Origin: Gymnopus androsaceus JB14
Lineage: Eukaryota; Basidiomycota; Agaricomycetes; Agaricales; Omphalotaceae
Assembly: GCA_009733575.1 (NCBI GenBank)
Contig: ML769506.1
Location: 123,610 to 187,609, forward strand
Direction of reading: 5' to 3'
DNA length: 64,000 nt
Shown: piece by piece, positions 1 through 64,000 of the stretch
How the letters are laid out: the number at the start of each line of letters is the position of its first letter
Numbering within the stretch: the first letter of the stretch is position 1
Position numbers and translations under genes: made by a program
The notes under the pieces: model-generated
What the model was told of the DNA's origin: nothing
Database searches by the model: none
What the model saw: the letters and a program-made list of their open reading frames with translations, nothing else

Positions 1-41
1 ATCGTAGGAGTCTCTTGTTGACTCGAATGAACAGATATCGT

Positions 42-1162
42 CTATGTGGATCTTTGAAGAGAACCATATGAGCGAGGAGACGTGCGATTAAATGAACACT
101 CACTGAATGGACTAGAATAATTGCTTCGTCTTTGGATTTCGCCTTTCTTTTCCACAGTGGCCGAAGGCGTAGATAACTGGTCGCTATGAACTCGATTGGA
201 TGCATGGTCTACGCAATTTATCAATGAATGAGACGAAGACACAAATATTCAACTCATGAGCTGGCTTACATGCACTGATCGAGGAGTGATATTCAACTCA
301 AAACATATTTTCTCACTTCTACCGCCATGAACACTAACAGGGAGAAGTAAAAAGCCGGCACCATGTTCAGTATAATCTGTACCAGTCGACTGGCACATAG
401 TCCTAACTGGTTTGGTTACAGCTATGGTCTCGGAAATCCCATAGTTGCCGGACACAATCGGATTCGCCCCAAGTTGCGCGTTGATTCCTCTTTGTTTCCC
501 GTAGGCGTACTGCATAGTACCGTAATCTTCAGGATGGGAGGTGGAGCGACTGCTCGCAATATATGAACTTTCAGCGTAGTAGGGAAAGCAATGCACTCAC
601 GCAAAAAGACTATGCCCCCTCTTCTGATCTATTCTCATGATAATGTGCCCTCTGTCCATGGCGTAGTTGGCAGAATCGTAGAAACTCAAAGAGAAAGCTG
701 CTCGAACAGGTTGGCCTGGCCCTTTGTCCCGTATCCGATTAGGTGCCTAGGTAGAGATCGCATTAGTACCAGCTTGTAACGATGAATGTAGCATACCAAG
801 ATCTGGAGACTAGAGCTGAATATACTGCCTGAAGTATCAAGCCATTTCACCATTGTTTCGCTAGATCTATATTCGTCTTCTTCGATTGGGTAGTCCGTCT
901 TTTCATCGTCGTCGCTCAAAGACACCAGTGTTGTTTCATTTTCGAAGCTCGTGAAACCATCGCTCGAGTCCATTGCGACTCTATATTCGGCGGCTGAACA
1001 AGGAGAGCTCGCACTCGCACCAATGAACATTCTTCTCCGTTTCTGATTTCTGACACCCTTCAAACCTGGCGATACATGATTGGATGCAGGATTCAAGACT
1101 GCTGAGCGAGAGACAGAGGATCGCAAGCGTCTGGAACTTGGCGATTGGACATTGCCTACCAT
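42..1162 (-). CDS. Hypothetical protein, multi-exon (tentative)
   Basis: I do not recognise this gene. Three minus-strand open stretches (about 1162-790, 596-249 and 242-42) look like exons of one gene. The first starts at an ATG (MVGNVQSPSSRR) and is Ser/Arg rich, with a basic KRRR cluster and then an acidic DDDEK stretch. The second is rich in Gly, Tyr and Ser without a recognisable domain, and the third is Ser-rich. The composition suggests a mostly disordered protein. No membrane segment or signal peptide is evident. Intron borders were not resolved and the 3' end may lie outside the window. Two independent small genes are an alternative. Confidence 0.3.
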
Positions 1163-1720
1163 GATGGGGGAGAAATCGAAATGATTGCCAGCAGCAAAAG
1201 GAGGCGAAGACTATAAGGAAAGTTTAAGATACGCCTCAAGCGCCGAACTAAGAAGATTGTGAAAAGATGGTGCTTGTCGTATTTAGCTCTAGCATGCATA
1301 CTGTCAATCCAACTGATTCTATCTGGTAGACGCCAGCTTAACGCACTAAACATACGAACATCGGTCATACGAACAGCTAAATAAGTACGTCCAACTGTGA
1401 TTGTGTGGCGGTAATCAATACAGAAACTTGGAAACATCGGTCAAACACCCACCGAATACCTCAGCTTTCCTCCGAGTGGACGATAGGCAGTGTACTGTTC
1501 ACCGGAGTCCCGACTCTCCCGGCGAATGTTTTGAGGGTGATAGGATCTCTTGTTATACGTGTTAGAGAAAGTTCGCCCTGAAGCGCAGGACATACAGGAG
1601 TACTAGTTCAATTCCCAAGCCAGTGGCACGAACCGTCTACTCGATGGTCATCGCACTCGGGCTAGATTCATTTTAGGTCAAAGCAACAGTCTCACCGTTA
1701 GACAACGCGCTTGTGCAAGG
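1163..1720. other. Intergenic, no supported gene
   Basis: A 93-codon minus-strand ORF (1156-1437) has a hydrophobic C-terminal run but no family resemblance, and may be chance. Nothing else is supported here. The stretch probably holds the divergent upstream regions of the minus-strand gene to the left and the MYND gene to the right. Confidence 0.3.
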
Positions 1721-3157
1721 TTGAAGTTGTCGGAATACTCCGAGATTCCGAAACTTTTGAAGAGGATGGTCGTTCTTCACACTTTAAGTGGATCATTGTC
1801 GTGTTTGCAATTGATGCTGAAGATTGACGCCTGTCATATGAGTACAACGAAAGAAGGAAGAACACGGGCACTTACCACCGCAATAGCGCACTTATTCACC
1901 AAGGAAGTTCAGCGACTAGAGCGGCCGAGTTGCGATCCTCATGAGCCCCATCGTAGATTGGAGCTGGCTTTGGTTATATTGAAAGTCTTACGGGGTGACT
2001 GGGGTATGGTCTGAAGACAGTTGACTTGAATATCGAATCGACATGAATGGAAAGACTTGGGTCAACTTGAAGACGACATCGCCCACGGTTGGTTGACTGG
2101 GCAGCTGAGGAATTCGTCTACTGATGACAGAAGAGCTAATAACACGTCCTGAAGGCAGCAAGTTTGTGGTGGGCCGTGTTATAGGTGATCGTGGTACTGT
2201 AGATGGTAGCAAGGTGCAAGTTGAACTTCTGAAGATGCAAATTTGAGATCCGCGAGCACGTGCTCTCCTTTGCTGCTGAATCTTAAACTTGTTTTCGTGA
2301 GCAAGACGACTAGTTTCACCGACATGCCAGATTCATGTACCAACTCGCCAGAACGGATATCGATAGAGACCATATACAAGCCAAGTGATGAGGTATGTTC
2401 ATAACAGTGTTCTATGCGCACGATATCTGAAATGTACACAGCACAATTCGGAATATATCACTATCAATTTTGGACAGGAGCCTGGAGCAAGTTGTAGTGA
2501 GAAAGAAGGAAGTCGTGAACATCTTTCGGAGATCATCAGATGTTATCGTGGCCTGCGAGAACTGCTTGGTAGGACCCGGTAAAGGGAGAGAGCACAGTAA
2601 GTGTTCTGCCTGTGGTATCACGAGATATTGCAGGTGAGCCTTCTAATCCCCTCCATTAATCTCGTCTCAGTGACGGACATGTTGCAGCAAAAGATGCCAG
2701 AGGCACGTCCACAAACCATTAGCTACCTTGCTGATTAACACATTCGACGCAGAACGCACTGGCCAAAACACAAGATCGGATGTCAAGAAACGGTGAAAAT
2801 GAGGGCTACCCAAAAAGTGCGCGAAGCTCAGTGCTTAGCTCAAGGCAAGGTATTTTACGACCCAATGACCCTGAGATTTTGGTTCAAAAAAAATTACAAC
2901 GTTTGTGAATATGCGGTAAAACCTATTTGTTGGACATGTAGTAAAAAAATCCGCTTATCCTCCTTATTGATCAGGCATGGCATGCATTGGAGATATACAA
3001 AGGGCCAGATAAATCTTATTTCTCGACCTACTTGGTCGTTATCTCGTTGACCCAGGACCCCGATGCACCAAACGACGTGTCGAAAGTGGACGGACATAGT
3101 ATTGCAAAACTAGCTATGGAACTCGAAGCGGAGGAGAAGGTGGCAGGAACAACTTGA
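1721..3157 (+). CDS. MYND-type zinc finger protein
   Basis: The MYND finger is clear. A first exon (ending 2633) encodes CENCLVGPG...CSACGITRYC. A short exon (2688-2702) gives SKRCQ. The next exon (from 2753) gives RTHWPKHKIGC, completing the Cys/His zinc-ligand pattern. After it, 2753-2915 and 2975-3157 (intron 2916-2974) read WHALEIYKGPDKSYFSTYLV and end at TGA 3155-3157. The 2703-2752 intron has a GC donor (GCACGT), the only way to keep the finger in frame. Upstream exons are less sure: an ORF at 1721-2014 and a stretch near 2310-2391 look coding, but their links are not settled. MYND fingers bind proline-rich peptides; such proteins are common and mostly uncharacterised in Agaricomycetes. 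A nuclear regulatory role is inference. Confidence 0.6.
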
Positions 3158-4284
3158 ATGTAGACCTTCAATCTCGCATCCAATGTTATTTCTAAGTCTC
3201 AATTGTATCATATGCCTGCTGCCGTGGTCTTGAGATAAGGCATGAATTGAGAATACTATCGCTTGAGATCATGTACTGTTATCGTCACTTACCTACTCCA
3301 AACTCTCCGTCTACTAATCTACTCGTCAAGTTCAGTGCCCAGCTGCAGGCCTAACTGAAGCAACGTTAATGGAAGCTAACACGCTAACGGCCTCCGAGTC
3401 AGCTTACCATCGAGTGACTGGGACCGTGGACAATTGTTCCGCTCCTCGTGCTATCCTTCATCTCCAGCTTCAACGTTCCATCTCTGAGTCGTCGTTTTGG
3501 GTCCACGACTTCTGCTCTGAAGATGACCGCTTTATGAGCAGTGAGGCCTTGAGGCCTTGGGCTGCCTCAGCGTATCAACCATCGGATGATATAAAGCTCG
3601 GGTCATTGTCCTGCTCCCTCCTTTTCCCTCCCTTCTCAGCCCAGTCGACGCTGTATCCCTACCTGGGTCACTGCTCGAACATGGACGCCACTGAATATCA
3701 GGGTTCTCTCAACTCCCATTCTATGTTATAACTAGGCGGAGAATGGTAATCTTAGCGGAGGTCATATGGAACAAAGGAGGGCTTTTGGAAGGTGGTGTCG
3801 TCGTCTCTATCTTTTCGACTTGAAATTCCAACGTCCCAGCTCTTCCTGCTAATCCTTCAGCTTCTCCAACGCAGCTGACCTGTCGAATGGCCGATATCGA
3901 CGGGGTTTGCCAATGCAAATCCGATAATCGAGATCGATGAACCTTGTTTGCTCTAGAGTGAGTAGGTGGATTGAATAACTTGGATTGGGTTTGAACTACG
4001 GTGGCTGCTGCTAGTACCTTACTTCCGGGCTCAATCCTTCTATGTTATCGGGCGCTGTTGGACGGCTCATCCAAATCAGACCCATACCATCGCGCTAAGA
4101 CATCGTACTTGGCCGTCATACTAGTTTTTCTTGTATGCTCTTGCTCAGGACTCAGACTCCGGGGCATGAACGACATGATACAGGTTTAAGAACGTTGAAC
4201 CACTCACGTCCAAGGATCCTGTAGGTCTGGACGCCACCGAGCTTCCATTTCGGATGTTCTAGCCAAATTTTGTTGAAGGACACG
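3158..4284. other. Intergenic, no supported gene
   Basis: One 120-codon plus ORF (3369-3731) has plausible composition but no domain, homologous neighbour or splice context, so it is not called. The rest shows nothing recognisable. Confidence 0.3.
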
Positions 4285-4292
4285 CTCTATGT

Positions 4293-4846
4293 TAGGGTGG
4301 TGCTAATTGGTCAGGGCCATGTTAATAACATTGCTATTAACATTGTACCTTGGGGGCCTGTTTAACACGAGTTATTAGCAGTTATTAACATGGGCGCTTA
4401 CGGGCGCTTAAGCGCTAACTTCAGGCGCCAATTCATCCTAGTACTCCCATGTCCTCTTAACGAAGGTTCACCCTGATACAGAACTGGTCGAAAGGTATAT
4501 GTCATGCTCTTTTATGGTCCATAAAATGCATAGAGAACTTTAGAACTTGAAGTTTTCATCCAGTTTTGATTCTCCATTCTCAAATCTAACCTCTGGAGTC
4601 TGGTCCCAGGAAAAATCACTGGCTTTTGCTCTGGATAATACCACAGTCAACATTTCAGCATCATCTAAATGTGATTTTAAACTCTGGTAATTGCTGGGAG
4701 TCTGGGGCACAGTCACAGACCTTCACTGACTTATTAACATCATTAACATAGCTTTTAGAGGCCAATGTTAATAACATGCTAATAACATGTTATTAACATG
4801 TTAATTAACATATGTTAATTGGAACCTAGGTATTAGCACCACCCTA
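4293..4846. mobile_element. hAT-like non-autonomous DNA transposon (554 bp)
   Basis: The element starts TAGGGTGGTGCTAAT and ends with the exact inverse ATTAGCACCACCCTA, a perfect 15-bp terminal inverted repeat. It is flanked on both sides by CTCTATGT (4285-4292 and 4847-4854), an exact 8-bp target duplication. An 8-bp duplication with TAGGG-type ends fits the hAT superfamily. It has no coding capacity. The sequence just inside both ends is packed with GTTAATAACAT-like repeats, which could be transposase-binding subterminal motifs. It lies about 230 bp upstream of the carbonic anhydrase start codon. Confidence 0.9.
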
Positions 4847-5083
4847 CTCTATGTACCTATGCTCATGAAATGGCACCAAAATACTCTTCAAACTTCCATC
4901 AATTGAATTTCAGATATATCTCCGCAGATGGTGCGGTTCTACAAGTAACTCTATAACTGGTTGATGACCGGATATTTCCACTGAGACCCGGTATATATAA
5001 TTGTGCCACCGCATTCCGAACCACTCTCGGGATCCTGGCTAGCGAGACACCGCATTCCATCTTTCACCATCTACCATACTGCA

Positions 5084-5871
5084 ATGATCGATGACGGTTT
5101 GCTTAGGGAACTGCTTTCAAGAAACGCCAGATGGGCCCAGAGCGCAAACATCGCAAATTTTACGCAGTCAGATCGGCCGGGAGAACCCCCAAGGGTGCGT
5201 TTCGTCGCCTTCTTTCCTTTTGTTGTCATTGTATTATTACTTACAATGAATAATGAATTTGGGTGCAGATTCTTTGGATAGGATGTGCAGACTCAAGAGT
5301 GCCCGAGTCTGTCATTACAAGTTCCAATCCAGGAGAAATTTTCGTTCATCGCAACATTGCAAAGTGAGCTCATACTACGTTGAACTTATATAGTTAAAAC
5401 GATTGCTCACGCATCCCAGCCAAGTGCACTTGAATGATACCAATCTCCTCTCTTTGGTGCAATTTGCTGTGAACAACTTGCACGTTGAGCATGGTGAATT
5501 ATTTCCGCCGTTCACTAGAAGATTGGTTTCCTTGTTTTACTGATATCTTTCTAGTGATAGTTGTTGGACACGAGGATTGTGGTGGTGTACAGGCCTGCCT
5601 GCCAGGACAACCGCCTCCGGATCCCCCTCTTGGATTACACTTGGAGGAATGGCTTAAGCCTTTGACACTTTATGCCAAAGTGCTTCCCGCGCTTCAACCT
5701 CCCGTTGGTGGAAACCCATTGGAAATATTGATTCGGGAGAATGTGAAATTGCAGGTCACTAATCTTTCTAATATGATCCAAACTCTCACTTTGGAGGGTC
5801 CTCATGTCCATGGTTGGATCTATGATGTTCGAAATGGAAGACTTCGAGATGTTAATGACGAGGATAAATAG
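5084..5871 (+). CDS. Beta-class carbonic anhydrase
   Basis: This enzyme interconverts CO2 and bicarbonate using a zinc ion, and in fungi supplies bicarbonate for carboxylation and CO2 sensing. I place exons at 5084-5194, 5269-5363, 5420-5493 and 5555-5871, giving 198 residues. The family signatures are intact: GCADSR with zinc ligand Cys43 and the Asp45/Arg47 dyad, HRNIAN, and GHEDCGG with ligands His99 and Cys102. The C-terminus keeps the [14 protein letters not shown] strand typical of the family. The start is the ATG just upstream of the first conserved helix; an in-frame upstream extension has no alternative ATG support. No signal peptide is seen, so it is probably cytosolic. All introns have GT-AG ends and restore frame. 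Confidence 0.93.
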
Positions 5872-6421
5872 CTGGATCCAGAATAACGGTTTCTTACAAA
5901 GTGCTTCCTATTGCTATGTACTATTTGTTTCTATATTAAGTATACAGCGATTTTATGTTTCCTCCGTGTAGTCCGCCGCGGCAGACGTCGATTTTTGAAC
6001 CCATAAAGTCGACCATGACTAGGAAGTATTTTTATGTAGGTATGGTTTTCGTCTTAGACTGTTGGACGGCCTTCAAAATATCTGCAGACATGTCACATAG
6101 GTTCGCGCTCTTGAAGATATTTTCACGACTCGACCGTAACATCGTTCCAGGAAGCCATCATGAAGAACTGAATCAGGAGAGCTTGATGGATACTATCGGA
6201 ACAGCGAAGCTCTCCTTGTTTATTTATCTAGAAAGTTGGGAGTGCAGGGTGGGTTACTAACCTCTAAGCTTGAATAAAAGCGAACTTGAAAAATGCATCG
6301 GTTGAGCTCACTGTTCGACGCCGCGCAGAGAATAGCACTTCAAGATACCTCAGCACTCAAAGAAGTGGAGTGACGTCAGGTCCAGAAGTTAGAACGGAGA
6401 GTTTATCGCGCGCTCTTTCGG
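5872..6421. other. Intergenic, no supported gene
   Basis: This holds the 3' flank of the carbonic anhydrase gene and the upstream region of the membrane-protein gene. A 101-codon ORF at 5955-6260 has no recognisable features. Confidence 0.3.
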
Positions 6422-6466
6422 TTTAGGGGCTAAGCGCTAAGTCCTTTGATTCAAACCACTGTCATC
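6422..6466 (+). promoter_or_regulatory. Conserved upstream motif of the membrane-protein family (copy 1)
   Basis: TTTAGGGGCTAAG followed by GTCCTTTGATTCAAACCACT lies about 95 bp before the ATG at 6519. Related blocks precede three other members of the family at similar distances, which marks it as a candidate shared promoter element. Confidence 0.5.
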
Positions 6467-6518
6467 CAACCACCATCGCACATCACTAGTAGCATCTCTA
6501 TTGTTACTTGCTCAGAAA

Positions 6519-8079
6519 ATGTCTTTTCCGAGTGCGCCTTCTCCTGAGTTCAAGTCTCCAAGCCAGCCTGAGACACCCATTCTGCCCCAACAGATCTCCA
6601 CTAATTATAAGGAGACCATTCAAGAGCATGCGGTGTTGGTATTCGCGCTTGTACTCCCCTTCCTATCAATGTCGCTGCCCTACATTGGATCGCTTTCGAC
6701 TGGAGTCGTTTTCCAAGTCGTCGCAGCAGCTTTGTTCGGAATACATTTCCGAAGCCCTGATACACCTCGCTTGCCCGAACGGAGAGCAATCGCCTACTCC
6801 GGGATCTATGTTATCGGGGGAGTTGGTGAGTACATCCAGTATGATCACTGGTACTCCAATCTTACTCTCCCTAAATGATAGTGATGGTCAATTCATCGCT
6901 AGATGATTCAGATGCTGCCAATGTCGTGGCTTCCGGCGAAGTATGTTGTTTAGTTTCATCCCCAAAATATTTTCTAAGTAACTGTTACAGGTCTCTTCGC
7001 ATTTCTTTATTAATCTTGGTTCGAAAGTGTTCATGATAGTGGCCATGACGGCTTTTGGTGTTTACTTCTTAAATGTTTGGAGTACTAAGCGTCCTTGGCC
7101 ATTTTCCTTTTCCAGACCGAGTGATTGTAATAATCTTTTCCTATTTCGAGATTCTAAGTTCCTGATGCTGACTTGGATGTTTTCAGGTCCATCCGCCGCG
7201 TCCTCTTCTTCAGATGTTTGTCTCCTTTTTTTTTGACTCCTGAAGCATTACTAATTCGTTGCTTGCAGCGAACCATTTGTAACTGGAAAATGCTTCTGAC
7301 AGCCATAAGCGACTTCGCGTCAGGGCTTGTAATCGGAATTTTAATGCCGTTTACAACGATATCGACGCTGTCACTTGATGGATCGTTTTTGGATGGATCG
7401 CTTTTGATTGGATTCCTTTTCCAAGTCCTCGCAGTGGCTTTGTTTGGAATCTCCTTTCGAAAGTCTGAAATACCTCACGTACGCGAGGATGAAGCCGCTA
7501 CGCTCTCTGCGCTATATTTTGTTGGTGGTATTGGTATGTGCATCCGACACAAGCACTTGGTATTCCAATCTCACTCTGTCTAATTATATAGTAATGCTTG
7601 TGGCCATGGTTGTGTCCATATTGAAGGCACCCAACGGCAATGCTAATGCCATGCTAGGTGATGCTGATGTAGTACGTCGTTCACTAATCTGTCAATTGGA
7701 AATACTTTCTAACTAGTAATTTTTACTACAAGGGCTGGCTTTCTCAGGCTGTTCTTACTCTTGTTCTCGTTTTTGTTAATGGTCTTGTTCCAGCGGTGTT
7801 GCTGACTTTTGGCATCTACCTTCTCAATGTCTGGAATACTGAACAGATTTGGCCTTTTCCTTGTGCGTGTAATTCCTTCTATCATATCTCCTCGTGCTGA
7901 CTTGGGTTTTCTCAGGTCCTTTAACACCTTCACATGTTTGTCGCTTTTATTTAACTCATGTATCAGAGCAGACAGTAGGTCACAGTGGTAGCATCAGAAG
8001 AAGCATTACTGATTCGTTGGTTGCAGAGAGCTTTTTTCAGGGAGCATCTGAATCCAGTGAGGGGAACAATGCCCACTGA
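6519..8079 (+). CDS. Small multi-pass membrane protein, two tandem modules
   Basis: Unrecognised family. The first exon begins MSFPSAPSPEF, has a polar Pro/Ser-rich N-terminus and then two hydrophobic segments ending YVIGGVG. An intron carrying TGGTACTCCAATCTTACTCT follows. Then come a short polar exon, a third hydrophobic exon ending FGVYFLNVWSTKRPWP, and a small Ser-rich exon near 7188-7220. From 7261 the pattern repeats: a second pair of hydrophobic segments ending FVGGIG, a polar exon and a third segment ending FGIYLLNVWNTEQIWPFP. It closes at TGA 8077-8079. A GTTTGT donor near 7219 and the TTGCAG acceptor before 7269 would join the modules in frame, so this may be one gene made by internal duplication. 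Two adjacent genes, the second lacking its N-terminus, is the alternative. Paralogues lie at 8.4, 17-18 and 22-23 kb. Confidence 0.5.
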
Positions 8080-8281
8080 ACTGCCTGAACCAGAGTTCAA
8101 GCACGCCTTTGTCTGATGGACAAAGAATGGCCTTTCCCACTTTTTTTCCCTTCTTCTTCTTCCTCTTTCACTCTAAATTCATTTAGAAACTAAATATATT
8201 GTATATAATTACATATTAACATGTTAATAGGAGGAATTTCGGAAGTAGACATCACGCAGAAAAACTTGAATGCTCTTTTGG

Positions 8282-8325
8282 GTTAGGGGCTAATAATTTG
8301 GGTCCTTTATTTCGGACCACCATTA
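8282..8325 (+). promoter_or_regulatory. Conserved upstream motif of the membrane-protein family (copy 2)
   Basis: GTTAGGGGCTAA, then GGTCCTTTATTTCGGACCAC, about 85 bp before the ATG at 8370. It is the same block as upstream of the 6519, 18075 (minus) and 22208 genes. Confidence 0.5.
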
Positions 8326-8369
8326 CATTGCTATTATCCACCTTCGACCAACACTATTACAGCTAAAGA

Positions 8370-9297
8370 ATGTCTCATCCCAACCCGGCTTCAGAAGGGC
8401 TCAACACGCCTATCGTTTCCAGATTGCCTTCTGAGGCTGAAGAGCTCACCATTCCCAGTCCGCCCACCACTTCCAGCGCGCCTTCCCAGGCTGAAAAGCG
8501 CAGCACGCCTTCTCAAGAGCATAGCCATACTGCCACTCCCCAGAACAGATCACATTTCAGAATGACGGGTTTGTCGCAGCGCTTATACTCCCCTTCTTCT
8601 CTGTGGTGTTGTTGGCCTTTCGCTACAATGCTTGGCTTCTGGTTGGGGTTGCTATCCAAGTGGTCTCGACGATCGCCTTTTTTCGAAGCTCTTCTCCCAC
8701 CGTGCCTCGGATGCCCATAGTTATAGCATTGATATTTTCGGGATTCTATCTTATAGGAGGAATCGGTATGTGTATCCGATATGAGGTATTCCAATTAAAT
8801 CTCACTCAGCCTCAATATAAAGCTACGGTCAGCCTCGCGTACATCTCCAACGTATCAAACGTTCCCGTTAGTACTACTGGTGCAGTATGTTGTTCAATCT
8901 TTCACCAAAGATACTTTTCTAACTTTTACTGCAAGACGGTTTGGGAAATCCTCCTTGGTCTCGCTTTGAATCTGGGTCCAATTCTGTTCGTCGTGCCCAC
9001 GACATGTTTCGGCATTTGGTGTTTAAACGTCTGGAACTGGGATCATCAGAAAATATGGCCCTTTCCTTCCCCTTTTCCGAGTGCGTGTAATATCTTTCGC
9101 TATCCTTCCTCATGCCAACTTGGATGTGCTCAGATCCTTTCGCCGCCTCTCCAACCAACGTTCGTATTGTTCTTTCAGCTTGTATTCAACAACTGAAAGT
9201 AAGTCAGTGGCAGCATCAGTTGCAACCAATTTTCTGTAGGGTCCTGACACGCAGGAAAGCGATCATCGATACTAAAGCTACTCATGATTTTGTCTGA
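8370..9297 (+). pseudogene. Membrane-protein family copy with a frameshift
   Basis: This is a paralogue of the 6519 gene, with a polar N-terminus (MSHPNPASEGL), hydrophobic segments ending FYLIGGIG, the conserved intron with ATTCCAATTAAATCTCACTC, and a third segment ending TTCFGIWCLNVWNW. The first exon changes frame between about 8530 and 8560. The N-terminus reads in one frame up to TPQNRS, while the family-conserved FVAALILPFFSVVLL reads in another, with a stop just upstream in that frame. No intron resolves this, so one base has probably been lost or gained. The closing exon ends at TGA 9295-9297. It is called a decayed copy, but a sequencing indel would look the same. Confidence 0.5.
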
Positions 9298-10293
9298 CGG
9301 CGGACGTCCTTCCTTTACTTACTTATTCAATATAATTTGTACTTGGTGTGACGCGACGGGAAGAGCGACAATCAAAAGCGAACGAATCGACGGATATCTC
9401 CCATCAGCAGGTTGAAGAGACTCTGACATACACGCCTACAACTCGCACTAAAATGACAGACACAAACTCGGTTTCGACCGCGAAGAAAAACAACCACGTT
9501 CACTTTTGAAGCGCAAGAATATCATAGTTGGTGCAGGTGACAAGAGAAGAGAGAAAAGATCCAGATTTGAATTGGGATTCAGAAGAATCAACAGACGAGT
9601 GGGTATAAGCTGGTACCGCTGAAAGTCTCCTAAGAAATCTTTAGTGACATGTACCACGAAGTCTTGTATGATGGTAGATAAGAGACCTTCATCGAGGGCA
9701 GCTTATAGCGAAAAATAGCAAACTGCGACACAGAATGAGAGGATATAATGCGTTTGACGATGACGACACAGTCGACATGAAATTACCGGAGACTGTTCGA
9801 ACACAATGAGCATTGAGCCAGCGTCTGTAAGGAGTGAGTTCCAGCTTGACAGAGATATAGTAGCTTCATAGCGAGTGAGGCGGCTCATCGAGAAGGACGA
9901 AAGAGCAGAGAATCATTCGTGGTCATGAGTATCAGAACCTACTACTTAGACGTGATCAGATCCGATTTTGTACGATTGCATTCAAACCGTATTGTTGTCA
10001 TGCCCCGAAGGTATTGGTATGGACTGGCAGACATGGAGATTTCACGAATCGACTGCAGATCCAGAGAGCTTGGGCAAATTCCAACTCGGTATTCGATGTA
10101 TTATTCCGGTTAAGCAAGAATGGACGGAGCTTGGACAGTCAAAAACAGAAGGTGTAGGAAGAGAGCCTGAGTGGAGGAGACGCCAGATGCTGACTCATTG
10201 ATACAAGTCACGAATTTCAGCAGCGCTCTCTTTCTCCGACGTTGTGTAATGAGAATGATATTTTGTCTCTTGACCTTTTAGACGGTTCATCTA
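9298..10293. other. Non-coding flank, shared in part with the 22-23 kb copy
   Basis: No gene is supported. Short blocks match the flank downstream of the 22208 gene, for example TTTGAATTGGGATTCAGA here against TTTGGTTCGGGGTTCAGA near 23317. The block around 9780-9850 (ACCGGAGACTG...GAGTGAGTTCCAGC) matches 23448-23495. The membrane-protein gene therefore appears to have been copied with its downstream DNA. Confidence 0.4.
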
Positions 10294-13200
10294 ATGGCTC
10301 GTGGTGTTCGCGGCTCTTCTTCTACTGCTCTCGCTGTCCCAGAATTGCCCAAAGTTTCCTTTCAAAAGATTAATGACGACCTTACTTCACCGACGACTGG
10401 CGTAGATGATCGACAAGCAAGATCCTATGGCTGTAGGTTCTCCCTTTATCCAATCTATATTTTGTTCTGAATCTCCCTAGATAATGACTTCTCCGACTTT
10501 CAGCGTCCAGAGCATTACATTCGACACATTGGCAAGCTGCAAATATGCTTCTAACGGTTATTGGCTTACTGAATGCTCTTATAGAACCAATCGAAGCCGA
10601 TTTAGCGAGGCAGGTCGAATATGATATGGATGAGCAAGGTGCGTACAAGCTCACTCTGCTCTAAAAATTATCAACTTAAATTTCTTCAGACAAGGAGTGG
10701 CTCGATACGCTAAACGTTGAGAGGAAGAAAGATCACGTCGATAAAATATCCTATGAAATCTTTGAAATCATCATGGACCGTTTGGAAAAGGAATGGTTTG
10801 ACTTGGTGCGTAGCCAAGCTTGAAGTATAACATATAACTTACTGTCCGCAGACCAAGAATATTCCAAAACCTGATTTCGCAATGCCCTCTGAAGACTCTA
10901 CTTGTGCGATATGTGATGACTCTGAAGGAGAAAACAGCAACGCTATCGTCTTTTGTGATGGGTGTAACCTCGCAGTTCCACCAAGGTGCGTACTTGACGA
11001 ATGATCTGTGCGAATACAAGCTCAGCGAAAGAACATAGACTGTTACGGGGTTCCTTACATTCCCGAAGGCCAGTGGCTCTGTCGAAAGTGTACTGTGTCT
11101 CCGGAGAATCCTGTCGTACGTCCATCCGCGTATTCATCATATCGGTCGCTGATGAAACAATTCAGTCTTGTATACTATGTCCCAACGAAGGAGGAGCTTT
11201 CAAGCAAACGGTTCACGGAGAATGGGTGCATCTCCTTTGTGCAATATGGGTCCCAGAAACACGCGTAGCCAACGACGTTTTCATGGAGCCGGTTACTGGC
11301 GTAGAAAAGATATCGAAACAAAGGTGGAAACTGGTTCGTCTTTGCCCCTAATTCCTGGGTTTTATACTCACATGTAACTTGCAGAAATGTAGCATTTGCG
11401 ATATCCGAGAAGGTGCATGCATACAATGTGCCAAAACCTCCTGTTTCCTCGCTTTCCATACGACGTGCGCACGGAAAGAAAAACTCTTATTACCTATGAA
11501 GAGCACTCAAGCGGAGTCTGTCACTTTGACATGCTATTGCGACAAACATCTCCCGGTATGCCAAAACTACTGTTTTTTAAAGCTCATCCTCACCTTTTTT
11601 TCATTATCCAGAAAGAACAGCAGGAAGCTCGGGAAGCTGCAATAGCTGCTCAAGAAGATGACGATGATGAAGCTCACACATCGAAACTATCTAAATCCGC
11701 CCGGGCATACGCAAAAACTTACAAGCCAGGACCTCCTCTAGTACCTGCTATCATCGTCGACCGTATCACACAATACATTTCCAAAGTCAATGTGAGGAAA
11801 CGGGGCGACTTTCTGCTTATGGTGTGCAAATATTGGAGCTTGAAGCGTGAGGCGAGGCGGGGTGCACCTTTGCTGAAGAGACTGCATCTGGAGCCTTGGA
11901 CTGCAGCGAGTAGTGGAAAGTTGCAGAGTGAGGAAGACAGAATGATGAAGCTCGAGGTGAGTGTACTTGGTGTTTTTGAAGGAGAGCCTGAGCTTACTAG
12001 AATTGCTAAAGCTACTTCGACGCCTCGAAACAGATCTCGAACAAGTCCAAAATTTGTGCTGCTCTTACTTGGCAACGAGAGAGTCGAAAGCAGCAACAAA
12101 TGGACATACTTCAAGGAATTCTTACTCAAGCACTTTATCCCCATGAACCTCGGTTGCGCTTTGCATTTGAGCGTATCGTGGGGTGCGTACAGACAATCGT
12201 TACTGGAGATGCTAAACTGACACATGGCATAGATACGACAAACATGATTACTTCAAGAATCCTGTCAACAAAGCTGAGGTCGTCGATTATTTTGACATCA
12301 TAAAGCGCCCTATGTGCTGGTCAATTATCGACGCCAAGCTCGACCGTCATGAGTATTGGGATATCAAAGACTTTAGGGTTCGTTCAGGATATTCTCGATG
12401 ATGACCTTTTGCTCAAAATGTTCCCTAACAGGATGATATCGAACTTGTTTTGAATAACGCAACCTTGTACAACAAATCCGGGACACCGTTTCACAAGGCT
12501 GCACAGCGAATACTTACTTCAGCGCAGCCGATCCTTCAAGACCTTGAACGGCTATCCACGAGACCGGCTTTAACAGAGGACAGCACGTATCACAATGAAG
12601 CTGGGATAAAGGTTGAGAACAACACTACATTATCTGCTTCTGTCATTGGCGATCTCGAGCCTCCTCTGGAACTAGTGGAACTCCTCTTCTCTCTTGACGC
12701 GATCAAGGACGAGAGTCACCTAATCCTAAACATCCGATCCGCTCTCTTCCCTACTAAGCTTTGAATTCCCCGTTCGTCAAACCGCCGCCTCCTCCATTGG
12801 AAAAGCCTCGTAAAGCGCCCAAATTGAAACTGCCGAAACTAGATCGTACGGAGGAATCCAAGCGGGGTAAGAGCAAGAAGGCAGAAGATCGGGCTGCAGG
12901 TATCCCTGACGAACGACTTGTCATTCGCACAAGAAGGTCCATTGCTGCTGCAGCCCTTAGTATCGAGAGTACACCTTTCGAGGAAGAGTTAGCAGAGACT
13001 GTATTTCCGCTCTCAGACCCCAATGTTCCTGGTCCGTCGAGGTCACGCCTTTCATCTGAAATGCCTTCGGTTCCCGAATTCCGGGAGGATGTGGATAACC
13101 AAGCTTCGTTCAAGTTGTTCAACTCTGGTTGGATTTTACCATCTGACCAGAAGCGGAGAACTCGAGCGCCAGTACCGGGTCCTTCGCAACTACCGCCACT

Positions 13201-14730
13201 GTCTACATCTGTCCTGGATATATCCTCTCTTCCACCACCCAAAAAGAAGATCAGACTTGACCGCGGGGTGTCGAAATTGTCTGTGTTCAGTACTGCGGAG
13301 GAGGAAAACGAGACGCTGAACTCGATGTATATGGAGCGATCGAGTAGTATCGATGCGGGGCGAGCATCTGCTCCTAGGTCGACTAGAAGTGACACTGCAG
13401 GATTGCGCGCACTGTCTCAAGTCGCTGCTGCAACAGTTGCAGCTGATGACCGTATGGATATCGATGTGCCTGCTACGGCGCCTTCGAGCTCGTACCAGGA
13501 CGAGGTGAATTTGACGTTTCATCGTCGAACGAGTATTATGCCGGTCGATCTTCCTGAAGGACCTTTGATTGAACCCAGCGGCCTCCCTCGTATTGGTAAT
13601 GTCATCCATGCTAACGGCAAAATCATTATCGAGGAGCTTGATTCTCCTGCGACTAGGCGGGAGAAACATATGCGGAGGAGGGCTGAGAGAGAGAAACTCA
13701 AGCATGTTGGAGGCGGGCTCATCTCTGATTCTGATTCTGGTATTGGCTCAATGTCTATGCCAGTCTCTATGATTGCATTTCCTGGAGGACTCGGCAGAGC
13801 ACCAACCAGAGCCCCAGCACATATCACGCAGAGACGTGCACGCTACCTCTGTGTTGAGCTCGCTGAACGAGGGAGGGGACGAGGAAGCTGTCTTATTAGG
13901 ACACCACGCACCGCCGCCGCCGCCGCCGCCTTCAGAACTTTATTTGCCCGTCGTAAAAAGCAACACAAGAGCACGCAGATCCAATGCTGCTGCTTCGACG
14001 TCGACTTCTGCTCCTACCCCTCTTACCTTAGCTTCACCCACTAAAGCTTCTTCATCAAATGAACCCACGAAGCAACCGACTACAGGATCGGCAGGATTCA
14101 AACCTGGTCAAGCTTTGGAAGGAGGAACTCTTGTTTGGGCTAAAGCAGGTATGATCTCGTTGTCTCTAAACAATTTAATCGCTGACCAAATATTGACATA
14201 GACACCTTTCCTTGGTGGCCAGCGGTTATCTTTGAGACTGGTGATCCTTATGTACCACCAGCGGCCAAAAAGATGCATGCGAGTATGATGAGAAAGAAGA
14301 AGTACCAAGATTCGGGGTTGTATTTCGTGACGATTTTACGATAAGCAGCATTCCTGGTAAGTGTTCGTCGTTGTAACGAATGATCGTGTTTGTTGATATA
14401 CACCTTTATATACAGGCAATGTGTCGGTCTGGATAAACTGTTACCACTTGGCGACGATGATGGTGGGTATCAGTACTCTTCGACATATCCCAAACAATGA
14501 GCTAATTGACTTTCGGTAGAACTGGATGCAGATTTGGTTGCCAGTCAATCCAAGCGACAAAAATGGAAAAACGCAAAGATAAGAAATGAATGCCGAGAAG
14601 CTTGGAGGTGCGTTCGATTGTTGACAATGGTGTATAAACAGTGACTGTTTATAAATGATATTCGTAAATCAGGACAGCCAAGCAAGAGATAGACATGCAA
14701 GCGGACGATGAGGAGGTTGTAGAGTCTTGA
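10294..14730 (+). CDS. nto1: NTO1/BRPF-type PHD-bromodomain-PWWP protein, several frameshifts
   Basis: The architecture is that of Nto1/BRPF, the chromatin-reading scaffold of NuA3/MOZ-type histone acetyltransferase complexes. In order: an EPL-like N-terminus ([12 protein letters not shown] ... [14 protein letters not shown]), a PHD finger ([20 protein letters not shown]), a zinc knuckle and extended PHD ([14 protein letters not shown] ... [11 protein letters not shown]), a bromodomain ([33 protein letters not shown]), a Pro/Ser-rich linker, and a C-terminal PWWP ([18 protein letters not shown]). The start ATG is shared with a second copy at 18216, and the TGA is at 14728-14730. Family-conserved sequence changes frame without a usable intron near 12057, 12731, between 13770 and 13835, and at 14330. 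At 14330 removing one base restores [13 protein letters not shown]. At 12731 the second copy is in frame. This copy may be a pseudogene, or the assembly carries indels. Confidence 0.8.
13911..13930 (+). repeat. CCG trinucleotide repeat
   Basis: Roughly seven CCG units encode a poly-proline run in the linker before the PWWP domain of the NTO1-like gene. Confidence 0.85.
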
Positions 14731-14934
14731 AGTGGATGCTGCGTCTTTTTGTACTTGGAGAAAAGAAATGTAAAGTGTGTAAAGTTTTCTTGTGTATAAC
14801 GTTTATCTACCTCGAATATTGGATGTTGACCATGTAAACTGCGAGGAATCGCTGAAGGTCTTATGCTGGTTCTCCGTTGAACGGCCACCATCGCAAGTCG
14901 TCAACTGGATCTAGTTTGCGACGCTCCATTTAGC

Positions 14935-15192
14935 CATGAATTTTATTCAAAACACATCGCGCTCACACGATCGGCACGTCAAGCTTGGTCGTAACCACAC
15001 CAGGCGAGCGAAACGGTTCCTTTGACCCGAAAGTTGTAAGTAAGCGGCATGCCGAATTCTGGAAGGCAGAGGAAAAGCAAGTACAGTATGTCAATTCTTT
15101 CTATAATTTCTGTGAAGCTCTTCATAATTCGCTAGATATCACACACCTCCAATGGAACCTTCGTGAACGGGGAACGGCTTAGTCCAGAAGGC
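14935..15192 (+). pseudogene. FHA-domain gene fragment (decayed copy)
   Basis: This stretch matches the FHA gene at 19876-20429. It retains HDRHVKLGR-like DNA (with a 2-bp deletion beforehand), GERNGSFDPKVVSKRHAEFW, and the DNA for NGTFVNGERLSPEGIES, which here is out of frame. It is too broken to encode an FHA domain. It sits directly after the NTO1-like gene, in the same order as the second NTO1-FHA block, so both genes were copied together. Confidence 0.7.
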
Positions 15193-16376
15193 ATCGAGTC
15201 TTATCCCTACTCCAGATATCACTCACCGAGTCGGTATACTCAGGATCTTCTCATTCGCTCTGATGAGTGGAATATTTGAGGGTTCGTGGGCAGTTGAAGA
15301 TTCCCATGAAGCCCAGGTGAGTATCGTGTCTAAACTAATACGATCTAACCTCTTTGCTACATAAGCCATCCACACAGCAGAAAGCACAAGATTTAGCTGC
15401 ACTGTCAATCTCAAATATCTTTTCGAGAACTATCATGAACATACGGTTCAGGCGACTTATCGCATTCCCTCTCATTTACCGACAAGCCCAAGTGGTCTCT
15501 CATTGCTGAGGAAGTCGGAATCTCGTTTTCAATTCCTTCCGACAAAGTAGCGGTCACTTATATCGACCCCGAGAGCGATGAGATGATTGTCCACATTCAG
15601 GCCTTTCACGAGGGTTACTACAAGCCTGGCGAAGTCGTTAGATTTACCGTTATGGATATGAGAACTCCTGGTAGGACTTTCAGATCTTCGCTCCCTACTC
15701 TTCTTAATCTTCGTCTTAAAGAAAACAAGACGCTCCTCTCCCCTTTTACACCAGTCTCAATAAGTTATGAACGATATCATCATGAACGATATCATCATAA
15801 CACATCATTTGACTGTCTCTGTGGTTTGCCGATTACTTCCAGGACTTTGCTGCCACCGGCTTCAAAAGCACTCACTCCTCTTTTTCTCAGAGCCGTGTCT
15901 CCCCGTCCATCGCCGCCAGTTTCTCTGCGAACCGGGAAGATATTATGCCAAGTCCGTGTTGCTCTTCTACTCTTTCTTATGCTGACTACTTGTCACTTTT
16001 CTAGAGCGCCAGCAAAGGCTACGAACCTACCCCTTGACTGTTGTGCGGAGGGTGGAGACTGGTGACCGTGCTCAAGCCGCTGCTGTCGATCCCATTGAAC
16101 CCAGACGCAGCCCAGGTTGCCGATATCGTCATCGTCGTCGTCCGTCACACTCGTTACATTTACACCCAGATGCAGGTCCAGGACGCTAGGTCAGATTTCT
16201 CTCACGCCGGCAATTTCTCTTTCTCCTACGCATCCACTGGGATGAAGGTTGAAGTCTCCGGTGATCACGACTCTGGATCTGACTCTTCCTCTAGCAGTCA
16301 TGTTAACCACGGACTTGTCAGTTTCCGCTTCTTCGACAATCTCCTTCTCTGCCGATTCCCGCTGTCTCGAGTTTAG
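15193..16376. other. Possible exons of an unrecognised gene
   Basis: A plus-strand stretch at about 15460-15672 reads SFTDKPKWSLIAEEVGISFS and then VVRFTVMDMRTPG. After a possible intron, 15842-15958 reads DFAATGFKSTHSSFSQSRVS and continues through another possible intron to about 16065. I do not recognise the protein and see no complete frame. A 111-codon ORF (16041-16376) overlaps the end. It could be a remnant of a gene caught in the local duplication. Confidence 0.25.
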
Positions 16377-17088
16377 TGGCCCTGGAGGCTGTTGATAGAT
16401 CTTTGCTACTGGGTTTCCAATCAACCTCTATAGCTTCTTTCTCTTTAGAGGTTAACGATGTAAGCTTGATCTCGTGTGTACGTGAGACTAGCTTCAAGTT
16501 CGTGGGTGAATCGCTGCTGTTCGCGCAAGTGGGACAAGATGGGGATAAAAGGTATCTATATTGTTGTAACTATTGTTCATGTATATACCAAACGTCGCTC
16601 TGCAGCGCTATACAGTTACTAGGTAACACGCTGGTTAGTAAATAGTTGAGACTCGGCGAGACGGACTCGTAGTAAGTGAGTGTAAGTAAGGACCGTCTCG
16701 TCAAGTCCGAAGGACTTGTCGCAACTCATACGCGTATAGACGTGTGAGCGCGACACAATTATCCGATGCCACTCACGACTCTTTCGACATGTCACTTAGC
16801 CTGAACCTCGATGGTCGAAGTCGATGCTATACCAGAGGATCCCGAAGCACAGACAGGGGACGACTCCTACAATGATGGCTCTCGTCAATTGCGTCCTATC
16901 TTTCCAGCTGTAAAGACAAGGATTTCAACCGACTGACATCGCTTACTTCTGGCCTACCATTTATGATCTACCGAGAATACAATTGTAACACTTGTTGTCC
17001 GTACCTTAGATATATGTATGATGCTACTGAGTCCATGCGACAATCTCGATACACTACGTATGGATAATAAAGTATCTCAGTCCGAGCC
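16377..17088. other. Intergenic, no supported gene
   Basis: Only scattered stops and AT-rich stretches. A block around 16645-16760 with GAGACGG/CCGTCTC inverted words could be a repeat remnant, but I cannot define its ends. Confidence 0.3.
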
Positions 17089-18075
17089 CTAGAAAAAATG
17101 GAAGGCGGATAAACTACGGAGCTTTATCAAACTGAAATTGGCTTTGATATCCCATTCACTGTTCTCCTCCTCCTGTACGAGGTTAGCTGCAACCAGCAAA
17201 TCAGCATTGATTCTTGTGATGCCACTGGAACTTACCAGCTGGAAGACATAAGAGAAATAAACAGGACAAACGTTGGGATGTTGGGCAGTACGTGTGGGGG
17301 AAGGCGCATAATCTCTTGAATCTGAATACATTCAACTGTCAACATCAGGAGAAATAGGAAAGGAGTTACACGCACATGGGATTAGCCAAATTTTCTCGCC
17401 ATTCCAGACACTTAAAGCACACAATCCAATAACCGTAGAGGCGAATATCAGCAATAGCGCAGAAAGATCATCCATAATAAGACCAATGCTGATAGTGGCA
17501 AACCAGGTCTTCTAATAGAAATTAGAAAATATTTTCGGCGACAAATCAAACAACATACAGCATCATCAGCATCAGGATCTGGCGTCTTGGCGTCTCCATC
17601 CCCATTAGTCCTATATGCACGTATCGCACCTGCTACCATCACTACATAATTAGGCAGAATGAGATGAGAATACTGGCAAGTGATCATATTGTATGAACAT
17701 ACGGAGGCCTCCAAAGGCATAAAGACCAGCGAACACAAGATCGTGGCCTCTGGGAACGCGCGGAGTGTCTCGCCCAAGAGCTGCTGCGAACAACAGCACC
17801 GTGACTGCTTGGAAGGCGAATCCTGGCAACAACGAAGTTGTTACGCGAAGAAAAAGCGTGAGGAATAACGGTACGCCTAGGGCCACGACCAGTGCAGTAA
17901 ACGGATGAAAAATGACGAAGGCAAGCGCGGCGAACAGGGCGCGGAAAATCGCAGACACCTTCACGAACAGGTGGTGGTCAGTCACCATAGCTAGGGATGT
18001 ATTCCTCTTAGCGGCTGGAGCCGTGGCACTGGTAATGTTAGTGTCCGAAGACTCGAGAAGATGTTCGGTAGACAT
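17089..18075 (-). CDS. Small multi-pass membrane protein family member
   Basis: Unrecognised family, best-preserved single-module copy. The first exon (18075 to about 17705) starts MSTEHLLESSDTN and has about three hydrophobic stretches, ending FAGLYAFGGL. The following intron carries the family's ATTCTCATCTCATTCTGCCT string. A short exon reads AIRAYRTNGDGDAKTPDPDA. The next hydrophobic exon reads IGLIMDDLSALLLIFAS and ends SVWNGEKIW. The last exons read DSRDYAPSPTRTAQHPN and NLVQEEENSEWDIKANFSLI, ending in a stop at 17089-17091. The protein probably spans a membrane three or four times. No catalytic motif is seen. It is transcribed away from the second NTO1 copy. Confidence 0.6.
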
Positions 18076-18120
18076 GGCGAGTTAAAGTTAAATATGTGTG
18101 GATGATAATAATGTGCGTAG

Positions 18121-18164
18121 TGGTGGTTGGTTCAAAAAAGGACTCGAATTAAAGCCCCTAAAAA
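18121..18164 (-). promoter_or_regulatory. Conserved upstream motif of the membrane-protein family (copy 3)
   Basis: Read on the minus strand: TTTTTAGGGGCTTTAATTCG, then AGTCCTTTTTTGAACCAACC, about 85 bp before the ATG at 18075. It matches the blocks upstream of 6519, 8370 and 22208. Confidence 0.5.
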
Positions 18165-18215
18165 TTTTATAGGATTTTCTGCGCGACTGTGTTGTTTTCC
18201 AAGACGGTTCATCTA

Positions 18216-19712
18216 ATGGCTCGTGGTGTTCGCGGCTCTTCTTCTACCGCTCCTACCGCTCCAGAATGCCCAAAGTTTCTTTTCAAAAGATTAATGACGA
18301 CTTGACTTCACCGACGACTAGCGTAGATGATCGACAAGCAAGATCCTATGGCTGTAAGTTCTCGCTTTGTTCGACCTATATTTTCGTTCTGGATCTCCCT
18401 AGATAATGATTTCTCTAACTTTCAGCGTCCAGAGCATTATATTAGACACAATGGCAAGTTGCAATTCTGCTTTCTAGATGCTCATTATTGTCTTGATGAA
18501 TGCTTTTGTAGAACCAATCGCAGCTGATTTAGCGAGGCAGGTCGAATATATTATAGGTGAGGTGCGTCCAAGGTCACTTTGCCCCAAAAAGCCGAGTCTG
18601 TCACTTTGACATGCTATTGCGACAAGCATCTTCCGATATGCCCAGAGTACTGTCCTCTAAAGTTCTTCTTACCTTTTTATTATTATTAGGAAGAACAGAA
18701 AGAAGTTCGGGAGGCTACTCTAGCTGCTCAAGAAGATGATGAGGATGAAGCACACACATTGAAACTATCTAAATCCGCCCGAGCATACGCAAAAACTTAC
18801 AAGCCAGGACCTCCTCTAGTACCTGCTATCATCGTCGACCGCATCACACAATACATTTCCAAAGTTAATGTGAGGAAACGGGGTGACTTTCTGCCTATGG
18901 TGTGCAAATATTGGAGCTTGAAGCGCGAGGCGAGGCGGGGTGCACCTTTGCTGAAGAGACTGCGTCTGGAGCCTTGGACCGCAGTGAGTAGTGGAAAGTT
19001 ACAGAGTGAAGAAGACAGCGCGTATCACGACGAAGCTGGGATAAAGATTGAGAACAACACTGCACTATCTGCTTTTGTTATTGGCGATCTCGAGCCTCCT
19101 CTGGAACTAGTCGAACTCCTATTCTCTCTTGACGCGATAAAGGACGAGAGCCACCTAATCCTAAACACCGACCCACTCTCTTCCCTACTAAGCTTTGAAT
19201 TCCCTGTTTTTAAACCACCGCCTCCTCCATTAGAAAAGCCTCGTAAAGCACCCAAATTGAAACTGCCGAAACTAGATCGCACGGAGGAATCCAAGCGGGG
19301 TAAGAGCAAGAAGGCAGACGATCGGGCAATCCGAACTGAAATGGAGCCTGCAGGTATACCTGACGAGCGACTTGTCATACGCACAAGAAGGTCTATCACT
19401 GCTGCACGCGCAGCCCTTCGTACCGAGAGTACACCTCTCGAGGAAGAGTTAGCAGAGACTGTATTTCCGCTCTCAGACCCCAATGCTCCTGGTCCGTCGA
19501 GGTCACGCCTTTCATCTGAAATGCCTTCAGTTCCCGAATTCCGGGACGATGTGGATAACCAAGCTTCAACTCTGGATGGATTTTACCATCTGACCAGAAG
19601 CGGAGAACTGGAGCGCCAGTACCGAGTCCTTCGCAACTACTGCCTATATATATTGGACGGTCACCGGTCACCGATTGGGTCTTTTCGGCAAGAGGTTAAC
19701 GCTAACGATTGA
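18216..19712 (+). pseudogene. Internally deleted second copy of the NTO1-like gene
   Basis: The first exons match 10294 onward ([18 protein letters not shown]-like). The DNA for both PHD fingers is missing: sequence equivalent to about 10660-11512 is gone. The copy resumes at [15 protein letters not shown] and runs through [19 protein letters not shown] and KLQSEEDS. It then jumps past the bromodomain (equivalent of about 11940-12585) to AYHDEAGIKIENN. The linker is in frame here where copy 1 is shifted ([16 protein letters not shown]). A 13-bp loss near 19566 changes frame, and homology ends near 19640, before the PWWP. It cannot encode a working reader. The bromodomain deletion ends share GAAGACAG/GAGGACAG microhomology. 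Confidence 0.8.
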
Positions 19713-19875
19713 ATCAATCAAATCAGTACTACTAGTGTTCGAGTCACTTTCTATCTTGCTATCTTGCTTTCGGACACTCAACTCAAAATCCGAAAGCGCA
19801 ACGCATACATAAGGTATATAACTTCTCCCTGTCCTCTCCTTCTATTTTATCAAGTGCTACTTATTCATAGTCTCA

Positions 19876-20429
19876 ATGTTCTCCTACGGAATGCCTCCAT
19901 TTCCTGTTCTCTATCTCTATCCGCTCAATGACTCTTTTCTTCCAAAACACATCGTTCTCTCACACGATCGGCATGTTAAGCTTGGACGTCAAACCAACTG
20001 CTAGAACTATACCAAGCGAAGGAAACGGTGTCTTTGACGCGAGAGTTGTAAGTAGGCAGCATGCCGAAATCTGGGAGGAAGGGAACCAAGTATAAAAGTT
20101 GATTATTTCTGTAATCTTTGTGAAGCTCATCGTATTTCGCCAGATATTTATCAAAGACCTCAAAAGCACCAATGGAACCTTCGTGAACGGGGAGCGGCTT
20201 AGTCCAGAAGGCATCGAGTCTGATCCCTACCAGCTCAAGAGCGGTGACATAGTCGTACGTTGTTCAAATAATGCTATTGGAGTACTGAGAGAGAGAGCTC
20301 ATACGTCTTGCTCAGGAGATGGGTATTGATATCGTAGGAGATGACAACGAAACTATAATTCACCGTAGAGTGGCTGCTCGTGCTGCGTGTATCTTCTCGG
20401 AGAATTTGAAAGAAATGTGTAAATTGTAG
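19876..20429 (+). pseudogene. FHA-domain protein gene, frameshifted and truncated copy
   Basis: FHA domains bind phosphothreonine. The first exon reads MFSYGMPPFPVLYLYPLNDS, HDRHVKLGRQTN, then (one frame later) ARTIPSEGNGVFDARVVSRQ HAEIW. The next exon reads IFIKDLKSTNGTFVNGERLS and LKSGDIV, and the last EMGIDIVGDDNETIIHRRVA, ending at TAG 20427-20429. The RxxSxxH-type core and the NGTFVNG turn are present. A single extra T near 20000 breaks the frame within the FHA fold. FHA genes of this kind in basidiomycetes continue much further with a coiled coil, so the 3' part is also missing. It follows the deleted NTO1 copy as in the first block. Confidence 0.65.
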
Positions 20430-20484
20430 TAATAGCATGTATTATGTTGTACAATGTCTATCTTGAGTGTCCTTCCTGTTCCTG

Positions 20485-21318
20485 TTACACATCTACTGCT
20501 TGTCCTCCCTCATATGAAGCCGCCGTAACTTGCCTCATCATTTCCGCCGCCATAGCTTGCCTCATCATCTCCACCGTAGTGCTCATTGCTGTCAACCTCG
20601 CCCCTCTCGCTGCACGCTCCTCGAGGCATTCACATAAGGCGTCAAGAGTACTTTGATCCAAACTGTGGTCAGCGAGCGATTCAATATGCTCCTCAAAGGA
20701 GGCTCCCTCCAATTCAAATTTTTCCCTCGTGGTCTCCAACGCTGCCGCCAGGTTCGCGATAGCATTCTGTATTCTTACAACACCTTGAAGGCGCTCCGGC
20801 GAAAACGTTTCAGCGGGAGCGCTTCCCCGTACCTCAGGCCTCGTATTATTCTCTTCCACTACTTCATCCTCTTCTTCCGAGTCATCCACAAGGTGTCCTA
20901 GATCCATCTCTTCGCGTTGTTCCATCGCAGCTACTGCCTGTCGAAAAGAAGTCGCTTGACGCGTTAATTCAGCGCCTGGATCCTCCAGTTCCTCATATCC
21001 GATACCCCTCCCAGTACGGCTGCGCTCGAGGAGCGTTCGAGTTAGCCACTGTACTCTGTCCTCTTCTTCACGACTTCCCTCTTCGCCGACGCTATTAGTA
21101 TCATGGAAGTAACCAGCAAGTCGATGACCGGAGAGAATAAAGTCTGAGGTCCAATCTTCGGGATCAGTGGCCCCGGAGTCAACGTGCAGAGGCCGATCCG
21201 AGGACGAGGGTCCTTCGTACACTGGATGAGATTGACCAACGGTCGAAGATCCTTGAACTGTGGTACGGATTTCGTTCGCTTTAGCAGCGAGTTGAATGGA
21301 ATACAAGAGGTGACCCAT
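20485..21318 (-). CDS. Hypothetical acidic helical protein
   Basis: Unrecognised single-exon gene of about 277 residues if it starts at the ATG at 21318 (MGHLLYSIQLAAKANEIRTT). The open frame extends upstream to 21462 but that part looks non-coding. The middle carries an acidic run (DSEEEDEVVEENN), and the C-terminal half is Ala/Glu/Leu-rich and probably helical (NAIANLAAALETTREKF, CECLEERAARGARLTAM). A short imperfect repeat (TVEMMRQAMAAEMMRQV) closes it. No signal peptide or domain is seen. Confidence 0.5.
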   Translation of the reverse strand: MGHLLYSIQLAAKANEIRTTVQGSSTVGQSHPVYEGPSSSDRPLHVDSGATDPEDWTSDFILSGHRLAGYFHDTNSVGEEGSREEEDRVQWLTRTLLERSRTGRGIGYEELEDPGAELTRQATSFRQAVAAMEQREEMDLGHLVDDSEEEDEVVEENNTRPEVRGSAPAETFSPERLQGVVRIQNAIANLAAALETTREKFELEGASFEEHIESLADHSLDQSTLDALCECLEERAARGARLTAMSTTVEMMRQAMAAEMMRQVTAASYEGGQAVDV

Positions 21319-21544
21319 GATATTTTGTACAATGAAAGTCGCTGAGAATGGCTTTAAAAGATGCAGGGGATGTCTGGTTTGAGGGCCTTTGGGGGACTGC
21401 TTTATACGCATGCAGTTGGGCCACCCATTGATGATTGAACAAATTGGGAAGTTAGTGGACAATGGAGAAGTTGATCAAGTCAAAGCCGGGATCTTTTTCG
21501 AGTGGGCGAACAATAGGACTTTGCTGCAAATTTCCTAAAGTGGA

Positions 21545-22075
21545 TGATGATTAAAAGCGGCGTCTTCAAGCTTCAGGCCTCACCAGGGCCTCGGGTACGA
21601 TACTAACCTTCGCGTTAACGTCGAGTGGACTTACTTTCTCCCCACACTATGGCACTCATGAAGCTTCAATGCATATTTTGAAACAGATACTATGAGCAAC
21701 ACACACAAAAAATGCTCGGGTAACACTGCTCGAGGCAGAGCGTCATTGTACACACCTACAAGGGTATAATATCAACACGCGAAAGTCACAAAAAGAGTTG
21801 AAACAACTTGGAAACAACAACCACACTGTCCAAGGTATGGATCAAATCCGAGTGCAGGCCATAGCACTAGCAGCGTTGGAATTCGAGACGGAAGAAGATG
21901 AAAAGCCAGATGTTCCGGACAGACATAGCAGACCCAGAGAACCCACTATTGGACCCTCAGGCCTCAGAGCTTGGATGGCCAAAATCAGAAGAGTTGAAGG
22001 AGAGCTTGAGCGAGGAGCAAGATCTTTTGATCGTCTTGCTCATACAAGTAAGGATGCGTTGCAAAATTAAATAAA
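21545..22075 (-). pseudogene. Duplicated fragment of the GPI-anchored protein gene and its 3' flank
   Basis: DNA here matches about 23670-24200. Shared words include GGCCTCACCAGGGCCTCGGG, CATATTTTGAAACAGATACT, GCGTCATTGTACACAC and ACAAGGGTATAA. The part over 21870-21950 corresponds to the Ser/Gly/Ala-rich tail exon of the 24.0-24.9 kb gene but is interrupted and has no upstream exons. It is a remnant copied with non-coding flank. Confidence 0.55.
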
Positions 22076-22087
22076 ATCGTACTTGGC

Positions 22088-22132
22088 TTTAGGGGCAAAT
22101 TTGTAAGCTTCAAGTTCGACTCTAACCACCAC
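22088..22132 (+). promoter_or_regulatory. Conserved upstream motif of the membrane-protein family (copy 4)
   Basis: CTTTAGGGGCAAATTTGTAA, then TTCGACTCTAACCACCACAT, about 120 bp before the ATG at 22208. It is a weaker version of the block before the other family members. Confidence 0.4.
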
Positions 22133-22207
22133 ATACTACGTATCAATATACCTACATTTCTATCCGAGTCTAGGTTCTATCACTCACTCATCGCACTCAT
22201 CTCTAAG

Positions 22208-23076
22208 ATGTCTTCTTCCGCTCGAAACGACCAGGTCGACGAGTCACAGGCTCCAATTATACCTCCACAGATCTTCACAAAAGAAACTATACAATCGCAC
22301 GCAGGATTGGTACTTGCCTTTCTCTTGCCTTTCTCCACCATTTTCCTACGTTCGGATCCGTTCATCGTCACGGGAATTATTATGCAAATGGTTGGAGCGG
22401 GTCTTTTCGGTCTTTCATACAAAAACGCCCAACCTCGCGTTCCGCAAGACCAGGCTAGATTGTTTTCCTTCTATGTCTTATTGGAGGACTAATCAACGGT
22501 ATGTGTATCTATGATCTGGTCACTAATTGGTATTCAAATCTCACTCTGCCTCAATATGTAGGGATGACACTGTGCTTTCAGTGCACATCATCGCCAGACC
22601 ATTCTGTCGGCGCCGTTGTTTCCGAAGTATGTTGGTCAAATAATCTGTCGCCAAAATTCTTTTTAACTTTCACAAGGTGTCGCTTTGGCGCGATCGCGCC
22701 TCTAAAGCTGCCACAGTAGTGCTGCTGACCACTTTGAGTGTGTACTTACTGAATATGTGGAATAATGCGCAGCCTTGGGCGTATTCCTCTGTAAACATCC
22801 ATAGTGCGTGTAATCCCTTGTTCTATCTCTCTTTATGCTGACTTGATGTGTTCAGGTCCTTCCGTCCCCTTGCAGTCTTCAATTTCGAAATGTTTGTTTT
22901 ATTTCTTTAACTCGTATTTTGGAACAGATGGTAAGTTGCCTAAGTGGCAGCATCAAGCGTTACTGATTGGTTATCAGCGAGCGAAATCTAGGGTGCTTCT
23001 GACAACACCGATGATGAGGAGAGCTCCCATACAAGTTGATTCAGACAAAAAGCACCCATGTCTTGACTCCGTCTGA
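22208..23076 (+). pseudogene. Membrane-protein family copy with a frameshift
   Basis: Paralogue of the 6519 gene. It starts MSSSARNDQVDESQ, continues PPQIFTKETIQSHAGLVLAF, and has the hydrophobic segment IIMQMVGAGLFGLS. The conserved end of exon 1 (IVFLLCLIGGLIN) is in a different frame from the start of the exon, with the shift near 22457, and the original frame stops after VLLED. The intron with TGGTATTCAAATCTCACTCT, a polar exon, a third hydrophobic exon (VVLLTTLSVYLLNMWN) and a closing exon ending at TGA 23074-23076 follow. It is probably a decayed copy. Confidence 0.5.
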
Positions 23077-23570
23077 CGGACGAAGGATGGTCCTTTTTCT
23101 TCCTTTTCTTCTTCTATTCTTCGGGGCGGGACTTTCGCATATTACAGTATATAAAGCATTCTCACTATATTACTACCTACCATTATCGCAGTATAACATT
23201 ATCAGTATTAACATGTTTCGAAAGTACGACAGCGCGATTCCCAAAAGCCGCCTACAGACTCATCTTCACCCTACGCGTACTGCCTTTCCTTGGTGCAGAA
23301 GAGGAAAATCTAGATTTGGTTCGGGGTTCAGATAAGACTCGCAGCTGCAGTTATAAGAAATAGTGCAAAGTGCCTCATTTCAGGATCTGCGACACGACGA
23401 AGGCTACTGCGGTTGACGAAATGATGGACGGAATTACGCGTACACTTACCGGAAACTACCATGAGTCAAGTCTCTTGTAAGAGTGAGTTCCAGCCTTGAC
23501 CGAGGGGTCGTCGAAAAGGGCAGAAGAGCCGGAAGAATTGCGTAATGTCCAGCAATTACAGCGTAACAGC

Positions 23571-23589
23571 AAAAAAAAAAAAAAAAAAA
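23571..23589 (+). repeat. Poly-A tract
   Basis: Nineteen consecutive A residues in a non-coding flank. Confidence 0.95.
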
Positions 23590-24032
23590 GGACAGACGTG
23601 CGCAGAGGTATCTTCTTGAATCGATCGAGAATCGGCATTTGATTCGGGCACTTCATGAATTCTCTGATTGAAAGCGGCGTCTTGAAGTTTTTGGCCTCAC
23701 CAGGGCCTCGGGTACGATACAAACCTTCATCCTACGAACCCAATTAGCATTAAGGTTGAATAGACTTACTTTCCCTCCAAGACGGCACTCATGAAGCTAG
23801 TAACATCAACCCATATTTTGAAACAGATACTAGTAGCAACACTCACAACAAAAAGTTCGGTAACACTGGTCGAGACAGAGTACAACAGAATGGGAATATG
23901 TATGTACGTATCAGCGTCATTGTACACACTCGTCGAACCAAGCAGTTACAAGGGTATAAATATCAACACGGGAAAGTCACACAAAGAAAGAGTTCAAACA
24001 ACCGCTGTGATAGCGTCCAAGGTAAAACTGGA

Positions 24033-24944
24033 TCAAATCGCGAGCGCTGCCAAGGCCATAGCACCGGCAGCTACGACAGCAGACTTGGTGGTAAGAAGGC
24101 TGGATGCAGCATTGGAACTCGAGGGGCTGGCAGCAGTAGCAGAAGATGAAGAGCCAGATGTTCCAGACGCGCCAGACGTTCCAGATGCGCCAGACGTAGC
24201 AGACCCAGAGGATCCACTTGCGGCAGACGAGCTGGAAACGACAGGTGCCGGTGTGGCTTTGGGAAAGTTGATTAGTATATTAATAGCTTGGGTCAAATGA
24301 CATGCTCACTTCCTGCAGGCTGGATTGTGAACTCGGAACTGTTGACGTATACTTGCGAAGAATTGGAGATGTTGACGAATTGCAAGGTATAACCAGCTGA
24401 CAAAATGTACACATGTTAGAAGAGCGCCATGGAGTGTATCAGGAATGACGCACATCCTGGAAGGATGGTAACATTCGTGACTTCAAAAGACAAAGTATTG
24501 TTGACACTGTTGGCGATGCTGAAGGGCCCGTTCAAAAAAGTGTCATTGTTGTTGACTACAGCAATGTTGAAAGTGCTGGGGTCCCCTGCAGTGGACGTCC
24601 TGAACAAAGAAATTAGACAGATTTAGCAGGTTTTCCACAAGTTACGCACCAGTTAATGGCATTGCTGTTTTTTTTGCTCTAGTTATATTTATGGGAACGA
24701 AAAATGTGTCAAACGACGCACGAAGTGTTGAAAACCCTAGAGAGAGACAGGAGAAATCAGATCTAGTTTACACAATGGCCAATGAAAGAACTAACCAGAA
24801 CTCTGAGCTCGAAGGCGCGAGGATTGAGAACGTAGCTTAACGGCAGAATTTAGCCCGCTAAACGTTAACGTCTAATTCAGATGGGAGCTCACCAAAGGCA
24901 TATGTGGGCAAAAGAGCGACAGCGGCAGCAAGAGAGGCACGCAT
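24033..24944 (-). CDS. GPI-anchored Ser-rich wall protein (Kre9/Knh1-like N-domain)
   Basis: A secreted cell-surface protein. The first exon (from 24944) encodes MRASLAAAVALLPTYAF, a signal peptide. Middle exons encode STAGDPSTFNIAVVNNNDTF and SFEVTNVTILPG. After an intron comes AGYTLQFVNISNSSQVYVNS, then SSEFTIQPAG. This is the beta-sandwich pattern of the Ser/Thr-rich GPI-anchored Kre9/Knh1-like family. The last exon is a Ser/Gly/Ala tail with SGASGTSGASG repeats and a C-terminal hydrophobic stretch (AVVAAGAMALAALAI) typical of a GPI-attachment signal. Several Asn-X-Ser/Thr sites are present. The exon just after the signal peptide is uncertain. A wall or matrix role is inferred from the family. 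Confidence 0.75.
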
Positions 24945-25417
24945 TATGAGTTTTGTGAGTTTTTTGGGGGAGAAAATTCGAGATGAAAACTGAAGGGATT
25001 CACAAGACGAACAAAAAAAACGCCCATCAGTTCAACCTTGCCTTATGTACTTATGGCGCTGAAGATTCAATCTCCGCTTGATCCGTATCGAGAGTTTAAA
25101 CGCTCACCCCATCCTGCGAGCGACCGGCAACACTAGCTCAACTCAACTGCACTTACAGTTCTACTTACCACAGGCACAAATCTTTACTTCTGATAATTTC
25201 CTGCATGCAAAGTTGGCTGCAAAAAACCTCGCCCAACGTTCAAAACAGTCACATTGTCATAGTAACGTGCACGTCCGATTTACGTCTACGTCTTGCCTGC
25301 GTCCTTCCGCTCGACTGATTTCAAGATCATAGCATCAAAACCTCATCCAAGACTAATACAAGTCTATGTGTAAGTATAAGTAATTACAATAAGTCTATTA
25401 ACCCCGCACAAACCCGC
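24945..25417. other. Intergenic, no supported gene
   Basis: Upstream region of the GPI-anchored protein gene and 3' flank of the next minus-strand gene. No domain-bearing ORF. Confidence 0.3.
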
Positions 25418-26056
25418 CTACTCCCAACAAGCCTCCCTGCTTCTCCTTGCTACGCTTCGGGTGACCCTTGGAGACATCTGCAAGGACCCAACCTTTCTTT
25501 GACGGACAGATCTCGATTTCCGTCTAGGTTTCGTGTACACTTCTATCCGTGCCTTCAACGACTCGTCTGAAAAATGCCGGTCGAGACCCTCCACTGGCAT
25601 TTCAACTTCTTGATTCATATCCTGGACGTAGCGCTCGAGGTACTCTGACACTCGAACGGCCACATTGATGGGATCCACATCAATCCGTGCATCGTCCATC
25701 ATATCAGATTCGATGCTAGAAACCCATTCTGCGGTTGCCCTTCGCGAGCTCGAACACGGGCTTGGCGAGCGTGACTTTGGGGTGAGATATCCCGTGTATT
25801 CGTCTCGGGTGCCATAGCTTGGCCAATCGTGAGGGATCCCGACAGGTGAATATCCAGGTGTAGGCGCGCGCGACTTATTTTCAAAGTCCCTTGAATAGCG
25901 CTCCTGCATTTCCTGGATTTGCACCATCGGATCGTAATGCGTCTGTATCCTCCAGGATAAACTTCCCTCAGGATCCTCAGTATTCGGGATAAATGGGGGA
26001 GTTGGGCAGCGAGAAGGCGGGGAGTATGGAGATGCGGATCGAAAATATGTGGCCAT
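25418..26056 (-). CDS. Hypothetical protein, 212 residues
   Basis: Unrecognised intronless gene. The N-terminal half is Pro/Ser/Tyr-rich (SPYSPPSRCPTPPFIP, APTPGYSPVGIP) with possible proline-directed phosphorylation sites. A short helical segment follows (NVAVRVSEYLERYVQDMNQE). The C-terminus is strongly basic (KPRRKSRSVRQRK, RSVARRSR), suggesting nuclear localisation or nucleic-acid contact. It reads without interruption from ATG 26056, and the composition makes a real gene likely. Confidence 0.6.
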   Translation of the reverse strand: MATYFRSASPYSPPSRCPTPPFIPNTEDPEGSLSWRIQTHYDPMVQIQEMQERYSRDFENKSRAPTPGYSPVGIPHDWPSYGTRDEYTGYLTPKSRSPSPCSSSRRATAEWVSSIESDMMDDARIDVDPINVAVRVSEYLERYVQDMNQEVEMPVEGLDRHFSDESLKARIEVYTKPRRKSRSVRQRKVGSLQMSPRVTRSVARRSREACWE

Positions 26057-26562
26057 GATTTACACAGTAAATCTCGAGTTGTGGCGAAAGTGCGGATGTG
26101 CTGCCAAGGACGCGATATTAGTGCAGATGCGATGTTTACCCATCTCTAAATTTCCAGAGCCCTTATATATGATTCTTATATTCTTGAATCCTTCACTGGG
26201 GCACATGATGATAGTAATAGTAAACGCTTTGACCTGGCCTTGTATTTTTCTTTATTCTCTACTGATGGTTGTTAGGGAAGAATACAACAAGTTTCTGATA
26301 AAGAAGATAAAGGATTCGGGGAGATCCCGCGTCTACGCTGGACCCACATTCGCTTTGTTCTTTTCCAAGTTAGTAGCGATAAAAAATCCTTCTGGAAAAA
26401 TCGTTCTCGGAGTTGTGTAAATATTATAATTTATTATTGTTATATATCGATTAGAGTGGCGTAAAGGCATTGCTGAATACACGTGTAATGACTGGAAGTG
26501 CTTCATCGATTATCGAGATAGAGCTTGGAAGCAATACCGATACTATCGTCTATATTCCACTC
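26057..26562. other. Intergenic, no supported gene
   Basis: A 123-codon plus ORF at 26049-26420 has no recognisable features and overlaps the promoter of the preceding minus-strand gene. Confidence 0.3.
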
Positions 26563-29054
26563 TCAACTCGCCGGAGCAAACCACCACAAGGTCGTCACTC
26601 CAACTGGGAACGTATATACCGCCTAAAAAAAGCTCTTTATATACTCCAAACATGAAAACACGGAAGATAAATCACCTGCATTCCCCGGAATTCTATACTT
26701 GCTTTGACCGGAACTGGGTTGAACGTCGTAGAAGAATTATCATTCGCTACAGTGGGGAGTATTCACGTCAAAAATAAAATAAGTAATTGCATCATCGGCT
26801 GATCCACTTACAGTTCAACACAACCAAGGAATATCTTGTCCAATCGCTACTATCTACCCTTGCCGTAGCGTACGCGCCCACTGTCAGAGCGGAATTCAGC
26901 GAACCGTTTACTGAAACGTCGATCCTTTGGCCAAATGGTCCTCCAGCGTCTTTGGGAATGATCGCTTTGGAAGCTTGGGCCATAGAGTAGAATTCTTGGT
27001 TGAGAGTGTAGCTTCCGCCATTGACAGTAACGATTCCACGACAACCGCCCCCGCAACTATCGGTACCCGGGAGGATGGGGTTTCCAGACCCATCCAAAGC
27101 GAGGTTCCACATTAATCCCTATATATGTAGCAAGCTCAGTCAACAGACTAGACTCGAGTATGTATAATCAAAGATAAGAAATACTCACGGACATGGCCCC
27201 ATACTCAAGGGCACCGACCCACCTGGGAATTATGGATCTCATTATCTACCTGCACTGAATTGTTTCTGAAGGAGACCTACAGATTATCCATATACCACTA
27301 GCCAGAATTAGGTTTTGGTTCAATCTTCAACGACATGCTAAGAAACTTACTTTGATATCACTCCACCAGTCAGATCCGATTGTACCAGAACACTCTGTGA
27401 AGTAAATTTCCTGTAAAATCTGCTTAGCGTCATAGAAGATCGATGCGGGTGTGGCTTACCTTTGATGGGAATTGAGAGCTGAACTGGGCCTGCTCTGCTA
27501 CAGTGCCTTCATAGCAGTGAAATCTATTCGATGGAAGTTCAGGCTGCTTGCTCCTCAATGACTCGAAGTACTTACGCAACCCCATCGAAAGCGTCAGGCG
27601 CGCTCTCCATCTACAATCGCAATGAAAACATTATTTATCTGTTCGCAGATAGAGCAGGTTCGCCAGCTACTTACCAGAGAGACAGGATAACCTGCAGCGT
27701 CGTTCCAGTTGTGCTACGAGTTCACTGTAGGTAAATACTCTGCGCCCTGAAGCATGGTTGTGATCACCTCATATCCAATAATCTTGACGCTACTGAGATC
27801 GTTATTGTCCAACAAAGTCCTTAGTGCCGTCCCGATTTGTGCTTCTACAGCGGCAGTCATCGTCGCAGATGGGTACGTGGTGTCACTGTTTTCCGGCTCA
27901 TTCTGAGTGTACGCGAAGAGCACGTATGATGTCAGCATTCGCTATGGTACGGCGCACAAGGAAGCTTACCTGGATGGAGACTGCGTAAACTGTGAATCCC
28001 ATACTAGCGTAGCTTTTAACGGCATTGAGCAAGTATGTTGGATCTAAAGGAGGCAACATGTGTTAGTGCGAAAGATGGAGTTGCAGCATAGTGATAGACT
28101 TTACGCACATGCGGTGGTTAAATTGGCGTCTAAGGATCCTCCATCCATGGTATTACTATTTTTCATCCATGCAGGCTGAGAGGGAGAAAGTAAAATTTAG
28201 ATGGAAATCGAAAAGCAGGGTGCTTGACAAGACTCACAGGAGACCAAGGTAGGATGTGAATCTACAAAAGAGTGTTAGATCGAAGGAATTGGTATTTGCG
28301 TCTCTATTCGCGCACCTTGAGCTGTGGATTGATATCCACGATGTCCTGGAGCACGGAAAACACCTGCGAAGGTGTCCGATTTGCGTTGAACTGAGCGAAC
28401 GAGTCGTCGCCTGTCGTATCATCCAGACTGTATGCTAAAGTAGTCGTTAGTCCCCGTAAACTGGACCCTGAAGCATATTCTCACTCGTCGCAGAAAAATC
28501 CGAAGCGCCGATAGGAATCCGCACGTAGCTGAAGCCAGCTGCATTGGCGCCATCGGTTGGATCGAATAAGGTATTAAGTAAGGCGTTGTACTGCCCCGCG
28601 TTCGAAGACTGGATATACGTATGTATTTAGATATTTCCCTTAATATATGCTAGCAACATTCACCTTCAGATTACTGAGAACAGTAGCGGACGAATCAGCT
28701 GTGTGAAGAAACATGATAAGCTCCCATTCACAGTAGGTGATCCAAGAAAAAGGACCTACTCAAAGATCCTCCGAATCCGACGATACTTTGGTGTACATTC
28801 CCATCGTTCACGATGATGTTCGCATCCGCTAAAGACCCAGGCGTAGTAAAGTCGATTGGAGCGCCACATTGTCCCACAGAATTAAACAGGTTTGTGCGAT
28901 CCCATGTCGTCTGCCACTAAGCATAGTTTAAGAAAGCATCAGTCAGTTCCTAAAAGGCAGACCAGGTAGTAGGATTTACAATATCACATATCTGCTGTGC
29001 ATGCAACTCCAGCAACAGATTTGCAGAAAACACGAGGAGCAGGAGATACAACAT
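26563..29054 (-). CDS. Secreted glycoside hydrolase family 30 (GH30) enzyme
   Basis: A retaining glycosidase of the GH30 fold, in fungi often an endo-beta-1,6-glucanase or galactanase acting on cell-wall glucan. It has many short introns. The start at 29054 gives a signal peptide (MLYLLLLVFSANLLLELHA). Recognisable blocks in order: GGNVHQSIVGFGGSL-like, GFSYVRIPIGASDFSA, IHILPWSPPAWMK, and NEPENS with the acid/base Glu. Then come IYFTECSGTIGSDWW with the nucleophile Glu, ALDGSGNPILPGTDSCGGGC, and YSMAQASKAIIPKDAGGPFG. The C-terminal beta domain ends VYTFPVGVTTLWWF, stop at 26563-26565. Both catalytic glutamates are present, so it is probably active. The exact substrate cannot be read from the sequence. 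Confidence 0.9.
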
Positions 29055-30406
29055 GAATGCGCAGAGGAACCGTCGGAGGGAGGATTGCGGATTTCAGCAA
29101 CTTGGAAACGAGGTATAAAAATGCTACGGAGGACAGGAGAGACAAACGGCTATATAACGATAAAAATATGTCGGGCATTAAGCGCAAAAGACGTGAATGG
29201 CTATATGGTACGTCAGGATACATGAAAAGTAATAATGCAACCGTCGCGGACTTGGTCCAGCGCAGTTGTGTGTTGCGGTGAGAATCGCCCTTGCCAATAC
29301 GATAATGCTCGCGCGCCCGCATGAATACCTCCTGGTTCAGAGTCAGATATGTCTGGTTGAAGACAGTGAATCTTCCGAGTGGACGAACTTCAAGTACGGA
29401 CATAAGCAATCAAGATCAAATTCAAGACTTCCAAAAGTGGAAAATTGCTGCGATAGAGTCAGTTAATATACATAAAAACTGCCGAGAAACCCATACATTT
29501 TGAGCATAAATTGTACCTCACTCGAGCCGAGAGGTAATTAACGGCTGTACCGTAGGTCTAAAGCAGACCCCTCAAAGAGGGTGTCGTTGTTATGCAAGAA
29601 ACCTTCCTTATTTATAACGTCAGCCTCACTGTAGAGGGGTTTGCTTCGATGATTGTTTGAAAATCCTTGACGAGAAGAAGATAGTAGTGCGCGACTAAGA
29701 TTGACTTTCGAAAAACGATCGTACGTTCGTGAATTTGTTCCTAACTCTCTGAAGCCCGGTAAATGAGGACAGTATCGATAAAGGGGTTAAAACGTATGAT
29801 AACGTAGGAGCATACCTTACTTACGATTCAGCATCACGACCATTTCATTCCTTTTCTCCTATTCGTTACCTACTGATATCCTTGAAGTCAATTCCAATGT
29901 CATCGGAATCATCAAGCAGCTCCCAAAAGACGTGGTGCATCCGAGTCATCAAGAATGAGTTTCAGATGGATGTTTGCTCGGTTTGAAAGATCTCTGCTGA
30001 AGTGTAAGAATTAGACGATATTTGAGAGGTCAGAATATCTCTTACCCGGTTCAGAGGCTTGCTATACTTATCGGTGCAAAGGAAGTGGCGACGGCGACAA
30101 GGAGCTAATAGGCGCTCAGACGCGCCAAATTCAAATTCACGTGTCCACTGTCTTGAGCCTCACTTCTTTCTGCTCGTCCAATTTCCAGCTCTTCTCCTTC
30201 GAAATTCCGCCCGTACTCTGAAGGTGCAACGAGCCCCATTCCTCACAAGCTGAAAAATTCTCATGATATGTCCTCCAGGTCAAACAACATCGTCATTCTA
30301 ACCACTGGATATTTTACAAGTTGAAGACGAAGGACCTTCTCTGTCAGTTAGCATTAACCTGTATCAAACTCCGCACTCAATTTCTTCCTCTAGATAAAGT
30401 CTCACA
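29055..30406. other. Intergenic, possible small gene
   Basis: This separates the divergent GH30 and VPS9 genes. A stretch from an ATG at 29898 reads MSSESSSSSQKTWCIRVIKN and may continue after an intron near 30060 (CYTYRCKGSGDGDKELIGAQ), but I cannot close a gene model. Around 29550-29645 CAGACCCCTC and GAGGGGTTTG form a loose inverted pair. Confidence 0.3.
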
Positions 30407-33400
30407 ATGGACGCTTCTGCGCAGAAATCCACCGATTCTAATGTCGAAAATGCCAACAAGATTCTAGAGAAACTATCAATATCAGATAACACTAGCGAAC
30501 AAGTAGCATCGCCTAATCCATGGTCTGATAGCCAAGGACAAACAATCTCCAAAGTAGACGATACCGAAGTGATACTGCTACCGGCAGATATAGAGACTGA
30601 GAAGCTGAGCCCAGAAATCGAAGCAGAAGATGAAACTCGTCATATCTTACATACTCCAGATCCTTCTACATTCGACAAGACCGTCGTTGACGGATTTGCA
30701 GCCGATCTTGAATCATCGGTTCCGCTCGCCTCACCTCCTGCAACCGAGATACTGCAGGAATTTGATCCATTAGCAGATCAGGAAGAGGAGAATGCGAAGA
30801 AAGCTTGGGAAGAAAGTGAAGGACACCCCCCTCCTCCCCCTCCGCATGACAAAACATCGACGCCTCCCCCGGTTCTTCCTTTGAAAGACCTGCCTTCACC
30901 AGCTCAAAGTCCATCTTCATCTATCAGTTCGGGTTTCCCTTCTTCCTTGGCCGCACTTGCACGGTCATTCTCCATTCCAGCTCTTCGTTCTCCGAGATCG
31001 AAGGGTAGACCGTTATCAATGGACACCGCTAAACCTGTTCCATCTCCCAACACGATATCCTCTTTTGCTACCCAACAAAGCAAGAAGAATAATGAGCAAG
31101 CTGAGGCGAACCTCGAGTCATCGGATAATGAGGAGCAAGGGGAAGAAGAAGACTCGGAAGGATCAGAATCTGGCTCGGAGGAGTCTGGGCATGGTCAAAG
31201 CAATGAACCGCAGTTCGACTTTCAAAAGTTCCTTGACCAGATGAAGCTGAGAAGTGCTGAACCGGTGTCAAAGTATCTCAAATCGTACGTCTCTTCTCAA
31301 TGTATAATTAACTTGATTCTGATACGTCTTCGTTTACAGCTTTTTAAGCAACTTCTCGAAACGTAGTTTCACTGTGAACGATCAGATTAAGATTATCAAC
31401 GATTTCTTGAATGTACGCCACTTCTTTTACTCTCATTTTGTCTGCAAGTCCTCATCGTACAGCATCAAGTTCATTTCCAATCAAATGCGACAATGCGAGC
31501 CATGGAAGAGCGCTTCCGACGTCGAGTTTGATAATGCCATGGAAGGAATGGAGAAACTGGTTATGAACCAGCTTTATCAATACACCTTCACACCTGCAGT
31601 CGCCAGAGACATCAATCCTATAACAGGATTGCCTCGTCGACCGATATCAGTCGACGATCTTGAGCGCGATCGCATACTATCCCAGAGAATAGCCTTGTTT
31701 GGGTGGATAGAGGAGTCCCACTTGGACGTTCCTGTCGGGGACGGTACTCCGGGATTTCTTATGTTTGCAGAACAAGGTGCGTCTTTCTATGTTTGGCTGA
31801 TGATGCAGTTCACTGATGATCCTTTTCTAGAGTTGCTCAAGATCGGACACTATAAAGCGCCCCGGGACAAACTCATATGTATCCTTAATTGTTGCAAGGT
31901 CATCTTTGGTCCGCCTCCTCTCTTATTTTCTCCTTCGCCGTTCCCAATATCCACATTTCATCCCTTTCCACTTGCTGTTTCACAACTGATGTATGTTTGC
32001 TGACTATCCTCTCAACAGGTTTAATACGACATCTCCAAAAGGATGAAGGTGCTGATGCATTTGTACCCATCCTCATCTTTGTGGTCCTCAAAGCTAATCC
32101 TGACCACCTTCTTTCGAATGTGGAGTGCGTATTGTATCACGAACTTGAGATAACTTTTTATTTACCTTGTAACCCCAGGTTCATCAACCGGTTCAGAAAC
32201 CCAGATAAACTCCAAAGTGAAGCAGGATACTATCTATCAAGCTTGGTGCGTAATGTAGATATTTTGCTTTACCGCTATTAAATGTTGCATACAGATGGGC
32301 GCTGTACAGTTCATTGAATCCATGGATCATACATCTTTGTCGAACATTACGCAAGAGCAATTCGAGCAGTGAGTTTTTACTTTCTCCGCAGAGGTCGTCG
32401 CTCAGAACCTTGAATAGGAACGTGGAAGCTGCAATTCAAGAGCTTCCTACCAACCCAGATGGGACTCCGCAGCTGCTAACTGTAAAGTCCTCCTCGTCCT
32501 CGTCGTCTTCATCCGCATCATCTATTTCCTCAATGTCCAACATGCAGCGCAACTCCCCTCACGCAGGTGCAGAGTCTGCCCAGCCACTTTCACTGCCATT
32601 GACGCAGGGCGCTTCACCGGCACCAATGGCGCAGCAGCTCTCGGAGGACGCTCGCAGGCTGTTGCAGAAAACCGGTGATGCTGTCAGCAAACCGCTAAAT
32701 GCAATCAGTAGGATCTTCAATGAGGCGCTAGACCTGGCAGAAGAAAACTTTGGTACACCGGAAAGATACGCTTCTGCTTCGACGTCAAGAGCGGGTACGC
32801 CTGGAGGTGCACCTCCGTATCCAACTTGGCAAGTTTTTCATGTCTAGATGCATTGTACTCGTGTTGACGTTAACCTTGCTTTATAGGTCACATCCAGGAA
32901 TTGCAAGTCAGAGTCTCCCCGACTCCCGTTCCTCCTCGCCAGCATCATTCATGGGACAAGGTTTCCAGACTCCCGCAAACTCCGAAGGAGTACCGCCGAT
33001 ACAAACACCGTACAAGCCTCGCGTACGGAGAATACCGTCGCCAGGCGGATATCTAGCTCAAGCTCAAGCTCCGGTAGCTGGTCAGGGGATGTTATCACCT
33101 GGATATTTCCCAGAAGACACTCCCTCCCGTCCGAGACCCCCTCAAGGACCTCAGGCACATTATATGGGACCTCCGCAACAACCTGGACACCCTCCGCCGC
33201 GAGTCCAATCGCTTCATCTCCGCCCGCAGGGCAATACACCGTATCCTGACCAGCTACACTCTCCCCTTGGTTCACCTCTATATTCTCGCTCATCAACCCC
33301 CGGTGGAGACTTGGACATTGCGGGGATGCAGGCGGAGATTGATTCGGCCCATTCGCAGGCTACACAAGCTTCGAGGGATACATTGTTCCAGATATTCCCT

Positions 33401-33499
33401 GGAGCAGACACGGAAGTTGTAGAGTGGGTTCTTGAGGCGAATGAAGGTGATTTAGGGAAAAGTATTGAGCAGTTGTTGGAGATGACCGGAGGACAGTGA
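30407..33499 (+). CDS. vps9: VPS9-domain Rab5/Vps21 exchange factor with C-terminal CUE
   Basis: This protein activates Rab5-type GTPases on endosomes and supports vacuolar sorting. The long first exon (to about 31285) encodes a disordered, acidic and Pro-rich N-terminus. It is followed by KFLDQMKLRSAEPVSKYLKS and, across introns, NDQIKIINDFLN and CEPWKSASDVEFDNAMEGME. The VPS9 domain follows: KYTFTPAV-like, RIALFGWIEESHLDVP, APRDKLICILNCCKVI, GADAFVPILIFVVLKANPDH and NPDKLQSEAGYYLSSL, with the conserved Asp/Tyr region for Rab contact. A poly-Ser linker and Pro-rich stretch lead to a C-terminal CUE domain (DTLFQIFPGADTEVVEWVLE) that would bind ubiquitin. Stop at 33497-33499. About eight GT-AG introns, no disruption seen. 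Confidence 0.92.
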
Positions 33500-33794
33500 A
33501 TGTATTTCACCGCCTCACTTAGAAAATCGATAATTAATGGTGTGGAATCTTTACTGCCACTACGAGCTACGAAGCGGTCAAGTTATAAGCCTTCTCTTTT
33601 CATGATGTATAGAGAGATTGCGGTGCTGCAGCACTGCGAAGAGTCAGCGCTGGACTCTCGCCGGCCAAAGCTGGTCAGAGTTAATTAATCTGAGTTTTCG
33701 TGTCCAGTAAATTATTCAACCATCCATTTTACTTCGGTAATAAGTACGCAAGTCATGTTGAACTCAAGCCAAGCGAGCGCTTGACAAATCTTAG

Positions 33795-33943
33795 TTCCGA
33801 GATAAGTTGCCAGAGGCAGCTCGAAGGCAGCTTATCAGAGGATAAGCCAGCCAGGCGGTGTGAGTCAGCTAGCGCCAGATTAGCGCCTATTGACTTGTTG
33901 CTTTTGACTCTCACCCCCATCGAATTCTAAGTCTTTTCTCGCT
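33795..33943 (+). repeat. Dispersed direct repeat B, copy 1
   Basis: Nearly identical to 37294-37431, starting TTCCGAGATAAGTTGCC and ending TCTAAGTCTTTTCTCGCT. This copy has an 11-bp insertion (TCGAAGGCAGC). GATAAGTTGCC and GGCAGCTTATC form a near-palindrome at its start. Confidence 0.85.
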
Positions 33944-35279
33944 CAATTTCGCGCACGCTCTCCCTCTAAATTTCGATATATTGATTATCCGTCGCTGTGC
34001 TTCCCACATACTCGGCAATAAAGTCGTCTGCCAGACCCAGGAACCTCATTCGCCAACCTTACTTTCCGTTGGTTCCAATTAGAAGTGAGACTTCGAGAAA
34101 CAGAACTGGAACGCTGGACGCTGTTTACGCGTTCTGAATGGCGCAGATAGCATTCCAGACTCTTCTTCCTCTATTTGCTCTCTAGAAGAAGAATATGGCA
34201 GAATGTTCAAGGGCGCATTTCAGCTCACACGCTCAAATTGGCCACTGATAATGGAAGCAGCTCGAGTCGAGAAGGAAATGACGCATCCTTTCCAAATCCC
34301 AACCTTCCAGAAGCTGTATAGTACCAACGTCGAGTTCAATTCCATTGATCCCGCCAAACCAACAGTCGTCTCTTTGACGATTTCACGCTTCCTACCAGCC
34401 TTTACGACTACCACTTCCCTCTTCGAGCCCACTTCTTTCTAGAATAGGATATTTCTGAATGGAATTCCTCCATCGCAGGACGCAAATCTCGCTTAGAGTA
34501 GTGCGGCACAAATGGTGTCGGAGCGTTAACTCAGTACTCCAACGCTTGAGTCGGGCTTGGGAAAGCGATATGCTGGAATCCGAACATTGGGGAAATTATC
34601 GCGCAGCCACCCTCTTCCCTGTCATCGTGCTCCTTGGTCCTCCAGGACCCCCATTTGCATTATCATCGGACACCTGAACAACATCGAGAATTCCACTGTC
34701 TTCACCAACCCGAAACCCATCTTTCACTTTCATGTGCTATTTCATATAACCTTCCTGCAATTTCGTCGTCCACGTCACTCATTGGGCCTTTACACTCGGA
34801 TCTCGCACTACCATATGGTCTTTCCTCATACCCGTCCAGTCTTCCTTCATCACTAATCCCACGGGTTCACCAGACACAGTTCACTCCCTCTACGACCAGA
34901 CGCTTCTGAATTGCCATAGCCACACCAACGAAAATTTCTTAACACCTTACGCTTCTCGCGTACGTTGATGCTGCTCGATCGCTACCTAATGGTCCGCGTC
35001 TTGATCAACTCTCTTTGGATCGCGCTTCCTCCTCTTGGTTGCATGCACATCAGCAATTACGCAGATCCTCATAAAGTTTACACCCGTCTAAATGCATGCA
35101 ATGCAAGGCACTGATCTCAAACTTCTATATGCATAAATGCATACTTATATATTCACTTACTCTTGGATCACATCTCAATCCTCTGTGGCTCGATTAACAG
35201 GTGAGTGTCCAATCCATATTCTCCCCTATCTCTTTTCCTTCCTACCATTCTCTATCTCTTCTTGACGTCGAGACTATCC

Positions 35280-35870
35280 TCCGACGCTCCTATTTATATC
35301 ATTACTACTGAATGCTATTTCTCTGTACTACCATTACCGAGGTCAAGATTTTTCTCTTGTGCTCCCATTCGCAGTCCTATTCTAAAGTCGAGATTATTCT
35401 CTCGTACTTTTATTCGCAACCCTATTCTAAAGTCGAGGCCATTCCCTCGTTCCACTATTCATACTTTTATTCGCAATTTTATTCTCAAGTCAAGGCCATT
35501 GCCTTGCATCATTACCCACTGCAAAGTCGAGATCATTCTCTCGTACTTTTATTTGCAGTCCTATTCTACAATCAAGGATATTCCCTCGTTCCACTATTTG
35601 TCCCAAATTCGAGAACTTTATTCGCAATTCTATCCTCAAGTTAAAAGTCGAGATTATTATTATCTTATACTTTTATTCCTACTCTCTCTCTCGTACTACT
35701 ATCTGCCATGAATTTGAGACTATTCTCTCAGATTCTCTTGCACTCCTCAAATTGAGGCTGTCCCTTGTACTACTATTCATGAGGTGGAAATTATCCTCTC
35801 GCACTTCTTCTGTTTTACCGTTATTAAGTGAAGCAGAACTATTTGCAGTCCTATTCCGCGCTATCATGTA
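35280..35870 (+). repeat. Degenerate minisatellite, about 35-45 bp unit
   Basis: Recurring words TCTAAAGTCGAGATTATTCT, CTCGTACTTTTATTCGCA and CAGTCCTATTCT follow one another with drift over some 600 bp. The long ORF over this region reflects the repeat, not a protein family. Confidence 0.7.
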
Positions 35871-37202
35871 TGTGCACGTGCATCATCCAAGCAAAGCTTG
35901 GATTATTGTGTTGGGTGTATTTCTCCTATCCTTGACTCGAGGCTATTCTTTGAGCAGCGGCGATGCAAGCTCATCTCATTGTGGACACCTCGGAGTATGC
36001 CGCATTGAGTGACTCTGTGGATTCACCGGTGTCAATATTACTTTCTGGATGAGACATTTAATCAAGTCTCTGTGGTTCTTCTGCCCAATCCGACCATTAC
36101 TTCCTATTTCCACTTCTGAGTTATCTCTTCACTTTCACAGGACAATACTCGCACAGTAATGTGTCACATTATTCCCATCCCAAATCGCTACTATATATGA
36201 ATCATTGCCATTCACGCGACCATTGCCCTTCTCACCACATTCTTTCCTGAATATCTTATTACCCGCATTCCCCGTTTACAGCTGGTTTACAGTGTTATTT
36301 GCTGTTACAACCATGACTCATGGCCTTTGGATCAAATGTATTCAATCGCTGTGGTTATTTTACCCATTACTCGAATCGGATTGGCAAAATTCCACCACAT
36401 AATTGCTCCCTACCTACTACAATATAAAACCACACTTGGTCGACCACAATCTCGATGATGGTACTTCTTGATTCAGCCAAACCTGTGGACTTCCTTGACG
36501 CTCTTCAGATTCAACACTCTCATCCTTCCATTCTAATTCATCAATTCCCCTCAGCTCCTTCTTCCCATTCCCATCTATATATGGTATTCAAGATCTTGGA
36601 CTCCTTGTTCAAATTTGATGGTTTTGCTCCACAGACAATCTAATTACCTCTATATCGATGGTTTTATTTCAACAAGGTGTTATTATACTCGTTCCCGAGC
36701 TTACCCTCGTGGTTCTTCTTAATCTTCTCAGATTACTGAGTCTTACCATCATGTCAGTTCGCTAAACCCTGCATTGGGTACCTCCCATTCACGTGATTCC
36801 AATCTCTTGTCTTCGAACCAGAATCCATACTCCCGATTCCTCTATCTGGATTCTCTTAATTTGGCTTATCATTTATCGCTAATATCAACTTAGCGACCAT
36901 TGATCTAACCTTACTTTCCAGAACTTGCCCTCTTCATCTGTGTATCTATGCTCTCGGATTCCTTGTCATTTGTAATGCAATTCTTGATTTGACATTTCAC
37001 AATCTGGGGCCTATTTCAATGTTCTCATATTCACGCTCCCAATCACAACAATTCTGATACCATCTTGTACAACTCTTCATGGTACTACAGTAACCCAGCT
37101 CGAATGGACCCATAAGGACACTCGCCCTTTTTCGCCGTTCTCCCGCGATTGAGCTCTGGCTCTGTTCGGGTCGTCCGGTTCACCCGGCGACCACGGGCGG
37201 GA

Positions 37203-37293
37203 GCGCGGGGCTAAAGCCCAGCCAAACCCCTTCGCAAGTAGCATTCCATTTACATAATTTCCACTTACTCCGAACTAGCCATAGTCTGGCTTA
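37203..37293 (+). repeat. Direct repeat A, copy 1
   Basis: Matches 37516-37604 almost exactly, from GCGCGGGGCTAAAGCCCAGC to CATAGTCTGGCTTA. It directly abuts repeat B copy 2. Confidence 0.85.
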
Positions 37294-37431
37294 TTCCGAG
37301 ATAAGTTGCCAGAGGCAGCTTATCAGAGGATAAGCCAGCCAGGCGGTGTGAGTCAGCTAGCGCCAGATTAGCGCCTATTGACTTGTTGCTTTTGACTCTC
37401 ACCCCCATCGAATTCTAAGTCTTTTCTCGCT
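37294..37431 (+). repeat. Dispersed direct repeat B, copy 2
   Basis: Second copy of the 33795-33943 repeat, lacking the 11-bp insertion. Beyond the right border the two copies keep only weak similarity (CTCTAAAT words). Confidence 0.85.
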
Positions 37432-37515
37432 TGCCCACCCACCCACACCTCTAAATCTCACCCAGCTGTATGCTACAGCTTTAGTTTCCGCGTGTGTCAT
37501 TTTAGTTGCCCACCC

Positions 37516-37604
37516 GCGCGGGGCTAAAGCCCAGCCAAACCCCTTCGCAAGTAGCATTCCATTTACATAATTTCCACTTACTCCGAACTAGCCATAGTCT
37601 GGCT
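37516..37604 (+). repeat. Direct repeat A, copy 2
   Basis: Second copy of 37203-37293. The A-B-spacer-A arrangement ends right before the 3' flank of the first F-box-like gene. Confidence 0.85.
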
Positions 37605-37829
37605 TATCCCGGCGTCCAGGCCAGGCATACATTCATAAGTAGGGGCTATCGAAATGTTCGAAAAATACGGGGTTGTTGATCGAGAAAGAACAGAAAGAAA
37701 GGTTGTCTTCAGGAATTGCATGGCTATAAAGAACAAAGTTCTATCAAAATCATCCTCAAGCATCGAGGTGGCAGCTAAGTACATAAGAAATTCATATGTA
37801 GGGTCGAGAACAATTAAAAACGTACAAAT

Positions 37830-39186
37830 CTAAGATGACTGAATAGGTACTTGGTAAGGCCTTCCATTAACTTCAACTCTACATTCTGGACTAACAGGTA
37901 CGTCTTGGAAAAACAATGACATGGCAGTATCTGGAACGAACAAAAAGTCAACATTCCGCAACATGCAGCGAGAGTATTTTAACATCGTTTTCAGTTCGTT
38001 GAATGAGTTTCTCGTTTCAAAGAGTGCATCCGGAACATTACTATGAACTAAAAGAAAAGTCAGATTAGGGAGCTGAACATAGTCCCAGACTCCATCGGGA
38101 AACTGCTCGTCTCCGTAGACGACGGTCAAACTTGTCAGGTGGGTGTGAAAGACAGAGGCAAGAGGGGACGGTGTGGCAGCGTCGTTTGGGTAATGAAATG
38201 AAGATACGCGTAGGCTTTGCAAAAGAGGGCATCTTTCGAGCAAGCCTCTCATGTAGCCACCGATGTATTTGACCTCAATTTCCAGGAATGTTAGGTTCGT
38301 GAGGTCTATTGGATCTGTCGAACGGAGAAACGGAGTCCATAAGTTGCGTAGACGAGGGCAATTAAGCGATAGATGCTCGAGGAATCTAGGTGGTTCGGTT
38401 TTCAAGCTATAATCTTCCCCGATAACGATAGCAAGCTTCATAAACTCCGAAGTGGGTTCCTCTCGAGTAGCATACATCTAGCAGCTTTTCCAGCTCAGGA
38501 AAGCTCCTCAGCGAGATATAAAAATCCTTACATCGGGATATCGTATGTCCTGCAAGAGTATTTAGGACACTGAGCTCAAAATTGGAGAAGTCAGGCTCGC
38601 CATTGCGCAGCAGTTTAAGACACAGAGGTGTAGTCCCAGAGCGCAGAAGGACTTCCTCCGTCATGTTTGTGAACTGGGACTCTGCATCAGTAGTTGTGGA
38701 ACGCGCCAGCGTGAGATGTATACGCGACCATAGAGTGGGCCGGGAAAGAATGAGCTCCCGCCACCAAGAGCAGGTCCACGTCAATACAAAGACGCGACCA
38801 ATGCCACGAGCAATGGAACGGTGGATTTCAAGACCAATGAACTGGTCGGCAGTGACAAGCTCAAAAATTTCTCCCAGTACATCCGGTGGAAGTTTTCGGA
38901 TGGGAGAAAGTAACGACTTTCGAGACTGCAAAACTTTATTCAGCTGGTTGCGTTGGTCCTGCAGTCGAGCTATAGCATCGTCATATCTCTGGAGATCGCT
39001 GCTGTTACGCTCGATGAGGGATTGCAGCTGGGCTCGCTCGACCTCCGAATTCGGGATGTCGTTGGAGCGATTTTTCGCGCAGAGATCGTCGTAAACATCT
39101 CGATGTGCGGGGTCGAGCTCTGGAAGGAATGTGTCCAGTTCGGACTGGCAAGAAGAACAGCGTCGAAAGGTATTGGAGATCGACAT
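37830..39186 (-). CDS. F-box-like protein, family copy 1 (one frameshift)
   Basis: F-box proteins recruit substrates to SCF ubiquitin ligases. This copy starts MSISNTFRRCSSCQSELDTF. It has a coiled coil (about residues 45-80: RAQLQSLIERNSSDLQRYDD), the F-box-like motif SPIRKLPPDVLGEIFELVTA, then WSRIHLTL and leucine-rich repeats to QVPIQSS. Compared with the intact copy at 45109, one extra base near 38445 (in DNA for the GTHFELMKL equivalent) shifts the frame, and the first part stops soon after. The second part reads on cleanly from about 38440 to 37830. It is very likely a recent pseudogene, unless the base is a sequencing error. Confidence 0.75.
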
Positions 39187-39369
39187 GGCGTTCGTGTGGA
39201 AAGAAATTGGGGTTGGAAGTTGAATGTGAAGAAGCGGTCCGCGCTTACACTGGTCAGCATGCTTACAATTCACCAGAGGCGCCGAGGAGAAGATATCGAA
39301 AGTAAATGCCCGGTGTTACATTTCACTGCCGCTGATATTTTGTGATACTGAAGGATAGACATAACATAC

Positions 39370-39790
39370 AGTAAGTAGTACTAGGAAATAGGACAGTAAC
39401 GCTACAAGCAAACTAGTAAATGTAGCCAAAGATATGGATCCAGCGTTCTTACAACGAGTATCTCCGTGATCGAGAATGCCAGAGGAAGTGGTCTGTCGAC
39501 CCAAGACTCACTCTGAAAGGAAGAGAAATGACACCATGGCCAGTCTTACGGTTAGAAGATCGTCACTGAGGTTAATTGCTTTGCAGGTAGCGTCAACGTG
39601 TGTAGAAAAGAGGTGCCATTAGACAGCATTAGACTCCCTCATTTTGATAAGTACATAGCCCGGCATGTCTCCAAGCTATGTACTTATGTCAAAATGTCAG
39701 CTATGTGACACACGCGAGAAGTGGTGGTCGCATAGGGAATGATATCGTGATACATCAGGGAGACAGGAAACAACAAGGATTTCACGCTAC
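39370..39790 (-). repeat. Inverted copy of 47545-47935
   Basis: Reads on the minus strand like 47545-47935: AGCGTGAAATCCTTGTTGTT, CCTGATGTATCACGATATCA, GACATAAGTACATAG-type words, then the rps22 last-exon fragment. The two segments flank the block holding F-box copies 1-3, rps17 and rps22 in opposite orientations. Confidence 0.8.
39400..39512 (-). pseudogene. rps22 last-exon fragment, copy 1
   Basis: Minus strand: GACCACTTCCTCTGGCATTC, then AAGAACGCTGGATCCAT and TTGGCTACATTTACTAGTTT. This matches the last exon of rps22 (44880-44961) but has an insertion after AAGAACG(C/T)TGGA that is shared by the other fragments. It lies upstream of F-box copy 1 in the same orientation, as rps22 lies upstream of F-box copy 3. 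Confidence 0.8.
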
Positions 39791-39814
39791 AGAACTCAAC
39801 GGATACATCTGCAA

Positions 39815-39930
39815 AACCTGGTTGGTCTCCAGAGGTCTCCAGAGATCTCCAGAGCTCTGATAGCTGTCAAAAAGCTGTCAAACTCCTCCAGATGTCTCTG
39901 GAGGTCTCTGGAGATCTCTGGAATCACTAT
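39815..39930. repeat. Palindromic TCTCCAGAGA-rich segment
   Basis: The left half repeats TCTCCAGAG about three times and the right half repeats CTCTGGAGG/ATCTCTGGA. The halves are inverted around AGCTGTCAAAAAGCTGTCAA, so the strand could fold into a long hairpin. Confidence 0.7.
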
Positions 39931-40176
39931 CCTTGCTCCAGAGACGAACGAAATGTATTGTGATGGTACAGGTTTTGCTGATGTAGGTGTGAGGATCCGA
40001 CATAAGTTACTGCGATATCGACGCGTTGTGCATCTCTATGATGCCTCAACTCGGATATCTGACTCTGGAGAATATCTAGCTGGGTTTCTGCTTCGAGGAT
40101 GTGATTTTGAAGGAAAGATCGCGGTTAGCTTGAGCTATGATCTTGGGCTAGATATTATGATATTGCAGAGGGCTAT

Positions 40177-41157
40177 TAGGCTCGGTCCCAGCCTGTCTAT
40201 GAGCTCACTGCCCTTGGTGGGAGCTGTCGATAGACAGGCTGGTGCAACTCGGAAGCTTTTGAGTGAGTGCGCACGGAGTTTGAAATTTTTGATGCCGGCC
40301 TTGGCGCTTAGCTGTAATTTTACTTCTTCCATCGTTGTACACGTCGTTGAACGTTTGGCTACGCGTCCTTAACCCAAATTTCGTACAATATCAGTGATAC
40401 TTCACTCTTACAGCTGTTCCAAAAAACCTAGGCCACTTTGTAATTTTGCTGCAGTGACGCAAGACATTCAATTCTGGTGGGGCTTGTAGGCGATTGAATC
40501 AAACGGAGTAGCAACTGAATAGGGAGCCGTATGTAAACAAGTTTTTGAAGTGGCCTAGGTTTTTTGGAACAGCTGTAATATCTAATTATCGACTTTATTC
40601 GCCATTGATCACAATTGACGGGATTCCAAACACATTAATTCACGAATGAGTCACCGGTCCGCCATCCGATTTCCGCTTCCCGTGTGTAGAACTGAACTGC
40701 GGGACCCTTACTAGCCTTGTCCAATACAGCGAAAGACTTCCAAAGAAGCTTCATTTCTTCATCTGTCAACAATAGAAGATAGTCGGATCCTTCGAGGAGC
40801 TCCAAGAATGCGACGGTGGCTGGCTGTGAAAGAGAAAAGGTATCAAGCTCTTTCCTGAGATCTTCGCGTGTTTGAGCCATTGGAGAGCGCAGTTTCGGTG
40901 AATAAAGTCGATTAATTAGGGATTAAGAATGATTTATTATTGATAGCGTATAAAATTTCGGTCAAGAACGCGCGAACAAATGTTCAACGACGTGTACAAC
41001 GATGGGGAACAAAACGCTATAGTTAAGCGCCAAGGCCGGCATCAAAAATTTCAAACTCCGTGCGCACTCACTCAAAAGCTTCCGAGTTGCACCAGCCTGT
41101 CTATCGACAGCTCCCGCCAAGGGCAGTGAGCTCATAGACAGGCTGGGACCGAGCCTA
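40177..41157. mobile_element. Mutator-like element with long terminal inverted repeats (981 bp)
   Basis: Both ends begin TAGGCTCGGTCCCAGCCTGT and stay nearly identical as inverted copies for about 150 bp (weaker to about 200 bp). The flanks are exact 9-bp duplications GAGGGCTAT (40168-40176 and 41158-41166). The empty target is visible at 46626-46634 in the homologous convergent ORF beside F-box copy 3. Long TIRs with a 9-bp duplication fit Mutator-like elements. The inside holds a mariner-type MITE and an 81-codon minus ORF (40635-40880) of unknown origin, possibly captured. No transposase. Confidence 0.9.
40411..40575. mobile_element. Tc1/mariner-type MITE (165 bp)
   Basis: Perfect inverted ends starting CAGCTGTTCCAAAAAACCTA and extending to GGCCACTT (28 bp), flanked by TA on both sides (40409-40410, 40576-40577). 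TA target duplication and small size fit a mariner-derived MITE. It is nested inside the Mutator-like element. Confidence 0.85.
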
Positions 41158-41324
41158 GAGGGCTATCATGATAGAAAAATATGAGGGTCGTTGATCGAGA
41201 AAGATCGAAGAAAGGCTGCCTTCGGGAATTGCATGGCCATAAAGAACCAAGTTCTATCAAAATCATCCTCGAGCGTCGAGGTGGCAGCTACATAAGAAGT
41301 GTATGAGGTCAAGAACATTCGAAT

Positions 41325-42987
41325 CTAGGGTGACCGAATAGGTACTTGATAAGGCTTTCCACTAACTATAACTCTACATTCTGGACTAACAGGTACGTCT
41401 TGGAAGAACAACGACACGGCGGTATCTGTAACGAAGAAAAATTCAACATTCTGCAACATGCAGCGAGAGTATTTTAACATCGTTTTCAGTTCGTTGAATG
41501 AGTTTCTCGTTTCAAAGAATGCATCCGGAACATCACTATAAACTGAAAGACAAGTCAGATTAGGGAGCCGAACATAGTCCCAGACCCCATCGGGAAACTG
41601 CTCGTCTCTGTAGTCGACGGTCAGACTCGTCAGATGAGTGTGACAGACAGAGGCGAGAGAGGATGGTGCGTCGTTTCGGGAATGAAATGAAGATACCCAT
41701 AGGCTTTGCAAAAGAGGGCATCTTTCGAGCAAGCCTCTCATGCAGTGTTGTCATTGACCCCGTCAGACCCGGGTCAGACCGCGAGTCTGATCAAATCCGC
41801 TGCCGGGTCGGGGTCACAAAGTCTGACCTTTGGCCCAGTCATAGAAATTTCGGCAAGTCAGTGGCTGTTCAAGCGAAATTTCCCATGATTCGTTAAGCGC
41901 TTATGAGCTATGAAGCGCTAAACGCTTGACCCTCGGTCCCCCGCACCGTCATGACTTGATCGGGTCAGACCCAAAAGTCAGTCTTTGGGTCAGACCGACC
42001 GGGTCAGGTCGGAGGTCAGACCTCTGACCCTGACTTTGCCAACACTGCTCTCATGTAGCCACCGAAGAATTTGCCATCAATTTGCAAGACCTTTAAGCTC
42101 GTGAGGTCTATCGGATCTGTTGGGCGGAGAAACGGAATCCGCAAGGTGCATAGACGAGGGCAATTAAGTGATGGATGTTCGAGAAATCTAGGTGGTTCGG
42201 TTTTCAAGTCATAAGCGTCCTCGATAACGATAGAAAGCTTCATAAGCTCGAAGTAGGTGCCTGATACTAGGAAGCTCGGGTACAGCTTATCTAAATCTGA
42301 AAAGCTCCTCAGCCAGATATCCAAATCCTTACATCGGGATATCGTATGTCCTGCAGGAATATTTAGGACACTGAGCTGAAACTCGGAGAAGTCAGGCTCG
42401 TCAATTTTAAGACACAGAGGTGTAGTCCCAGAGCGCAGAAGGACTTCCACCATCATGTTTATGAACTGGGAAACTTTAATAGCATGGACATCATCCAGCC
42501 TGAGCTGTATACGGGACCATAGAGTGGGCCGGGAGAGAATGAGCTTCCGCCACCAAGAGCAGATCCACGTCAATCTAAAGACGCGACCAATGCCCCGAGC
42601 AAAGGAATGAGGTCCAAAACGGTAGGTTCCAAGAATAATGAACTGGTCGGCAGTGACGAGCTCAAAGATTTCTCCCAGTAAATCCGGTGACAGTTTACGG
42701 ATGGGAGAAATCAACGACTTTTGATATTGCACAATTTTATCCAGCTGGTTGCGTTGGGCCTGCAGTCGAGCTATAGCGTCGTCGTATCTCTGGAGATCGC
42801 TACTGTTACGCTCGATGAGGGATTGCAGCTGGGCTCGCTCGACCTCCGAATTTGGGATGTCGTTGGAGCGATTTTTCGCGCAGAGATCATCGTAGATATC
42901 TCGATGTGCGGGGTCGAGCTCTCGAGGGAATGTGTCCATTTCGGACTGGCAAGAAGAACACAGTCGAAAGGTATTGGAAGTGGACAT
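41325..42987 (-). pseudogene. F-box-like protein, family copy 2, split by a MITE
   Basis: It starts at ATG 42987 (MSTSNTFRLCSSCQSEMDTF) and keeps the coiled coil, the F-box-like motif SPIRKLSPDLLGEIFELV and the leucine-rich part up to FFGGYM. There a 305-bp insertion (41743-42047 plus one target duplication) breaks the frame. After the insertion it continues MRGLLERCPLLQSLWVSSF to QVPIRSP at 41325. Removing the insertion and one 8-bp duplicate would leave a continuous frame, so the MITE is the only visible lesion. It is oriented away from rps17's 3' end and shares 5'-flanking DNA with copies 1 and 3. Confidence 0.85.
41743..42047. mobile_element. hAT-type MITE inserted in an F-box gene (305 bp)
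   Basis: Ends CAGTGTTGTCATTGAC and, inverted, CAGTGTTGGCAAAGTC. Exact 8-bp duplications CTCTCATG flank it (41735-41742, 42048-42055). The intact paralogue at 46035-46042 has a single CATGAGAG at this site. The interior is full of GGGTCAGACC-type repeats in both orientations. CAGTGTTG ends with an 8-bp duplication fit hAT. Confidence 0.93.
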
Positions 42988-43295
42988 GGCGTTCGTACGC
43001 GTTTGGAAAAGAAAATGGAGGTGGTAGTTGAATATCAAGAAGCGGTCCGCGCTTACACTGGTCAGCATGCTTACAATTCACCAGAGGCGCCGAGAAGACA
43101 TTCAAGTAAATGTAGTTTCCTCAAAGTTTCCTCTCCTTGTTTCTTTTAACCTGCAACAATCTGTTTCCATCGAATATTACGTGCTCTACTTCGTTTAACA
43201 TCTCACAATGTCCGTCAGATAGTAGTCACCATAAGTCTTTTTTTATCTGGGCATGGTTACATAGAAGCATGAATGACAAAAAAACTACAAGACGT

Positions 43296-43894
43296 TCATG
43301 ACCGTGCAGCACCAGGCACGTTACGACGCTCCCTTCTCGGTCCACGCTCAGGTACGGCGACGATGGGGGCAGCGATAGTGACTTGGATGGAGTCAAAGTT
43401 GAGAGCAGTGAGAAGGGCCTGGAAGACAGAAAAAGCTTAATAAATTATTAACAAAATGAACGATCGAAGGCACCTTGGTTTCAGGGTCAACCTCAAGACC
43501 AGCAACAGAGGTATCGAGAGCAGAGACTTCGGGAACATAGTTGTCCTTGCGCTCACGCTCTTCCTCCTGCAGTTTGAAAGAAATACCGGGAACAGGACCT
43601 TTCTGGATACGCTTCATCAAATGCGTAGTGAAGCCGGAGATTTTGTTGCGCAGACGCTTGGAAGGAACGACGGCGACTTCATCGATGATACGCTTGTTGG
43701 TGTGGAAGTCGAGAGTGAGACGAGGGTAGCTAAAAAATCGAATTTATTAGAGATTCAAAAATAATAATGCAAGTTTTACGCACTATTTCTCAATCAACAC
43801 CCTGGAAGCCCTCTTGGTAGTTTTTGTTCTAACTCGACCCTAAATTCCAAGGATGAGTTGGAGATGCGCTGAATCCAAGCTCGATACTTGCCAT
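43296..43894 (-). CDS. rps17: 40S ribosomal protein S17 (eS17)
   Basis: Small-subunit ribosomal protein. ATG 43892-43894 is its own exon. A 52-nt GC-AG intron (43840-43891, donor GCAAGT) follows, then [19 protein letters not shown] (exon 43784-43839). Next comes an exon from 43729 with [40 protein letters not shown] and [17 protein letters not shown]. After one more intron, [20 protein letters not shown] continues to the stop at 43296-43298. Length and sequence match the eS17 family, with a slightly extended C-terminus. It is head-to-head with rps22, 282 bp between start codons. Confidence 0.95.
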
Positions 43895-44176
43895 TTTCTA
43901 CGTGCGTGTTGGGAGACTGAGACCGAGAATCAGAGGATGGAGGGAAGAAAAGTGGCGTGGCTTGAAACTGGCTAGATCACGTTCTGCAGTATTAGCCACC
44001 AGAAATAGGCGCTTATTATTTTTTCGTTCTCTCTTCTTCCTCCAATCTCCCTCCAAAAGGTGTTTATATAGCCCGTTTGACTCGCGCTTTCCGTAGTGCG
44101 ACACTCAGACTGGGTTTTAATTTGTACTTATACTGTTTGTAGGCCATACTTGATCGACCTTTTTTCGTCTTTCAAA
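43895..44176. promoter_or_regulatory. Shared rps17-rps22 divergent promoter region
   Basis: The 282 bp between the two start codons must hold both promoters. Pyrimidine-rich runs near 44020-44060 and 44160-44175 lie just before the rps22 start, as is common for ribosomal protein genes. Co-regulation of the pair is inference from the layout. Confidence 0.6.
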
Positions 44177-44961
44177 ATGGTTCGCGTATCTGTCCTTGTG
44201 AGTAGCGGGTTTACTTTATTTTGGAACTGAGCTCACTGTTTTATAGAACGACTGCCTCGTGTGTACAACTCTTGTTTCAATGTCCCCAGTCCTCTAAATC
44301 ACGTCCAGAACAACATCGTCAACGCCGAGCGCCGTGGCAAGCGTCAGGTTCTCATCAGACCTTCTTCCAAGGTCGTTGTAAAATTCTTGAGTGTCATGCA
44401 GAGACACGGTGAGTTCGAGTACCTTGCTCTTTTCTTTCCAACCCTCGAAGTGATAACTACGATTGACGAGGTCTCGCTTCCACCCGCCCCTCGTTTTAAC
44501 GCTTCGAAATATCAATACAGTCCCACACAAACCATACAACGCGTCTCTTGCTTTTTTTCACAAGAGTCGGGTTCACAGTGGGACCACATCTTTTTCTTTT
44601 CTTATCTTGGATATTGACGCAGTACTGATTCCTCATGTTTTCAAGGTTACATTGGTGAATTCGAAATCATCGATGACCACCGTGCTGGTAAAATCGTCAT
44701 CCAGTTGAACGGTCGCCTCAACAAGACTGGTGTCATCTCTCCTCGTTTCAACGTTCAGGTTACTCAGATCGAGTCTTGGGTCAACTTGTTGCTTCCTTCT
44801 CGTGGTTTCGGAATTATCATCTTGGTGCGCTTCATTTTCTGGTTTGTACTACGAATGATTATTGATTCTCCGTTTCGCAGACTACCTCCTCTGGTATTCT
44901 CGACCACGAAGAGGCTCGTCGTAAGAACGTTGGAGGAAAGATCCTTGGCTACGTATACTAG
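44177..44961 (+). CDS. rps22: 40S ribosomal protein S22 (uS8/S15a)
   Basis: Small-subunit protein of about 130 residues, intact. Exon 1 gives MVRVSVL. Exon 2 is a 12-nt microexon (44247-44258, NDCL). Exon 3 gives [20 protein letters not shown] and ends FLSVMQRHG. Exon 4 gives [40 protein letters not shown] and GFGIIIL. The last exon gives [20 protein letters not shown] and ILGYVY, stop 44959-44961. Without the microexon the N-terminal helix would lack four residues conserved in the family. Fragments of its 3' half recur at 39.4, 47.8 and 48.5/62.7 kb next to F-box copies. Confidence 0.95.
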
Positions 44962-45108
44962 TTTGCTTGTAGCGTTATGTAGTGTATGTTATGCCTATGC
45001 TTCAGTACCACAAAATGATAGCGGCAGCCTGCTCTAAGTAAGCGCGTCAATTTGCGGACCGCTTCTTCATATTCAACTTCCATCTTCAATTTCTTCCAAA
45101 CGAACGTC

Positions 45109-46452
45109 ATGTCCACTTCCAATACCTTTCGCCGCTGTTCTTCTTGCCAGTCCGAAATGGAAACATTCCTTCCAGAGCTCGACCCCGCACATCGAGAAAT
45201 TTACGATGATTTCTGCACGAAAAGTCGCTCCAACGACATCCCGAATTCGGAGGTCGAGCGAGCCCAGTTGCAATCCCTCATCGAGCGTAACAGTAGCGAT
45301 CTTCAGAGATACGACGACGCTATAGCTCGATTGCAGGACCAACGCAACCAGCTGGATAAAATTGTGCAATATCAAAAGTCGTTGATTTCTCCCATCCGAA
45401 AACTTTCACCGGATGTACTGGGAGAAATTTTTGAGCTCGTCACTACCGACCAGTTCATTAATCTTGAAATTTACGGCTCTAAAGCTCGTGGCATTGGTCG
45501 CGTATTTGGATTGACATGGATCTGCTCTTGGTGGCGGAAGCTCATTCTCTCCCGGCCCACTCCATGGTCCCGTATACAGCTCAGGCTGGATGATCTCAAT
45601 GCTATAAATACTTCCCAGTTCATAAACATGATGGAGGAAGTCCTTCTGCGCTCTGGGACTACTCCTCTGTGTCTTAAACTGACGCGCGATGACGAGTCTT
45701 ACTTCTCCGAGTTTCAGCTCAGTGTCCTAGATACTCTCGCAGGAAATACGATGTACCGATGTAAGGATTTGGAAATCCGGCTGAATAGCTTTTCACAGCT
45801 AGATAAGCTCCTGAGCTTGCTAGCATCAGGCACCCACTTCGAGCTTATGAAGCTTTCTATCGTTATCTGGGACACTTATCGCTTGGAAACCAAACCATCT
45901 AGATTCCTCGAGCATCTATCACTTAATTTCCCTCGTCTACAGACCTTGAAGACTCCGTTTCTCCGTCTAACGGATCCGATAGACCTCGCGAACCTAACAA
46001 TCCTGCAAATTCATGTCAAAATTTTCGGTGGCTACATGAGAGGCCTACTCGAAAGATGCCCTCTGTTGCAAGGCCTATGGGTATCTTCATTTCGTTCCCA
46101 AAATGACACACCACCCTCTCTCGCCTCTGTCTGTCACACTCATCTAACGAGTCTGACCGTCGACTACAGAGACAAGCAGTTTCCCGATGGAGTCTGGGAC
46201 TATGTTCAGCTCCCTAATCTGACTTTTCTTTCAGTTTATAGTAATGTTCCGGATGCATTCTTTGAAACGAGAAACTCATTCAACGAACTGAAAACGATGT
46301 TAAAATACTCTCGCTGCATGTTGCAGAATGTTGACTTTTTGTTCGTTCCAGATACTGCCGTGTCGTTGTTTTTCCAAGACGTACCTGTTAGTCCAGAATG
46401 TAGAGTTGAAGTTGATGAAATTCCTTACCAAGTACCTTTTCATTCATCCTAG
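45109..46452 (+). CDS. F-box-like/LRR protein, family copy 3 (intact)
   Basis: Intact single-exon gene of 447 residues, about 150 bp after rps22 on the same strand. The start MSTSNTFRRCSSCQSEMETF is chosen by agreement with the other copies; the open frame extends upstream to 45052. A CSSC pair near the N-terminus is followed by a coiled coil (RAQLQSLIERNSSDLQRYDD, about residues 45-80) and the F-box-like motif SPIRKLSPDVLGEIFELVTT (about 90-115). Then come SWWRKLILSRPTPWSRIQL and leucine-rich repeats to QVPFHSS. Such proteins are expanded in Agaricomycetes and probably act as SCF substrate adaptors; the target is unknown. Confidence 0.88.
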   Translation: MSTSNTFRRCSSCQSEMETFLPELDPAHREIYDDFCTKSRSNDIPNSEVERAQLQSLIERNSSDLQRYDDAIARLQDQRNQLDKIVQYQKSLISPIRKLSPDVLGEIFELVTTDQFINLEIYGSKARGIGRVFGLTWICSWWRKLILSRPTPWSRIQLRLDDLNAINTSQFINMMEEVLLRSGTTPLCLKLTRDDESYFSEFQLSVLDTLAGNTMYRCKDLEIRLNSFSQLDKLLSLLASGTHFELMKLSIVIWDTYRLETKPSRFLEHLSLNFPRLQTLKTPFLRLTDPIDLANLTILQIHVKIFGGYMRGLLERCPLLQGLWVSSFRSQNDTPPSLASVCHTHLTSLTVDYRDKQFPDGVWDYVQLPNLTFLSVYSNVPDAFFETRNSFNELKTMLKYSRCMLQNVDFLFVPDTAVSLFFQDVPVSPECRVEVDEIPYQVPFHSS

Positions 46453-46784
46453 ATTCGTACGTTTTTAATTGTTCTCGACCTTACATATGCACTTTCTATG
46501 TAGCTGCCATCTCGACGCTCGAGGATGAGTTTGATAGAACACTGTTTATAGTCATGCAATTCCTGAAACAGCCTTTCTTTCCTCTCTTTCTTGATCAACA
46601 ACCCCCATATTTTTCGAGCATTTCGATAGCCCTCTGCAATGTCATAATATCTAGCCGAAGGTAGTAGCTGATATGGATCAAGCACCCGCGATCTTTCCTC
46701 CAAAGTCAGATCCCCGAAGCAGAAACCCAGCTGGATATTCTCGAGAGTCAGATATCCGAGCTGACGCGTCAAAGAGATGCACAA
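46449..46784 (-). CDS. Hypothetical ORF convergent with F-box copy 3
   Basis: A 111-codon ORF overlapping the last bases of the F-box gene on the opposite strand. It reads like protein (LGYLTLENIQLGFCFGDLTL, LPSARYYDIAEGYRNARKIW, IKLILERRDGSYI) but I do not recognise it. DNA homologous to it follows F-box copies 1 and 2 (about 37620-37800 and 40120-40176 plus 41158-41320) with stops and shifts. It is therefore an old component of the duplicated unit, perhaps the tail of a once longer gene. Confidence 0.4.
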   Translation of the reverse strand: MCISLTRQLGYLTLENIQLGFCFGDLTLEERSRVLDPYQLLPSARYYDIAEGYRNARKIWGLLIKKERKERLFQELHDYKQCSIKLILERRDGSYIESAYVRSRTIKNVRI

Positions 46785-47544
46785 CGTATGACGTTAGATT
46801 TCACGGAATATTCTGCCCGTTACTTTGATGGCGCGTATTCCATTTACTGTACATCCTACTCTGTCTGCCTACTCTCTGCAGAAATTTCTATAATATATTC
46901 CTACTCTAAATGTCACCTAAATGGCCTTTGTTGGAGGAAATCTCTGGAATGAGGGGTATCCGGTCACTCCCGGCGCCAAAATAAGTATTAAACACTGCGC
47001 GTGTGTCGGCGCGTCGCGGATTGCCCCTACCGGTTGATATTGCAGTGAATATTATGATCGCCAATTGATTGTCAAGTGCATTTCCTGAAGATGGGCCATT
47101 ATAAGTAGTCTTTCGAGCCCTTTTCTAGTTCATGAGTCGCCGCTTAGAGTCGCGCAGGAAGCCCGAAACAATACTATGATCCTGATCGATATTGAGTCCA
47201 AGGTCATCTTATTGGAAGACGCAAAGCCATCCAGGAGCGCTCATGGGCGCTCCATTTCCACTGGCTGATGCCGAAAATACTAACCTCATATTAGTGGAAG
47301 ATATTGGGAAGATAGGTTGCGGAAATTGTTTATAAACTAAACAAATTAGTGTACGTATCCAGTAGAAATACAAGTTTTAGAGTAAGTTCCCAAAATTTGA
47401 GTAGGTTCACAGCGTATGGAGTACGTTTTGATGCGAGAGTAAGTCTGGGAAGTAGGAAATTGAGTAGGAATATAATTCTCCGTGAGAAGTAGCATCATAA
47501 CAACGCGTTGATATTGTGTCGGATCCTCACGCCTATCCGTCGAG
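46785..47544. other. Intergenic with repeated CCTACTC words
   Basis: No gene. CCTACTC/GAGTAGG motifs occur on both halves (about 46855-46915 and 47375-47495) in inverted sense, which could mark the ends of a degenerate element. I could not define TIRs or a target duplication. Confidence 0.3.
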
Positions 47545-47935
47545 TTTCGCAGCGTGAAATCCTTGTTGTTTCCTGTCTCCCTGATGTATCACGATATCAT
47601 TTACTATGCGACCACTACTTCTCGCGTGTGCCACATAGCTTGGAGACATGCTGGGCTATGTACTTATGTCAAAATGAGGGAGTCTAATGGCACCTCTTTT
47701 CTACACGCGTTGACGCGACCTGCAAAGCAATTAACCTCAGTGACGATTGTCTAACCGTAAGACTGGTCATGGTGTCATTTCTCTTCCTTTCAGAGTGAGT
47801 CTTGGCTCGACAGACCACTTCCTCTGGCATTCTCGATCACGAAGATACTCGTCGTAAGAACGCTGGATCCATGAGGAAAGATCCTTGGCTACATTTACTA
47901 GTTTGCTTGTACTAGTTCTCGCGTGTACCACATAG
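47545..47935 (+). repeat. Inverted copy of 39370-39790
   Basis: Same sequence as 39370-39790 on the opposite strand, including AGCGTGAAATCCTTGTTGTT and the rps22 fragment at 47806-47900. Confidence 0.8.
47806..47900 (+). pseudogene. rps22 last-exon fragment, copy 2
   Basis: CGACAGACCACTTCCTCTGG, CTCGATCACGAAGATACTCG and AAGAACGCTGGATCCATGAG match the rps22 last exon, with the shared insertion. It keeps an uninterrupted CAGACC (47811-47816), the empty equivalent of the insertion site of the 14-kb element. Confidence 0.8.
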
Positions 47936-48314
47936 CTTGGAGACATCCCAGTCTTTCCTGGTCTTCGACTCTAGGTTCAACTCTCCAGCCTTAACTAAAG
48001 AAGGCACTCGAGAAGTTTTACCGGAGGGGTTTGGTGCTTGAAAGAGCAGCGGATTGGTTGCTGTCGAATTCGTTTGTTGGATTTTTACAGCTGAACGCAA
48101 TGATTTCCCAGAGTGGAGGTACCTATTGGAACCGTTCGGTCATAAAATCTGAGCTTTGGATTTTGTGGGTCTCCGTCGTTATATCTGCCCTCTTCACAAC
48201 TACCACTTCCTCTATTGAAGCAGTGTCTTTGGAGGCTCACTTTGAGTAACAGTGCACTTAGCTTGTCGTTATTGCCCCAATTGTCATTTAGTAAAGCGCT
48301 TCGGCGGGTCTGGC

Positions 48315-48435
48315 CAGGCCCCCGGAATCTCCTACTGAACCCTGTCCGCCTCGCCGGCTTCAAGTAAGTACGCTATATTTGGGTCCTAAAGTACGCTATT
48401 TCGGACAGGGTTCAGTAGGAGATTCCGGGGGCCTG
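48315..48435. mobile_element. Short palindromic MITE-like element (121 bp)
   Basis: Two perfect 34-bp inverted arms (48315-48348 and 48402-48435) beginning CAGGCCCCCGGAATCTCCTA. The flanks TCTGGC and TCTGAC could be a 6-bp target duplication with one mismatch. The loop has two AAGTACGCTAT words. No coding capacity. Confidence 0.65.
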
Positions 48436-48490
48436 TCTGACCGTTCAGTTGGCCCAAAGTTTGGTCTAAGTTTTTTTAAACAGCTGTCAT

Positions 48491-48589
48491 TCAGGCTACT
48501 CAGATCGAGTCTCGGGGGAATCACTTGGTGCACTTCATTTTCTGTTTCTTACGAATTATTAAGACTGATTCTCCACTTCGTGACAGACC
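48491..48589 (+). pseudogene. rps22 fragment, left of the 14-kb element
   Basis: TCAGGCTACTCAGATCGAGT and GGTGCACTTCATTTTCTG match rps22 exon 4 and the start of its last intron, then ATTCTCCACTTCGTGACAGA matches the intron end. The fragment retains intron sequence, so it was copied as DNA, not through mRNA. It resumes at 62707 after the element. Confidence 0.8.
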
Positions 48590-48615
48590 TATGAGGTCAT
48601 TTTTCACCAAAAATT
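48590..48615 (+). repeat. Left terminal inverted repeat
   Basis: 26-bp end of the 14-kb element, four mismatches against the right end (positions 9, 12, 17 and 23). Confidence 0.9.
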
Positions 48616-48653
48616 ACAACTTTTGATTGATCGGTTTTGATTGCAACTATATA

Positions 48654-48728
48654 CTTCAACTTCGTCAACTTCAACTTTTTGTATATGGTTCTACTTCGAA
48701 TGAAAAGTATTTCAACTTCAACTTCATG
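48654..48728 (+). repeat. Left subterminal TTCAACTT array
   Basis: TTCAACTT or CAACTTCAACTT recurs about five times. The mirror array sits at 62581-62666, suggesting integrase-binding sites. Confidence 0.75.
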
Positions 48729-49168
48729 AGAAATATCCAAGTACCAATAAATTCGACTTCTGCAGAGCCAAGGAAGTGCTGGCTGAGGTACAGGTTCAAC
48801 TATTATGCCTACAGTATTAGTCACCCCTAGAATGACTTTGAACAAGCTTTGATCTAATGTGAGAACAATTCCCCTCAATAGAAACACAATTTCCCCCTGG
48901 TAGAGAAACAATTCCCCCCTTGCTCCAAATGCCCTCATACTTCGCTTTGGAGCCTTGAAACTTTTACTCTAGCAATGCAAGGCTTCAATTGCTATTTAAT
49001 CTTGCCCCGGCGCTATGCTATCGCCTTATAAGGACCTTCAAAATCGAAAATGCGCCACCTACTTTCTCGTCGAATCTCACATTCTTTTACTGCCTTCAGC
49101 ACATATACTCTTACTGTGAGCCAAGATCATCATGTCTATCCTGTTCTCAACTAAAGCAATTTTTAGCA

Positions 49169-52100
49169 ATGGATTCATTGAACCGTGAACATCTTCTCTC
49201 TTTTTTGCAACAAAATCCAACACTTTTGGCCGACCTCATTTCTCCGCAACCGCCGCAACCGTCATCTGCCACTCCTGCTTCTGCTCAGCCAGAAGTCATT
49301 GCTCCGCAGCCTTTACATATGTACTCTGTTCAGCAGAGTACATTTGTTCCTACACAGCATCCCGCTCCTCCCCCTTCTCAACCTGCTGCTGCTCTTCCTC
49401 CTCAGCCCGCTATCGCTCCTCTTTCCCAGCCTGCTACTGCTCCTCCACCTCCTTCCCAGCCTGCCGCCACTCCTCTTCCTCCTCAGCCATTTGCTTATCC
49501 CCTCCTGGTTCCTGCAACCCCATCAGACCTTATTCCAGCTTGAACATGCTTGCAGGTGTAACGGCTCGCCAACCTCAGGCTTCTTCCTCAAGCGGTTTTC
49601 CTGCTCAAACTACTATTGGCAGAGCAAACCAGGAGCGAGTGGAGCATGCAGCTTCATCTGGAGATGGCTCTTCGACCTCTGAGAAGAGAAAGACGAGGAA
49701 GAAGGCAAAACACCCCCCAGCACTTCAAGGAACAGCTATGCCTACTATTAACCATACTCTTGCTACGGCTGAAGATGGGACAGTTGTTGTGAATCTGGAG
49801 GTCCTTGTTTGTTTTGCTATACCTAACATTCTTGATCGAAAGGTATGTTTTCAAACCACAATACAGTCACTAAATGCTAATTTATTAGGAGCTTAACCTT
49901 CCCAATTCGTTTTATCACTATGCAAGGCACATGTTGTCTTTCAAGACACTTCTCCAATCACTCGGTCTTCTCCATATTGTTGACGGTGTGCCTGTTACAA
50001 CTCGAGTCCGCAATCTCATGCAACACCTGGTCCAACTTTGTACCCAGGCTGGCATGCAGTTTCCGACCACACCTGGTAAACGAAGTCTTTTTTCATCTGA
50101 AGCGTTGCTCCCCATCGAGCTTCTCGCGTTCACCAGCAGCGGTCACATCAACAACCAGGCCAAAACTCCAAGGCTTACCACCACCTTTGTCAGTGATACT
50201 ATGACGTTGGCAGACATTGTTTATGACACCGGCCAATTTGCTATTGCTCATCATGTTGTGACAGCTCATAACCGGTTCATGCTTCACTTTGGTATGCTTG
50301 AGCTTGCTTTATGTCTACTTTTTTAGTTGCTGATAAAATTATTATTCAGCCATATGGTCCAACAAGATGATATTCAACATCAATCCTTATGAGTTAGGCT
50401 TAGGCTCTGATGACAGCGTCCGCCCCCACCAATGCCTTGGACTTCGCACCTATGGCCTTCTTAGGAGCGATGTTGATGCTGAACTGGATCTTGGTTATGA
50501 GGCCCTTGATGAAGAAGCCATCAAGAACCATTGTGCTGGCTCGGAATCCTCTGATGAAGAGGTAAATTTCCATTCATATATGCTTTGAAGCCCTCATTTA
50601 TTAATTCTTTCCAGAATGCTATTGTAGCACAGTTACTTGTACCGCAAAGCAGCACAGCTGAGTCGTCAAACGCAGGCAGGTCATCCGCACAGTGAAATGC
50701 TATCTTCTCTCATTGGACTTATTTCAGCTTTTGCATCTTCATCGACGCCCAGTACAGGTAAGTTTTGAATGCGTTTGCTCTCCCATTCTCTAAGCCTTTT
50801 GTCTGATCAATTGATACCAGATGCTGCATCTTCCGAAGTGACTTTGAACACTGTCACCTCAGCTCCCACCGCTTCTGTAGCACCTGATGCTAGTAGGTTA
50901 TTGCATCGTTCAACACATCTACTAGTCTCATTTGATGTCTAGCTACTGGCCTAACAACTCGATCAGCACTGGCAGCGTTGCAAGCGGTAAGCATGAGCAA
51001 CTATTCTCTTTAGGAATTGCAAGCTGATCATACATAGGTCACTGTACCGGTAGCAAAACTTTGGGAATCGCGCTACGTTGGTCCAGCTCCTTTGGATGCT
51101 TTACCTGGATTTTTTGCTTTCGAACGAAAGGACCACATTTTCAACGCAATCTCTGCGCAATACCGTCAAGTTAATGGTGGCCTCGAATGCCCAGGTATTG
51201 AAGTCAGAGGGGCCAACTTGGATGTGCTGGTGGAACAGTTCACAGCCCACATGCGCCATGCAGCACGAAATCAAGACTGGACACCGTTACTTTGTCAAAG
51301 CCAGGTCTTTATGCAGTACGTTAAGTTTTATCTCTCCCGAGTGTCTTACCGTTGATCCGTTTCATATTTCAAAGGGTTACCATCAACCAACAAGGAGAAA
51401 CTGAAGTGGTTTCTTCAGGTCATGGCCTAGAGGTTGAGGTTATGAATTGCATCTTCAAGCATTATCTTGAGGATCGACTCCATGATTTCTGCGTCCCCCT
51501 CATTGACAACTACTATACTTTGGCTACCATACCTCTAATCTCCAACTTTTTGCTTTCCGAAGAGAAGCGTGAAGAGCTTCAACTTTTTGGAGCTGCTGTT
51601 GGTCTGGCTTTGGTTCACGGACAGTTCCCGTCAAAGATCAACCCGCTGTTAATCCTTTGCAGAAGCGACCTCCGAGCCCTGTCCAAAGATTTAGTTCAAG
51701 AACACTTCCCTGCTCTATACCGTACGTTGAAGGCTTGGAATGAGCTTCATTACACAGAGAATAATCTTTCGGAGTTCAGTGCGCATTTTTCACTTATCAC
51801 CAGAACTTCTCGGTACATGCTCTTGCTTATTTTATGAGCAGATCCTTACCTATGCGTTCTCTACAGATGGCTTCCCTTACTCCCCGCTCCGAGCAATTTC
51901 ATCTTTCCCTTGCATGGACAATGCTTCATAATGCAATTATAGGTGCTGTTTCCATTGAACACCCTTACTTTAAGGCATTCTTAGAGGGCCTCAAGCTCCC
52001 CTGTAAGAACTCATTCAATCTATCAGAGGTAAGCTGCTGGAGCTTTCAATCTTTTTGCATCTAACTCGCTATCTTTTGTACTTTAGATTGCACATAGCTA

Positions 52101-52770
52101 TTTGGGAGAAGTCTCTGGGTTCGTTGTGGACTTGATGAGCGCCACCATCAAATCTTTCCAAGATCTACGCTTGATAGTTAGAGAGGATATCAGCGAAGGA
52201 GAGAAGAGGGCTTTGAACGATGCCTTTTCTGCAAGCGGGCCTCAGTATCAGGATGCCTCTTTCAGTGCGCTCTTTCAGGAGTTCCTTGAGGGTGTTGGAG
52301 CACCATCCGCCGGTATGCTTGATGCCGTCAAGGATCGATACGAGCCATCGGTAGCGTCCACCCTTGAAAATTTGAACCAGCCAGCATACCGCATGAAAAT
52401 GTTTTGTTGGGCTGCATCGGGAGCACCCAGAGTGATGCCTGATGAGGACCCTATCAAGGCGAGTGCCTGTTTCCTTCTTCACTTCCTGCTTTAGCTTATT
52501 CTCTCAAAAAAGGTATGCCTTGTGAGCGACGGCGATCCCTTGTATGCTCCTTTGAACCAGCAAGCGGGCGTGCTTGAAAATCAGCTTTTGAGAGGGAATA
52601 TATCCTTCAAGACTTGCTCCCGCTATATGCTAATACCAGTTTCGTATCTTATCAAACTTTTGAGGACACCATACAATGGCGGCTCTGAGTATCGCGATGT
52701 AAAAGCTGCAGTCCATACCTGGCTTCTTACGGAGATCCTTGACGGGATAGGTACATACACCACTCTTTAG
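49169..52770 (+). CDS. HECT-like ubiquitin-ligase-type protein
   Basis: Many-exon gene inside the 14-kb element. The start MDSLNREHLLSFLQQNPTLL is followed by a long Pro/Ala-rich stretch, a basic KRKTRKKAKH patch, and LLQSLGLLHIVDGVPVTTRV. Then come an acidic segment and the C-terminal region. That region reads GLEVEVMNCIFKHYLEDRLH, LFGAAVGLALVHGQFPSKIN and YRTLKAWNELHYTENN, resembling a HECT N-lobe. It ends MKMFCWAASGAPRVMPDEDP, NISFKTCSRYMLIPVSYLIK and WLLTEILDGIGTYTTL, resembling a C-lobe with the Cys of FKTC at the catalytic position. Stop 52768-52770. The join of the Pro-rich exon to the next frame near 49540 is not resolved (intron or shift). HECT assignment rests on motif spacing only. 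Confidence 0.65.
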
Positions 52771-53377
52771 GATAGTTATACCTGTACAACTTCTAATTGC
52801 CAATCTTTTGAATTCACTTTACCTACCTATGCATACATATACCCTTACTATAGGTTTCCTGGCTCCAATAATAATAAGAACTGTTTTATATTTTTACATT
52901 ACGCTTTAATTCAACACATGCAAAAGCTAGCAGCGGTTATGATAATGGTAGTCTCGATGTGTGCAGAGTTGTCCCAAGGTAGTTGCATGGTGAGAGGTAC
53001 CTTAAAGCTATCTTCTGAGAGCGTGCTGAGCTTGGCAATAGCATTGTCAAATAGCTGCACAGCACGGTATGGGTTATTGAAGATTTCATAGTAGAAGATG
53101 GAGAAGTTCAATGTGAGATCTAGGCAGAGACTGAGAGAAGAGCGAAAAAACCAAATCAATTGACAAAATAGCATAGCGGATAATAAAGACATTGTGCAAG
53201 CTGTTGGTACAAAAATCATTTACAATGAATACATTTATTAGGTTGCTCAACCTCAGCATTGCTCAGTTCACCGAACTCGCTACGCTTGTCTGACCCTGCC
53301 GCTACAAGGCGACTACCTTTCCAGTCTCCTGCTACCAAGTCGCTCCAATGTGTAAACTTTTCCAAGTTTACCTGCCA
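52771..53377. other. Intergenic inside the element
   Basis: Convergent 3' flanks of the HECT-like and dioxygenase genes. A 102-codon minus ORF (52911-53219) has hydrophobic patches but no clear identity. Confidence 0.3.
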
Positions 53378-55185
53378 TCAGCGCGTTCGGTCGAGTTCCC
53401 TCTCCTTCAGTTCAACCGTTGAAGCTTTGGCCATGAACATCTTGTCTGAACACCAGCCATTGTATCGCCAGCGAAAAAGACCACCCGCTGAATATTGGAC
53501 AATGGACCGACGCTGTTCATGATCTTGAACAGGAATGTTAGAGTGAGTAATTAAGGCGGATGGAAAGAGGATGGTGGCACCCGGAGGAAACCTAATGACA
53601 AGCTTCAAGTTCCATAGTACAAGGTGACCACCTTTGTTGGGATCATAGTTCCCAAGCGCTGTGTCAGCGCACCAACCATGTGCAATGTTACCAGCATCAA
53701 GGTGCGGAGGGGTTACCATGCGTGGGCCAAAATTAACAGTCATAGCTGCGAAAACTGTCTTCAAAGATGTTGGGTGAAGTTGGGGATTTCGCTGGATATG
53801 TTCTGTAAGAGTTTCTTTATATTCAATGTATGTCTGGTGAGCAAACGAATTGAACACAGCTGAAAGCACAATAAGCCAGCTGCAGAGGCTACGTAGAACA
53901 ATCACAAATAAGAACTTACAGTTGGTGAAGCCCACTAGACGTCTCATATTGGGATGCTGGTGAAGCCTCTCCATGGCTTCCTGGTTCGCTTTTCCAGAGA
54001 TCTGGACGTTCCCTGGCACCTCGCGACCTCCGCTGTAGCTGATGCCCGCAGCACGAGCCATAAATTCCCCTCGAGGATGGTGTTCTTCTTTAGCAGCAAA
54101 CGAACTCTCCGTCTTGCATCGAGCCACAGCTTGGTCAAGGTTGGACGTGCTGTTGGCCCAGTCTCCGCTCTCTTCTGCACTCGGAGGGACACCGGCAGCA
54201 CTGAAATGATGCGGTCTTGAGCATCTACAAGAACAATGCAGGTGCTAAGGAAAGCAACCAGTGAATATAGCAACAAAAGCAAGGGCAGAGGACTTATGTG
54301 CCGTCCCACTCCAGCAGACGAAATTCACGATCTGTGAGGAGCGCTAGATGCCTCCAAAGGCTCAAAAGCCCAGCAGAGAGCTTTCCACCTTTCCGATTGC
54401 CAACCCAGCCAGAGGAAGCTACGGGGAGCGTCGACGAGTCAAAATCACCAATGCGATTGGGGCAAGCGTTCTTCACATTCTTGACAGCTCGAGGCCTAAG
54501 CTCATTTTCAACCTCGCGGACCTGAGCTGTTTCAGCACGCTGTGCCCTCTGACGGACACGCTTATTTGCATTCTTCCTAGCCTTACGCCATTCTTTGCCA
54601 TGGAGCTCGAGGGAAGGGTCGACGGGTTGTTTTTCATCTTCAAAAGAAGGAATGAGGGAGAGTGATGATGGTGTAGAATTCCGTTGAGGCGGGCTGGGTT
54701 GCTGGAGAAAGTTTGCAGAGTCTTCTTCGTCCTTGAGCTCAACATTCTCATCATCAACAACCTCTACTCCCTCAGTAACATCCCTCCGAACCTGGCCGTC
54801 CTTTTCCAAAACATCCTCCAAGCTAAAGCTTGGAAACTGTAGCTTATGCGCTTTGAATGCGGCGCGGGTGAGAACTACGGGTGAAAAAGGTTAGCGTGCT
54901 GAAAAGGAGGGCTGTGGAAAAAGGCTTAAGAACAAGGGCTGGCATTCCCAGAACTTTGAGTCGCTACCTGCTCCGGTGAGAGAGTTAGCTGCACCTCAAG
55001 CCCTGGGCTGCCAGCCGAAGAACGCGTGTAAAGACTGAAAGTGCCAGCTTTCACAAGACTTTGAGGTGCTACCTGCTCTGGTGAGAGAGTTAGCTGCATC
55101 CCTAGGCCTCAAGCTATTGGCAGCTCCCCAAAACGTGCAGAATTGAACAAACGGTAGAAGAAACGGCGCCACACTTACCAGGCAT
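53378..55185 (-). CDS. TET/JBP-family-like 2OG-Fe(II) dioxygenase
   Basis: The family includes DNA 5-methylcytosine/thymine oxidases; basidiomycetes have many copies. I start at ATG 55185 with a tiny first exon (ATGCCTG) spliced to VLTRAAFKAHKLQFPSFSLE. A charged disordered part follows with KEWRKARKNANKRVRQR, then WVGNRKGGKLSAGLLSLWRH. The oxygenase part reads RGEFMARAAGISYSGGREVP, MRRLVGFTN (intron) SVFNSFAHQTYIEYK, and VFAAMTVNFGPRMVTPPHLD with the HxD iron site. It continues NKGGHLVLWNLKLVIRFPPG, ATILFPSALITHSN with the distal His, and RRSIVQYSAGGLFRW with the 2OG-binding Arg. Stop at 53378-53380. All metal and cofactor residues are present, so activity is plausible. Substrate is inferred, not shown. 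Confidence 0.82.
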
Positions 55186-55404
55186 CCTGGGACCTGGGGC
55201 AGCTTTATGAAAAGATTTGCTGCAATCAATCTAGATGATAAATTCCAGAGATTTTGATTTATTTTGAAGGTAATAAGCCCAATCGAAGCTAGTTGAGGTC
55301 TGCAGGAAAGGTTGGAGAGTAAACGGGCTTAGGCGCTCACCGTGAACCGTGCACATGATTTGGCAATGATTTGGCGCTAATTTTCAAAGCGCTGATTGTC
55401 CTTT

Positions 55405-56466
55405 GCTCAACTGCTTCCACAGATGTCGCCAAAACAGGCCCCAAAGTCTTTACTGAACGAGCATCAAACGACGAAGTGGTGCCTGCTGTCGCCGTACAAG
55501 ACTCCTATTACGATAATACTTACCTCTGACCTTCATTTTAGCACAAAATATGCCTATAGATGGACAAGCAACGTCATGTACAAGCTCCGGAGGATTCCAA
55601 ACATCAGACGGAACTCTCTACGTCTCCAAACCCTTCAAGTCAAATCTTCCAAGAAACTGCGCCCTGTTATAACCTTTGCACCAAGGCAGTCTACCTTTGA
55701 TATGTATAACGAAAGTTCTGGCGCGAATGAATTCTGGGTGCGTTTATTAACCAAGCCAACCAACTCGACCTCCTTTTTCAACTTGTCTTATTTAGGGATT
55801 CTTCACCCTTTTCTGGATCTCCATATTCATCTTCACCGTACGAACGTGTGTCCGAAGTATCGAAACCAACAGACATGCGTTCAACCTTGTATTCGCTACC
55901 ATGTTCTCCAAAGATGCTATCACTCTGGCCGAGTGACGCTGCGTTGGTCGGAAATACAAGCATTTGTGTCCTCTTTGCCAAAGCCATCTCGAATAGATGG
56001 ATCCGTTATCATTAGGCTGGACTCATCATTCAGCATATTTTCCAGACTTCGGTGTTGATTGTAGCTGTGGGTTGGACGTTTAATCGGTGTGTCTTCCTCT
56101 TCTTCTTGCGTTGTTCCAATTTCAACCATGTCCAACAATAGTGACTGGCCATAGGTCCAATCCAGCTTCTTCACTCTCCACACACTCGTCATGATCATGA
56201 AGGTGCATTCTTACATGACCATAAACGGCTATCTCCAACCCATATCCCAACAATCCCAAGCCATCCTCAAAGAACTTCGTGCTGCGACTGAAACTGAGGG
56301 AGGTTGGGAGCATTCGATATCCGTGGCCAACGGGTCTTCCTTTACCGTCGAGTCTTCCCAAGCTCGTACTTCAGGAGGTTCCTCTCCGATAGGCACATAC
56401 ACACCGCCGGTTATAGATGGTGCGAAACCCTTGTGTGTGGATCCAGAGACGGCGAAAACGTCTATC
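55405..56466 (+). pseudogene. are2: Sterol O-acyltransferase (ARE/SOAT) gene fragment, decayed
   Basis: Recognisable pieces in order: DVAKTGPKVFTERASNDEVV, RQSTFDMYNESSGANEF then GFFTLFWISIFIFTVRTCVR, and FATMFSKDAITLA. Next are SDAALVGNTSICVLFAKAIS, NRWIRYH, AGLIIQHIFQTSVLIVAVGW and TLVMIMKVHSYMTINGYLQP. This is the N-terminal half of the MBOAT enzyme that esterifies sterols in the ER. The copy has a shift after DAITLA and an in-frame TAG after RWIRYH. The catalytic C-terminal half is absent. It is a host gene fragment captured by the 14-kb element and no longer functional. Confidence 0.7.
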
Positions 56467-58095
56467 TAGTTCACGCTTTGGGCCATTCCTAGACGTTAAA
56501 GCCTATACGCCAGGTTTTAGAGGGCCTGAGGGGTTCGATTCGGGAAGATGGTAAGTTTATTCAGCTCGTTTTACCGTATTAACGTTAACTCGCTGAAATC
56601 AAGCTCGGCGCAAGAACTTTGGCTGGCTCTTCTACAACTGCTACCACGGCATCGACTACTCTAGTACAACCGTCTCCGCCACCTCCACCACAAGCTCAGC
56701 CACCTCTTCTTCATCTTCCTTGGATACGTCCACCGCTGGGTCGTCTGCTCCGATCGCTGGCACGGTGCAGGCCCTCCTCGAAGCCAGGTATCAACTTCTC
56801 CAACTTGAAGACATACGGCCGTGCGTCCAAACCTGATGGCTGCCAGAAGACGACGGAACGCGCTGCTCGAGACCCCGAGGAAGGTTGCTGGGTTGTTTGG
56901 GACTGGATATTTAGGGTGTGCACTTGGCATCTTCATGTTTCTCAGCAAGCAGGGTTTGCCGAGCTGGAACGCTCAACTTCGACGAAGCTGCTGCCAAATT
57001 CTTTGTTCGACATCAATACCAACCTAAATAGGTGAGCATGTTGTGTCTATTTAGTTCTCTCTAAGATATTTCTCAAAATGTCTTTAGTAAACGCGTGGAC
57101 TCTAGCCATCCAGGACCTTTCTCTCCAACTCCTTCCACATTTCCAGCGTCACTTCCATCCACCAGTCCCTAGATCTCACCCAACTCCTGGTCCCATTGCC
57201 AAATTACAGCTCAAACGTGCCCCGCTTTAAGAAGACCAGTAGATTACGCTTTACATACGGAAAATATAAGTTTTTAACCTGCTTGCCTCTGCACCTAAGG
57301 CTTCATTTGTGAATTGCTATAATGCTCAGTATGTGTGTATGTTGACATATCATTCTGCATGCTATGATAAAGGATATGACAGCTGGCTGGCTAGTACAGA
57401 GTGAAAAGTAGGATGTTCGAGAGTCAAAGCGTCTATAAGTTTTTGATTTTTGATAGAGGTACTCAAAGGTGCATACCTAGCACTGAATCCATGGCAAGGG
57501 AGGTTGGATCAGTTTGACAACACCAGAGCTACTTTGCGCCCAGCTATCACAATTTATACTGGTATGCAATGTGCTACCAATCAAGATGTTATCAAGCAAG
57601 TAAATCAAAAAAAGCAAAGTGATCGCTGGAGCACATATTTCTGAGACTGAACTGTGCATCTTCCTTTTTAGCGATGCCTTCAATCTGGGAAAGGAGGTGC
57701 TGGGCGGGCAAGGGTCAGAACCGTAAGCAGAGCAAGGGCTTTTCTCTGGCAAAGCAGGTAAGCAGGATATATTAACATCTATCTAATCAGTCACATAGGC
57801 TGATAAAACTGGTGGACTAGGTATCGTTGGCAAAATTATGGACAAGGGAGGGAGTAAAGATGGTGTTCTGGGTGGCTGGTCTGCAACGAAGCAAGGTGTA
57901 GGTATAGCGTAATTAAAGTGAATCTGATAGGTGTACTGTATTGTTAGCAAGATAATGAGGGAGTCGGAGGATATACGTGGTTGTTTAAAGCGATTAAAGA
58001 AAGGCTAGTAGGCTTATGGATTCGGTTCGAAGGAATGAGAAGGGAAAAAAAGACGCAGCAATGTTTAAGTGCAGTTTTGAAATCAAAAATTGAGA
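56467..58095. other. Unassigned DNA inside the element
   Basis: Coding-like fragments occur on the plus strand: VKAYTPGFRGPEGFDSG and NFGWLFYNCYHGIDYSSTTV around 56490-56680, and AYLALNPWQGRLDQFDNTRA around 57450-57620. I can assign none of them and see no continuous gene. They may be further captured host fragments. Confidence 0.35.
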
Positions 58096-59542
58096 CTATG
58101 TTTGGCGAGAGATGGGCATAAGGTTTGAGTCAATTTCAGACCAAAAGTCTCTAAGATGCTTCAGATGAAGACGAGCTGCGTCTCGCTCCCAAACATCATT
58201 AGATTGAGGGTCGAGCAGCTGCCTTACTTTAATAAACCCTGGGTTTCCCCAAAAATAAACCATTCTTCGCCACGTATTGTAGGCTGTTGGGATTTGTGTT
58301 TGGTCTAATTAATGAATGTTAGCACTGGAGATGATGAAGGTAGATAATACCCACCTCGTGATGGATTGAGACGTGTCCTATGACGCCAAGTTTTAGTCGC
58401 TACTGCATTTTCTGCCCAATGGAAGAGATTGGTTTTCCTTTGGTACTCCCTGTGAGACCACCCTAATTCCGTCAAAATTCCAGTGAAAGTCTGCACGCGG
58501 CCATTCTCATAGGTGTAACGCTGCGTCTTTGGACCCCCTTTCTCGGGACAAAACCTGAGAGACTGGAGTAGCTGTTCTGCCCTAAGGCAAAGCAAAACTA
58601 TTTCAAAGAACAAGGCGCTTGCACCTCAATGTTGTTGAAATGATACAGATTCAAGCGGGATGCTTAAGCTTCTGCACACTTCTTTGATGGTGTTTCCGTG
58701 AAGAGTTGTAGGAATAGGTATGGCCATGATTTGAGGGCTTATAAGCCCCAAAGAGGTGACGGAGGAACCTGGTGTTAAAAGAGAGGGTGAGGGCAAAGTA
58801 TGCCTGGATCGACCTATAGCTTGGTATGGATGAGACGCAAGGGCAATGCGTTCATTTCGAGGCTGAATCAACACCCTTGCCTCTGTACGTGGTGAGAGAT
58901 TGGATAAGGAAGGAAATGATGATGCGTAGACATAGGGGTTAATGAAAATTACAAGGAAGTGAAGATGGTGGAGAAGCGTGGAAGTGAAGGGGGCACGCTC
59001 ATATGAACTAAGGAATGATTGGACGGCTCCAGAGTTGACATCCATTGCAAGTATATCGGTCAGTGGAGAAGAGTGGATTCCATTCACGGTTGCATTGCAG
59101 AGAGACCCTAGGAACCGAAACCCTGGAGTTTGGGATATATTCCAACTATTTATAGTCGGCACTACAGCAGAGAGTAGTGTATGTTCCTCATCCAAGAGAG
59201 CATCATGGAGCTCAGGAGGGAGTGTCACAGCTGCATCCACATCCAAGCCAAGCTTGCACTGCAGTGCACGAACAAACGTGCCAACGGAAACCATAACTGT
59301 ACTTGCTTGAAATAGCAGCTCAGAAGAGAGAATGGGTATGTTATAAAAGGAGTGAATGGCAGAAGCTGGGCTTTCCTTGTGAGGAGCTAAAGCAATGTGC
59401 ATTGAGACGTCTAGGATGAAAGTTAAGCATTAATATTAAATTTGCATGCACAAATAAAATACTTACCAGTGAAAACAGTCTGTAAAAGAAATTCAAGGTC
59501 GTTATTAGGGATCTCAGCTTGGAAGCCTGGCTCTGAGGCCAT
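58096..59542 (-). CDS. Uncharacterised element-encoded protein
   Basis: Unrecognised gene. A first exon from ATG 59542 reads MASEPGFQAEIPNNDLEFLL and splices (intron about 59410-59466) to DVSMHIALAPHKESPASAIH. The main exon continues FVRALQCKLGLDVDAAVTLP, TINSWNISQTPGFRFLGSLC and LTDILAMDVNSGAVQSFLSS to about 58630. Further exons read CPEKGGPKTQRYTYENGRVQ and FHWAENAVATKTWRHR, then IPTAYNTWRRMVYFWGNPGF and WERDAARLHLKHLRDFWSEI, with TAG at 58096-58098. About 390 residues if complete; the junction near 58600 is not resolved. No known domain, signal peptide or membrane segment. Position between cargo and integrase suggests a role in the element's own life cycle, which is inference. Confidence 0.55.
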
Positions 59543-59776
59543 GTTGGAGTTGGTAAAGAATGAAGATATTTTCTCACACGGCCTTGTGGTTATGAGATTT
59601 GGCGTTAGGCTCCTCAAAATTACCAGTACCTGTGGGCTAGATTAACTGTAAAAGTATTTGAGGCTCAGATAGGTTTTACAGTTTTTGAATCTCGATATAT
59701 GCAATAAATTTCGATGTTTATCAAAGATTAACAGTTTTTATTATTTGACTTCAGCTGTGCGTGACCATGGTGTTCC

Positions 59777-61818
59777 ATGAGCAAACGCCGCAACTTGTTC
59801 ACCGCCAACATGTTCAAACCAAAGTCGCTCCAATTCTTGTTGATTTATGCTATAACTCTTCTCCTTTTGACTCGTTATTGGTCAGCCAGTCTTGCCTGCT
59901 ATGCCAGTAACGTCAACGGCACCAATCCAATCCCTCAGGATACTGGTGGACCTGGGCCGATATCCCAAGACGCACTGCTGCTGAATAAATTTCGAGAACA
60001 TTACCATCATTTTGAGTCAGCAGTTACTCAGGTTCGCAGCCAGGAAACCGATGTTTTCCTCCTGGAGGTACTGGGAGAGGATGTCAATGATTTTTCTGCA
60101 GTCGTTAATGAGGTACATACCTACACCCTCTGCTTATTCACCGACTAAACTCATTTAATCTGTAGTATTCCCATGTTTTTCCAGATCAGTCGGAATGGCA
60201 AACTCTCCGCACAAATCTCCAGCTCATGCTCCTTGACATTCGCAGCCTTCATGGCGAGAGTACGGAGCGATCTCAACAAGGACGTCCAACGATTGTTCAC
60301 CAGGAGCGAACTGGACGCCCTGGCCGTCCTCGCACTGTCATCAATCGGGATTTCTTGAACTGGGCTTATACTCAACGCACGACTTCAGGTATTGGCCACT
60401 TTTTAGGCCTCAGTCGTAACACTGTGAGGCGATCATTGCTTGAATATGGGTTCGCTCCTTCTGGTGCTAATCCTTTCCCTTCCAACACGAGCACTAGTAA
60501 TGCTGAGGCTGAGGATGAGGTCCTTGACCCCTCACCATCCAATGCTCATACTGAGCTTCCTGCTGATATTCGAGATGCAGCATCATCTATAGCCTCTTCA
60601 TCAGGCTATTTGTCCAATATGTCTGATGAAGATTTGGATGGAATTATATGTTTGTTGCGCTCACATTATCCAAGGGCTGGCATTCGCATTCTTGACGGTA
60701 TGTTGAGAAACCTTGGTCACATCCTCCCTCAAGAGCGCATTCAGAAATCGCTTATCCACGTGGATCCTGTACATCGAGTCTTTGAATGCATTCGCATTCG
60801 GAGACGTCACTACAACGTCCCTGGCCCAAACTCCCTCTGGCACCACGATGGCCATCACCGTGAGTTTGTTGAACTTTGATAGACAATTGTTAAAATCTTT
60901 CCTAGGACTCATTCAATGGGGAATTGTCATCCATGGCTTCATAGATGGTTATTCTCGCACGATAACAGGGATGAGGGCAAGTGACAACAACCATTCACCA
61001 ACAGTACTATCTCTATTTCTCTCTGCTGCAGAGCAATATGGGCTTCCGTCGTGGGTCCGTGGCGATCATGGAGTGGAAAATATATGGGTTGCTGCTTTCA
61101 TGGAGCATGTTCGAGGTGCAGGTCGCGGATCTTATATATGGGGACGGTAAGAAATATTGCATACATTAGGTTTATGAAGCTTACATTTTCACTACTAAGC
61201 TCTGTTCATAACACGTGGATCGAACGGCTTTGGGTTGACGTATCCAACTACATTACCCAACATTGGAACAATCTGTTCACTGCACTGGAGCTTCAACATA
61301 GCCTGGACATCAACAATCCAAACCACATATGGTTGCTGCATCATCTCTTTCTCGGCACTATCAACGATGCAATAAGCTTCTGGATTAGAAGCTGGAATCA
61401 GCACCGGATCAAGCAGCGCAATGGTCCCAACTGTAGCCCTGAAGACATGTTCGGATTCGATATGCTTGTTCGGGGGATCCGAGGTGATTCGGTAGACCAG
61501 TTCGCAATGTCGGATGAAGAGCTTGAGGTTTTTGGTATTGATTGGGAAGGGCTACAGGACGAGACCCTACTCCGGGCGCTTCGTAAAAACTATGTGCATG
61601 AAGAGGGGACAAGTACATGGCATGGACGGCATGGCCCTCCTCCAAACTTAAACGAAGTGCAGGTAGACCCACCTTCCAGTAGACTGACCGCAATCCAAAC
61701 TCAGAGCCTCGATGGCGCTCTTCACCACATTCCTCGAAGCTCTGAGGAGGCTGACGTTGTTTGTCTCTGGGTTACCGCACTTGCACATGCTCGTACATTA
61801 TACCCTCATGATTTTTAG
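59777..61818 (+). CDS. DDE integrase (rve-like, HHDGHH type)
   Basis: The probable transposase of the 14-kb element. The N-terminal exon reads ASNVNGTNPIPQDTGGPGPI and HYHHFESAVTQVRSQETDVF. After an intron, GESTERSQQGRPTIVHQERT, then a helix-turn-helix region (NWAYTQRTTSGIGHFLGLSR, NTVRRSLLEYG). The catalytic core reads SLWHHDGHHR (first Asp), an intron, LIQWGIVIHGFIDGYSRTIT, and GLPSWVRGDHGVENIWVAAF (second Asp). After a last intron comes SVHNTWIERLWVDVSNYITQ (Glu). A C-terminal extension reaches TAG 61816-61818. All three acidic residues are present and introns keep frame, so it may be active. The start at 59777 is the first ATG in the open frame; a later one is possible. Confidence 0.85.
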
Positions 61819-62580
61819 CCAGTATTCATACTGTAGTTCTACATAACTGACTTCAATGCATGGTATAAAATATTGTGCGAGGTACAGCATCTACTCTAGC
61901 GTATAAATTCAAGAAAAACACGCGAATCAATGGGCGTCTATATGACATAAAAGGTACCGTCAAATGCGCACATCTGTTCATGATTGTTACTATTGTGGTC
62001 GAGAGGGACCTGAAACTGAGAAAGGGATCCAATTCTGGAATTAGGACTTGTCTTTCTCCCATGAAAGAGACACACTGTTCTTTGGCCGAAAGGCAGTTGG
62101 TGAAGAGCAAACAGAAGGTGTTTTCCATCGAAAGCGGAATGATGCGGAAATGAGGCGGGATCAACTTGATTTTGTAGACGTTGGATCAGTTCGACGCGAT
62201 GACGGCGCAAAGGAAAATGGACATGAAGTTGAGCATGTATGGGCTGAAGTTGGAAGTAAGCCAAATGAATTAGAATGCCCGACTAGTTTTGTTGCGAGGT
62301 GCAATTGCTGCCCATGGGGAGCAAATTGTGGGGAAAGTGGGGGGATATCTAAGCGAAATGGGTGCGAAATGGGGGCTAACAGGCCCTGTGTAAATTGATC
62401 TCTCCAAAGTTGAGACAGTCCAGTTATAAGCTGGCTCAAACAGATTGTGCAACGCTCTTCTTGATAGGTTACTAGCTGAATATAATACATTGTAGAGCTT
62501 TGATCGCCAAATAACTAGTAAATTTTACATGACCACAAGTAGCAGCGTAATCACCTGAAGCCATAGTTAAGACAACGAAT
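61819..62580. other. Non-coding right part of the element
   Basis: Several overlapping ORFs of about 100 codons on both strands, none with family features. No supported gene. Confidence 0.3.
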
Positions 62581-62666
62581 GTTGAAAGTTGAAGTTGGTC
62601 AAAAAAGTTGAATGTTCAAGTTGAACATGTGATTTAAAGTTGAAGTTGAAACACGAAGTTGAATTT
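62581..62666 (-). repeat. Right subterminal AAGTTGAA array
   Basis: AAGTTGAA, AGTTGAAGTTGAA and related words recur about six times, in inverse orientation to the array at 48654-48728. Confidence 0.75.
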
Positions 62667-62680
62667 ACAGTTAAAGCCGA

Positions 62681-62706
62681 AATATTTGGCGAAATATCAC
62701 CTCATA
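62681..62706 (-). repeat. Right terminal inverted repeat
   Basis: Inverse partner of 48590-48615, followed directly by the CAGACC target duplication. Confidence 0.9.
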
Positions 62707-62815
62707 CAGACCACTTCCTCTGTCACTCTCGACCGCGAAGAGACTCATCGTAAGAACGCTGGATCCACGAGGAAAGATTCTTGGCTACATTTACCAGTTT
62801 ACTTGTAGTGTTCCT
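62707..62815 (+). pseudogene. rps22 last-exon fragment, right of the 14-kb element
   Basis: CAGACCACTTCCTCTGTCAC, CTCGACCGCGAAGAGACTCA and AAGAACGCTGGATCCACGAG continue the rps22 fragment that stops at 48589. It lies upstream of F-box copy 4. Confidence 0.8.
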
Positions 62816-63089
62816 GTACTGTGTCCGACTCGTCAACTGGTACTTACTGTATGTTACCACAAAATGTTAACGGCAGTGAAATGTAACACCGAACATTTCA
62901 AGATTTTCAAGGTATTCTCCTCGCCTTCACAATCACTACTCTCAAGCTCCGAGTCAGATAAAAAGACTGCTTTACATAAGTACAAGACATGCAGTTGGCT
63001 GTAACGAATCCGGAGCGTGTCCAAATTTCGGCCCGCTCCTTCACATTGAACTTCCACCTCCACTTTCTTTCCAAATGCGTACGAACACC

Positions 63090-64000
63090 ATGTCGATGTT
63101 CAATACCCTTCGACGCTGTTCTTCTTGCCAGTCCGAAATGGACACATTCCTTCCAGAGCTCGACCCCGCACATCGAGATATTTACAACGATCTCTACGCG
63201 AAAAATCGCTCCAACGACATCCCGAATTCGGAAGTCGAGCGAGCCCAGCTGGAATCCTTCATCGAGCGTAACAGTAGCGATCTCCAGAGATACGACGACG
63301 CTATAGCTCGACTGCAGGACCAACGCAACCAGCTGGATAAAATTGTGCAGTATCTAAAGTCGTTGATTTCTCCCATCCGAAAACTTCCACCGGATGTACT
63401 GGGAGAAATCTTTGAGCTCGTCACTGCCGACCAGTTCATTGAACTGAAAATCCACCGCTATAGAGCTCGTGGTATTGGTCGCGTCTTTAGATTGACGTGG
63501 ATCTGCTCTTGGTGGCGGAAGCTCAATCTCTCCCGGCCCACTCTATGGTCGCGTATACATCTCACGCTGGCGCGTTTCACAACTACTGTTGCAGAGTCCC
63601 AGTTCACAAACATGATGGAGGAAGTCCTTCTGCGCTCTGGGAATACACCTCTGTGTCTTAAACTGACGCGCCATGACGAGCCTGACTTCTCCGAGTTTGA
63701 GCTCAGTGTCCTAAATACTCTTGCAGGACATACGATATCCCGATGTAAGGATTTGGATATCCAGCTGAATAGCTTTTCAGAGCTAGATAAGCTGCAGCCG
63801 AGCTTGCTGACATCAGGCACCCACTTCGAGCTTATGAAGCTTTCTATCGTTATCTGGGACGCTTATCGCTTGGAAACCGAACCATCTAGATTTCTCGAAC
63901 ATCTAAACTACCCTCGTCTACGCACCTTGCAGACTCCCTTTCTCCGTCCAACAGATCCGGTAGACCTCACAAGCTTAACGGTCTTGCAAATTAACGTCAA
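63090..64000 (+). CDS. F-box-like/LRR protein, family copy 4 (cut by window end)
   Basis: An open frame from ATG 63090 (MSMFNTLRRCSSCQSEMDTF) to the last base, so the C-terminus lies outside the window. An in-frame ATG at 63075 would add five residues; the later start is chosen by alignment with copies 1-3. It has the coiled coil (RAQLESFIERNSSDLQRYDD), the F-box-like motif SPIRKLPPDVLGEIFELVTA and the following WSRIHLTLARFTTTVAESQF, closest here to copy 1. No shift or stop is seen in the 303 visible codons. Confidence 0.85.
   Translation, partial: MSMFNTLRRCSSCQSEMDTFLPELDPAHRDIYNDLYAKNRSNDIPNSEVERAQLESFIERNSSDLQRYDDAIARLQDQRNQLDKIVQYLKSLISPIRKLPPDVLGEIFELVTADQFIELKIHRYRARGIGRVFRLTWICSWWRKLNLSRPTLWSRIHLTLARFTTTVAESQFTNMMEEVLLRSGNTPLCLKLTRHDEPDFSEFELSVLNTLAGHTISRCKDLDIQLNSFSELDKLQPSLLTSGTHFELMKLSIVIWDAYRLETEPSRFLEHLNYPRLRTLQTPFLRPTDPVDLTSLTVLQINV

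What the first reader, a model, noticed from the sequence alone, without database searches (positions are those of the whole stretch)
48590..62706. Complete 14.1-kb DNA transposon with integrase, TET/JBP dioxygenase and HECT-like cargo
Seen: 26-bp imperfect TIRs (22/26), exact 6-bp target duplication CAGACC, mirrored subterminal arrays, and five gene-like units including a DDE integrase with all three acidic residues. Known: TET/JBP genes in basidiomycetes have been linked to other (KDZ) transposons. Inference: here the dioxygenase travels with a different, rve-type integrase, possibly IS3EU-related by its TAY ends and 6-bp duplication. The union of a DNA-methyl oxidase, a ubiquitin-ligase-like protein and an integrase in one bounded element looks unusual and may be undescribed.
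Basis: partly seen in the sequence, partly recalled or inferred. Interest (0 to 1): 0.92.

Follow-up and report, generated by a model that had tools for sequence, protein, structure and literature searches.

The report
Jumping gene with DNA-demethylation enzyme
A 14-kb fungal jumping gene really does carry an integrase, a TET-like enzyme of the kind that oxidises DNA methylation and a possibly ubiquitin-ligase-like protein between matching ends; the general kind was published in 2025, but this gene combination and the apparent swapping of the enzyme gene between jumping genes look new.

Summary
48590-62706 has 22/26 TIRs and an exact 6-bp duplication, CAGACC; the best of 60 shuffles reached 16/26. 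Three more elements with exact 6-bp duplications and integrase plus TET matches lie in the same genome. The integrase (D340, D397, E432; PF24764) fits IS3EU.

TET+ IS3EU transposons were published in December 2025 (PMC12730594: rusts, with an alpha-kinase; Tuber), so the union is not undescribed in kind. Not found in print in my searches: (1) a HECT-like gene as regular partner, upstream of and co-oriented with the integrase at 12 of 12 loci where the two lie within 20 kb; (2) signs that the TET cassette is exchanged between elements: against copy C805, dS is 0.36 for TET, 0.64 for integrase, 1.14 for HECT-like; against C82, TET dS is 0.84 while integrases are 37% identical.

TET and HECT-like genes show purifying selection (omega 0.15-0.26).

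Weak points: the HECT name (best Pfam E 0.012, 1 of 5 copies), TET models below cut-off, apparent one-base frameshifts in this copy's TET and HECT-like genes, no exact empty allele, unnamed host. New variant of a known kind.

The parts
48584..48589 (.). left copy of the 6-bp target duplication CAGACC
48590..48615 (+). left TIR, TATGAGGTCATTTTTCACCAAAAATT; its 131-bp end has 42 matches in the host assembly, itself included
48590..48789 (+). left subterminal stretch with 6 inward CAACTT motifs
49889..52767 (+). HECT-like gene, core exons (5' exons probably from about 49171; modelled by hand); apparent one-base frameshift near 51790
53208..55200 (-). TET cassette: stretch with DNA similarity (about 75%) to the otherwise unalike element C82, gene plus flanks
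53378..54890 (-). TET-like dioxygenase gene (HxD...H); apparent one-base frameshift near 54190
58626..59542 (-). gene for an unknown protein (about 286 aa, two exons), matched only in this element and in C137 and C805
59777..61818 (+). integrase gene, four exons by hand model, 629 aa, D340-D397-E432, PF24764; start codon uncertain
62507..62706 (-). right subterminal stretch with 7 inward CAACTT motifs
62681..62706 (-). right TIR; its 147-bp end has 41 matches in the host assembly, itself included
62707..62712 (.). right copy of the 6-bp target duplication CAGACC

Best explanation
An IS3EU-type cut-and-paste DNA transposon of a fungus (probably a mushroom-forming one) that carries a TET-like gene and a HECT-like gene. 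Shown: its bounds, its 6-bp duplications, its multiplicity, the repeated association of the genes, and purifying selection on them before the present copies. Inferred: the integrase recognises the TIRs and the inward CAACTT arrays and joins the ends to a 6-bp staggered target cut; the TET-like enzyme oxidises methylcytosine on the element and probably elsewhere, loosening methylation-based silencing; the HECT-like protein, a regular partner of this integrase, may mark host silencing factors or the transposase for turnover (weakest step). TET is an acquired module: it is found in 5 of the 12 loci with HECT-like gene and integrase, and in one element without a HECT-like match, and its history differs from that of the genes beside it, so it seems to pass between elements, most likely by recombination. 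This particular copy may no longer make intact TET and HECT-like proteins.
For: Exact ends far above shuffles; three further elements with exact 6-bp duplications and exact 6-bp duplications at 10 of 14 short TIR-bounded copies by script, an eleventh by eye; gene linkage: 6 of 95 TET loci within 8 kb of an integrase match against 0.95 expected, 12 of 18 HECT-like loci within 20 kb of an integrase match against 0.025 expected per locus, order and orientation the same in 12 of 12; omega with bootstrap intervals below 1 for integrase, HECT-like, TET and the unknown gene; unequal dS of the genes in one pair of elements; TET+ IS3EU published.
Against: HECT assignment weak. TET matches its Pfam model only below cut-off and no PDB chain by sequence. 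Frameshifts in this copy. The C741 integrase has lost the stretch with the second D and the E, the C82 integrase match holds stops, and the C137 TET gene is split by a retrotransposon: none of the other three bounded elements is intact throughout. 46 of 95 TET loci lie near neither KDZ nor integrase matches. Integrase dS is lower than HECT-like dS in both pairs too, so unequal constraint may explain part of the dS differences. No test of enzyme activity, expression or methylation was possible.
Confidence: 0.75

Rival explanations
1. Chance passengers: a plain IS3EU element into which TET and other sequences were carried by recombination or gene capture, with no role in its spread. Capture of host fragments by related elements makes this conceivable.
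For: Related elements hold host-like fragments: RNA polymerase II largest-subunit domains in C741 and C193 and an ABC-transporter domain in C805. 7 of the 12 loci with HECT-like gene and integrase have no TET match.
Against: TET stays open to selection: omega 0.16-0.26, near that of the integrase. The order HECT-like, TET, unknown gene, integrase is shared by the window, C137 and C805, which differ by 22-30% in DNA. HECT-like gene and integrase keep order and orientation at 12 of 12 loci.
Confidence: 0.15
2. The partner gene is not a HECT ubiquitin ligase but an unrelated transposon protein with a chance resemblance.
For: 0 Pfam matches for the window protein; PF00632 in 1 of 5 copies, E 0.012; hhalign probability 1.5%; PF00632 genome scan lists none of these loci; PDB search negative.
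Against: HMMER (C805) and hhalign point to the same N-lobe segment, with P 0.034 against 0.28 for a TET profile as control; a Cys in SFKTC near the C-terminus is kept in 4 of 4 aligned copies that reach it.
Confidence: 0.4
3. A Ginger- or Polinton/Maverick-type element rather than IS3EU.
For: Polinton also makes 6-bp duplications (passage of PMC10045372); the core is also rve-like (PF00665 E 3e-6).
Against: TA..TA ends and no HHCC as in IS3EU/GingerRoot; Ginger1 and Ginger2 make 4- or 5-bp duplications; no polymerase, packaging ATPase or capsid match among the ORFs that were scanned (not every ORF was).
Confidence: 0.05

Closest known systems
TET+ IS3EU DNA transposons of Pucciniales and of Tuber indicum (Kojima 2025, PMC12730594)
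   Same: TA..TA ends, 6-bp duplication, TET gene between the transposase gene and an accessory gene.
   Different: There the accessory gene is an alpha-kinase in the opposite orientation to the transposase, TIRs exceed 30 bp with TAYGG..CCRTA ends (Pucciniales set), and the main text does not mention HECT. Here it is a co-oriented HECT-like gene, the ends are TATGAGG, and 13 alpha-kinase matches all lie on contigs without an integrase match. C82 does have TATGG ends and 41 bp of perfect TIR.
IS3EU/GingerRoot superfamily (PMC10045372, passages)
   Same: TA..TA ends, usually 6-bp duplications, integrase-like DDE without HHCC.
   Different: The passages seen mention no HECT gene (0 occurrences); whether TET is mentioned was not searched there.
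TET+ Kyakuja and Zisupton (KDZ) transposons of Agaricomycotina (PMC12730594)
   Same: HxD-type TET-like gene inside a DNA transposon; at least 43 of 95 TET loci in this genome lie within 8 kb of a KDZ match.
   Different: No KDZ match within 8 kb of any of the six integrase-linked TETs; 6-bp duplications instead of 7 or 8; these TETs are split from the 12 sampled KDZ-linked ones in the tree.

Membership tests
IS3EU/GingerRoot | TA..TA termini | tested here: met
   window, C137, C741 and C82 all TATG..CATA
IS3EU/GingerRoot | 6-bp target duplication | tested here: met
   exact in the window, C137, C741 and C82; 10 of 14 short copies by script, an eleventh by eye
IS3EU/GingerRoot | integrase-like DDE core without HHCC | tested here: met
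   D340, D397, E432; no HHCC-like pattern upstream; PF24764 E 4e-64
IS3EU/GingerRoot | transposase groups with Repbase IS3EU references in a tree | not testable with these tools
   no reference sequences at hand; protein database search was off
TET+ IS3EU set of Pucciniales (Kojima 2025) | TIR over 30 bp ending TAYGG..CCRTA | tested here: not met
   window TATGAGG, 22 of 26; met by C82 only (41 bp perfect, TATGG)
TET+ IS3EU set of Pucciniales (Kojima 2025) | alpha-kinase gene on the other side of TET | tested here: not met
   HECT-like gene there instead; alpha-kinase matches on no integrase contig, 13 of 13
TET/JBP dioxygenase | HxD...H metal-binding residues | tested here: met
   HLD and H in the window; HxD in 5 of 5 integrase-linked rows that could be read there, C805 blanked
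TET/JBP dioxygenase | match to the family model | tested here: inconclusive
   PF12851 E 0.0048, 4 of 8 members of A2 at E 0.022 or worse, all below cut-off; no PDB match
TET/JBP dioxygenase | oxidation of methylated bases | not testable with these tools
   needs an enzyme assay
HECT ubiquitin ligase | match to the HECT model | tested here: inconclusive
   PF00632 in 1 of 5 copies, E 0.012; none of these loci in the genome scan; hhalign P 0.034, probability 1.5%
HECT ubiquitin ligase | C-terminal catalytic Cys | tested here: inconclusive
   SFKTC in 4 of 4 aligned copies that reach it; equivalence to the HECT Cys not proven
KDZ (Kyakuja/Dileera/Zisupton) | KDZ transposase in the element | tested here: not met
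   no PF18758 match listed within 8 kb of the six integrase-linked TETs (list truncated)
KDZ (Kyakuja/Dileera/Zisupton) | 7- or 8-bp duplication | tested here: not met
   6 bp
Polinton/Maverick | DNA polymerase, packaging ATPase, capsid genes | tested here: inconclusive
   no such match among the element ORFs scanned with Pfam; not every ORF was scanned

The most novel reading that the evidence does not exclude
In this fungus the HECT-like gene plus integrase is a stable transposon chassis, and a roughly 2-kb TET cassette (gene plus flanks) works as an interchangeable anti-silencing module that recombines among IS3EU elements, even between lineages whose integrases are only 37% identical. If the host is a mushroom, HxD-type TET genes are shared there between KDZ and IS3EU transposons, which the 2025 survey did not report for its AG type, and ubiquitin-based interference with silencing would be a second arm of the same strategy.
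Probability: 0.35. Interest if true: 0.76.

Novelty: new variant of a known kind. Interest (0 to 1): 0.55.

Why it matters
It puts an anti-silencing type of enzyme on a transposon chassis with a different partner from the published one, and gives a within-genome sign (different dS for neighbouring genes in the same pair of elements) that the enzyme gene is exchanged between transposons. That makes it directly testable whether TET genes serve the transposon and spread as modules. The HECT-like partner, if confirmed, would point to a second way of disarming the host.

Tried and rejected
Direct empty allele: 357 nt of joined flanks gave no match spanning the junction in the assembly. Two copies of the right flank in the window carry CAGACC once without the element (47809, plus strand; 39362-39497, minus strand); beyond the last 8 bp the left flank aligns to them only weakly (scores 45 and 44; 4 of 400 random window pieces scored at least 45), so this is partial support.

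A second terminal-repeat candidate of the window scan, 37799-46483 (19 of 20, palindromic CATATG), looks like an inverted duplication of a gene family and was set aside. In the scan two candidates with only 5 of 6 duplication bases (C745, a second one in C137) were set aside.

Folds without alignment were poor: TET ORF pLDDT 43.6, HECT-like C-terminus 53.7; the Foldseek search of the latter gave nothing usable. PDB sequence searches gave no TET hit and no HECT hit. Homology of the unknown gene to an ORF at a like place in C741 is not supported (E 0.21). Host identification by Pfam matches of neighbouring ORFs and by one literature query failed. Omega could not be estimated against C741 and C745 (dS saturated). 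The inverted repeat 52224-52258/55180-55214 near the cassette edge was not pursued (71% complementary).
Full report
1. Observation. The ends at 48590 and 62706 are exact: CAGACC|TATGAGGTCATTTTTCACC ... GGCGAAATATCACCTCATA|CAGACC. The TIRs agree at 22 of 26 positions. In 60 Markov shuffles of the window the best comparable pair (TA ends, exact 6-bp duplication, 13-15.5 kb apart) reached 16 of 26. Inward CAACTT motifs occur 6 and 7 times in the terminal 200 bp, never in the opposite orientation there, and 0.18 times per 200 bp inside. The left end has 42 and the right end 41 matches in the 83.3-Mb host assembly, each counting itself; 40 of 81 and 40 of 92 candidates were scored, so these are lower bounds.

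2. Genes. Order: HECT-like gene (+, core exons 49889-52767), TET (-, 53378-54890), a stretch with two ORFs without Pfam match, an unknown gene (-, 58626-59542), integrase (+, 59777-61818). The integrase model has 629 aa over four exons with GT-AG introns, D340, D397 and E432, no HHCC-like pattern, and PF24764 at E 4e-64. The TET ORF matches PF12851 at E 0.0048, below cut-off; in an alignment of eight TETs 4 of 8 members match PF12851 (best 0.022) and 3 of 8 match 2OG-FeII_Oxy_3 (best 2.1e-4). The window HECT-like protein has no Pfam match at E 1.

3. Other bounded elements. A scan of the fetched loci for TAYG..CRTA ends with a 6-bp duplication gave, with exact duplications, C137:29366-51997 (AGAACG, 22.6 kb), C741:96-18475 (CGAAAC, 18.4 kb) and C82:170145-181315 (CAAATC, 11.2 kb); a wider scan that also covered C805 and C408 added none of this kind. 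None of the three is intact throughout: the C137 TET gene is split by a Gypsy-like retrotransposon (recognised by its protein sequences, recalled), the C741 integrase has lost the stretch with the second D and the E, which C193 keeps, and the C82 integrase match holds stops. C82 has 41 bp of perfect TIR and its end has 20 matches in the genome, itself twice. C805 and C193 carry the three genes but are cut by contig ends. C177 keeps integrase and HECT-like matches without TET. Of 14 short TIR-bounded copies fetched, 10 have exact 6-bp duplications by script and an eleventh (C233) can be seen in the printed ends; C52 is imperfect, C121 and C732 have none.

4. Association. From the 111 matches I took 95 TET loci, dropping 16 second pieces of the same loci. 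43 lie within 8 kb of a KDZ match (2.5 expected by random placement), 6 within 8 kb of an integrase match (0.95 expected: C124 = window, C82, C193, C741, C805, C137), none near both, 46 near neither. The KDZ list was truncated and only 150 of 335 candidates were scored, so 43 is a lower bound. From the 59 matches I took 18 HECT-like loci. 12 have an integrase match within 20 kb (0.025 expected per locus), and in 12 of these 12 the HECT-like gene is upstream and co-oriented; a thirteenth, C408, is 22.7 kb away, and five have none on their contig. TET is matched in 5 of the 12 and in C82, which has no HECT-like match. Of the seven without TET I fetched only C177 and C745; a very divergent TET could have been missed. 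So HECT-like gene plus integrase is the regular design and TET an addition. Alpha-kinase, the partner in the published elements, has 13 matches in the genome, all on contigs without an integrase match.

5. Histories of the genes. A tree of 27 TETs (158 columns; rows stacked from tblastn pieces, the misread part of C805 blanked) has a split that parts the six integrase-linked TETs and the unlinked C352, C77, C301 and C611 from the 12 sampled KDZ-linked and five other unlinked ones (SH-aLRT 91.3, UFBoot 95). It does not show that the six form one clade: C741 and C193 group weakly with C77, C301 and C611 (58.3/76), so one capture or two remains open. Nei-Gojobori estimates with codon bootstrap: window against C137, omega 0.18 (integrase), 0.15 (HECT-like), 0.18 (TET), 0.41 (unknown gene); window against C805, omega 0.17, 0.16, 0.26, 0.35; all these intervals lie below 1. 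In the C805 pair dS differs by gene: TET 0.36 [0.28-0.45], integrase 0.64 [0.52-0.77], HECT-like 1.14 [0.94-1.44], unknown gene 0.96 [0.73-1.31]. In the C137 pair it does not single out TET: 0.90, 0.60, 1.00, 0.61. The window and C82 TETs have dS 0.84 [0.66-1.08] and 75% DNA identity over 1.9 kb including flanks, whereas their integrases are 37% identical over 274 aligned columns with saturated dS. I read this as exchange of a TET cassette between elements. Unequal constraint could contribute, since integrase dS is below HECT-like dS in both pairs.

6. The HECT-like name. Of five aligned copies only C805 reaches PF00632, E 0.012, over profile positions 33-116. hhalign against five host HECT domains aligns the same segment with P 0.034 and probability 1.5%; a TET profile as control gives P 0.28. 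The genome scan with PF00632 at E up to 10 gives 17 matches on five contigs and none at the transposon loci. A Cys in SFKTC near the C-terminus is kept in 4 of 4 aligned copies that reach it; host HECTs show TCFN or TCVN near their C-terminus, and that this is the catalytic Cys is recalled. I say HECT-like, about 0.6.

7. State of this copy. The TET gene (near 54190) and the HECT-like gene (near 51790) each shift frame by one base against relatives that read through there. Decay and sequencing error cannot be told apart. The integrase and the unknown gene are open.

8. What is known. PMC12730594 (Kojima, December 2025; read: abstract, introduction, results, part 1 of 2 of the discussion, figure legends, passages) describes TET+ IS3EU families in seven Pucciniales species and in Tuber indicum with 6-bp duplications, and states that all have TET between transposase and alpha-kinase genes. 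For Agaricomycotina it names Kyakuja, Zisupton, EnSpm, Plavaka and Helitron2, and for its AG type it reports no transfer between superfamilies. HECT and ubiquitin do not occur in its main text. IS3EU with HECT gives 0 papers in the library; the listings (several of them capped) show no description of this combination by title and abstract start. Two listed papers hold both IS3EU and Agaricomycetes (PMC8955403, PMC12411881; listing only), so IS3EU in mushrooms is itself not new. Supplements could not be read and most subscription papers are missing, so absence from print is provisional. PMC10045372 (passages only) gives TA..TA ends, usually 6-bp duplications and no HHCC for IS3EU/GingerRoot.

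9. Host. The assembly is unnamed. The large numbers of TET and KDZ matches suggest an Agaricomycete (recalled, not tested); a rust is not formally excluded. The difference in partner gene holds either way; the statement about HxD-type TET shared by KDZ and IS3EU in mushrooms depends on the host.

10. Mechanism. Shown: bounds, duplications, gene linkage, selection, differing gene histories. Inferred: the integrase acts on TIRs and CAACTT arrays; TET relieves methylation-based silencing, as Kojima also proposes for such genes; the HECT-like protein acts on host or element proteins. The last step is the weakest.

Noticed in passing
L021:3565-5280 (C741:4565-6280, minus); similar DNA in C193: RNA polymerase II largest-subunit domains (Rpb1_3, 4, 5 and 6) inside the C741 element, likely a captured host fragment; the stretch is about 90% identical in C193.
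   Followed up: partly
L017:5594-6237 (C805, minus): ABC-transporter domain (PF00005, E 1.1e-14 and 4e-8 in two ORFs) between the unknown gene and TET of the C805 element; that stretch has no aligned counterpart in the window element.
   Followed up: partly
window 37799-46483: Inverted duplication with nearly identical 60-bp ends and flanking palindromic CATATG, made of related gene copies; F-box-like by recall only, no Pfam match at E 0.01 in the two ORFs scanned.
   Followed up: partly
C271:66053-76403 and C21:161197-172390 of the host genome: End matches of the C82 family face each other 10.4 and 11.2 kb apart; C271 has an integrase match and no TET match between them, C21 neither: possible TET-less relatives of C82. 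Not fetched.
   Followed up: no
C77:201910, C301:8236, C611:12814, C352:47129 of the host genome: TET genes on the same side of the tree as the integrase-linked ones, but with no KDZ or integrase match within 8 kb; their carriers are unknown.
   Followed up: partly
window 54934-55109: Two 71-bp direct repeats (80% identical, start to start 105 bp) just upstream of the TET gene, inside the shared cassette.
   Followed up: no
L015/L016 (C137:38104-46466): An 8.4-kb retrotransposon with reverse transcriptase-like and integrase-like ORFs sits in the C137 TET gene (identified by eye from ORFs).
   Followed up: partly
L028:1800-3378 (C82:178800-180381, plus): Two adjoining ORFs (189 and 284 aa) of unknown family in the C82 element; the second has no Pfam match better than E 0.95.
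   Followed up: no
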